Part shown: piece by piece, positions 1-43,962 of the stretch
Layout: each line of letters starts with the position of its first letter
Position numbering within the stretch: the first letter of the stretch is position 1
DNA from: Bacteroidia bacterium
GTDB taxonomy: Bacteria; Bacteroidota; Bacteroidia; Cytophagales; Cyclobacteriaceae
Direction: 5' to 3'
Assembly: GCA_030425425.1 (NCBI GenBank)
Contig: JAUIAO010000053.1
Span: forward strand, 1 to 43,962
Length of the DNA stretch: 43,962 nucleotides
Position numbers and translations under genes: made by a program
The notes under the pieces: model-generated
What the model was told of the DNA's origin: nothing
Seen by the model: the letters and a program-made list of their open reading frames with translations, nothing else
Database searches by the model: none

Positions 1-583
1 TATTGTCATTATCCAGTGTATATACCACTGTGGTAGTCAATTTACCCGGGTATCCTTCTTCGCCATCTTCACTCACGTATGTCAATTCCAGGGCTACTCC
101 GTTTTCTACTTCTACAGGTTTTGCTGACCAGTTGACCATGTCAAAACCATTCACACCTCCGTGAAGATGGTTTGCTCCATTATTAGTTGCCAAAGTATAT
201 TCTTCTCCATCCAAAGAGAATTTGCCTCCAGCTATTCTATTGCCATATCTACCAATCAACGCTCCAAAAAATGAGCTGGCATCCAGGTATCCCTGAACAT
301 CATCACACCCTAAGACAACATCACCTAGGTTTCCTTCTTTGTCTGGAATCTGAAGTGAGGTCACGATACCTCCAAAAGTGATCACTTTCATCGTCACATC
401 GTTGGTATTTTTCATTGTGAATTCTGTCACTGCCTCTCCATTTTCGAGGTTGTCAAATGGTGCACTGACTATAGTGGCCTTTGGCTCAGAAGTAGCTTCA
501 GAATCCGTTTTTTTGTCTTGTTTTTGGCTACAGGAAAAAGCCAAAACCAGTACAAGCAGCATTAAAGGTTTAAAAGTTTTCAT
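1..583 (-). CDS. galM: Aldose 1-epimerase (galactose mutarotase) lipoprotein, 3' end cut by window
   Basis: Reading from the ATG at 583 gives an open frame to the window edge (about 194 codons seen), so the C-terminal half with its catalytic residues is missing. The N-terminus MKTFKPLMLLVLVLAFSC is a lipoprotein signal with Cys18 as the lipidated residue, followed by a polar linker. Around residues 60-130 the protein shows the mutarotase hallmarks: ITFGGIVTSLQIPDKEG, LIGRYGNRIAGGKF with the sugar-contacting NRI segment, and NGANHLHGG. The family interconverts alpha and beta anomers of aldoses. Next to araBDA it probably feeds the correct arabinose anomer to AraA, but in the periplasm or outer membrane rather than the cytosol. 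A strong terminator separates it from araA, so it needs its own promoter or read-through. The family call is firm; the substrate is inferred. Confidence 0.9.
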   Translation of the reverse strand, partial: MKTFKPLMLLVLVLAFSCSQKQDKKTDSEATSEPKATIVSAPFDNLENGEAVTEFTMKNTNDVTMKVITFGGIVTSLQIPDKEGNLGDVVLGCDDVQGYLDASSFFGALIGRYGNRIAGGKFSLDGEEYTLATNNGANHLHGGVNGFDMVNWSAKPVEVENGVALELTYVSEDGEEGYPGKLTTTVVYTLDNDN

Positions 584-605
584 TGGTTCTAAGGATTAGG
601 TATTG

Positions 606-640
606 GTAAAAAGCCCTAATCATTTGTCATGATTAGGGCT
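606..640 (-). terminator. Rho-independent terminator after araA
   Basis: A perfect 11-bp inverted repeat (612-622 with 630-640, arm AGCCCTAATCA, 7-nt loop) is followed on the minus strand by five T residues (607-611). It lies just after the araA stop codon and would end the araBDA transcript before the mutarotase gene. Confidence 0.85.
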
Positions 641-655
641 GCAATTTAATAATGA

Positions 656-2155
656 TTACATATTATTCTGGAAGAGGTGATAATACACTTCGTTCCAATG
701 TAGTTGATCTTTGAACTGTCTGGTCTTAGTCTCTTCATCGATTACCAGTAATTCGATGCCCGCCATCTCTGCAAAATCTTCAAAGTATTCTGTTGTCAGA
801 GCTTTTGAGAAAACTGAGTGATGTGCTCCGCCTCCCAAAATCCATGTTTGTGCAGAAATTTCCAAATTCGGCATTGGATCCCAAAGTACTCTTGCAACAG
901 GAAGTTTCGGCAATTCATGTTCAGGTTTCAAGGCATTTACCTCATTCACTACCATTCTGAACCTATTCCCCATGTCCACAACAGTCGCCATCAATGCTGG
1001 CCCTGCATCTACATCGAATACCAATCTGGCCGGATCTTCTTTCCCGCCGATTCCCAACGGATGAATTTCGACTTTTGGTGTACCCATTGCAATAGAAGGA
1101 CATATCTCTAGCATGTGAGAACCTAACACGCGACTTCTGTCTTTCTGAAAATCATAAGTGTAATCTTCCATGAAAGATGATCCACCTTCAAGGCCCTGAT
1201 CCATTACTTTGGCAGCTCTTACCAAAGCGGCTGTTTTCCAGTCACCTTCACCACCAAATCCATAACCGTCAGCCATCAATCGTTGTGTAGCGATTCCTGG
1301 CAATTGTTTGAATCCATGTAGATCTTCGAAGGTGTCCGTATAGGCACCAAAACCACCGTCTTCCAGGAATCTTCTCAAAGCGATTTCAATCTTCGCTGAG
1401 TCCTTCAAATTAGGGTTTTTCAATACGGCATCAGACACCTGATATACATCTCCATATTCTTTTACCAAAGCATCTACCTCACCGTCAGTTACCTGATTGA
1501 GGATTTCTACTACATCACCGATTCCCCAGGTGTTCACCTGGAATCCAAACCTCATTTGTGCTTCTACTTTGTCACCTTCAGTCACCGCGACCTGCCGCAT
1601 ATTGTCACCGATTCTGGCTATTTTGGTATTTTGCCACACATGCCACCCAGCTGCCGCTCTCGCCCAAACGCCAAGTCTCTTTCTTGGTGCTTCTTCTTTC
1701 CAGTGACCTACGATCACTTTTCTGTTTTTCCTCAAACGAGAAGCCATGAAACCGAACTCACGTCCACCATGAGCTGTCTGGTTTTCGTTCATGAAATCCA
1801 TATCGATTTCACTCCAAGGAATCTCTGTATTGTATTGTGTATGGAAGTGTGCCAGTGGCTTGCTCAATGTCTGAAGACCTTTGATCCACATTTTTGCAGG
1901 TGAGAAAGTGTGCATCCACACTACCATCCCTATCACGTTTTCAGTGGTGTTAGCTTCTACACAGATTTTGGTAATCTCATCTGGTGTAGTTACTACAGAC
2001 TTATATACCACTTTTACAGGTACGTGCTCGCTATCGTTGAGCGCTTTTGCAATTTCTTCAGAATGTACTGCTACATTTTTCAATGTCTCAGGTCCATAGA
2101 GGTGCTGGCTTCCAGTTACAAACCAAACCTCAAAGTCTTTTAGGTTATCTAGCAT
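656..2155 (-). CDS. araA: L-arabinose isomerase AraA
   Basis: This enzyme converts L-arabinose to L-ribulose in the cytosol, the first step of the bacterial pathway; it needs Mn2+. The 499 residues match the usual length of about 500. The expected active-site residues are visible: Glu303 in GFGGEGDWK, Glu330 in [10 protein letters not shown], His347 in GSHMLE and His446 in GGGAHHSVF, equivalent to Glu306, Glu333, His350 and His450 of the E. coli enzyme. The N-terminal [12 protein letters not shown] is also typical. It is the last gene of the araB-araD-araA group and is 88 nt after araD, a gap filled mostly by an interspersed palindromic repeat. A terminator follows directly. No signal peptide, as expected. 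Confidence 0.98.
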
Positions 2156-2195
2156 TTTTTAATTGTGTTATCTTCTAATAATAATTAAGTCTTTA

Positions 2196-2246
2196 CCCCA
2201 CCTGTCCTCCCCTTAAAAAGGGGAGGTGCCGTAGGCGGAGGGGTTA
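2196..2246 (-). repeat. Bacteroidota-type interspersed palindromic repeat between araD and araA
   Basis: The element has an inner hairpin of 9-bp arms (2206-2214 with 2218-2226, CCTCCCCTT/AAGGGGAGG) and a partly pairing outer part (ACCCC near 2195-2199 with GGGGT at 2241-2244), plus a small CCG-CCTA-CGG hairpin. Read on the minus strand it begins TAACCCCTCCGCCTACGGC, closely resembling dispersed repeats I recall from many Bacteroidota genomes. The araD stop codon (2244-2246) lies inside its edge. Only one copy is in this window, so its repeated nature rests on prior knowledge. Confidence 0.7.
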
Positions 2247-2945
2247 GCTCTGTCCGTAATAAGCGTCTTTTCCGTGCTTTCTTTCCCAATGTTTTTTGAT
2301 CAAAGCATCCTTCAGTCTTGGTGCTTCTGGGTTGATCTGACGAGTGATCAGTGCCATTTTCGCCAGTTCTTCCAGCAACTTGCTATTGAATACAGATTTG
2401 GCGGCAGTTTTACCCCACGCGAATGGACCATGATTACCAAGAAGAATCATTTCTACTTCGTTGTGATCTAGTCCCTTATCTGCAAAACAGTCGATAATCT
2501 GCTGACCGGTCATGTGCTCATAATTACCTTGGATCAGCTCATCGCTCATTGGAGGAGCACAAGGAATGTCCTTAGTCAAATAATCAGCGTGTGTGGTTCC
2601 GAAAATAGGAATATCCTGCTGAGATTGTGCCCATGAGGTAGCGTAAGTAGAGTGAGTGTGAGTAATTCCACCTATCGAATCCCAAACTTTATACAAAAAA
2701 GCATGAGTCTTGGTATCAGAAGATGGTCGCATAGATCCTTCTACTACATTGTTGTCAAAATCAACAATTACTATATCCTCTGGTTTCAAAATCTCATAAT
2801 CTACCCCGCTCGGCTTGATAGCAAATACTCCTTCTTTACGATCTACAGCACTCACATTACCAAATGTGAAAATCACCAGATCATAAGCAGGCAGCTGCAT
2901 ATTAGCTTCGTAACACTCTCTTTTAAGTTCTGTGTACTTCGACAT
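2244..2945 (-). CDS. araD: L-ribulose-5-phosphate 4-epimerase AraD
   Basis: This cytosolic class II aldolase-fold enzyme converts L-ribulose 5-phosphate to D-xylulose 5-phosphate, which enters the pentose phosphate pathway. At 233 residues it has full family length. The zinc ligands are visible as His96 and His98 in GGITHTHSTYA and His172 in LLGNHGPFAWG; Asp77 in SSDTKTH matches the catalytic Asp of E. coli AraD, and GNVSAVDR plus KPSGVDY form the phosphate site. It starts 3 nt after the araB stop, so the two are very likely co-translated. The family normally ends in YYGQ; here the last codon is an extra Ser and the stop is supplied by the adjoining palindromic repeat. Confidence 0.97.
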   Translation of the reverse strand: MSKYTELKRECYEANMQLPAYDLVIFTFGNVSAVDRKEGVFAIKPSGVDYEILKPEDIVIVDFDNNVVEGSMRPSSDTKTHAFLYKVWDSIGGITHTHSTYATSWAQSQQDIPIFGTTHADYLTKDIPCAPPMSDELIQGNYEHMTGQQIIDCFADKGLDHNEVEMILLGNHGPFAWGKTAAKSVFNSKLLEELAKMALITRQINPEAPRLKDALIKKHWERKHGKDAYYGQS

Positions 2946-2948
2946 TTC

Positions 2949-4607
2949 TTATTTGTTATTGATATTGTTTTCTACAAATTCTCCGAGCAGTTCATACTTG
3001 GTATAAATGCTATTGTATTTTTCTACAGTCTCAGGATTAGGATAATAAGTCTTCTCAAATCCATTACCCATTGCTGGTACTGCTTCTGCCATAGATGGGT
3101 AAATTCCTGCTGCAACAGCAGCGTACATTGCCGCACCTAATGCTGGTGCCTGATCAGAAACTGCAACTTTGATCGGCATATTCATCACATCAGCGAGTGT
3201 CTGCATCACGAAACCTGATTTCTTGGCTACACCACCGATACCAACAACAGAGTTGATTACCACACCTTCTTCTGCGAATCGATCTGCAATCTTCTTTGAA
3301 CCATAGGCGATCGCTTCTACCAAAGCTCTGAACATGTGAGGAGCACGTGTTCCAATACTAAGGTTTACAAAGGCTGCTTTTAGGTTTTGATTGGCATCTG
3401 GTGTTCTTCTACCATTCACCCAATCAAGTGCTATTGGCGCAGATTCGCTGATTGGAGTTGCCTCTGCTTGTTTAGATAATTCTGCTATCAATTTATCCTT
3501 TGCAGCTTCCATCTGGTCAGGTGTCAAAGTATCCGCCAGTAAATTATCCAAAGGCCAGGTCAATACATTTTTGAACCATGCCAATACATCACCAAATGCT
3601 GACTGACCAGCTTCCAAACCAATCATACCCGGGATGATAGAACCATCTACTTGACCACAGATACCTTTGATAGTCTTATCTCCTACTACGGAAGCTGGGG
3701 ACACTACCATATCGCAGGTTGAAGTACCCATCACTCGTACCAAAGTGTTTTCCTCTACCTCAGCACCTACTGCTCCGGAGTGCGCATCGAACGTACCAAC
3801 AGCAATCACCACATCAGTAGTTAATCCTAACTTCTCAGCCCATTCCGCACTAAGAGTGCCAGCTACTTCATCAGAGGTGTAAGTTTCCTCAAAAAGATTT
3901 TTCTTAAGATCAACCAGATATGGATCCAGTTTTCCCAGATATTCATCTGCAGGCAATCCGCCCCAGCTCTCATGCCACATGGCTTTGTGACCAGCAGCAC
4001 ATCTGGATCGTTTGAAGCTGGCCAATTCAGGCTCACCTACCAGTAGGTAGGTCATGTAATCACAGTGCTCCACCCATGAGTGCGCATTGTTTTTTACCGC
4101 TTCATCTTCTCTAGCTATATGAAGAATTTTAGCCCAAAACCACTCTGAAGAGTAGATTCCACCTTCAAATTTGGTATAATCGATCCCTCCCCATGTTCTG
4201 GAAAGCTCATTGATTTCATCTGCCTCAGAGATAGCCGTATGATCTTTCCAAAGCACCATCATGGCATTTGGGTTTTCGGCAAATTCTGGTAATAGAGAAA
4301 GAGCCTTTCCTGAAGTATTCACAGGTATTGGAGAAGATCCAGTAGTATCAATACAAATTCCCTTTACAGCTGCAGGATCAATGCCCGATTCTTTTACTAC
4401 CTCTTTAATGGTAGATTCCATTCCTTCAATGTGATCAAGCGGATGCTGACGAAACTGATTCGTCTCCGGATCGCAATATTTACCTTCTTTCCATCGCTGA
4501 TACCAATGGACTTTGCTTCCAAGTGTTTCTCCATTGCTCGCATCTACTAATACTGAGCGAACTGAGTCACTTCCAAAGTCCAAGCCAATTACATACTGTT
4601 TTTCCAT
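2949..4607 (-). CDS. araB: Ribulokinase AraB
   Basis: This FGGY-family kinase phosphorylates L-ribulose with ATP to give L-ribulose 5-phosphate. It has 552 residues, close to the 566 of E. coli AraB. The N-terminal ATP-binding strand YVIGLDFGSDSVRSVLVD, the substrate region GGIDYTKFEGGIYSSEWFW, the GTFDAHSGAVGAE segment, and the C-terminal FGGY signature region (GIGGVAKKSGFVMQTLADVM) are all present. It is the first gene of araB-araD-araA. The 232 bp between it and the GH127 gene hold a candidate AraR operator at 4780-4798, so araBDA probably has its own arabinose-responsive promoter, separate from the upstream glycosidase genes. Confidence 0.97.
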   Translation of the reverse strand: MEKQYVIGLDFGSDSVRSVLVDASNGETLGSKVHWYQRWKEGKYCDPETNQFRQHPLDHIEGMESTIKEVVKESGIDPAAVKGICIDTTGSSPIPVNTSGKALSLLPEFAENPNAMMVLWKDHTAISEADEINELSRTWGGIDYTKFEGGIYSSEWFWAKILHIAREDEAVKNNAHSWVEHCDYMTYLLVGEPELASFKRSRCAAGHKAMWHESWGGLPADEYLGKLDPYLVDLKKNLFEETYTSDEVAGTLSAEWAEKLGLTTDVVIAVGTFDAHSGAVGAEVEENTLVRVMGTSTCDMVVSPASVVGDKTIKGICGQVDGSIIPGMIGLEAGQSAFGDVLAWFKNVLTWPLDNLLADTLTPDQMEAAKDKLIAELSKQAEATPISESAPIALDWVNGRRTPDANQNLKAAFVNLSIGTRAPHMFRALVEAIAYGSKKIADRFAEEGVVINSVVGIGGVAKKSGFVMQTLADVMNMPIKVAVSDQAPALGAAMYAAVAAGIYPSMAEAVPAMGNGFEKTYYPNPETVEKYNSIYTKYELLGEFVENNINNK

Positions 4608-4779
4608 GGGGATTTTGTGATACGTTTGTTTTCTCTCTATTTAATTCTATGATTTCATCAACCTTCCAATGCCATTCACTTCCGCCACCTCATTACACTC
4701 TTCATAATTCAAACTGAGTAAATCATGGGTTTTTCACCAATTAGGCATTTCGCGGGTAATTTAATCAAAATATTTTATT

Positions 4780-4798
4780 AAGTGTATTTATTACAATT
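4780..4798. promoter_or_regulatory. Candidate AraR operator upstream of araB
   Basis: AAGTGTATTTATTACAATT matches 15 of 19 positions of the palindrome AAATGTAATAATTACATTT found upstream of araR, including TGTA and ATTACA in register. It lies about 175 bp upstream of the araB start. The region is AT-rich and only two good sites are in the window, so this is an inference from the shared pattern and the known link of AraR to araBDA in Bacteroides. Confidence 0.5.
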
Positions 4799-4839
4799 AT
4801 TTTTAAATTTCATATTATCAAGCAGTTAACGAAGCTAAT

Positions 4840-7236
4840 TCATTCTGCTTTTAGCAATCTGACATAGTATATTCCTCCTGCAATCGATCCCGGTTTTGCC
4901 TCAAACTTCAGATTCAGTTTACCATCTTTCATGTTGTCCAGAATGTCCTGTGGAATTTGATAATCCACATCATAAAAATCTCCATGAGGCTGTCTTTCCA
5001 AAGTGACGTCAGCTAGTAATTGCTCATCCATTTTGATATAAAATGATCTACCAGAGTCTCCTCCGAAATAGGTGATGCGCAGGATCTTACCTTCCTTATC
5101 AGGGTTATTCAAATTGTAACTAAACCATCCCGATGCATGTCTCCAAAATTTACCAGCATGCATGCCAGATTCAGTATCAACTGCTTTGAAACCGTGATCA
5201 GACTCTGGCTGCTGCTCTCCAGTACCAATTTGATCTACCGTTTTAGCCTCCAATTCAAGAGCAATACGCTCTTGCTCTCTTACTTCTTTCATTCGTTTTT
5301 CTAGTCCATCCTCGCTGATCACCGGCCAATACAACATGTATCTGGCTTCATGAATGGTATAAAAAGGAACCAATTTCAAATTCTTAAACATGTCTTGATT
5401 GATGTTGCCTGAAAAAGAAAACTCAAGTCCCTCACCACTAGTTGGCTCTATTTTACCAGCAAGCGAATTAACATCATTGCTTACGATGAGTGGTGCTTCA
5501 TCTATTGGGTATAAATCTCCTTGGGCAATGTGTGTCATACGGCTGTCATCAGCAAAAAGCCCGGGAGTATTTTCCGTATCGGTCACAGCTCCCAAAACGA
5601 ATGGGCCATGTGAGAAAGAAACCCAATCTGAACCGTCTGGCAATCGATCAACTTTCGTTTTCATTCTGAAAATCATTGAAATTTGGTCTCCTGATTTCCA
5701 GTCATTGCTGATTTCGATATAGGCTCCATCACCAGCAATATCCATTGCTAATCCATTAACAGACAATTGTACAGACCCGTCCTCTATCCATTCAGGTTTT
5801 CTGATCAATAGTTTGAATGACATAGGTTGATCCAATTCTAACGTAAAGTCCACCTGAGAACTAATATCAAAACTTGCGTTTTGCTTGAGTTTGATCCCTT
5901 TTTCTTCCCAATTCAAAACTGAAGGAATAAACAAATTCACCATCAAATCATCGCCCTGATGAGTATAAACTAACTCACCATATTTGCCATGATTTTCGAT
6001 GCCTGAGCCAACGCAGCACCAGAACCCTTCATGAACCTGAGAATAAACACGATAATGCTGCGGACGGATCGGTGTGAAATAAACAAAGCCCCCATCAGGA
6101 TGCTGTGAAGACAAGATATGGTTGTACAATCCTTTCTCGTAAAAGTTGAGGTATTTAGACTGAGGCTCATTCAGGAACAACATTTTTGACAGTCGGAGCA
6201 TGTTGTATGTATTACAAGTTTCCGGCCCCTGATTGGAATTGATCATAGAAGAAAAATCATCCACAGGGTTGAAATGCTCACGAACACTATTACCTCCGAT
6301 GGTGATAGATCGGTTTTCAACGACGGTATTCCAAAAAAACTCTGAGGCTTTGTGCCAGTTTTCATCACCGGCCAATTCTGAAACTTTCTCAAAGCCAATA
6401 ATCTTCGGAATCTGGGTATTGGCATGCATACCCGACAATTTATCTTCTCCTGATACTAATGGGTCGAGAATGTGATTATGAGAGAATCTCCGGGCCAGCT
6501 CTAAGTACTTTTCTTCGCCAGTGATTTCATATACATCCGCAAAAGTCTCGTTCAACCCACCATGCTCACTTCGCAGCATTTCCTGAATTTGCTCATCCGA
6601 CAGGTTGGCGGTCACATCCAACATCCAATCGGTCAATCTGATCAACATGCCTTTCGCCTCTTCTATGTCAGCGATCTGATATGCATCCCGAAGGCCAGCA
6701 TATATTTTGTGAATATTGTAAAGAGGCACCCATCTGTCATTGAGCGAGAAACTCCCAGCTCTAATATTGCCTTCTTTGATTTCTGCCCACATTTGGTTAC
6801 TTCCGGGGATTCCTCCAAGGTATCCAGTTCCCAAATTGTCTTGAGCACGTTTTAATTCTGAAATCACATAGTCTAGTCGCTCTTTCACATCTGAGCGATC
6901 AGTAGCGGCGTACATGTTAGAAAGTGCGGAAACATAATGCCCGCCGATATGACCATCGAGGCCCGTATTTTCCCAGTTCCCATACTTTTCCGCCTTTGGT
7001 TGCAGACCCCCTTCAATGAGATATGGAGCTAATAAACGATCCGGATCAAGCTCTATGATATAATCTAAATCCGTATTTTGAGCTTCATAAAACGGACTCT
7101 GCAATAATTCAACTTGCGATAATTTGTACGAATCAACTCGACCTTGAACAGTAACCAATTGTACTGTTTCTTTATTTGAACCACATCCGAAGAGAAGAAT
7201 AATTGAAAATGCCAGAAAGGTCGTTTTATACATCAT
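4840..7236 (-). CDS. GH127 beta-L-arabinofuranosidase lipoprotein
   Basis: The longest open frame starts at 7278, but ATG codons at 7236 or 7233 give a proper lipoprotein signal (MYKTTFLAFSIILLFGC), so I use 7236. Numbering from 7278: Glu353 and Cys355 (GPETCNTYNM) and the Cys421-Cys422 pair (GFWCCVGSG) match Glu338, Cys340, Cys417 and Cys418 of bifidobacterial HypBA1, whose zinc-bound cysteine thiolate is the nucleophile. GH127 enzymes release L-arabinose from beta-L-arabinofuranosides such as extensin-type hydroxyproline arabinans or rhamnogalacturonan II side chains. Residues about 690-812 look like the extra beta-domain (DUF6805-like) common in Bacteroidota members. It is the last glycosidase before araB. 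The family call is firm; the natural substrate is inferred. Confidence 0.93.
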   Translation of the reverse strand: MMYKTTFLAFSIILLFGCGSNKETVQLVTVQGRVDSYKLSQVELLQSPFYEAQNTDLDYIIELDPDRLLAPYLIEGGLQPKAEKYGNWENTGLDGHIGGHYVSALSNMYAATDRSDVKERLDYVISELKRAQDNLGTGYLGGIPGSNQMWAEIKEGNIRAGSFSLNDRWVPLYNIHKIYAGLRDAYQIADIEEAKGMLIRLTDWMLDVTANLSDEQIQEMLRSEHGGLNETFADVYEITGEEKYLELARRFSHNHILDPLVSGEDKLSGMHANTQIPKIIGFEKVSELAGDENWHKASEFFWNTVVENRSITIGGNSVREHFNPVDDFSSMINSNQGPETCNTYNMLRLSKMLFLNEPQSKYLNFYEKGLYNHILSSQHPDGGFVYFTPIRPQHYRVYSQVHEGFWCCVGSGIENHGKYGELVYTHQGDDLMVNLFIPSVLNWEEKGIKLKQNASFDISSQVDFTLELDQPMSFKLLIRKPEWIEDGSVQLSVNGLAMDIAGDGAYIEISNDWKSGDQISMIFRMKTKVDRLPDGSDWVSFSHGPFVLGAVTDTENTPGLFADDSRMTHIAQGDLYPIDEAPLIVSNDVNSLAGKIEPTSGEGLEFSFSGNINQDMFKNLKLVPFYTIHEARYMLYWPVISEDGLEKRMKEVREQERIALELEAKTVDQIGTGEQQPESDHGFKAVDTESGMHAGKFWRHASGWFSYNLNNPDKEGKILRITYFGGDSGRSFYIKMDEQLLADVTLERQPHGDFYDVDYQIPQDILDNMKDGKLNLKFEAKPGSIAGGIYYVRLLKAE

Positions 7237-7307
7237 AAAGGAAAAATTTGGGTTGAAAAACGATAAATTCTCAATCAACCCGAGTTCAATAAGTCAGGAC
7301 TATATTT

Positions 7308-7345
7308 AAACAAAGAGTCTCAGCACCTTATCAATACCGAGACTC
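7308..7345 (-). terminator. Hairpin with T-rich tail between GH43 and GH127
   Basis: A 7-bp inverted repeat GAGTCTC/GAGACTC (7315-7321 with 7339-7345) with a 17-nt loop is followed on the minus strand by TTTGTTTAA. The loop is long, so this is a weak terminator or attenuator rather than a strong one. Confidence 0.5.
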
Positions 7346-7375
7346 CCATAATATTTTTGAAACAAGACATTTATA

Positions 7376-8365
7376 TTACTTCAGGTCATCTGGATTGACT
7401 ACAGGCCATCCATTATCATCCCAGGTCATTTCCATAATCTTAAGTTTTGATCTTCCATCATCTTGCATATCATAAGCATGAAAAACGAAATAATCTTTAC
7501 TATCAAATGAATAGGCACTGTTGTGACCTACACCTGGATATCTTTTATTTCCCTCCAGCACAAGTGAACCTCCTCCCTGATCCATTCTTACACCATTTTT
7601 ATCCAAGTATGGTCCGGTCACCTTATCTGACCTACCTACCACTACCTTATAAGTACTATTCTCTCCCCGGCAGCAATAATCCCATGAAACGAACAAAAAA
7701 TAAGAGGTGTCTTTTTTGAAAATAAATGGTGCTTCGATAGCTCCATCTCCTGGGTTGGTATCCAAAAGCGTATCTGTTCTGGCTCTTTTGGCCAAAGTCA
7801 ACCACTCCTGAGGCTCGGCCAATTTATCTCGATCGGGCACTAATTTGACCATTTTGATGCCTCCCCAGAATGAACCAAAATTCATCCACGGATAGCCGTC
7901 TTCATCCTGAATGATATTGGGATCTATAGCGTTCCAAAAATCACGATTTGGAATGGACTGAACAATCGGTCCATGATCTACCCATTTATAATCCGGATCC
8001 TTTGGATTCAAAGTGGTGTTTGTCACTAAACCAATAGCCGAAGTATTTTTTGCAAATGCAGACACACTATAATAGAGATAATACTGACCATTGTAAAAGG
8101 AAATGTCAGGCGCCCATATATGCCCTCTAAATCCAGTGACCACATCTTGTGTCCATTCTGGAGGTCGCCGGCCAAATACCGAAGGTTCTTTTTTCCAGGA
8201 TTCCATATCTGTGGAAGACCAGACCGATATTCCCCACCCTGTACAATAGAGATAATAAGTGTCTCCCTGCTTGATCATTACCGGATCATGAACGCCGATA
8301 TTTTTTTCCTGAGCCTTTACACTCCATGAGAACAAGACAATAAATACTAGAATTAGATTTTTCAT
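7376..8365 (-). CDS. GH43 arabinan endo-1,5-alpha-L-arabinosidase, secreted
   Basis: The protein has 329 residues with a signal peptide (MKNLILVFIVLFSWSVKAQ) and a single five-bladed GH43 propeller. The catalytic triad is visible: Asp27 in GVHDPVMI (base), Asp148 in NAIDPNII (pKa modulator) and Glu211 in GAIEAPFIF (acid); His296 in FVFHAYD fits the metal-site His of endo-arabinanases. VHDPVMIKQGDTYYLYCTG and GHIWAPDISFYNGQYYLYYS are characteristic of the endo-arabinanase subfamilies. It lacks a lipobox, so it should be periplasmic, or secreted if another route exists. It starts 14 nt after the second GH43 gene stops, so the two are co-transcribed. Endo- versus exo-action cannot be settled from sequence. 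Confidence 0.92.
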   Translation of the reverse strand: MKNLILVFIVLFSWSVKAQEKNIGVHDPVMIKQGDTYYLYCTGWGISVWSSTDMESWKKEPSVFGRRPPEWTQDVVTGFRGHIWAPDISFYNGQYYLYYSVSAFAKNTSAIGLVTNTTLNPKDPDYKWVDHGPIVQSIPNRDFWNAIDPNIIQDEDGYPWMNFGSFWGGIKMVKLVPDRDKLAEPQEWLTLAKRARTDTLLDTNPGDGAIEAPFIFKKDTSYFLFVSWDYCCRGENSTYKVVVGRSDKVTGPYLDKNGVRMDQGGGSLVLEGNKRYPGVGHNSAYSFDSKDYFVFHAYDMQDDGRSKLKIMEMTWDDNGWPVVNPDDLK

Positions 8366-8379
8366 TTTCTAAGCTTTTA

Positions 8380-9966
8380 TCACTCTACTTTTTTACCCCA
8401 ATGGGCTATTCCTTCAGTGGTAATTCCAGTAAACAGAATAGTTTCATCCACTTCATTTTCCCAGTCTCGCCCCCGCTCCACTTTGAGTTTGAAAGGCGCG
8501 GACTCACCATCAATATCAAAGGTAATCCACGGTGCGTCATATGACCATGTACCAGTAGCTGCACCTAATAGTGTCCCGTCGGACAAAATGAATAAATCTT
8601 CAGACGTCTGAAAATCAGGAGAAGTCTGTTCATCTGCATAACCGGGAACAATTTCATAATCCAGGATGATCCGCTCCCAGTTCCCAGGAATCTCGCTTTC
8701 ATCTACGGTAGTCTCTTCCTCAGCCGCAAATCGCTGTGGACTCACCATTGGCCAACCGTCCTCTGTCCAGTGAATCTGACGGACGTGTAATAACATATAA
8801 TAACTATTCACACCCGGACGCCCCTGATGAGCCATGTAAAAGTCTTTTGATTCCTGATCCTGAAATACCGATGGATGAGAAACACCCTGCCATCCTGAAT
8901 GCCCCTGAAACTTATAAGGAGCCAAAATCATCGGTAAGTCATCGATTTCCTGATTCATATTTCTACCCAGATAATCATAAAATGGTCCATCTGGATTATC
9001 GGACCTACCTACACGGACATTATACTTGGTCTGAAGCCAATCATAGGCAATGAACATATAATATTTATCGAATTCTTCATTGTAGATAATTTCCGGACCT
9101 TCGATATTTCCATTGATTGAATTTCCTGTGAAAGCTCGCTGCGCAACTCGCGTACCTTTAACTCCTGTTCTATTTGGCAAACCAGTCACAGGATCAAGCT
9201 CGATCTTATAAATCCCATCCCAGGCAGAACCATAATAGAACCAATGCGATCCGTCCGTACCCACTGTTACTGTTGGGTCGATAGCATTGGTCTGACGCGC
9301 ACTATTATTTAATGAAGTAACAACAAGCCCTCTTTCAGTAAAAGGACCATATGGTTTATCAGAAACCATCAGTCCAATAGCGCTCAGACGTGGAACAGAA
9401 GAAGATATTGAGTAATAGACCCTATACTCATCTTCATATTTCATGGCATATGGAGCCCAAAGGTTATTGAATGGTTCTCCTCCATTAGAACGGATATGAT
9501 CCAAACCTAAAGGAGGATACCCAGCATCAGAAATCTCACCAACCGGCAAATTATTACCTCCTACTACCCATCCTACAAACTCCCATTCAACCAGGTTTCT
9601 ACTTCTTCTGATATTATGTCCAGGACGAACAGTGGCTCCAAATGCTACATCTGTTGTATAGCAATAGAAATAATCTCCGTTATCGATTATAGTAGGATCG
9701 TGCACGTTGTAATGTGCCCAATCATAAATATTATTAACTGAAGATATGTGTGAATAGGTATCTCTGAATTGCGAGAAATCAATTGGATCATCATCCAAAT
9801 TAGATCCCAAGGTGTCGGTTGGGTCGTCATCTGTGTTATCCCGAACTGTAATTCCAGTTGGTTCGCTGACATCCTCACATGCAATGAACATTAAGGGTGA
9901 CAGGAAAAAACTGAATACTATGATCCTCAGACTACCTTTACTTATATAACTAGTTTTATCAATCAT
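8380..9966 (-). CDS. GH43 two-domain endo-arabinanase lipoprotein
   Basis: The 528-residue protein begins with a lipoprotein signal (Cys30 in FIAC), a flexible Asp/Thr-rich linker to about residue 65, a GH43 propeller at about 80-410 and a C-terminal beta-barrel at about 420-528 of the type seen in B. subtilis Abn2-like enzymes (PF16369-like; WERIILDYEIVPGY, TGTWSYDAPWITFDIDG). Catalytic residues are Asp90 (NVHDPTII), Asp230 (NAIDPTVT) and Glu289 (GNIEGPEI). The long acidic linker after the lipid anchor suggests exposure on the outer face, which would make this the enzyme that first cuts arabinan for SusCD uptake; the other GH43 would finish the job in the periplasm. Surface location is inferred. 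Confidence 0.92.
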   Translation of the reverse strand: MIDKTSYISKGSLRIIVFSFFLSPLMFIACEDVSEPTGITVRDNTDDDPTDTLGSNLDDDPIDFSQFRDTYSHISSVNNIYDWAHYNVHDPTIIDNGDYFYCYTTDVAFGATVRPGHNIRRSRNLVEWEFVGWVVGGNNLPVGEISDAGYPPLGLDHIRSNGGEPFNNLWAPYAMKYEDEYRVYYSISSSVPRLSAIGLMVSDKPYGPFTERGLVVTSLNNSARQTNAIDPTVTVGTDGSHWFYYGSAWDGIYKIELDPVTGLPNRTGVKGTRVAQRAFTGNSINGNIEGPEIIYNEEFDKYYMFIAYDWLQTKYNVRVGRSDNPDGPFYDYLGRNMNQEIDDLPMILAPYKFQGHSGWQGVSHPSVFQDQESKDFYMAHQGRPGVNSYYMLLHVRQIHWTEDGWPMVSPQRFAAEEETTVDESEIPGNWERIILDYEIVPGYADEQTSPDFQTSEDLFILSDGTLLGAATGTWSYDAPWITFDIDGESAPFKLKVERGRDWENEVDETILFTGITTEGIAHWGKKVE

Positions 9967-10008
9967 GAATATATGTTCCTTTATAATGGAATATAATAAT
10001 AAACCGAT

Positions 10009-11544
10009 CTATTTAATTTCTAATACAACAACAGAAAATGGAGGTAATTCCACATTTAGATTATTCCCTTTTTTCTTGAATCCCTTGAACGCTTCTGGTG
10101 CAATCTTATCAGGATTCTCAAATGAATTATGATCCTGTAAGTTTCCTGATTTCAAAATTGTCCCAGTTGTTTTTCCTTTGGCATCAATACTCATCTCCAA
10201 TTTATGACTCTTTTCTGGATGGATGTTTACTAGAGAAATGTGAATAGCTCCATCATTATCCTTTGAAGCAGAAGCTGATATTGCAGGTAATTTTTCATGG
10301 CCATTCTCGAAATACAACATGTCAGAAATCTCTACTGGTAGCATAGTAGCATCCTGATGTACGTTGTACATTTTCATCACATGATATGTGGGTGTAAGGA
10401 TCATTTTCTCCTCATCTGTTAAAATCACCGCCTGTAGGACATTTATAATCTGAGCCAAGTTGGCCATTCTTACACGGTCCGCATGGTTGTGAAAAGTATT
10501 CAATGTAGTACCAGCGATCATGGCGTCTCGCATGGTGTTTTGCTGGTATAGTGCAGTCTGGTTCTCTGGAGTTTCATACCAGCCTCCCCATTCGTCTACG
10601 ATCAAAGCCACTTTCTTTTCAGGATCATATTTATCCATAATCGCGCTATGCTTTGTCACTAATTCTTCCATGTCCAGTGCATTTTTCATTGTAGTCCAAT
10701 ATTGATCTTCCGAAAAATCAACATCTGGTCCTTTGGCTCCCCAGTTGATCACTGCATAATTATGCAAGGCAACTCCTTCTAACATGTTGTGAGGAACATC
10801 ACGCATTAAAACTTCCGTCCATTTATAATCCCATTCGTTAGCTCCTGAAGCAATTCTAAACAACCCATCGCTATTCGTCCAGTCGGTCATGAATGTGGCG
10901 TATTGGCGATAAAGGTTTGCATAGAATTCTGGTTTCATGTTACCACCACATCCCCACATTTCATTTCCTACGCCCCAGTATTTGACTCCCCATGGTTCTT
11001 TTCTGCCATTGGCAATTCTCAGATCAGACATTGGACTACCTCCAGGATGATTTACATACTGCACCCAGTCAGAAAGTTCTTTTACAAGTCCACTACCAAC
11101 ATTTCCAGCGAGGTAAGGTTCTGCCCCCAGCTCTTCGCACAGATTCAAAAAATCGTGTGTTCCGAAACTATTATCCTCAATGGTACCTCCCCACCACACA
11201 TTGACCATTTGCGGTCTCTCCGATTTCGGACCTATTCCGTCCATCCAGTGGTAAGTATCCGCAAAACAGCCTCCAGGCCATCTCAGCACAGGCACTTTCA
11301 GATCTTTTAATGCTTCTATCACGTCTGTACGCACTCCGGCTTTATGCGGAATCAACTCATTGTCTTCACCTACATAAAAACCTCCATAGATGCATCTGCC
11401 GAGATGCTCAGCAAAATGTCCATAAATATTTCTATTGATCAAGTGTTCTCCACCTTCAACATCTACAGAAATGGAAGTAGTCTTTGGCTGGGCTATTATA
11501 GAAAAGCTCAGTACCAAACCGAGAAGAAAAGTTAGTTTTTGCAT
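10009..11544 (-). CDS. GH51 alpha-L-arabinofuranosidase, periplasmic
   Basis: The 511-residue protein has a short signal peptide (MQKLTFLLGLVLSFSIIAQ) and the classic compact GH51 form: an (alpha/beta)8 barrel followed by a C-terminal beta-domain. The acid/base Glu195 is in GVGNEMWGC and the nucleophile Glu318 in LIVDEWGGWY; NRNIYGHFAEHLGRCIYGG and LRWPGGCFADTYHW are strongly conserved family segments. These enzymes remove terminal alpha-L-arabinofuranosyl groups from arabino-oligosaccharides. It lies 42 nt before the GH43 lipoprotein gene and 95 nt after the other GH51 gene, a gap that contains a hairpin. Many relatives are intracellular; the signal peptide here points to the periplasm. Confidence 0.94.
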   Translation of the reverse strand: MQKLTFLLGLVLSFSIIAQPKTTSISVDVEGGEHLINRNIYGHFAEHLGRCIYGGFYVGEDNELIPHKAGVRTDVIEALKDLKVPVLRWPGGCFADTYHWMDGIGPKSERPQMVNVWWGGTIEDNSFGTHDFLNLCEELGAEPYLAGNVGSGLVKELSDWVQYVNHPGGSPMSDLRIANGRKEPWGVKYWGVGNEMWGCGGNMKPEFYANLYRQYATFMTDWTNSDGLFRIASGANEWDYKWTEVLMRDVPHNMLEGVALHNYAVINWGAKGPDVDFSEDQYWTTMKNALDMEELVTKHSAIMDKYDPEKKVALIVDEWGGWYETPENQTALYQQNTMRDAMIAGTTLNTFHNHADRVRMANLAQIINVLQAVILTDEEKMILTPTYHVMKMYNVHQDATMLPVEISDMLYFENGHEKLPAISASASKDNDGAIHISLVNIHPEKSHKLEMSIDAKGKTTGTILKSGNLQDHNSFENPDKIAPEAFKGFKKKGNNLNVELPPFSVVVLEIK

Positions 11545-11564
11545 AGTCTAGTTTTTAATTTAGA

Positions 11565-11600
11565 AAAAGAATGGACTCAGAGATTCTGAGCCATTCTTTT
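11565..11600. terminator. Strong hairpin between the two GH51 genes
   Basis: Arms AAAAGAATGG (11565-11574) and CCATTCTTTT (11591-11600) enclose a second stem CTCAGA/TCTGAG with a 3-nt loop and one bulged A. On the minus strand the stem ends in TTCTTTTTCT. It is positioned to stop or attenuate transcription after the lipoprotein GH51 gene. Confidence 0.75.
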
Positions 11601-11639
11601 GAAACAGTATGAAGAAGTATTACTATAATTCAATAATTA

Positions 11640-13658
11640 TTAATTCATTTTTATCCTGATCACATTAAATGATTGAGGACTTAGGTCCAAAGCAAACTCT
11701 GGCCCTGCGATTTCCACTTCTTTTTCCACAGGTTTAACCTGCTCAGGATTGTCGAAAGTATTGTAAACTTCCAGATCAGGCTGACTCAATTCAATGAGTT
11801 TTCCAGTCTTCTCCAGACTATTTACACCATCTACTTTGACCTCTGCAACTTGAGCAGATTTGAGTGTGTTAACCAACTTAATGATTAATTCACCTGTGTT
11901 TTCATCCTTGGTTGTGGAAGCATAAACCCCGTTCTGACCTGTTAAGGCATTTCCATCAGCTCCTGATGTCTGCAGTACGTGAGTTCCAGGATTGGTGGAA
12001 TACATTTTCTGCACGTAATAATTTGCCGTACCATAAGACTCCAAATTATTGAACCAAATTAAATCAGGTGTCCATTGCCAACCCTCAGCATGTGCAAATA
12101 ATGGTGCATAAGAAGTCATAGTTACCACTTCAGCATTTCTTTCCAGGCCAGTCATGAAGGCTGCTTCTGAAAGAGCTGTTTCCCAGTTGTTTTTATTATC
12201 CGGACTGGCAACCCCAACACTTTGGGAGGCATATTCTCCTACAAAAAGTTTAGGACCTTCACGATCATAATCATCATACCAATCTGCACTTTCACGGAAC
12301 CAATCAGGATTTCGGTAGAAATGTTCATCAACGATTTCAGGCTGCAATCTGCGCCACTGCTCCCACAGATATTCGATTTCTTCTTCTCCATTTGGAAAAA
12401 TCGACCCATCTGAGCCTGTAGCAGCTATGATCTGCATATCTGGATATTTACTCTTGATAGCATCTACTATTGGCACATATCTTTCGATGTATTGTGGCCC
12501 CCATTGTTCGTTTCCAATTCCCATCATCTTAAGATTAAATGGTTCCGGATGCCCCATATCAGCTCGTAGTTTTCCCCATTTGGTAAGTACTGATCCATTA
12601 GCAAATTCTATAAGATCCATAGCATCCTGCACATACGGATCCAATTCACTGAGTGGCACAAGTTCTCCAGTATTGAATTGGCACGCCATACCGCAATTGA
12701 TGATTGGCATTGGTTCGGCACCAAGATCTTCGGCCAACAAAAAGTATTCGTAAAATCCTACTCCAAAACTTTGGTAGTAGTCTGGTGTAGGACGATGGTC
12801 AAATTCAAAATTCCAACGATTGATGGTCACTACACGATCATCAATATCACCTACGGTATTCTTCCACTGATAGCGCTGTGAAAGATCAAATCCCTCAACA
12901 ATACATCCTCCAGGAAAACGTAAAAATCCCGGATCCATATCGTCTAGCAGCTGAACAAGATCAGCTCTAAGTCCTTTTTTTCTACCTTTCCAGGTATCTG
13001 TTGGAAATAGCGAAACCATATCAATATCCACAGCACCTGTACCCTCGAACCAAATATTCATTTGAGCTTTTGCCTCGGTTTTGGATGGTGTCAATGATGT
13101 TTCGAGTGTTTGCCACTCATTAGTAATACCGTTTACTTTTCCATCTGCGAGCACGTTTCCATCCGGGTCAACCAGCTCAATTCGAATAGCGGAGATGTTT
13201 CCTTCTACTCCTCTAACCTGTATACTAAAATCATGTGGCAAGCCTTCTTTTACACCCATGCCGCGGAAACCTTCGTTTCGAAGACCGGCACCAGATCCCG
13301 GATCGGTAATTTGGATTCGCATAAATCTGGAGTTCCTTGGATTTCCCGTATTGATCGGTAAAGTTCGAACTCCTAGTCCTTTATCTTTTAGCACAGTCCA
13401 ACCGCGCAATGGTTTATCAAATTCGAAAGATCGGTTTTTTACCAGTTCAGCATATAGTCCTCCGTCAATGGCAAAATTGATATCCTCAAAAAATATTCCG
13501 TACATAGTAGGTTGAATCGGAGCAATCACCTCTTTGGCATTTACCTTTATGGCCACAGACTCGCTTATTTGTTCCGTTGATTCCTCTTTTGGTGTACTAC
13601 AACCAAAAGCCCAAATCATACTAACCCCTATCAAAAATTGATTCGCTATTTTATTCAT
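11640..13658 (-). CDS. GH51 alpha-L-arabinofuranosidase lipoprotein with CBM-like insert
   Basis: The 672-residue protein is a lipoprotein (Cys20 in WAFGC). Residues about 85-215 (RGWTVLKDKGLG to IDMVSLFPTDTWKGR) form a jelly-roll carbohydrate-binding-like domain between the first strand (MYGIFFEDINFAIDGGLYAELVKNRSFE region) and the barrel. The acid/base Glu384 is in GIGNEQWGP and the nucleophile Glu475 in LFVGEYAS. It belongs to the larger GH51 type (B. theta and plant ARF-like), which removes side-chain arabinose from polymers or large oligomers. It is the first gene after the susD terminator. Having two GH51 forms, one anchored with a binding domain and one compact, suggests a split between polymer debranching and oligomer trimming. 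Confidence 0.94.
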   Translation of the reverse strand: MNKIANQFLIGVSMIWAFGCSTPKEESTEQISESVAIKVNAKEVIAPIQPTMYGIFFEDINFAIDGGLYAELVKNRSFEFDKPLRGWTVLKDKGLGVRTLPINTGNPRNSRFMRIQITDPGSGAGLRNEGFRGMGVKEGLPHDFSIQVRGVEGNISAIRIELVDPDGNVLADGKVNGITNEWQTLETSLTPSKTEAKAQMNIWFEGTGAVDIDMVSLFPTDTWKGRKKGLRADLVQLLDDMDPGFLRFPGGCIVEGFDLSQRYQWKNTVGDIDDRVVTINRWNFEFDHRPTPDYYQSFGVGFYEYFLLAEDLGAEPMPIINCGMACQFNTGELVPLSELDPYVQDAMDLIEFANGSVLTKWGKLRADMGHPEPFNLKMMGIGNEQWGPQYIERYVPIVDAIKSKYPDMQIIAATGSDGSIFPNGEEEIEYLWEQWRRLQPEIVDEHFYRNPDWFRESADWYDDYDREGPKLFVGEYASQSVGVASPDNKNNWETALSEAAFMTGLERNAEVVTMTSYAPLFAHAEGWQWTPDLIWFNNLESYGTANYYVQKMYSTNPGTHVLQTSGADGNALTGQNGVYASTTKDENTGELIIKLVNTLKSAQVAEVKVDGVNSLEKTGKLIELSQPDLEVYNTFDNPEQVKPVEKEVEIAGPEFALDLSPQSFNVIRIKMN

Positions 13659-13773
13659 TAGTTTTTCTTAGTTAATCCTATTGATACTTTAGTATCTATA
13701 TAAAGGAATAAATCACTGACATAAGACATTCGAAACTGATGATTTCGAACTGTTGCAGTTTCTGACTGGCATT

Positions 13774-13817
13774 AAAAGGCAGCCTGACCGGCGTGGTTTT
13801 TCACCGGCCAGCTGCCT
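13774..13817 (-). terminator. Terminator after susD
   Basis: A GC-rich hairpin, with outer arms AGGCAG/CTGCCT (13777-13782 with 13812-13817) and an inner CCGG-containing stem around an A-rich loop, is followed on the minus strand by TTTT. It lies 20 nt after the susD stop and separates the binding/uptake genes from the glycosidase genes. Confidence 0.8.
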
Positions 13818-13836
13818 ATCCTATAGAGAATGTTTC

Positions 13837-15588
13837 TTAGTTTGCTATTGGGCGAACCTTGTATCCTTTGTCAAAGAATGCAGGTCCATTATCCTCATTC
13901 AAGTTCGCTGAGTTACCTACCAGATTAGGGTTGGCGTTCAGCGTATTTTGGAAAATTGGGAAATACTCATGTCCCGGATTGTAGTAATCATATGATGATG
14001 CATCTGCAGTAGCCGAGCTAAGTTCCTCTGTAGAAGCTGTACCGTCTAGCTTGTAGTAAGCATGCTCGGTGATTTGGTTTAATCGGCTAGCATCATAGAA
14101 GAATCCCCATCGCAGTAGATCAATTCCACGTCCGTTTTCACATCCAAATTCCTTAGGACGCTCCACATTAGCTATTTGCTCAAACAAATGATCTGCTGTA
14201 GGGAAGTCTGCAAGCTGAAGATCAGGCAATGCAACTCTTCTTCGCACTTCATTGATATAATCTATAGCTACTTGAGTAGGCCCATTGATTTCATTTTCGC
14301 ATTCTGCAGCTCTTAGGAGCACGTCGCTATATCTCATCAAACGCAAATTGACACCACATGTAAGTCCATTGTCAATAGACTCGTAAAGGTTATTTCTCGC
14401 ATTCGTGAATTTAGCAATAGAGATACCTCCCTGGGAGTTATTAGAAAGTGGCGTCTCTGTGATTTCCTGCTGATAAGCCATGTTTTTTCTTGGGTCACCA
14501 TTTGGATATGCGGCTGTACTCTGGTCTGTATAAGTGCTATACTCATCTTCATAAGTCACTAAGGTCCAGTACAATCTTGGATCCAACCTTCCATCAGTAC
14601 AAGTCTCATCTTTGAAGAGATTATACAACCAAGGAGAACCTGCCAGGTCACCCCAGCTTCCTAATTCCTGAGAAGCGTAGTTACTTTCTACTGCATGGCC
14701 CTGTGTTGCATCTCTACTGATATTGACTGGAGTCCATTCCTGATCCGTACCACCGGTACCATAATCCATAAATTGTACTTCAAATAAGCTTTCGAGATTG
14801 TTTTCTGTATCCTCTTTGAAGTTGTCACCAAAATCCGCCATCAATTCATAATGACCATAAGTGCCAGCAATGATGTCTTGTAGGATAGGATAAGCATCAG
14901 AATACTTCTGACGAAACATCAACGCTCTGGCTAAATAACCTGCAGCGGCACCACTAGTAGCACGACCGGCAGACCATTCTCCACCTTCGTCTCTTGTTGG
15001 CAATAACTGCATGGCTTCAGCTAAATCCAATTCTATTTGATCAAAGACCTCATCTTGACTATTGTTTGGTGCATAAAGTGATTCAATATCACCGTATGAA
15101 TCATAATCGGTGATCAAAGGTACTTTTTGGTAATATGTAGCCAGATTGTAGTAAGCCAACGACCGTAGAAATAGTGCCTGTCCTTTGATTTTATTGTATG
15201 CATCTTCTGACAAATCCACTCCGTCTACCTTAGATAAAACAAAGTTGGTTCGGTTCACCACATGGTAATTATCTCTCCATATCCACTCATCACCAATCCC
15301 GATTGTACCTGGAGAATTAAGATTATCATACTCCAAATACCACTGCTGTGAAGAATTCCAAACTTCGTCACCACGCACAGCGTCCATCGTGTAGCCTACA
15401 CGAGCGAAGGTTCCTTCCAATCTGATACGATTGTAACATGCAATTACTGCCTCCTGTAGCTCGGCCTCAGAGTCTCCAAAATCGAAGGTCGTCTGACTGT
15501 TCGGGTTTTGAACCTCCAGCAGATCATCACAGGCTGTGAAGCCTGCAATGAGTGCCAACATTATGAGAATTATATTTAATCTTTTCAT
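13837..15588 (-). CDS. susD: SusD/RagB-family outer-membrane glycan-binding lipoprotein
   Basis: The 583-residue protein has a lipoprotein signal (MKRLNIILIMLALIAGFTAC, Cys20) and the SusD fold: an N-terminal TPR-like helical part (YNKIKGQALFLRSLAYYNLA, ARALMFRQKYSDAYPILQDI) and a C-terminal RagB/SusD part (NLRLMRYSDVLLRAAECENE, YINEVRRRVALP, ENGRGIDLLRWGFFYD). It caps the SusC barrel and captures oligosaccharides. It follows susC by 30 nt, so they form a standard pair. The glycosidases beside it point to arabinan oligosaccharide as ligand. The specificity is inferred. Confidence 0.96.
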   Translation of the reverse strand: MKRLNIILIMLALIAGFTACDDLLEVQNPNSQTTFDFGDSEAELQEAVIACYNRIRLEGTFARVGYTMDAVRGDEVWNSSQQWYLEYDNLNSPGTIGIGDEWIWRDNYHVVNRTNFVLSKVDGVDLSEDAYNKIKGQALFLRSLAYYNLATYYQKVPLITDYDSYGDIESLYAPNNSQDEVFDQIELDLAEAMQLLPTRDEGGEWSAGRATSGAAAGYLARALMFRQKYSDAYPILQDIIAGTYGHYELMADFGDNFKEDTENNLESLFEVQFMDYGTGGTDQEWTPVNISRDATQGHAVESNYASQELGSWGDLAGSPWLYNLFKDETCTDGRLDPRLYWTLVTYEDEYSTYTDQSTAAYPNGDPRKNMAYQQEITETPLSNNSQGGISIAKFTNARNNLYESIDNGLTCGVNLRLMRYSDVLLRAAECENEINGPTQVAIDYINEVRRRVALPDLQLADFPTADHLFEQIANVERPKEFGCENGRGIDLLRWGFFYDASRLNQITEHAYYKLDGTASTEELSSATADASSYDYYNPGHEYFPIFQNTLNANPNLVGNSANLNEDNGPAFFDKGYKVRPIAN

Positions 15589-15618
15589 ATTGATATCCTA
15601 TTTAATAATATGATGTTT

Positions 15619-18600
15619 TTAAAATGAAAACTGTGCTCCAAACATGACTGATCTCGGAGATGGATACGAAGCATAGTTATAGCCAGGAGTGAAAGTACCT
15701 CCGGCAAAATCTACATTATACCCTTTGTATTTAGAGAAAATAGCCACGTTCTGACCAGTTACATAAACTCTTGCATTGGAAATTACATCACCGAAGAACT
15801 TGTCTGGCAAATTGTATCCCAATTGAATATTAGCAACCTTCAGATAATTTGCATTCTGAATGAATCGGCTACTAAACATGTCATTGGTAATAGATCCTGT
15901 GGTTTTGTAAGCCACTCTTGGCACATCAGTATTGGTGTTTTCTGGTGTCCATGCATCCAATAGTTCCACGCTTTTATTGAGCATACCATAGGAACTGCGC
16001 AATGTTACATCTACAAAATCCACAGCTTTGAATCCTGCAGCACCGAATGTCATGATGCTCAAGTCTAAACCTTTCCACTCAGCTCTCAGATTCAATCCGA
16101 AGTTATAATTTGCAAGTCCACTACCCAGGTAAGTTTGATCCAGGTTATTGATCGTTCCATCGTTGTTGATATCAGCATAAGCTACATCTCCAGGCTGTGC
16201 ACCAGGCTGTGTAACCAGATTTCCTTCCGCGTTTACACGGTTATCGATCTGATCTTGTGACTGAAAGATTCCTTCGTACACATATCCATAGAAAGACCCT
16301 ATTTCTCGTCCTATTTCTGATGCAGAATTACCATCCACCTGCTGAGCATTTAAAACTCCTAGTTTCTGAATTTCATTGTTCAGTGTAGAAAAGTTGGCAG
16401 ATACGTCAAATTTGACAGGTCCCTGGTCATAATGGTATTCCATTGTCACTTCCAGCCCAGAATTGACCATTGTAGCGGCATTCATTTTTACTCTATCATT
16501 ATCAAAACCTGATTGTATTGGTACTTGCACATCATAGTGAAGTCCTTCTGTAGTAGACTGGTACCATCCAATATTTACTTCTAGTTGGTTAGTAAACAAG
16601 CCTAAATCAATACCTGCATCAATCGTTTTCTTTCTCTCCCAGAAGATTCGCTCATTCACAAAACTTGAAAGTCCTGAACCTGTCACCTTAGTATTGGCAA
16701 AACTGTAAGAATAATCCAATCTCTGCATGGTTGCCATATAGTCATATGGTCCCAGGTTAGTAGTGTTACCTAATTCACCATAGCTACCTCTCAACTTGAA
16801 CAAGTTGATAACAGACTGAGAAACAGGGAAGAAACTCTCACGGTCCAAACGCCAACCAACGGAAGCCGAAGGGTAGATTCCCACATTGTCAGCTGGAGAC
16901 AGACGACTTGATGCATCTCTACGTACAGTAGCGGTCAGCAAATACTTTTCATCGAAATCGTAGAGAATACGACCCAAATATGAAAGGATATAGCTTTCGT
17001 TTTCATCACTAAATGAGGCTGTCTCGTCAGCATTGTTGAGCTGAAGATAATATGGCTCAGATAAGCTGTTACCAGTTGCTCTAAGGTTTCTATAGGTATC
17101 ATGCTGGAATGTTTGTCCAGCCAATAGATTCAAATGATTTCGTCCAAATTTTCCATCATAAGTAATCGTGTTTTCCACCAGGGAATTAGAATATTCCTGA
17201 TTTCTTCTGGTCAATACTTCATTGCTCTTAGTCAGATAGTTCGTAGTACTCTGAATAAATGCCGGCACGAATGAATAACTATTAACATTGGTCTTGTTAT
17301 AAGCCAGATTTAATTTGTAATCCAACTTGTGGCTGTTGTTCTGAAGGCCGAGCATTTCCATAATGTCTGCATTTACAGAACCAGAAGCCACCACGCGATT
17401 TACTTTAGCATTTCGCTCCAACAAATTGTTGGTCAGTAGTGGATTGGTCACACGAAGATCTCCATGTACCTCATCGTAATAAGTACCATAGCCATAAGAG
17501 TCATAAGAGTATTCTGATGCCGGAGATAGTAAACCATCCAACACCCAGGTTGATTCATCATATGCTTTGATAGATGGAGGCATGATCAATGCGGAAGCCA
17601 TTACAGGATACTGTGCTCCATACAATCCCTGCACATATTCATTAGCATTACTCAGAGACATATTGTCCTGATCACTGTGACTGTAAACAATATTCGTATT
17701 GAACTGAAGAAACTTTGCGTTCAGGGAATTTTTAAACCGAGCTGTGTAACGATCGAAGTTTGGACCTGCACCTACCATGGTTCCTTCCTGACCGAAGTAG
17801 TCCAATGACACATTATAAGTGTTATTGGCACCTCCACCGGAAAAGTTCAGGCTGTGATTCTGTCTTACACCAGTTTTGAAAACTTCGTCCTGCCAGTTCG
17901 TATTTACTACATTAGGATCGATATAATTTTCACTGTTTGGATCATATCCAGAAGGTACAGGTACACCACTGTTGTTAAATGCCATAGTGACATAATCAGC
18001 ATATTGTGTGGCATCCATTACTTCATAGATACCATCTTGTACTTTATCCAAACCTACATAGCCATTGTAGTCAATTTTCATTGGTTGGTTTTTTCTACCT
18101 GACTTGGTGGTAATTATTACTACACCATTTGCAGCTCTTGAACCATAAATTGCTGAGGCTGAAGCGTCTTTGAGTACTTGTAAAGATTCGATATCATTCG
18201 GAGAGAAATCACGAATGGAATTCATAATTACACCATCTACGATGTATAGAGGGTTGGTATTACCAAATGTACCGATACCTCTGATTCGAATATTAGGATC
18301 GGCGCCTGGCTGACCATCTGTAGTGATCTGTACACCAGCTACCCTACCCTGAAGCATGGTACTGATATTCGAATTGGATACTTTTTTCATTTCATCCGTA
18401 TCCACAATTGCTACAGAACCCGTCAAATCTACTTTACGCTGTTTACCGTAACCGATTACTACGACTTCTTCCAAACTGGTCAAATCCAACTCCAACGCTA
18501 CATCTACTTGAGATTGTGATCCTACCTGTATTTCTGAGGTAGCATAGCCTACAAATGAAACTACTAAAGTGGCTTCATCTCCAACTGTCAACTGGTATTT

Positions 18601-18810
18601 ACCATCGATATCTGTGATGGTACCATTATCTGATCCTTTCACCATCACTGTGGCTCCCGGAAGTGTCTCACCAGTAGAAGCATCAGAAATAACCCCACTC
18701 ACTTGTCTTTCCTGAGCGAATGATGTTGTTAATACTAGCGTTAGTATCGCACCCACCAGGTAGTTTTTGAAATTTGATATACCCATCAGGATTTTATATA
18801 AATATTTCAT
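15619..18810 (-). CDS. susC: SusC/RagA-family TonB-dependent oligosaccharide transporter
   Basis: The 1063-residue outer-membrane protein begins with a signal peptide (ending TTSFAQ near residue 33), then a carboxypeptidase-regulatory-like beta-sandwich (about 36-110; GVISDASTGETLPGATVMV), a SusC-type stretch EEVVVIGYGKQRKVDLTGS, a plug domain (GIGTFGNTNPLYIVDGV; ASAIYGSRAANGVVIITTK) and a 22-strand barrel ending in MFGAQFSF with the terminal Phe typical of barrel proteins. It imports oligosaccharides with energy from TonB. The gene lies between the surface-binding lipoprotein gene (22 nt upstream) and susD. There is no N-terminal sigma/anti-sigma signalling domain, so the ECF sigma factor upstream is not obviously controlled through it. 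Confidence 0.97.
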   Translation of the reverse strand: MKYLYKILMGISNFKNYLVGAILTLVLTTSFAQERQVSGVISDASTGETLPGATVMVKGSDNGTITDIDGKYQLTVGDEATLVVSFVGYATSEIQVGSQSQVDVALELDLTSLEEVVVIGYGKQRKVDLTGSVAIVDTDEMKKVSNSNISTMLQGRVAGVQITTDGQPGADPNIRIRGIGTFGNTNPLYIVDGVIMNSIRDFSPNDIESLQVLKDASASAIYGSRAANGVVIITTKSGRKNQPMKIDYNGYVGLDKVQDGIYEVMDATQYADYVTMAFNNSGVPVPSGYDPNSENYIDPNVVNTNWQDEVFKTGVRQNHSLNFSGGGANNTYNVSLDYFGQEGTMVGAGPNFDRYTARFKNSLNAKFLQFNTNIVYSHSDQDNMSLSNANEYVQGLYGAQYPVMASALIMPPSIKAYDESTWVLDGLLSPASEYSYDSYGYGTYYDEVHGDLRVTNPLLTNNLLERNAKVNRVVASGSVNADIMEMLGLQNNSHKLDYKLNLAYNKTNVNSYSFVPAFIQSTTNYLTKSNEVLTRRNQEYSNSLVENTITYDGKFGRNHLNLLAGQTFQHDTYRNLRATGNSLSEPYYLQLNNADETASFSDENESYILSYLGRILYDFDEKYLLTATVRRDASSRLSPADNVGIYPSASVGWRLDRESFFPVSQSVINLFKLRGSYGELGNTTNLGPYDYMATMQRLDYSYSFANTKVTGSGLSSFVNERIFWERKKTIDAGIDLGLFTNQLEVNIGWYQSTTEGLHYDVQVPIQSGFDNDRVKMNAATMVNSGLEVTMEYHYDQGPVKFDVSANFSTLNNEIQKLGVLNAQQVDGNSASEIGREIGSFYGYVYEGIFQSQDQIDNRVNAEGNLVTQPGAQPGDVAYADINNDGTINNLDQTYLGSGLANYNFGLNLRAEWKGLDLSIMTFGAAGFKAVDFVDVTLRSSYGMLNKSVELLDAWTPENTNTDVPRVAYKTTGSITNDMFSSRFIQNANYLKVANIQLGYNLPDKFFGDVISNARVYVTGQNVAIFSKYKGYNVDFAGGTFTPGYNYASYPSPRSVMFGAQFSF

Positions 18811-18832
18811 AGTTTAAAATTTTACTTGGTGA

Positions 18833-20563
18833 TTAATTTACGAGCACTAAATAGCAACCATCAACAGTAAGTGCTGTAGTCAAATCAGCGCTATCTACTG
18901 TCAAACCTGCATATTCCTGGAAGTGTGATGTGCCATTGGCATAAGTAACATCATAGCGCACATTCGCTGTACCATCACCATTATTTGTAACTGTGATTTC
19001 AAAATAAGCTCCATTAAGATTGGATGCCATAACACCAAAATCCCAATCATTCGTGGCAGTAGCTGAAGCATATCCATCTCCCCAACCGAAATTATCAGAA
19101 CGAACCACAGCGAATTCCGTCAAATCTGCTCTTCTAAGTATGGTTACCGGGCTGTTCCAGTTTGCTCCTTCTGTAGAGTAGCAATACAATTGGAAGACTT
19201 TGCTTTCTCCGGATGCAACAGTAAAATCATCAGAGTGATCTCCCCAGAAACCTGTAGATAGATCAGAGGCTCCTACTTGTGCTGTCCCTTTAGTCATATT
19301 TACAGGACAATCCACAGTTACAGTACTAGCAGCTCCCACATAAGAGATTACAGCATTTTGTGCTCCTTCTGCTGCTGGTATCAGTCCGAACTTCAGAGAA
19401 GTATTATCCATGATAGCAGATGAGCCATCAGAGTATGTGGCCGTCACCACAATTCCTGTTGTATCTAAGATCACCCCTACGGTATCTACAAAAAAGTAAT
19501 AGTCAGTGATATCAGGCAGAGTAGTGATTTCCAGACTAGCGACTGTATTCACTACATCTAATTTGTAGAAAGTAGAAACAGCCGGGCCATATGCACCTTG
19601 TTTGGTCATGCTGTAGGCTACACTTACTGTTTTCTCGCCCAATGTTGTCATATCAGGAACCACATTGAATGATAAATCAGCAGAATCAGCCTCAGCTGTA
19701 GAACCATCTTCGAATGTCACAGTAGCTACTGCATCTCCCCAGAAGTTTTCATTCCCGATTTCAACAATTGATGGAGAACCAGATATAGAAATAGATGATG
19801 CAAAAACATCTTCAACGGCAGTCACCTCTGATGGTAACAAATATGCTGACTCCATTTCGAAATAGCTGTTATCAGCTATCAAAAACACATTAAGATCTTC
19901 AACAGCAGATACTGGCTGATTATAAGTCATCTCCAGGGTGGTGCCATTGGTTCCTTCTGCCTTAGCTGTGACGAACACATAACCTGTAGCAGAGTGATCA
20001 ATATCAATGGTAATGTATGCTCCGTCCATTGTGGCTCGGAAATCATTCCAGATATCTTCATCACCATCTGTATCAGGGTAATTTTGTGAAATCAATCCAA
20101 GATCAAAGTCATCATTACCCCAACCGTACGCGTCAGATCGTAGCACAAAATATTCGGAATAATTATCGGCATCTCTGTCACCCGCTTCATTGGAAACAGC
20201 CATGGTCCAATTGTTCCAGTTATTTGCACTACCACCATTATGATTTATAAATTCGAGCCGCAATAACTTATTGGATGGTACAGCGAAATAGTCTGAAAAT
20301 GCTGTCCACCATCCAGAGCTATAATCTTCAGCTCCTACAATGGCAGTAGAGATATCAACAAATGTGGTGTCTCCAGTATCTATGGCAGCCTTTGCCGCTG
20401 CAACAGAATCTATCCTGTCTTGCAAGTCACTAGGGGCATCAATTTTGTAAACATCCAAATTGCCCTCACAACTAACCAAACCAAACGTCACTAAAACAAC
20501 AGCGTATAATGCACGCCATTTTAGCTTAGCTGTTTTCATAAAATTCAATTTATTTAAGTTCAT
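18833..20563 (-). CDS. Putative surface glycan-binding lipoprotein (SusE/F position, novel architecture)
   Basis: I do not recognise a named family. The 576-residue protein is a lipoprotein (Cys32 in FGLVSC); the start could also be the Met at residue 9. Residues about 76-240 and 430-576 are copies of one module: GAEDYSSGWWTAFSDYFAV aligns with GASDLSTGFWGDHSDDFTV, and YFVLRSDAYGWGNDDFDLG with FAVVRSDNFGWGDGYAS followed by DWDFG. Between them lie two Ig-like domains (about 255-340 and 341-425; ATVTFEDGSTAEADS, VTATYSDGSSAIMDN). The Trp- and Gly-rich modules suit sugar binding. It is the first gene of the susCD transcript, so it probably works as the surface glycan-binding protein, although such genes usually follow susD. 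Location and role are inferred. Confidence 0.7.
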   Translation of the reverse strand: MNLNKLNFMKTAKLKWRALYAVVLVTFGLVSCEGNLDVYKIDAPSDLQDRIDSVAAAKAAIDTGDTTFVDISTAIVGAEDYSSGWWTAFSDYFAVPSNKLLRLEFINHNGGSANNWNNWTMAVSNEAGDRDADNYSEYFVLRSDAYGWGNDDFDLGLISQNYPDTDGDEDIWNDFRATMDGAYITIDIDHSATGYVFVTAKAEGTNGTTLEMTYNQPVSAVEDLNVFLIADNSYFEMESAYLLPSEVTAVEDVFASSISISGSPSIVEIGNENFWGDAVATVTFEDGSTAEADSADLSFNVVPDMTTLGEKTVSVAYSMTKQGAYGPAVSTFYKLDVVNTVASLEITTLPDITDYYFFVDTVGVILDTTGIVVTATYSDGSSAIMDNTSLKFGLIPAAEGAQNAVISYVGAASTVTVDCPVNMTKGTAQVGASDLSTGFWGDHSDDFTVASGESKVFQLYCYSTEGANWNSPVTILRRADLTEFAVVRSDNFGWGDGYASATATNDWDFGVMASNLNGAYFEITVTNNGDGTANVRYDVTYANGTSHFQEYAGLTVDSADLTTALTVDGCYLVLVN

Positions 20564-21192
20564 ATCGTATTAATAAAAGGTACATTTAATTCTATGCTCA
20601 GTGATTTTACACACTTATCACCAGGAGTTTTCTTGCAATTGGTTTCTATGGATTGAGGTAAACATGATTGCATAACTGGACAAGGTGACACTCAAATTCT
20701 TTAATCACTAAAAATGAGAGATGGCCGACTAGACCTTCGCCTCAGGATGCCAAAATTTGTTTTTTCATCATTTGTAATTTTTCTCATACTTCTTCTATTT
20801 AGGTTAAAAATTCAGGGAATACATCAACATTTTGTGTTGATTGTACACTCAAAGATGAAAAACACGATGAGCTTATAGGTGGACAAATGTTTTCTGAAGG
20901 TGGACATAATTGTATGTTTCAGCTACCATATCAAACTCACATCCAGTCAATCTTAATTTTGAATTTTTGTTAATAAAAAATGCACAAATCAATTAATATC
21001 ATAATTACAATCGAATGCATAATCTGAAATCGACAATGTTTTCAGTCTTTTAAATGTGGATTAAACACTTAATAATTCTGTGTAATGGGGAAAACTGCCA
21101 TTAAGAGAAGTGAGGATTCGCCCTGATTAGGCGATCAGTTCATAATTGAAATTACATTAGAAAAGTCTGACTCTGCTCAAAGACTACCCAAA
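20564..21192. promoter_or_regulatory. 629-bp regulatory region upstream of the susCD transcript
   Basis: No credible gene is present on either strand. The stretch is AT-rich and holds a 9-bp direct repeat spaced by two helical turns (20877-20906), a perfect 7-bp inverted repeat ATCAACA/TGTTGAT with a 5-nt spacer (20823-20841), and a weak AraR-like site (20994-21012, 14 of 19). No clear TAnnTTTG promoter box was found on the minus strand. It is the probable binding region of the hybrid two-component regulator encoded next to it. Confidence 0.55.
20877..20906. repeat. Direct repeat AGGTGGACA, 21-bp period (candidate regulator site)
   Basis: AGGTGGACA occurs at 20877-20885 and again at 20898-20906, exactly 21 bp apart start to start, which places both on the same DNA face. 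AraC-type DNA-binding domains of hybrid two-component systems bind such direct repeats, and the neighbouring gene encodes one. It is about 315-345 bp upstream of the surface lipoprotein gene. Chance is possible. Confidence 0.45.
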
Positions 21193-24100
21193 TCATGCAT
21201 TAAGTGAATCCACAAAAGCCTTGGGAGATTGGTTAAAATGCTTACTAAATATACGAGAGAAGTACTTGGGATCATTGTATCCTACTGCATATGCCACTTC
21301 CGAAATATTCATCGAATTCTCTTGAAGAAGGCGACGAGCCTTTTTCATTTTTAGGTGATTGATAAATTCCGCAGCGGATTGATCGGTAAGGCCGGTCAGT
21401 TTCTTGTGCAGCAAACTCCTACTAATCCCCATTTCGTCAACGAACTCCTTCACACCAAAACTGGAATCATGCATGTACTGACTAACAATTTCCACGGCTT
21501 TTTCCAGAAATTTTTGATCTTTACTATTAGTAGTCACCTCTCCCACATTGAGATCTGAAGCCTGAATAAACATTTTTCGTAGTTTCTGATGGGTCTCGAT
21601 GAAATTCTGAATTTTAACCTCAAGCAAATCAAAATTGAAAGGTTTTGGTAAATAATCATCAGCACCTATCTGAAGCCCCTCCAGCTGATCTTCCACAGCG
21701 CTTTTCGAGGTGAGAAGCACCAGCGGAATATGACTGGTTACAAGATTCCCTTTGAGATTTGCACAAAGTTCCAGACCGTCCATTTTCGGCATCATCACAT
21801 CACTAATCACAATATCGGGGCTTTGCTGATGTGCCAGCTGTAAGGCTACTACGCCATTTTCAGCTTCTATGACATTATAGCGCTTTCGCAATCGGTGCGT
21901 GATGAAGTTGCGCAGATCATGACTGTCTTCCACCACCAATACCGTGGCCTTTTCCTTATCGATTACAGGTTCTTCTTCCAGCTGATGACTTTCAGGAGTC
22001 ATAAACTCGTTTTTCAAAACTTCAATCTGCTGAAGAATATCCGTAGGCTGAATATCAGGTTGATTTTCAGATTTCAACTCATGACTACTGCTAAGCTCTG
22101 GTACTTGCACTTCAAAAACGGAACCCTTTCCTGGATGACTATCCACATAAATTTCTCCGTGGTGTGTTTTCACCAACTCCTCAGTAATGGCCAAGCCTAC
22201 GCCAGAGCCACTTATTTTAAAGGCTTCTTCTGATTCGATCCTGTAAAACCGCTTGAAGATCAATGGAAGATTCTCTTCACTGATCCCAATCCCTGAGTCA
22301 CAAATTTTAAAACTAATAACAGAGGATGTAGGGTATTCGACAGCTGTAGACTTGGGCAGCCGTGAACCCTCAATCTCCATACCCTCGATTTTAAGCTCTA
22401 CCAATCCGCCTTTTGGTGTGTATTTAAAAGCATTAGATAACAAGTTGTAAATGATATTCTCTAGCTTCTGAACATCTACCCAAATAGCTTCAGGAACATT
22501 TTTTTCAGAATAATCGAATCGAATTTCTTTAATTTCCGCCAAAGGCTGAAATGCGCTGTACAGTCCTTTGATAAACCTGGAAATATCTACTTTCTGAGCA
22601 TGCAGCTCCATTCTGCCTTTTTCAATCTTTCTGAAATCCATGATCTGATTGATCAGATAAAGTAGCCTATGTGCATTCCGCTGCATGACCTGAAGTGTGC
22701 TGTTGACCTCCGAGTTTAAATGATATTCCTTCAGTAACCTCTCCAGTGGGCCAATGATCAATGTAAGCGGAGTTCTGAATTCATGACTGATATTGGTGAA
22801 AAAACTCAGCTTCAGCTGGCTGACCAGATTGAGTTTTTTATTAAGGTTTATAACCTCATCTCTTTGATTGAGTATTTCTTTATTCTGGCTCTCTAACTTT
22901 TCGTTCTGACCGGCAATGAGTTTTTGATTAGCTTCTAATTCTTCGTTTGTATTTCTTAGCTGAATAGCCTGGAATGAAAGCGCTTCTTTTTGCTGGTTAA
23001 TTTGCTCAGTCCGTTCATGCACTTGCTTCTCCAGATGAATCTTCTGTCGTTTCAGTGTATAAGTTCTGAATCGAATATATGCCAAGACTATAGCCACCAA
23101 TGCTATTAACAATAGTCCTCTAAAAAGTGGGGTTTCCCAAAATGGTGGAGAAATAGTGATCACCAATTCTCGTGAAGGGCTGTTAAAAACTCCGTCATGA
23201 TCAGAAGCTTTCACCTTAAAAGTATACGATCCAGGTGTAAGGTTAGTATAGCTGACATATCTCCTCTCTGCAGAAACGTTGTTCCAATCTTTTTCAAATC
23301 CCTCCAGGATATAAGCATATTTAATAGGTTCATTATCCTGATAATTGAGTGCGGCGAATTCCAGCCCAAACATCTTTTCTTTGTAAGACAAAAAAACCGT
23401 ATCTACGAGAATCACATTCTGCTTTATGACCTCTTTTCCATTGTACACTTGATTTGGCACCACGGATTCATTAAGAAGTTTCAAATCAGTAATGACCACA
23501 TTGTGCGCATCAAATTGTTGATTGATGTCCTTAGGAAAAAATGCATCCATTCCTTCCATTCCTCCGAAATACAACTTTCCATCGCTATTTTTATAGGAAG
23601 CTGACCAATAATACTGATTGTTAAGGAATCCATCACCTGCGTAATAATTCCTGAATTTTCGATTTTCCTGATCAAACCGAGTAAGCCCATAATCAGTACT
23701 CATCCATAGGTTTCCACTATCGTCTTCCTCTATGGCATATACGATGGTATTACCCAGTCCATCCTGAATTCCAAAATGTTCGAACCAAACTGAATCTGAA
23801 GAGGTATTCAGTTTATTCAATCCATGTCCATAGGTACCAAACCAAAGCTGACCCTCAGAATCTTCCAGCATGGAGAGAATGTAATCTCCACTGATCGAAC
23901 CTGGCTGATCAAATTCATATTGATATTCGACCACCTCATAATCAACCATATCCCTATTTTTTGGCCTAATGCGAAACAATCCATTTCTGGTTCCAATCCA
24001 TAAATCCCCATTTGAATCAAACATCAAACAACCGACCTGGTCGATTATCACACCATTCTCATCCTGAAAAACTGGAGTGAATCTTTCAGATCTAACATCG

Positions 24101-25575
24101 AAATATGATATACCATTTAAAGTACCGATGTAAAAATTACCTTTCTGGTCTTTTTCAATAGATGATATATAGTTGCTTATCAGTCCATTATTTTGCTCAG
24201 TATTATAGTTTCTAAAAAGTCCTGCTTTCTGATCCATGAGATGCAAGCCTGCTCCCCAGGTGGCTACCCATAGCCTATTACTATAATCCTTAGTAATTAC
24301 TGAGACAAAATCCCCCATTAACCCTTGATTGTTCTCATGATCATTCTGATAAATTGTAAACTGACCTGTTGACTTTTCATATTGATTGAGTCCGCCACCT
24401 GCTGTCCCTATCCAGATGTAATCATGGTCTTCAAAAATAGAATTCACTGCGCTCGCACTTAATGAATTAATATCATCTGTTCGTTGATAATAATGCTCAA
24501 TTCTGTTTTGATTGACAGCAAAAAAATTCACTCCTCCTCTATCTGTACCTATCCAAATATTCTTATCTCTGTCCTGATATATGCAATTGACAAAATCATT
24601 ACTCAGGCTGTGGTCGTTATTCAGTTCATTTTTATAAAAGGTAAAAGCTTCAATGTTCGGATTCATCACGCCTATACCTCCCAATGTTCCCACAAAAAGT
24701 TGATGCGGTTCTATCTCCAAAATATCCGTCACAGTATTATGTGGTAAGGAAGAGGCGTCTTCTTCCTGATGAAAAAAACGTCGGAATTGCTCAGTGTTTC
24801 TGTCGAACTTGTTTAATCCATTTTCTGTACCAACCCAGATATCTCCACCAGGAGACTCATAGACCTTCATTATCTGGTTAGAAGAAATAGAATGAGCATT
24901 AACAGGATCATTTCTGAAAGATATAATGTCATTTTTCCTCATGTGATATAATCCATTGTCTGTACCTATCCAATAAGTATGATCAGCACTTTGAATCAAA
25001 TCAGTAACCTGAGTACCGGAAAATACGGCATCCCTCCTTCTGAGAGGTAAATGATGAACCAGACTCAAATTGGCCTGTGCATCAATCGAAAAATTAGATA
25101 CGCCCAGGTCTGAACCAATGATGAGGTGTGAATCTTCAGAAAATGTAATTGCTCTCACGTCAGGCACCAGTAGATCACTGCCTGGAATTTCCCCGGCATA
25201 ACTTCGAAAAGTGTTATGTGCATAGTGATAGGCAAATAACCCCTGATTTGTAGCAATCCAGATATTACCAAATTGGTCTTCCGCTATATCTCTAATAAAA
25301 TTTGTTCTGATGGCTAATTCGAAATCATCAAAAACTTCAAAATCATAGCCGTCATACCTACAGATCCCATTCCAGGTTCCAAACCACATAAATCCATGAG
25401 AATCCTGCCATATGCAATCAACAAGGTTTTGAGGCAATCCGTCAGACGTATCCAGGTGTAGAAAATTTTTGGACACAGTCTGTGCATTTGCATGACCAGC
25501 TACCCAAAATATCAATGAAAAAATGACTGTGCGTGTGATACTTTGCCAAACGTATACCAATCTGGATTTGTACAT
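21193..25575 (-). CDS. Hybrid two-component system sensor/regulator (HTCS)
   Basis: One 1460-residue polypeptide combines sensor kinase and transcription factor. Order: signal sequence (about 1-32); periplasmic two-component propeller repeats (about 38-690; many copies like GDIWVGTENGLNKFD); Y_Y_Y domain (about 750-810); one membrane helix (about 818-835); coiled coil (about 840-920); HisKA with His931 in FFTNISHEFRTPL; HATPase (Asn box NIIYNLLSNAFKYT, ICDSGIGIS, GSGVGLAI); receiver domain (about 1210-1325, Asp1259 in VISDVMMP, Lys1311); AraC-type DNA-binding domain (about 1355-1460). Such proteins bind an oligosaccharide in the periplasm and switch on their own utilisation locus. The flanking genes predict an arabino-oligosaccharide signal. 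All key catalytic residues are present. Confidence 0.97.
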   Translation of the reverse strand: MYKSRLVYVWQSITRTVIFSLIFWVAGHANAQTVSKNFLHLDTSDGLPQNLVDCIWQDSHGFMWFGTWNGICRYDGYDFEVFDDFELAIRTNFIRDIAEDQFGNIWIATNQGLFAYHYAHNTFRSYAGEIPGSDLLVPDVRAITFSEDSHLIIGSDLGVSNFSIDAQANLSLVHHLPLRRRDAVFSGTQVTDLIQSADHTYWIGTDNGLYHMRKNDIISFRNDPVNAHSISSNQIMKVYESPGGDIWVGTENGLNKFDRNTEQFRRFFHQEEDASSLPHNTVTDILEIEPHQLFVGTLGGIGVMNPNIEAFTFYKNELNNDHSLSNDFVNCIYQDRDKNIWIGTDRGGVNFFAVNQNRIEHYYQRTDDINSLSASAVNSIFEDHDYIWIGTAGGGLNQYEKSTGQFTIYQNDHENNQGLMGDFVSVITKDYSNRLWVATWGAGLHLMDQKAGLFRNYNTEQNNGLISNYISSIEKDQKGNFYIGTLNGISYFDVRSERFTPVFQDENGVIIDQVGCLMFDSNGDLWIGTRNGLFRIRPKNRDMVDYEVVEYQYEFDQPGSISGDYILSMLEDSEGQLWFGTYGHGLNKLNTSSDSVWFEHFGIQDGLGNTIVYAIEEDDSGNLWMSTDYGLTRFDQENRKFRNYYAGDGFLNNQYYWSASYKNSDGKLYFGGMEGMDAFFPKDINQQFDAHNVVITDLKLLNESVVPNQVYNGKEVIKQNVILVDTVFLSYKEKMFGLEFAALNYQDNEPIKYAYILEGFEKDWNNVSAERRYVSYTNLTPGSYTFKVKASDHDGVFNSPSRELVITISPPFWETPLFRGLLLIALVAIVLAYIRFRTYTLKRQKIHLEKQVHERTEQINQQKEALSFQAIQLRNTNEELEANQKLIAGQNEKLESQNKEILNQRDEVINLNKKLNLVSQLKLSFFTNISHEFRTPLTLIIGPLERLLKEYHLNSEVNSTLQVMQRNAHRLLYLINQIMDFRKIEKGRMELHAQKVDISRFIKGLYSAFQPLAEIKEIRFDYSEKNVPEAIWVDVQKLENIIYNLLSNAFKYTPKGGLVELKIEGMEIEGSRLPKSTAVEYPTSSVISFKICDSGIGISEENLPLIFKRFYRIESEEAFKISGSGVGLAITEELVKTHHGEIYVDSHPGKGSVFEVQVPELSSSHELKSENQPDIQPTDILQQIEVLKNEFMTPESHQLEEEPVIDKEKATVLVVEDSHDLRNFITHRLRKRYNVIEAENGVVALQLAHQQSPDIVISDVMMPKMDGLELCANLKGNLVTSHIPLVLLTSKSAVEDQLEGLQIGADDYLPKPFNFDLLEVKIQNFIETHQKLRKMFIQASDLNVGEVTTNSKDQKFLEKAVEIVSQYMHDSSFGVKEFVDEMGISRSLLHKKLTGLTDQSAAEFINHLKMKKARRLLQENSMNISEVAYAVGYNDPKYFSRIFSKHFNQSPKAFVDSLNA

Positions 25576-25666
25576 TGATAATGTCTATTGTAAATTTTCG
25601 ATTTTAACCCACGAGATTAATAACTGAAAATCTACAATAAAAATCCCATACTCATTGATCTGTTCT

Positions 25667-26302
25667 TCAAGCAGACATAGACAGTACTCCTCGCAGATCC
25701 TTTAGCGCCGTATAGATGAGTCTTCTCGCCGATGATATATGAGTGAACTGCATGATTTCAGCAATTTCTTTGTAGCCAAGCTCCTCAAAATAATACAGGT
25801 AAATCGCTTCTCGCTCCCGAGGCTTTATTTGATCCAGCGAATTTTTGAGAATTTTTGTCTTGTATTTTCGAGCATCTTGATTGATGTAAGCTTGTGTACT
25901 GCAATCTTCTATTTCGAGATCAAAATCCATTCGGGTTGTCCTTTGCTTATTAGTCTTTTCGATATACAGGAACAATCTTCTCCTGAATGCCCTTAAAAGA
26001 TAGAATTTGATCGATGTAGTTTCACCCAGATTCAATCTCTTTTCCCGTAGATAGACGAAAAAATCTTGAATGCAATCTTTAATCAGTTCTGAATCTGATG
26101 AATACTTCTTTCCATAATTATAGAGCACATCTACGTACTTTTTATAAATCAATACAAATGCTCGTTCATTGCCAGTGGTAAAAGCCTGCCATAATTCTGA
26201 GTCATTCCTATTCATACTGATTCTAACATCGGTCTTACCTGGTTGCATTACCGCAAGTTGATCGCTGTACGAATTAGAGGATGATAGTTGTGCAGATGTC
26301 AT
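25667..26302 (-). CDS. ECF-type RNA polymerase sigma factor
   Basis: The 211-residue protein has sigma region 2 (about 45-115; ERAFVLIYKKYVDVLYNYG, IKDCIQDFFVYLREKR) and region 4 (about 150-205; IKPREREAIYLYYFEELGYKEIAEIMQF) with the usual helix-turn-helix. The first ~30 residues are not family-like; an ATG at 26215 (MNRNDSELWQAFTTGN) would give a more standard N-terminus of 182 residues. No FecR-type anti-sigma gene is next to it, and the SusC here has no sigma-signalling extension, so how it is controlled is unclear. It lies 91 nt before the hybrid regulator on the same strand, and a near-perfect palindrome lies 52 bp upstream of its first start. Confidence 0.9.
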   Translation of the reverse strand: MTSAQLSSSNSYSDQLAVMQPGKTDVRISMNRNDSELWQAFTTGNERAFVLIYKKYVDVLYNYGKKYSSDSELIKDCIQDFFVYLREKRLNLGETTSIKFYLLRAFRRRLFLYIEKTNKQRTTRMDFDLEIEDCSTQAYINQDARKYKTKILKNSLDQIKPREREAIYLYYFEELGYKEIAEIMQFTHISSARRLIYTALKDLRGVLSMSA

Positions 26303-26353
26303 TTTAGGTGTTCAGTTAGGAAGTTATACTTTGTCTAGGTTGTAATAATTTTT

Positions 26354-26374
26354 TAAATGTAATAATTACATTTA
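26354..26374. promoter_or_regulatory. Palindromic candidate AraR operator between sigma factor gene and araR
   Basis: The core AAATGTAATAATTACATTT (26355-26373) is a perfect 9+1+9 inverted repeat, extended by one more T/A pair on each side. It lies in the divergent intergenic region, 52 bp before the sigma factor gene and about 180 bp before araR. A variant occurs upstream of araB. AraR-type regulators bind palindromes as dimers, so this is the best operator candidate, suggesting autoregulation and/or control of the sigma factor gene. A second, smaller inverted repeat (ATTGT-AATC-ACAAT) is at 26432-26445. Confidence 0.6.
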
Positions 26375-26474
26375 TTAAATCATTATCATTTGCGCAAAAA
26401 GTTTACTTCAACATCCTGTATTTCTAAAAATATTGTAATCACAATGAATTAATATTTTCATTAATTTAATTCTG

Positions 26475-26482
26475 TATATTTG
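26475..26482 (+). promoter_or_regulatory. Candidate -7 promoter box for araR
   Basis: TATATTTG fits the Bacteroidota -7 consensus TAnnTTTG exactly and lies 70 bp before the araR start. The -33 element (TTTG) is not clear; only a TTTC is near. Modest support. Confidence 0.4.
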
Positions 26483-26551
26483 GTATTGATCAGCCTGATT
26501 TAGTCTTTGTATAAGAACTAAATTGCATTTTTCAATAATTCGACTAACCGC

Positions 26552-27232
26552 ATGCCCCCACAGTATCAAGATCAAACTCACATTCTACTGGCTGTTGACT
26601 GTATCATTTTTGGATTTGACAATGAAGAACTTAAGCTACTCTTGATCAAAAGGGATTTCGAACCGGAACGCGGTAAATGGTCTTTGATGGGTGGTTTTTT
26701 ACAGGATAGTGAAAATACTGATATGGCTGCAAATCGTGTACTCCAGAGGCTCACTGGAATACATAATATATATATGGATCAGGTGGGTACTTTTAGCGAT
26801 CCGAGACGGGATCCTGTGGAAAGAACAGTATCAGTAGCCTATTATGCTCTCATCAATATTGAGCAGCACAACGAGGAGCTTTCCAGAGAACACTCGGCCG
26901 AATGGTTTAGCTTATCAGATGCTCCGCCGTTGATTTTTGATCATGGAGAAATGGTAAGACAGGCTATCAACAAACTTCGTCAAAAAGCTTCCTCACAACC
27001 GATAGGATTTGAGCTTTTACCTGAGAAATTCACCATGCGTCAGCTTCAGAAACTTTATGAGGCAATTCAGGGACAAGAACTGGACAAACGAAACTTTTCA
27101 AAAAAAATCAATCAACTCGATGTATTGACCAAGCTGGACGAAAAAGACATGACATCCAGTAAAAGGGGTTCCTATCTCTTCACCTTCGACAAAGACAAAT
27201 ACGAAATCAGCCGTAATAAATTCTCCATATAG
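26552..27232 (+). CDS. araR: AraR, Nudix-like arabinose-responsive transcriptional regulator
   Basis: The 226-residue protein has an N-terminal Nudix fold (about 10-140; AVDCIIFGFDNEELKLLLIKR, GKWSLMGGFL) and a C-terminal winged helix (about 150-226; LLPEKFTMRQLQKLYEAIQG, RNFSKKINQLDVL, SKRGSYLFTFD). The Nudix box is broken: the helix carrying the catalytic REUXEE reads RVLQRLTG, so the metal-binding glutamates are gone and hydrolysis is not expected. This is the architecture of NrtR-family regulators, including AraR of Bacteroides thetaiotaomicron, which represses arabinose genes and is released by L-arabinose. The arabinan locus next door supports that role rather than NAD control. It is divergent from the locus and probably acts on araBDA through the palindromes described here. 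Confidence 0.88.
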   Translation: MPPQYQDQTHILLAVDCIIFGFDNEELKLLLIKRDFEPERGKWSLMGGFLQDSENTDMAANRVLQRLTGIHNIYMDQVGTFSDPRRDPVERTVSVAYYALINIEQHNEELSREHSAEWFSLSDAPPLIFDHGEMVRQAINKLRQKASSQPIGFELLPEKFTMRQLQKLYEAIQGQELDKRNFSKKINQLDVLTKLDEKDMTSSKRGSYLFTFDKDKYEISRNKFSI

Positions 27233-27315
27233 GTAGATTTCGAAATATAATTTTAAGGATTTTTTTTGCTCTCACCCCTTAGATACATCTTCATAATTTG
27301 GTAACACAATAGTGG

Positions 27316-27345
27316 TTTGATTGATCTATATTGAACCTAGTTTTA
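27316..27345 (+). promoter_or_regulatory. Candidate Bacteroidota promoter for the 1037-residue surface protein
   Basis: TTTG (27316-27319) is followed after 18 bp by TAGTTTTA (27338-27345), matching the -33 TTTG and 7 of 8 positions of the -7 TAnnTTTG consensus. It lies 31 bp before the ATG. Sequence match only. Confidence 0.4.
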
Positions 27346-27376
27346 ACCTTATTTAAACCACAAATTCTTACATTTT

Positions 27377-30300
27377 ATGAAGAAAATTTACTTAGGCCTG
27401 ACTCTAATGATAGCCTTTAACTTAGGTTACAGTCAGGTATTACTCGAAGAAGATTTTGACTATGGGTCAACTTCTACTGATTTAATCACTGCAAGCTCAG
27501 GAAATTGGGCTACACATTCAGGCACAAGTGGACAAGTTACATACGAAACAACTAGTCTATCAATGACGAATTACCCTTCTACAGGTGTTGGTGGATCGAT
27601 CACAATCAAAGGATCAGATAGTGAAGACATAAACAGAAGTTTCACTGAACAGACAAGTGGTAAGATTTACTTCTCAACTTTGATTAACGTTTCTTCAGTT
27701 GGTTCTGGAAACTACTTCCTTCATTTGGCAACTAGCTCGACATCATCGTTTACAGCTCGAGTAGGTGCAAAAAGTGATGGAAACAGTGGAGTACTTTTCG
27801 GAATTGGTGCTAGTAGTAGTACTTTAACCTATGGTACCACTAGATTCTCGACTAATACTACTTATTTGTTGGTGGGTACTTACGATTTCACCTCTGGCAC
27901 TAGTGATTTATATGTTCTTGACACCTATTCTGCATCTGAACCAAGTACACCGGAAGCAACGAATACAGGTTCAATAAGATCTGACTTGGGAACTGTAGCA
28001 TTTAGACAATCCTCAGGAATCCCAGATGTAACAATCGACGGAGTAAGGGTAGGGCTTTCCTGGTCTGACCTGATGACAATTTCACAAGACACCAAAGTAG
28101 AGTTTTCATCTGCTTCAGTTTCAGCCGACGAGGCAGATGGAACAGTATCTCTTACCGCAACAATTGAAAATCCTAGTCAATCTGTGGCAACTACTGTCGA
28201 TGTTATTTTATCATCGGGTGCTGATATTGATTTAGGGTCATACACAACTCAAACATTAACTTTTCCTGCTGGCTCTTCTAGCTCTCAGTCAGCAACAATT
28301 ACAATCACTGATAATTCGGATTTAGAAGGGACAAAAGAATTTTCATTTACATTAAGTAATATTTTAGGCGGCTCCAGCGCGGTAATTGGTTCACAATCTA
28401 ATATTACTTTGACACTTAGCGATGATGAAGCCAATGCCGCAAATGACCCAAATACCTGTGACAACTTTTTTAGCGTAAAACCTGTCACTCTTAACTCTCA
28501 AAATGACAACTGGAGTTGCTCAGACGGAGGTTGGTATATAAATGGATATGTTGGTTCTTCTGCAACAGATGATCCAACTGAGACCTGGCTAGTTTCTAAG
28601 CCTATTGATTTTTCTTCAGCTACTGCTGTTGGCTTCCAATACTCTGTTGCCTCTGGATTTGGCGGTTCTAAAACACCCGAATTAGTAGTATCTACTGATT
28701 TTGATGGAGATGTTTCTTCATCTACTTGGACTACAATACAACCAATTGATAATTCTGATGGAAACAACAATTTTGTTGATTTGACTTCCACTACAGCAGG
28801 CGAACATTATGCTGTAGTAGCAATCAAATATATCGCTGATGGAAATTCTGCCGAGGTTCTTGATTTAACTGGCGTTGCAGTAATAGCTAATGCAGCACCT
28901 AAAGTTTATAAAGTGTGGACAGGTGCAACAGATGGTGATTGGAATACTGCTGGAAACTGGGATGGTGGTGTACCGACATCAACAGATAACGTGGCAATTA
29001 CTGCAGATGGGACAAGTTTATCTATTTCATCAGACTTGGAAGCAGCCCTAGTTGCGGTAAACAAAAGCTCAGGCATCACAATCACTTGGGGATCACTTAA
29101 GGCTAGTGATGACATGATCATCGATGGCTCTATAACCGTAAACTCCGGTGCATCTCTCTTACCAATGGCAGGAGTTTCTGGTTCTGGAAGTGCAACCATA
29201 AACAGATCAACTACATTCAGTGATACTGAAGGCAGATACAGTGTAATTGGTTCACCGGTTACTTCTGCGAATACCGATGCACTGGGATCAATTGTATATT
29301 CTTATGACGAATCAACCGCTTATGGTTCTGATGGATCAGCAAGATTTACGGAAGTGACTGCTGCTGAAGGGATGACACCAGGGGATGCATACTTCTCTGC
29401 TAATACTGGTGATATCGCATTCATGGGATTACCAAATAGTGGTACCATATCTAAAGATGTGGTTTATGATGAAAGTGCCGACGGTAGCGCAGCAAATGCA
29501 GGTTACAACCTGGTTTCTAACCCATACACTGCCGCTATAGATGCAGACGCATTTATCACTGCTAACAGCGCAACAATTGGTGGAAGTATTTACCTATGGG
29601 ATGATGGCGGATCAATGACCGGACAAAGAGACAACAATGACTACATCGTTTACAATAGCTCTACCGGCATGGCCACTAGAACAGCTTCAGGTGGAAGAGA
29701 AGGCAACTTTGATGATTATATCAGATCTGCTCAAGGTTTCTTCGTGAAGGCAACTACCGCAGGTTCTGTTTCTTTCACCCCTGCATTGATGACCACTGGA
29801 AGTAACTCTGATGCTGGTTTCTTCAGAGAGGGTATTAATAATGTGATTAGGGTTTCGATATCAGATACGGAGCTTTACAGCGACATGCTCATCTCTATGA
29901 GAGACGGTGCCACAGCAGGAATCGATGCGATGTATGATTCTTACAAGCCAATAGGAAGTAAAGGGCTTCAGCTATATTCTGTGATAGAAGGTGCTGCTTT
30001 CGCGGTTCAGGGATTGCCTGAAAGTGGAATCGAACATTCTTTGGATATAAGATTCAATGCGGACAAAGCTGGTGCCTATACTATCAAACTAGAAGAAGGT
30101 GCTTTCGAAAACCATGAAATCTACCTCATAGATCGTCAGTTAGATAAAGTGATTGATATGAACGCCATGAGTGCATATTCCTTCAATTCAGGAGCAGTTA
30201 TGAATTCAGATAGATTCCAATTGCTATTGACTCCTGCTGCTGTGCTTGGATTTGAAAATGCAAAGAACTTCACTGCATTTACCAGCAATGGAATCTTGAA

Positions 30301-30490
30301 TGTGAGATCATCTGAGATCTCTGACTTAGCACAGATCAAAGTATTCTCTCTTAATGGAAGAATGATCTGCAAGTCACTGGCGAATATGGAATCTGGTGAA
30401 GTAAGCCTTCCATTTGCCCACAAAGGGCTCTTCATTGTTACAGTAGAGTCTAAAAACAATACAATGGTTCAAAAAATAATCGCGAAATAA
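27377..30490 (+). CDS. Large secreted protein with Calx-beta domain and T9SS type A C-terminal domain
   Basis: The 1037-residue protein has a signal peptide (MKKIYLGLTLMIAFNLGYSQ), an N-terminal jelly-roll-like part (about 20-230; VLLEEDFDYG, SGKIYFSTLINVS) common in Bacteroidota surface proteins, a Calx-beta domain (about 237-352; SADEADGTVSLTATIENPS, SATITITDNSDLEGTKEF), a segment like autotransporter or G8 repeats (about 512-600; WTGATDGDWNTAGNWDGG) and a C-terminal T9SS sorting domain (about 955-1037; IKVFSLNGRMICKS ... MVQKIIAK). It is probably exported by type IX secretion and attached to the surface. Substrate or partner cannot be read from sequence. It is followed 2 nt later by a PID-CTERM-type small gene, likely in the same transcript. 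Confidence 0.85.
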   Translation: MKKIYLGLTLMIAFNLGYSQVLLEEDFDYGSTSTDLITASSGNWATHSGTSGQVTYETTSLSMTNYPSTGVGGSITIKGSDSEDINRSFTEQTSGKIYFSTLINVSSVGSGNYFLHLATSSTSSFTARVGAKSDGNSGVLFGIGASSSTLTYGTTRFSTNTTYLLVGTYDFTSGTSDLYVLDTYSASEPSTPEATNTGSIRSDLGTVAFRQSSGIPDVTIDGVRVGLSWSDLMTISQDTKVEFSSASVSADEADGTVSLTATIENPSQSVATTVDVILSSGADIDLGSYTTQTLTFPAGSSSSQSATITITDNSDLEGTKEFSFTLSNILGGSSAVIGSQSNITLTLSDDEANAANDPNTCDNFFSVKPVTLNSQNDNWSCSDGGWYINGYVGSSATDDPTETWLVSKPIDFSSATAVGFQYSVASGFGGSKTPELVVSTDFDGDVSSSTWTTIQPIDNSDGNNNFVDLTSTTAGEHYAVVAIKYIADGNSAEVLDLTGVAVIANAAPKVYKVWTGATDGDWNTAGNWDGGVPTSTDNVAITADGTSLSISSDLEAALVAVNKSSGITITWGSLKASDDMIIDGSITVNSGASLLPMAGVSGSGSATINRSTTFSDTEGRYSVIGSPVTSANTDALGSIVYSYDESTAYGSDGSARFTEVTAAEGMTPGDAYFSANTGDIAFMGLPNSGTISKDVVYDESADGSAANAGYNLVSNPYTAAIDADAFITANSATIGGSIYLWDDGGSMTGQRDNNDYIVYNSSTGMATRTASGGREGNFDDYIRSAQGFFVKATTAGSVSFTPALMTTGSNSDAGFFREGINNVIRVSISDTELYSDMLISMRDGATAGIDAMYDSYKPIGSKGLQLYSVIEGAAFAVQGLPESGIEHSLDIRFNADKAGAYTIKLEEGAFENHEIYLIDRQLDKVIDMNAMSAYSFNSGAVMNSDRFQLLLTPAAVLGFENAKNFTAFTSNGILNVRSSEISDLAQIKVFSLNGRMICKSLANMESGEVSLPFAHKGLFIVTVESKNNTMVQKIIAK

Positions 30491-30492
30491 AC

Positions 30493-30666
30493 ATGAAGAC
30501 TATAAATAAAATCTCTTTGACAGTAATTGCTCTTTTGGCTATAACTCTTCCTGTAATGGCACAGGGAGCACCTCCTGCCACACCAATAGATGGTGGACTT
30601 TCTCTTCTATTGATTGCTGGTGGAGCTTATGGTGTGAAGAAAATTCACGATGCTCGTAAAAAGTAA
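30493..30666 (+). CDS. 57-residue PID-CTERM-type small secreted protein
   Basis: This small gene starts 2 nt after the 1037-residue protein gene. It encodes a signal peptide ending ALLAITLPVMAQ, a short Pro/Ala linker (GAPPATP), the motif PIDGGLSLLLIAGGAYG, a hydrophobic stretch, then a basic tail (VKKIHDARKK). A PIDGG motif, a membrane helix and a basic C-terminus are the plan of Bacteroidota PID-CTERM proteins, thought to be sorting signals analogous to PEP-CTERM. Here the protein is almost nothing but the two signals. No exosortase gene is in the window. The coding call is strong (start, stop and terminator all fit); the function is unknown. Confidence 0.88.
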   Translation: MKTINKISLTVIALLAITLPVMAQGAPPATPIDGGLSLLLIAGGAYGVKKIHDARKK

Positions 30667-31037
30667 TAAAAACAGGTTTAATATAATTTGCAAAGGCGCC
30701 CTCTGGGCGCCTTTGTTGTTTATCCCGTATTATGTTGTTGAACTTCGTTATGAGAACCTAAGTGGCAATAAATCAGGAAGTATTTCCATAGGGAGGCATA
30801 GCACCGCGCCAAGTAGAACGCTATGGCTAGAATGAGAACCTTCTACATCTTACTGATTTCCAACCAGTTAGGGACCTAATAGATTTTACAATACATATTC
30901 TGGGCCGAACAGACCAAAGGTTTCAAACAGGAAACTAATTGAAGCCATTTTATAGCTAAGAGCTCAACGAATTAATTTTACAGAGGTAAGAGTTAAGAAG
31001 AATAAGTGATAAATCCTTAACCAGCTAGACGCTAAAC
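30667..31037. other. Intergenic stretch with a terminator and no further gene
   Basis: After the terminator at 30691-30715, I see no convincing gene, RNA or repeat up to the PorP/SprF stop codon at 31038. Short frames present (for example 30650-30835 plus) overlap the terminator and lack coding character. Confidence 0.6.
30691..30720 (+). terminator. Rho-independent terminator after the PID-CTERM gene
   Basis: A perfect 11-bp stem CAAAGGCGCCC/GGGCGCCTTTG (30691-30701 with 30705-30715), 3-nt loop, followed by TTGTTTAT. It ends the transcript of the large surface protein and the small PID-CTERM protein. Confidence 0.88.
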
Positions 31038-32120
31038 TTAGAAAATATAAGGAACGGGACATCTTAACTCTCGCACTTCGCGAGAAGGCTTACGTGGATC
31101 ATCCAGGCTGAACCTGTAAGTCAAAGACAACTCGTGAGCACCTCCACTGGCTGCTGAAAGGTCAGATACCACAAAATCAAAACTATATCCAATAGTCAGG
31201 TTTCGTTTGTTAAAACCAACCATTGAGACAATTGATTCACTAAACTTATCACCTTCAAATCCATTGACGGGAAGTCCCCGATACCAAACACCAAGCAGCA
31301 CTGGTTCAAGTGTAAAATAAATTCCCATATCGAGCTGACGAAACGAGCCTTGCTGCTTATAATTTATAGTTGGCGTCATACTTCGTTCGGCTCCTTTGGT
31401 AGATCGTTTCGCTCTGGGACTAATCGCTGTAAAAGGAATCCTATACCCGCCATGAATAGAAAATTTCTTCCAAAGTGGTGATTCTCCTCCGCCCAATGAC
31501 TGGTTCGGCTCCAGCACATGATGCATCGCAGAACCCAACCAGGCGTTTCCGTTAAATAATATTCCACCGAATGACATATCAAAGAACCTTGCATTCTGAC
31601 CTGTATTGAATGATTCCTGAGTCGGGTTTCCTGTAAGCCCATTATTGTCATACATATCCCCGAAAGTGAGTGCAGCAAAATTGATATCCCTTTGATAGTA
31701 ACTCAGCTCTGTCCCTGCCCTAAAAGTCCAATCGTAACTGATTCGAGCCTGATAAGCATATTGCAATCCTACATTGGTGGATTTCAATCCGGCTCTTCCC
31801 TCTTTGTCTGTATTCACGATTAAGCCCACACCGCTATGTTTTGATTCAATGAAATAATCAATGTAGAATGAGTAAGTTTCGAAAGAAGCATCGATAGAAG
31901 GCCACTGATTTCGATAATTGAGTCCTGCTCTACCCATTTGATTAATACCAGTAAGTGCTGGATTTAGATACAATGGAGCCGCATAAAATTGTGAAAACTG
32001 AGGGTCCTGAGCATACAATGGTGTATGCACGCCCAGCTGAACAATCAATATCAGCAGTAATGCGAAAACCTGAGCAGAGCGATATAACGAACGAGAAATC
32101 AAATTTCTAATTAGAATCAA
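31038..32120 (-). CDS. PorP/SprF-family type IX secretion system membrane protein
   Basis: The 360-residue protein has a signal peptide (ending PLYAQ near residue 38) and the family opening QDPQFSQFYAAPLYLNPALTG, then an outer-membrane beta-barrel with many YRNQW, YAYQARISYDW and GGILF type strands. PorP/SprF proteins help anchor or export type IX cargo, and copies are often next to large gliding-type (type B CTD) proteins. That is the case here: the divergent neighbour encodes a 1405-residue protein with a gliding-type C-terminal domain, so the pair probably forms a dedicated cargo/translocon-accessory set. Full length for the family (about 300-360). The exact partner is inferred. Confidence 0.93.
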   Translation of the reverse strand: MILIRNLISRSLYRSAQVFALLLILIVQLGVHTPLYAQDPQFSQFYAAPLYLNPALTGINQMGRAGLNYRNQWPSIDASFETYSFYIDYFIESKHSGVGLIVNTDKEGRAGLKSTNVGLQYAYQARISYDWTFRAGTELSYYQRDINFAALTFGDMYDNNGLTGNPTQESFNTGQNARFFDMSFGGILFNGNAWLGSAMHHVLEPNQSLGGGESPLWKKFSIHGGYRIPFTAISPRAKRSTKGAERSMTPTINYKQQGSFRQLDMGIYFTLEPVLLGVWYRGLPVNGFEGDKFSESIVSMVGFNKRNLTIGYSFDFVVSDLSAASGGAHELSLTYRFSLDDPRKPSREVRELRCPVPYIF

Positions 32121-32302
32121 TTATGATTAAAGTTGCTAAACTAGGTAATGTAACGTAAAGTTACGCGTTGGTATTTTGCAATAGTCAACAAAGAACTGCT
32201 TTACTCTGCCTTTGTGCAAATTCTGCAGCATAATTTGGATTAAATTTACGATGTGTTGTGAAAGTGGGCATTATGCTCCCACGATAACCCTAAAAAAATT
32301 AC

Positions 32303-35300
32303 ATGATCAAGCATATTCTTTCAGGTGTACTTTCAGTGCTGATATCATCAGTTGGAATGATCTCGGTTGCAATTGCTCAGGAAATCACCAATACACATTG
32401 GTATTTTGGAAATTCTACCAATGCCATCATCTTTGATAAGGATGGCAATGAATCCCATTTGGTCTCAGATCAAGCCACACCATTTAGCAGATCTGGATCG
32501 GCAGTGATTGCCGATAAGGAGACTGGCGACTTACTTTTTTACACCGACGGGATCAGTATTTACGATAATCTCCATCAGATATTACCGGGCCTCGGAACCA
32601 GTGTGTTGAATGCGGACACCACATTGATTCAACCAGTAGTTTCTTGCCCTACCCCTGATAATAGTGACCAATATTTTATTTTCACTAATGCAGCAGGAAC
32701 CATTGAACAGACAAAAGTTGATCCGTCTCTGCCTGGCAATTCTACAAACGCCAGCTTTCCACTGGGAGATATTATAGGCAACATCAACGAACCAACTGGT
32801 CTAACAAATCAGGCTGAATTGATGAAAATTATCCGCAGTACAGATGGTCAGGCTTTTTGGTTGATTACTCAGGATGCAGATTCACTTCACCTCACAGTTT
32901 CAGCTATTACTAGTAATGGCATAGGCAGTATCAATACATATGACGTATTTCCTGATAGCCTGCCAGACTATGAAGTTACCGCTATTGCTCTGAAACGAGA
33001 CACTTTAGGCACCACATTAGCTCTTGCTCCAAAGCAGGCAAATAGAAATATTATTCTTGTATCAATGGACGAAATCACCGGCGCATTGGCATTTCAGAAT
33101 CAAATCCCTGCAACCGGAATTCCTAATCAAAACAATACGGTAGTTTTTGACGCTGAGTGGTCAGCAGCCGGAACGAAGCTCTATCTCTCAGAAACGGGCA
33201 ATGACTCCATACCGGGACAGATTTATCAGATTGACTTGTTGGATTCTCTGAGAACAGGATCAAAGCTAGATTCAATAGGTGGTGCCGGATTCTTTAGAAG
33301 TTATGGATTACAAAGAGCAATAGATGGTAATATTTATCATTTACATCAGCTATCCGATGGAGCGCCGTTTACAGTCGGTAGAATCAGTGGAACAGATGAA
33401 GTAGCCGACTCTCCTTTCCTGGAATATGATAGTTTGTTTTATTCAGAAGATTTCCAGGGAAAACAATTTCCAGAGTTTGCACCAGCATATATACCCCAAA
33501 ATTTCTTCAATATGGATGCGGTATTTTTCGATAATTGCTCTGGAAGTACCTCCAAATTTGTAGCAACCGTAGATCCTTTGCCCAACAATTTTTATTGGGA
33601 TTTTGGCGATGGTTCTTTCGGAGCTGGACCGGCTCCTATTCATGAATTTGAATCTTCTCCGGGTATTATCAATCTGATCGTAGAACTGAATGGTATTATC
33701 CAGCGCCAACCTGTATTTTTTGACATTACACAGGTAGATTCTGTGGACCTTGGTGCTGATACTACTATTTGTACGGGTGAGACGTTGGAATTGAGTGCGG
33801 GACCAAATGGCAGCTTATACACCTGGAGCACAGGGCTCACTAGTGCTACGGATAGTACACTTTCGGTAACGGAAGGTGGCATTTACTGGGTAGAAGTTAC
33901 CTATGCGAATGGATGCACGAGCTATGACGAAATTGAAATCAATGAGTATGGTATCAACAATCAGCGTTATCATCAGTGGTATTTTGGAAACGAAGCAGGT
34001 CTCAATTTTGAATTTAACCCACCTAGTGCGCTTACTGATGGAGCCATGAATGCACCAGAAGGGTGTGCAACAATATCTGATGTCTATGGTGAATTGTCAT
34101 TTTACACTGACGGACACACCGTATACAACAAAGAACATAATGTCATGGTGAATGGAGATACCATAGGCGGAGATCCCAATGCTGCACAATCGGCACTGAT
34201 CGTACCTTTTGCAGATGAAAGGAATCTGTATTACATCTTCACTACTGAGCAGGTATATGGTGATCTCACCTACGAAATGAAAATGTCTATTGTGGATATG
34301 CGCAAAGACTCTACACGGGGTGAAGTGATTGTTAAAAACGTACCGGTCATTGGAAACAGCACTGAAAGGCTCGCAGTAAGTGGGTATGAGGGCACTCCTT
34401 ACCTGATGACCCATGAATATGGTAATCGCAATTTCAGAGGTTATCTAATTACAGATACTGGAGTGGGTAATTCCATACATTCATCAGCAGGATCCATACA
34501 TGCATTTCAAGATTCACTCAATGCCACGGGCTATATGAAATTCTCCACTGCATTAGATTTAATCGGTGTAGCATTAGCCACAGATACAGGGAGTTATGTG
34601 GATTTACTTGATTTTGATATTCAATCTGGATTAGCTAGTAATTCACGTTTCATTGACATAGGAGAAACCGACCCAATCTATGGAATAGAATTCTCTGGCG
34701 GTGGTAAAATGTATGTAACCACCAATAATAAGTTAATACAATTCGATTTAGATAGCATCAACTCCTCAGATCCAATTTCAGATATTGAAGCAACCAAACG
34801 TATCATTTCTGAAGATGGCGGTTTTGGCGCCTTGCAACAAACTGTCTATGGACAGATTTATATAGCAAGAGAAGGAAGTAATTCTATGGCTTCAATTGAT
34901 AGCCCAGATTCAGATGGTGATGTTGGCTATAATGCCAGTGCTGTGGACCTGAATGGTAAATCAAGTCGACTTGGGCTACCGGATTTCACACAGATTTTAA
35001 CCAGCCCTTCGCAAACACCAAGCATTTCTGTAGAGCAGGCTTGTATTGGAGTAGAAACAGCTTTTTCTGCTACAGGTAGGGATTCTTATATAGAAACTTA
35101 CTTGTGGGATTTTGATGATGGAATGACTTCCACAGAGCAAAATACCCTTCATGAATATTTGAATCCCGGAGCTTACAATGTCACCATGACACTGAGCAAC
35201 AGATGTGATGTAGACTCTGTGTTGACAGCTTTGGTCAATATCTATCCAAAACCAGAAAATCCAATAGTACCGGAAGACACTGCTCTATGTGGAGGAATAG

Positions 35301-36520
35301 TGATATTGGATGCCTGGCCTACGAATGACCCAACATTGAGTTACTATTGGTCTAACGGAGATACTACCAGACAATCAGGTTTTTTCCAGCCAGAAATCGT
35401 GGATGTGGCTATCATTTCTGAGCACGGGTGTAGCTCTGACACGCTGACTGTATTTGTAGGAGACGATGAAACATACATTGAACTAGGTGAGGATCAGACC
35501 ATCTGTGAAAATGATGTTTTTGTATTGGATGCCAACGATCCAGGTCCAAATTTCCAGTGGTTCCGTGGAGGAAGACTGGTTGGGACAGATCGAACACAAA
35601 GAGTCAATTCTCGCGCTCCGGGAACTTATCAGTATTCATTAGAAATCGTTAATGATTTTACCGGTTGTATTTATAATGATTCCATCAATATTACCATACA
35701 GCCAGCACCTTCTGCTATACAAACAGATATCACGAACCCAAACTGTGGATTGCCTGACGGTTCTTTTGCTTTGCAAATCGATAGCGCTGGAAATTATACC
35801 TATTCACTCAGAGGACCAGTGAATATTGATCCACAAAACTTTGACGGACCTGGAACCTCCCCAGCATTTACGGAATTATATTCAGGAAGCTATACGAGTC
35901 GCGTTACTAATACAGTAACCGGGTGTATCACTTCCGAAATCATCCAACTAGAAGATAACGCGCCGTATGAAATGGAAGCCATTCCATTGAATGAATGTGC
36001 ACGTAACTCTGATATTGCCGTAACTTTCAATGATAGAATTCCTGCTAGTGTGGAAATCAATGTGATCAATGAATCTGGCGACAATGTATATACTACCACT
36101 ACCGATTTATACAATAAGACTGTATACATAGACGATCTGGACAGTGGTTTGTATTTTGTAGAAGTGACAGATCTAAATCCTCCAGGCTGCATTCAGACTG
36201 ATACGGTACAGCTCAGCGTTTCTATAGATTGTTATCGTCAGATTTTCGTGCCGAATGCATTTACACCAAATGGAGATGGACTGAATGATTCGTGGTATGC
36301 TTTTCCTCATGACTTTGTTGATGATTTCAAAATTTACATTTTCAACCGATGGGGAGATGTTATCTTTTATTCTACAGATAGAAACTTCCAATGGGATGGT
36401 TCATATGCGGGAGGAGATGTACCGCAAGGCACCTATGCATACAAAATGCTATTCACCACCACCTTGGAACCAGAGGCAGGCACATTCGAACAATCTGGAT
36501 CAGTTACGGTTTTGGAATAA
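32303..36520 (+). CDS. Gliding motility-associated C-terminal (T9SS type B) protein with duplicated propeller and PKD domains
   Basis: The 1405-residue protein has a signal peptide (ending SVAIAQ near 26) and two copies of a propeller-like module: HWYFGNSTNAIIF (from about 32) pairs with HQWYFGNEAGLNF (from about 556), and LLFYTDGISIYDN with LSFYTDGHTVYNK. Each is followed by a PKD domain (about 405-475, FYWDFGDGSFGAG; about 907-975, YLWDFDDGMTSTE). After further Ig-like repeats, residues about 1311-1405 form the gliding-type sorting domain (FVPNAFTPNGDGLNDSW, IYIFNRWGDVIFYS, QWDGSYAGGDVPQGTY). It should be exported by T9SS and bound to the surface, perhaps as an adhesin. Function is not proven. 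The divergent PorP/SprF gene supports that route. It overlaps the next gene by one base. Confidence 0.9.
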   Translation: MIKHILSGVLSVLISSVGMISVAIAQEITNTHWYFGNSTNAIIFDKDGNESHLVSDQATPFSRSGSAVIADKETGDLLFYTDGISIYDNLHQILPGLGTSVLNADTTLIQPVVSCPTPDNSDQYFIFTNAAGTIEQTKVDPSLPGNSTNASFPLGDIIGNINEPTGLTNQAELMKIIRSTDGQAFWLITQDADSLHLTVSAITSNGIGSINTYDVFPDSLPDYEVTAIALKRDTLGTTLALAPKQANRNIILVSMDEITGALAFQNQIPATGIPNQNNTVVFDAEWSAAGTKLYLSETGNDSIPGQIYQIDLLDSLRTGSKLDSIGGAGFFRSYGLQRAIDGNIYHLHQLSDGAPFTVGRISGTDEVADSPFLEYDSLFYSEDFQGKQFPEFAPAYIPQNFFNMDAVFFDNCSGSTSKFVATVDPLPNNFYWDFGDGSFGAGPAPIHEFESSPGIINLIVELNGIIQRQPVFFDITQVDSVDLGADTTICTGETLELSAGPNGSLYTWSTGLTSATDSTLSVTEGGIYWVEVTYANGCTSYDEIEINEYGINNQRYHQWYFGNEAGLNFEFNPPSALTDGAMNAPEGCATISDVYGELSFYTDGHTVYNKEHNVMVNGDTIGGDPNAAQSALIVPFADERNLYYIFTTEQVYGDLTYEMKMSIVDMRKDSTRGEVIVKNVPVIGNSTERLAVSGYEGTPYLMTHEYGNRNFRGYLITDTGVGNSIHSSAGSIHAFQDSLNATGYMKFSTALDLIGVALATDTGSYVDLLDFDIQSGLASNSRFIDIGETDPIYGIEFSGGGKMYVTTNNKLIQFDLDSINSSDPISDIEATKRIISEDGGFGALQQTVYGQIYIAREGSNSMASIDSPDSDGDVGYNASAVDLNGKSSRLGLPDFTQILTSPSQTPSISVEQACIGVETAFSATGRDSYIETYLWDFDDGMTSTEQNTLHEYLNPGAYNVTMTLSNRCDVDSVLTALVNIYPKPENPIVPEDTALCGGIVILDAWPTNDPTLSYYWSNGDTTRQSGFFQPEIVDVAIISEHGCSSDTLTVFVGDDETYIELGEDQTICENDVFVLDANDPGPNFQWFRGGRLVGTDRTQRVNSRAPGTYQYSLEIVNDFTGCIYNDSINITIQPAPSAIQTDITNPNCGLPDGSFALQIDSAGNYTYSLRGPVNIDPQNFDGPGTSPAFTELYSGSYTSRVTNTVTGCITSEIIQLEDNAPYEMEAIPLNECARNSDIAVTFNDRIPASVEINVINESGDNVYTTTTDLYNKTVYIDDLDSGLYFVEVTDLNPPGCIQTDTVQLSVSIDCYRQIFVPNAFTPNGDGLNDSWYAFPHDFVDDFKIYIFNRWGDVIFYSTDRNFQWDGSYAGGDVPQGTYAYKMLFTTTLEPEAGTFEQSGSVTVLE

Positions 36521-37101
36521 TGGCCTTCTTTGAAGATGTAATCGGCAAACTATTTGGTCAGGAACAGTCTGATGCTCCATTGATCAGTGAACCGTTGAAA
36601 AGATCAGAGAGTTTTATGGAAGATTATCAGAGATGGGTCAATTCTTACAAAAGAAAAGACTTACTCAATCATTTTCATACGGCCTATGTCCTAATAGAAA
36701 AAGGTGAGAGATCAGAGCATTTACTCCAACTTAGTACCTCCAGATCCAATGGGTTGTTGTTTTACAATTCTGATTCCCATGATCAACCAGACTTTGAATT
36801 CTTTTTCGAATGGCTGGGCCAACAGGTAAAGCAGCTCGGTTACAAAAAAATGAATGCAGATACCACTACTTCAGAAAGAAAAGGATCTATTGAAACAATA
36901 GATAGGTATTATTTAAAACCCAAAACTGATTTCAAGAATGCGCCTATCAACCAGAAATTTGGAAATGTTTTGATTGAATTGTTTAAAGAAAATGGTGTGA
37001 ACAGCCGAATCAAACTACTTGCTAATAATTACAGCGATAGAAATTACCAAAAGCACTATGAATTTGAATTTTTGGCTGAATCTTTGCTCACTGCAAAATA
37101 A
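36520..37101 (+). CDS. Conserved-looking protein of unknown function, 193 residues
   Basis: A longer frame exists, but the ATG at 36520 shares its A with the upstream TAA stop (TAATG), the mark of translational coupling, so I take this start. The protein (MAFFEDVIGKLFGQEQSDA) has no signal peptide or membrane helix and appears cytosolic; it is rich in charged and aromatic residues, with FEFFFEWLGQQVKQLGY in the middle. I recognise no family. Its position between a T9SS type B protein and further exported proteins suggests a linked role, possibly in export or regulation, but this is only a guess from the operon. Confidence 0.8.
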   Translation: MAFFEDVIGKLFGQEQSDAPLISEPLKRSESFMEDYQRWVNSYKRKDLLNHFHTAYVLIEKGERSEHLLQLSTSRSNGLLFYNSDSHDQPDFEFFFEWLGQQVKQLGYKKMNADTTTSERKGSIETIDRYYLKPKTDFKNAPINQKFGNVLIELFKENGVNSRIKLLANNYSDRNYQKHYEFEFLAESLLTAK

Positions 37102-37109
37102 AAATAAGT

Positions 37110-37475
37110 ATGCGACAGAATAAATTCTCATTAGTATTCATCTTCACATTGTTCATAGCGACATTATCTGCTTTTGACACAGCAGACCAACTGCTGCCTA
37201 CGAAGCTCAAAATTACAGTTTTGGACGGACTAGGAAATCCCACAAAAGGTGCCGTAGTAACATTATATAAAAACGAAGATGATTATTTCAATAATGAAAA
37301 CGCAGTTGAAAAAGCTAAAACGGACGAAAAGGGTCTTGTAGTTTTTAAAAAACTGGAACCTATCTCATATTACATCGATGCAAGAAAAGGCGACATGAAC
37401 AATGATGGTGAAGGTGTGAAAATTGCCCCACTGCAAGAGGGAAGAACGAATAAAGTTAACACGGTCATCGAATAG
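37110..37475 (+). CDS. Small exported protein with Cna-B/carboxypeptidase-regulatory-like fold
   Basis: The 121-residue protein has a signal peptide (MRQNKFSLVFIFTLFIATLSA) and a single beta-sandwich: LKITVLDGLGNPTKGAVVTLYK, EKAKTDEKGLVVFKKLEPISYYIDARKGDMNNDGEG. This strand pattern is that of Cna-B or CarboxypepD-regulatory domains (SusC proteins carry a related one). No catalytic residues. It is probably periplasmic. It starts 8 nt after the previous gene, and its TAG stop overlaps the GTG start of the next gene by one base, so the group is one coupled operon. Confidence 0.82.
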   Translation: MRQNKFSLVFIFTLFIATLSAFDTADQLLPTKLKITVLDGLGNPTKGAVVTLYKNEDDYFNNENAVEKAKTDEKGLVVFKKLEPISYYIDARKGDMNNDGEGVKIAPLQEGRTNKVNTVIE

Positions 37476-40309
37476 TGAAGAAAGCTCTATCCTACCTGAT
37501 AATAATTCTTTTTTTTACGGCTATTCGCGAGCCAGAATTGAAACTGGGATATGACATTGATATCCCAGAATCTACTTCATCTCTTGGTTCTGAGGAAGAT
37601 CCAATAGCTCGGATAAATTATGAAAGAAAAATGCTGGCAAACCCCAAAACGGGCAACTTGCCAGCAAATCTGAGTAAGAAGGAACATTTGTTTGCTAAAA
37701 ATATTCCTTCAAAATCAAATCACCCCTCTTTAGCCAGACGGACCGAAAATGAAGTTTACAGGTCAGGTCCATACAATGTGGGCGGACGTACACGTGCAGT
37801 AGCATTTGATGTGTTGGATGAAAAAATTCTTGTTTCGGGAGGTGTGTCAGGAAGTATTTGGAAAACAAAAAACGGGGGTCAATCATGGTATAGAACCTCT
37901 GATCCCGGATTTCGAAATTCAGTGACCGCTTTGGCACAGGATACAAGAGCTGGCAAAGAAAATATTTGGTATTATGGCACTGGAGAATTAGTTGGAAATT
38001 CTGCCCGAAGTGCAAGTTCGCCCTATCGCGGCTCAGGCCTTTTCAAATCTACAGACAGTGCAGAAAGTTGGGTACAGCTGGCAAGCACTATAGATAGTGC
38101 TGAGCCCGATAATTTCACCAGCCAATTTCAATATATCTGGAATATTGAGGTCAATGATCAAAATATTACTCAAGATGAAGTATTAGTAGCAGCCTATGGT
38201 GGAATCCTGCGGTCGGTCGATGGTGGTAAAACCTGGAATGTAGTCTTAGGACAAGACCTTACAGGTCTATCTGACACTACTGATTTGAATAATTCTACAG
38301 CACCTTTTTATACATTTTTAGAAAAAACCGAAAATGGTAATTTCTACGCTGCGCTTAGTACAACATCTTCTTCGGGAGAGACTGCCAAATCCGCTGGAAT
38401 ATATTTTTCTACTAATGGGTATGATTGGCAAAATATTACTCCTTCTGGATTCATGCCTGATCATAACCGGACGGTTATTAGCGCCTCACAGGATGAGTCA
38501 GTCGTGTATTTCTTCACATCATACACAAACCCAGAATCAGGTGCAGAATTCAATTATCTATGGCTCTTTGAACCAAATGGAGAGTCAAACAATAATATTT
38601 CAGGCAATTGGCAAAACCTCACAAATAACCTCAACCAATTGAGTGGAAGCGGTGGAGTTGGTGCATTAAATACTCAATCTGGGTATAATATGGCTATTGC
38701 TATTCACCCTGAAAACAATGACGTAGTATTTCTTGGAGCCACAAATTTGTATAGATCTAACTCTGGTTTTAAAAACACTTCTGCATCTAAATGGATAGGC
38801 GGATACGATACAGATGCCAGCAACGCCATCTACCCTAATCATTATCCGGATCAGCATCTCATCCTATTTTACCCATCAGATCCAGACAAAATGATCACTG
38901 CCAATGACGGTGGACTGAGAGTAACAAACAACAACAGAGCCGACTCTGTGGTTTATGCCAAACCACTCAACAATGGTTATATCACCAGTCAGTTTTACTC
39001 GATAGCACAACGGAAAGATGAAGAGTCGGCAGAAATCATTGGTGGAATGCAAGACAATGGCACCTATCTTAATACGGAATACGGTGAAGACATTTCCTGG
39101 TTTAGAATTCTTGGAGGAGATGGGGGCTATAGCGCAATCTCCCACAATAATGATTTTATCTACACTTCATTCCAATACAGCCAGATATACAGGATTATCC
39201 TAAACACAGATAATACTCTAAGGGCTTATGCTCGTGTAGATCCTTTAATGGACGGTTCTCCAAATAACGAAAACTACTTATTCATCAACCCATATTTGCT
39301 TGACCCGGTTAACCCAAACCGAATGTTCATATTGGTAGGAAATCAACTTTGGAGAAATGATAATTTATTACAAATCCCCGGAGGAAGTCAGGAAAAAACT
39401 AATGTCGGCTGGTCAAAAATCACTGATTCGGAACTCCCTGCAGGCATTTACACTTGTTTGGAAAAAAGTTCTAATAGCGATGATTTATATGCTGGCTTTT
39501 TTGGAGAAACTCCTCAGGTAATCAAGGTAGAAAACGCATCACAACCTCAGACAGAAGAGATTTCAAAATATACGTCACCACTTTTCCCTGAAGGAGGATT
39601 TATATCCTGTATTGCAGTAAACCCCGAGGATGCAGAAGAAATTCTCGTCATTTTTTCTAATTACAATGTTCCTTCTGTTTTTCATTCCTTAGATGGTGGC
39701 CAATCCTTTACAGACATCAGTGGAAATCTGGAAGAAGGTATTGACGGGACTGGATATGGGCCTAGTATCAGGTGGGGCGAGATCATCCCAACCACAGACG
39801 GCACATCTTATTATCTGGGCACAAGCATTGGATTAGTTTCTACAGAAAATCTCTCTGGCAACTCTACAACATGGTACCGAGAGGCTGAAGAAACCATTGG
39901 AAGCAGTGTGATCATGATGATGGATTATCGGGATATTGATGGAAGATTAGTCGTAGCAACTCACGGGAATGGAGTATTTGAGGTTTACATTGGCAATCAC
40001 AAAACAATAGAAAGCGAAATTGAAATTGGCGAAAGCCTGGAGCAAATCAATTCCTATCCTAATCCTTTTTCCGATCAAGTCAATATTAACTTTTCGATAC
40101 CTGAAGATGGTGAAGTAAAAGTTGATATCTACGACAAAGAAGGCAGATTGATTACAAATATCCTCTGGGGGCCTCTCTATGCTGGTGAAAATTTCGCCCG
40201 GTGGAATGGAACAAATACCTCAGGTGTTCCTGTCAAATCCGGATTATATTTCGCACGTATTCAGTTCAATGATCAAGTAAAAACAAGCAAAATTTATTTT
40301 ATTCCCTGA
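37475..40309 (+). CDS. T9SS type A cargo protein with BNR/VPS10-like propeller repeats (GTG start)
   Basis: The 944-residue protein begins with GTG at 37475, sharing one base with the upstream TAG stop, which supports coupling; residues 1-17 (MKKALSYLIIILFFTAI) form the signal. Asp-box-like BNR repeats run from about 100 to 830 (SIWKTKNGGQSWYRTSD, LFKSTDSAESWVQL, GILRSVDGGKTWNV, VFHSLDGGQSFTDIS), a beta-propeller as in VPS10/sortilin-like exoproteins and Bacteroidota surface proteins. The C-terminus (about 855-944; NSYPNPFSDQVNINFSIPEDG, KSGLYFARIQ) is a type A T9SS sorting domain. Probably secreted or surface-bound. A protease or glycosidase site is not evident. It is the last gene of the coupled run. 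Confidence 0.87.
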   Translation: MKKALSYLIIILFFTAIREPELKLGYDIDIPESTSSLGSEEDPIARINYERKMLANPKTGNLPANLSKKEHLFAKNIPSKSNHPSLARRTENEVYRSGPYNVGGRTRAVAFDVLDEKILVSGGVSGSIWKTKNGGQSWYRTSDPGFRNSVTALAQDTRAGKENIWYYGTGELVGNSARSASSPYRGSGLFKSTDSAESWVQLASTIDSAEPDNFTSQFQYIWNIEVNDQNITQDEVLVAAYGGILRSVDGGKTWNVVLGQDLTGLSDTTDLNNSTAPFYTFLEKTENGNFYAALSTTSSSGETAKSAGIYFSTNGYDWQNITPSGFMPDHNRTVISASQDESVVYFFTSYTNPESGAEFNYLWLFEPNGESNNNISGNWQNLTNNLNQLSGSGGVGALNTQSGYNMAIAIHPENNDVVFLGATNLYRSNSGFKNTSASKWIGGYDTDASNAIYPNHYPDQHLILFYPSDPDKMITANDGGLRVTNNNRADSVVYAKPLNNGYITSQFYSIAQRKDEESAEIIGGMQDNGTYLNTEYGEDISWFRILGGDGGYSAISHNNDFIYTSFQYSQIYRIILNTDNTLRAYARVDPLMDGSPNNENYLFINPYLLDPVNPNRMFILVGNQLWRNDNLLQIPGGSQEKTNVGWSKITDSELPAGIYTCLEKSSNSDDLYAGFFGETPQVIKVENASQPQTEEISKYTSPLFPEGGFISCIAVNPEDAEEILVIFSNYNVPSVFHSLDGGQSFTDISGNLEEGIDGTGYGPSIRWGEIIPTTDGTSYYLGTSIGLVSTENLSGNSTTWYREAEETIGSSVIMMMDYRDIDGRLVVATHGNGVFEVYIGNHKTIESEIEIGESLEQINSYPNPFSDQVNINFSIPEDGEVKVDIYDKEGRLITNILWGPLYAGENFARWNGTNTSGVPVKSGLYFARIQFNDQVKTSKIYFIP

Positions 40310-40311
40310 AC

Positions 40312-40476
40312 CTATTTCAGGGTAATTAAGGTCACAGCATAGGCAGCTACCATTAGCCAAAATTTTAAATTCAAAGTAACTGCAACCGCAGTAATTATAT
40401 TAAGCTCCATTAGGACAAGTACCAATACGATTATTATTGATATCAGTCTTAAGGTATTTTTGGTGCTTTTATTCAT
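40312..40476 (-). CDS. 54-residue small membrane protein
   Basis: A short frame on the minus strand (ATG at 40476, TAG at 40312-40314) encodes MNKSTKNTLRLISIIIVLVL followed by two hydrophobic segments (about 11-32 and 38-52) separated by a short loop. It sits between the end of the BNR-repeat gene and the threonylcarbamoyl-AMP synthase gene, transcribed divergently from the latter. The basic N-terminus, two-helix layout and use of almost the full gap suggest a real small membrane protein. I cannot assign a function. Confidence 0.65.
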   Translation of the reverse strand: MNKSTKNTLRLISIIIVLVLVLMELNIITAVAVTLNLKFWLMVAAYAVTLITLK

Positions 40477-40560
40477 AATTATAGTTGTATTTACGCTTTA
40501 ATGGCCTAAAGATATCGCACATTGCCAAGTTGTCCATAATTTTGCGGCGATATTAAACAA

Positions 40561-41529
40561 ATGGCTGAGATAGGCAGAAATATTACCCAAGCCAGGCAGT
40601 TCCTGGAGAGTGGAAAATTAGTGGCAATTCCTACAGAGACCGTATATGGTCTGGCCGGAAATGCGCTGGATGAAAACTCAATACTCGATATCTTCAAGGT
40701 AAAGAACAGGCCCAAATTTGACCCATTGATTTCTCACACGGATGATCTGGGTAAAGTAATTAATCTTGTATCTCATATTCCAGATATTGCTCTTGATCTG
40801 GCTAAGGAATTCTGGCCTGGTCCTTTGACCATGCTCTTACCAAAAAAGAATCACGTTCCGGATTTGCTCACCTCAGGTTTGGACAGAATGGCTATCCGAA
40901 TACCGAATCACCCGCTAACGAGAGAGCTTCTCAGCGAGTTGGAATTTCCACTCGCGGCTCCCAGTGCCAATCCATTTGGATATGTTTCTCCAACTAGTGC
41001 TCAGCATGTACAGGATCAACTTGGTGATAGCATTCCATACATCTTAGATGGTGGCTCCTGTGACATAGGAATAGAATCTACCATCATAGGTTTTGATTCG
41101 GATGAGCGCCCCATTGTTTATCGACTTGGCGGAATGAAGCTGGAGGATATTGAGAGAATTACCGGACGACTGACTATTGAACTAAACAAAAGTTCTAACC
41201 CTGTGGCACCTGGCCAACTCAAGACACATTATGCCCCTAAAAAGAAGCTTTTTATAGGCGATCTTGAATTCTTAGCAAAAGCGAATCAGAATCGTAACGT
41301 GGGGGTGATAGCTTTTAACAAAAAACTCAATAATTTAGCACCTGACAATCAGATAGTATTGTCCAAAACTGGTGACCTTGATGAGGCCGCAAAAGGACTT
41401 TTTAGCGCACTCCGAATAATGGATCAAAAGAACGTTGATTTAATCATTACAGAAAAATTTCCGGAATTTGGATTGGGCATTGCCATAAATGACCGCCTGC
41501 AAAGAGCCGCTGTGAGAATGCAAGAATAA
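40561..41529 (+). CDS. sua5: L-threonylcarbamoyladenylate synthase (Sua5/YrdC/YwlC family)
   Basis: This cytosolic enzyme makes threonylcarbamoyl-AMP from threonine, bicarbonate and ATP for the t6A37 modification of ANN-decoding tRNAs. At 322 residues it is the two-domain form. The YrdC domain (about 10-205) shows SGKLVAIPTETVYGLAGNA, KVKNRPKFDPL and LAAPSANPFGYVSPTSAQHV, the conserved nucleotide and bicarbonate site. A linker GQLKTHYAPKKKLFIGD leads to the Sua5 C-terminal domain (about 230-322). It lies about 40 bp upstream of pgk on the same strand. All expected motifs are present. Confidence 0.96.
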   Translation: MAEIGRNITQARQFLESGKLVAIPTETVYGLAGNALDENSILDIFKVKNRPKFDPLISHTDDLGKVINLVSHIPDIALDLAKEFWPGPLTMLLPKKNHVPDLLTSGLDRMAIRIPNHPLTRELLSELEFPLAAPSANPFGYVSPTSAQHVQDQLGDSIPYILDGGSCDIGIESTIIGFDSDERPIVYRLGGMKLEDIERITGRLTIELNKSSNPVAPGQLKTHYAPKKKLFIGDLEFLAKANQNRNVGVIAFNKKLNNLAPDNQIVLSKTGDLDEAAKGLFSALRIMDQKNVDLIITEKFPEFGLGIAINDRLQRAAVRMQE

Positions 41530-41577
41530 AAACTTACGTCACCCATTCAATCAAATGTGTAATTAACAAAAGTGGAT

Positions 41578-42765
41578 ATGAAAACCATTGATGATTTTAA
41601 CTTTAGAAACAGAAAAGCTCTGATCCGAGTGGATTTTAACGTGCCGTTGAATGAACAGAGCGAAATTACAGATGACACTCGTCTGAGAGCCGCAATCCCA
41701 ACTATCAAGAAAATAATAGATGAAGGTGGAGCCGTTATTCTAATGAGCCACCTTGGTCGTCCTAAAAAAGGACCGGAAGAGAAGTTTTCTCTTAAACACG
41801 TAGTGGCTGATCTTAGCTCAAAACTTGGGGTTACCGTACAGTTTGCCAATGACTGCATTGGTGAAGAAGCTGCTCAGAAGGCAAAAGGACTAGGAAACGG
41901 ACAGGTATTACTCCTCGAAAATGTAAGATTCTACAAGGAAGAAACTGCCGGTGACGAAGCATTCGCTGAAAAACTCGCGAAACTGGGAGATATCTACGTA
42001 AATGATGCTTTTGGTACGGCTCATAGAGCTCACGCTTCTACTACCATCGCTGCAAAATTCTTCAATGACAAGTGCTGCGGATATGTGATGCAACAGGAGC
42101 TGGAAAATGCAAAGAAAATCCTTTCTGAGCCAGACAGACCTTTTACAGCAATCATGGGAGGAGCTAAAGTTTCCGACAAGATCTTGATCATTGAAAGATT
42201 ATTGGATGTGGCTGACAATCTGATCATAGGTGGAGGTATGTCATACACTTTCTCAAAAGCTCAAGGTGGTAGTATTGGTAATTCTCTATTGGAAGAAGAC
42301 AGAATGGAGCTTACAAAAGAGCTTGCAGTGAAAGCAAAAGAAAAAGGTGTGAATTTGATTTTACCAGTTGACACGGTGATCGCTGATGATTTCAAACCAG
42401 ATGCAGATAAGAAAACGGTAAAATCCGGTGAGATACCTGATGGATGGGAAGGTTTGGATATCGGACCTGAGTCTATCAAACTATTCTCCGAGACCATCGA
42501 AAAATCTAAAACCATCCTTTGGAATGGTCCAATGGGCGTATTTGAATTCCCTGCATTTGCTGTGGGAACTGAATCTATCGCAAAGACTGTAGTAAGCGCT
42601 ACCGAAAATGGTGGTTTCTCTCTAATAGGCGGTGGCGACAGTGCCTCAGCTGTGAACAATCTGGGCTTTGGAGACAAAGTGTCTTACGTGAGTACAGGTG
42701 GCGGAGCTTTGTTGGAATACATGGAAGGCAAGGTACTACCAGGTGTAGCTGCGCTGGAAGAGTAA
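41578..42765 (+). CDS. pgk: Phosphoglycerate kinase
   Basis: This glycolytic enzyme interconverts 1,3-bisphosphoglycerate with ADP and 3-phosphoglycerate with ATP. I start at the ATG at 41578 rather than the GTG at 41572, since [21 protein letters not shown] is typical. The 395 residues match the family. The hallmarks are the RVDFNVPL signature, MSHLGRP, the hinge/nucleotide segment [25 protein letters not shown] and the C-terminal [13 protein letters not shown] loop. It ends in a strong terminator and forms a short housekeeping unit with sua5. Confidence 0.98.
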
Positions 42766-42792
42766 ATCATTATATTAAATAATATTCTCAAA

Positions 42793-42826
42793 AAGGAGTG
42801 AATCTGGTGGTTCACTCCTTTTTTTT
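42793..42826 (+). terminator. Rho-independent terminator after pgk
   Basis: Arms AAGGAGTGAA (42793-42802) and TTCACTCCTT (42811-42820) form a 10-bp stem with an 8-nt loop, followed by six more T residues. A-residues precede the stem, so it could act in both directions. Confidence 0.92.
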
Positions 42827-43055
42827 GTGAAAAATACAGTCAAAAACCTACCCTTCTTAGATCTATATTACATCTACCTTCTTTAAGTGTTTATTATACA
42901 CTGCAAAAAACTGTTTTATATCAGTCCGTTTTATTTGAAAAACCAATAGTTTTTTTTTACAATTGTTCCAAGAACGTTTTATGGAAAAGTAGTGTGTGAT
43001 AAAAAGGTCAATTGAGTGATTTAATTTTAACACACACGAATAAATACTCACAATT

Positions 43056-43535
43056 ATGAAAAAACTAATTCTCCCCCTCATTATTACAATATTCGTTTCT
43101 CTATCTAGCTGTAAGTGCAATGAAGACTTTGATTTGGATAGAGATTTCTTTGTCTGGTTAGAATTGTATGACGAGTCTGGCACAAACCTGCTCAAGATCA
43201 CCTCCTACTATCATCCTGATTCGGTAAAGATTTATGATGACGATAGCAATTTGGTTTACCCAGGACCAGTTCCTGGTGACGGAGGTGTGGTTTTTGAACC
43301 TTATCACAATGTAGGTGATAGAGAAATTCCACTTGATCAGGATGTGACCGAATATTTTTATCTCCACCTCATAGAGCAAGGTCTGGATATAGACACATTC
43401 AAGCTGGAATACAGGGCTATACTGGATGATTGCAACGAAAAACAATTCACTTATCTAAACTTTTATTACAATGAAAAACTCGTTTACCAAAGAGAAAATT
43501 GGGCTCGTGGTATTACTCTTGGGCTTACTAAATAG
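43056..43535 (+). CDS. Hypothetical lipoprotein, 159 residues
   Basis: The N-terminus MKKLILPLIITIFVSLSSC carries a lipobox with Cys19. The mature part is acidic (DFDLDRDFFVWLELYDESGT) and likely beta-rich. I recognise no family. Its 3' end overlaps the start of the next secreted protein gene (43471) by 65 bp in another frame, so either its last codons are real coding overlap or translation of the next gene is coupled to it. A role with the downstream secreted protein is possible from their order only. Confidence 0.75.
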   Translation: MKKLILPLIITIFVSLSSCKCNEDFDLDRDFFVWLELYDESGTNLLKITSYYHPDSVKIYDDDSNLVYPGPVPGDGGVVFEPYHNVGDREIPLDQDVTEYFYLHLIEQGLDIDTFKLEYRAILDDCNEKQFTYLNFYYNEKLVYQRENWARGITLGLTK

Positions 43536-43962
43536 TCCTACTTATACATCAGCACAAGTATGCCAAACACCGGATATTAGCCAGACCGATTATAAAGCCA
43601 TCCCATGGTATGGAGATGAAAATGAATATACAGCTCTTGATCGGATGTACGATAGCCTGATTAATATTTATGGGAATGTCAGTAATCCCATTGCCAGATT
43701 GGAGAGTGGAATGCTCCTGAAAATCCCTATTAAATTTTGGATATATCGAGAAAGTGAAACAGTCGCTGGTGGTAATGACTCAATTCCCAATGAACGGCGA
43801 TTACAATTTGCACTAGATGATATCAACGAAGCGTACCGCAATAGTAATATTGATTTTCGATTTTACATCTATGATATCGAGCCTGTAGATAATGCAGAAA
43901 GAGTGGTCATGGATAGCTATATAGAGCGGCAGCTCGTAGCTCAGACCCATAGAAACCTTACA
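43471..43962 (+). CDS. Secreted protein, possibly M43-type metallopeptidase, 3' end cut by window
   Basis: The ATG at 43471 gives a signal peptide (MKNSFTKEKIGLVVLLLGLL, ending near YTSAQ) and stays open to the window edge (164 codons). The segment RRLQFALDDINEAYRNSNID followed by FRFYIYDIEPVDNAE resembles the region before the HEXXH zinc motif in cytophagalysin-like (M43) peptidases, where a helix holding LN-AF/Y is followed by an F-strand. The zinc site itself would lie past the edge, so the peptidase call is tentative. It overlaps the previous gene by 65 bp. The signal peptide supports the early start. Confidence 0.6.
   Translation, partial: MKNSFTKEKIGLVVLLLGLLNSPTYTSAQVCQTPDISQTDYKAIPWYGDENEYTALDRMYDSLINIYGNVSNPIARLESGMLLKIPIKFWIYRESETVAGGNDSIPNERRLQFALDDINEAYRNSNIDFRFYIYDIEPVDNAERVVMDSYIERQLVAQTHRNLT

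Follow-up and report, generated by a model that had tools for sequence, protein, structure and literature searches.

What does a lipoprotein with two Trp/Gly-rich (W/G) modules contribute to the bacterium that encodes it directly before susC, and do its modules belong to a family that already carries a name? The window, meaning the whole stretch of 43,962 nucleotides from a Cyclobacteriaceae bacterium that was analyzed, contains what is by gene content an arabinan locus, because an HTCS regulator, a SusC/SusD pair, GH43, GH51, and GH127-like enzymes, araA, a ribulokinase, and an AraR-like repressor are combined in it (Table 1).

The arabinan locus and its lipoprotein gene

The SGBP-type lipoprotein gene ends 22 bp from susC. 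Among the enzymes, the GH43 protein encoded at 8380-9966 had the BT0367 endo-arabinanase model as its nearest match, with a score of half the cut-off (400 of 800 bits), and neither GH10 nor GH53 was found among the proteins scanned in the window locus. Separately, the first of the GH51-type enzymes (11640-13658) gave a CBM_4_9 match just below cut-off (24.4 of 25.9 bits).

Table 1. Coordinates of the lipoprotein gene, its parts, and the surrounding arabinan locus in the window
Feature	Position	Strand	Basis
SGBP-type lipoprotein gene, 576 aa	18833..20563	-	ORF; probable start Met9 (20539)
Signal peptide and lipidation Cys32 (lipobox LVSC)	20468..20563	-	sequence reading
N module, residues 72-237, with acidic DxDxDx[DN] loop	19853..20350	-	profile, 198 bits
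Two Ig-like domains, about residues 250-340 and 341-424 (approximate bounds)	19292..19816	-	Big_3 in relatives; AlphaFold secondary structure
C module, residues 426-574	18842..19288	-	profile, 190 bits; model pLDDT 96.7
SusC/RagA TonB-dependent transporter	15619..18810	-	TIGR04056, 801.9 bits
SusD homologue	13837..15588	-	PF07980
Two alpha-L-arabinofuranosidase (GH51-type) genes, 11640-13658 and 10009-11544	10009..13658	-	PF22848, PF06964
Two GH43 genes, 8380-9966 (with GH43_C) and 7376-8365	7376..9966	-	profile matches
GH127-type beta-L-arabinofuranosidase	4840..7278	-	PF07944
Arabinose catabolism: ribulokinase 2949-4607, class II aldolase/AraD-like 2244-2945, arabinose isomerase (araA) 656-2155	656..4607	-	profile matches
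HTCS hybrid two-component regulator	21193..25575	-	Reg_prop, Y_Y_Y, HisKA, Response_reg, HTH_18
NUDIX/NrtR-type AraR repressor	26552..27232	+	NrtR_WHD, NUDIX, AraR_C above cut-off

A close parallel is found in B. thetaiotaomicron, for which excerpts of the published accounts describe BT0365 as the arabinan SGBP with BT0364/BT0363 as SusC/SusD (PMC8002723, a review), place the arabinan genes BT0365 to BT0360 under a promoter before BT0365, the first gene of the operon (PMC5061871), and report an induction of BT0365 by arabinan of more than 4000-fold (PMC3404733). Like BT0365, also a lipoprotein, the window protein is encoded by the first gene of its operon in an arabinan locus, flanked by HTCS and susC. 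The invariance of M9 and K10 in a four-row alignment with relatives suggests that translation begins at Met9 rather than Met1, and a lipobox-like motif is present in most relatives too. With its lipobox and an adjacent susC/susD pair in a polysaccharide locus, the protein most likely counts, by function, among the SGBPs and falls outside both the SusE family and the LamG-type SGBPs.

A duplicated module without a name in Pfam or NCBIfam

The sequence-only reading had described a lipoprotein in which two copies of a W/G module flank two Ig-like domains, and this anatomy was borne out. Both modules are W/G-rich and related, sharing 29% identity (BLASTP E 5e-15), and their local alignment score of 139 was equaled by none of 2000 shuffles, which had a mean of 36 and a largest value of 79; the profile scores and the model agree (Table 1). 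The Big_3 match of the window protein itself is weak and below cut-off (E 0.14), Big_3 scores above the Pfam cut-off in L009, L064, and L100 (all three non-hybrid family members scanned), and the AlphaFold model has two beta-domains between the N and C modules. This model of the mature protein reached a pLDDT of 90.6 with a pTM of only 0.53, so the arrangement of the domains is uncertain, and the proposal that the Ig-like pair forms a rigid spacer finds no support in it.

The C module taken alone was modeled as nearly all beta with a pTM of 0.91. A Foldseek search of it against the PDB returned no chain at E ≤ 1e-3, the best matches lying at E 0.009 to about 0.03 with query TM-scores of 0.26-0.42 and including Toxoplasma M2AP, an alginate lyase, legume lectins, and a SPRY domain. 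Such weak and mixed neighbors (galectin-like, legume lectin, SPRY, with hot-dog thioesterases also frequent among the matches listed) permit a guess, from the predicted model, that the module may be a lectin-like beta-sandwich. The full protein gave 12 matches at E ≤ 1e-3, all long, poor alignments with query TM-scores of at most 0.16. A resembling situation is known from the arabinanase AbnA of Geobacillus stearothermophilus, whose beta-sandwich, CBM-like domains were proposed as new CBM families according to an excerpt of that report (PMC9110388). The W/G module had no sequence match among PDB chains, and the AbnA structure 5ho0 matched the full-length model at an insignificant Foldseek E of 6.6e-3 (probability 0.21) and was absent from the 50 matches listed for the module.

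Sequence searches of Pfam, NCBIfam, and the PDB supplied no family name for the module. Comparison of PDB sequences with the single protein and the two profiles yielded nothing convincing (best E 0.25, none, and 0.75, respectively), an NCBIfam scan of 45 modules gave no match, and a Pfam scan of the same number hit two families with one stray member each, Fn3-like (7e-4) and Glyco_hydro_79C (7e-3), neither of them a CBM. No CBM profile in Pfam or NCBIfam matched the module. SusE and SusF are starch-binding PUL lipoproteins with repeated beta domains. Unlike them, the window protein has no PF14292 match, and membership in the SusE family was rejected for this reason; in the whole genome, PF14292 matched once, on contig C94 and not at this locus. 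A match to SusE or to a known CBM, which the sequence-only reading had named as an outcome that would overturn it, was in this way found neither for SusE nor among the CBMs of Pfam. Laminin_G_3 was likewise not detected in the window protein, and homology of the module to LamG was given no support by comparison with the LamG profile (probability 0.4%).

In the literature, titles and abstract openings among the matches listed held no description of the W/G module, which is weak evidence of absence. Excerpts of reports on other arabinan loci (PMC9655821, PMC10405439, PMC7939548) make no mention of this protein, and CBM112 is, in an excerpt of its description, a mannan module (PMC13357471).

Conservation within the module is concentrated in few positions. 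Across the 45 modules, R63, D65, and W69 (C-module numbering) are invariant and G6, D9, E58, G70, and G119 nearly so, while 49 family proteins share invariant R142, D144, R488, D490, G493, and W494. The kept aromatic residues, among them W85, W86, W116, and W148 as well as W440 and W494, would fit a sugar site, of which they are no proof. A module tree, obtained from a single FastTree run on 69 chosen modules that leave out the L080 fusion, L150, L151, and most family members, united all 26 N copies with the enzyme-fused modules of L081 and L086 and both L107 modules in one clade (0.972), and all 26 C copies with three middle copies in another (0.989). Adjoining the N clade are the fused modules of L085 and L147 and those of L099, and the placement of modules from GH53 and large proteins is weakly supported. 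One duplication before the family spread would explain the separate N and C clades. Of the 80 N modules, 54 have the acidic loop DxDxDx[DN], which is absent from every C and middle module of these 80 proteins; as a sign of a calcium loop, this pattern is no more than suggestive. Because the clades are separate and the loop differs, N and C may be two different sites. The duplication of the module stands, and the notion of two equal copies is too simple.

Family distribution and exchange with LamG domains

A family scan of named genomes found 142 relatives, the best 80 of which were retained and gave 77 loci; genera represented include Marinoscillum, Reichenbachiella, Draconibacterium, Marinilabilia, Proteiniphilum, Paludibacter, Prevotella, and Segatella. 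The full protein is present in three of 59 near genomes: that of the window and two others from its genus. In loose first looks that may miss relatives, 29 of 301 genomes in the family of G449, probably of Bacteroidaceae type, had relatives, and 2 of 395 genomes, the window's own included, did so with both A1 and A4. In its own genome, the module profile detected this protein alone at E ≤ 0.001, and a third, partial module match (E 0.0086) fell within a reading frame of 4373 aa on contig C37.

The layout and the position before susC, which had been taken as unusual, turned out to be the normal form of this widespread family, and the position was dropped as an oddity: susC lies directly downstream, on the same strand and within 600 bp, in 65 of 77 loci, and BT0365 is likewise placed. 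GH43 is directly downstream in three loci, and nine gave no call (six of these with less than 3 kb of contig left); susD is directly upstream in 6 of 77. Where 8 kb or more of downstream sequence was available (56 loci), the fetched stretch contained a GH43 arabinanase relative in 55 cases, L077 being the exception; where the upstream flank had this length (also 56 loci), an HTCS match was found there in 45. The order susC, susD, SGBP, GH43 is found in L009, L084-L086, L100, L101, L155, and L156. An excerpt on S. copri describes an arabinan-induced operon (NQ544_10425-10440) with GH43_4, SGBP-B, SusD, and SusC (PMC11784079), the same make-up as in L009, L084, and L086, which carry the W/G family; SGBP-B is likened to the family by this make-up, and in this order the SGBP follows susD, unlike in the window.

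Two modules were counted in 78 and three in 6 of 84 proteins (the window protein, 79 from the family set, and four added), a few of which are cut by contig ends and one of which (L070) is broken. The three-module members differ in arrangement, as in L155:9038-10960, L156:8098-9975, and L064:10007-12436. At L070:914-3373, the SGBP is accompanied by a second module-bearing frame that is interrupted and reads as two frames (464 and 355 aa), which probably reflects a broken copy or an error of assembly.

Aside from SGBPs, the module is attached to carbohydrate-active enzymes. It is C-terminal on GH43 proteins of L080, L081, L085, L086, and L147, among which L081, L085, and L086 show GH43 and GH43_C by Pfam and L080 was identified by BLAST alone. 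The GH53 galactanase L153:7356-11375, on the reverse strand, bears two W/G modules and one LamG domain. Large proteins of 966-2004 aa in L148, L149, L150, L151, L152, and L154 have one W/G module each, some together with DUF4859 or Flg_new_2 (L150 is open at the stretch end), and neither SusC nor GH43 was found near them in the fetched stretches. Because of its presence on GH53 and on these large proteins, the ligand of the module may be wider than, or other than, arabinan, and may include pectic galactan in the case of L153. Judged by this distribution, the module would behave as a CBM.

The place of BT0365 was located through its published promoter site, and the species correspondence of the matching genomes is inferred; the site occurs in three of 149 genomes of one genus, exactly in G872 and with two mismatches in G747 and G800. 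Behind it, L114 encodes a lipoprotein with three Laminin_G_3 domains (Pfam), which L115 and L116 resemble by eye, and the family profile matched none of the ORFs of L114-L116. The position is that of the window gene, but at the BT0365 slot, known here through these promoter-site counterparts, the encoded protein has three LamG domains and lacks the W/G module. Twelve arabinanase loci were fetched for comparison of this slot. LamG-only proteins lie between HTCS and susC in L103, L106, L108, and L110; one LamG domain is joined to two W/G modules at the BT0365 place in L099 and L107 (below cut-off in L099); the full-length family follows susD in L100 and L101; HTCS leads directly to susC in L109; and L102, L104, and L105 end before susC. 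The N-termini of L099 and L107 are 36% and 34% identical to that of L114 (E 1.6e-48 and 4e-54), which, with the slot comparison, indicates that W/G modules occupy the places of further LamG domains in related proteins. Four more proteins combine LamG with two modules (L118, L132, L133, and L141, below cut-off in L133), giving six hybrids, for two of which (L099 and L107) the locus order was read.

A candidate AraR operator was also considered. GTGT-N7-ACAC, with the spacing of published BtAraR sites in an excerpt of PMC4666351, lies between HTCS and the SGBP gene, 271 bp 5′ of the first ATG of the latter. Three copies occur in the window (20834-20848, 35428-35442, and 42887-42901) against a chance mean of 0.51, a number reached in 2 of 100 shuffles. 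Within 450 bp upstream, however, the motif was found in 2 of 77 relatives (L061, with its short upstream stretch, and the L070 fragment being excluded) compared with 11 of 2905 control stretches. As a conserved feature it was rejected, and no evidence is drawn here from AraR sites.

Predicted function and competing explanations

The gene is very probably that of a surface arabinan-binding SGBP of an arabinan utilization locus, carrying two divergent, undescribed CBM-like modules. In this role the protein would be anchored in the outer membrane through its lipidated cysteine, and its two all-beta CBM-like modules, separated by the Ig-like domains, would capture arabinan, or else pectic side chains rich in arabinose, bring the bound arabinan to a surface GH43 endo-arabinanase, and hand its fragments to SusCD. 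Surface exposure, glycan binding, the arabinan ligand, and the cooperation of the two modules are all points that we infer. An arabinan-related binding role is favored because of the locus context, the GH43 and GH53 fusions, and the domain exchange with LamG. The sequence-only idea of an undescribed arabinan-binding fold survives in this form, as arabinan-related predicted glycan binding by a duplicated and unnamed module, and loses the argument from gene position.

Going further, we lean slightly toward the module founding a new CBM family that recognizes pectic side chains rich in L-arabinofuranosyl residues. One duplication before the spread through Bacteroidota would then have produced two types that form non-equivalent sites: a C type, and an N type that often has an acidic loop, possibly for binding calcium, and whose clade takes in two GH43-fused modules and one LamG hybrid. 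Such modules would be exchangeable with LamG in the same operon slot, probably with the substrate unchanged.

The choice of ligand is the point at which an alternative comes closest to the data. The modules could serve a glycan binder that mainly takes up some other pectic side chain (type I arabinogalactan/galactan or RG-I) or arabinoxylan in place of arabinan, as might be expected from their presence on GH53 and from the response of rumen arabinan loci to pectic galactan as well, described in an excerpt of PMC11107044. This is unlikely, given that the window pairs GH43, GH51, and GH127-type enzymes with arabinose catabolism and that GH43 accompanies nearly all relatives with enough flanking sequence, whereas GH10 and GH53 were not among the proteins scanned. 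That the modules bind no glycan at all and act as scaffolding or docking domains, joining the SGBP to SusCD or to a surface enzyme, is quite improbable: although the module is common to the SGBPs and the GH43 proteins from loci of one kind, it is also found on GH53, in large proteins without SusCD in the fetched stretch, and in hybrids at positions taken up by additional LamG domains in L114-type proteins, and its kept aromatic residues would suit a sugar site. A SusE/SusF-family or LamG-type SGBP that has diverged past profile detection would share the functional slot, including the position after susD seen in eight loci of the family, but is very improbable indeed in view of the lack of a SusE match in the protein, the location of the sole genomic match on another contig, and the negative comparisons with Laminin_G, with the LamG profile, and with the ORFs of L114-L116.

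With arabinan binding as the preferred function, a family of many gut and environmental Bacteroidota that lacks a Pfam or NCBIfam domain name gains a testable role. If confirmed, the module could serve as an arabinan probe and as a marker of arabinan loci, and the exchange of LamG for W/G at one locus position would offer a clean case for binding-module swaps in polysaccharide utilization loci.

Elsewhere in the window, type IX secretion sorting domains (Por_Secre_tail or CHU_C) were observed on three large proteins (27377-30490, 32303-36520, and 37475-40309), and a PorP/SprF gene lies at 31038-32120.
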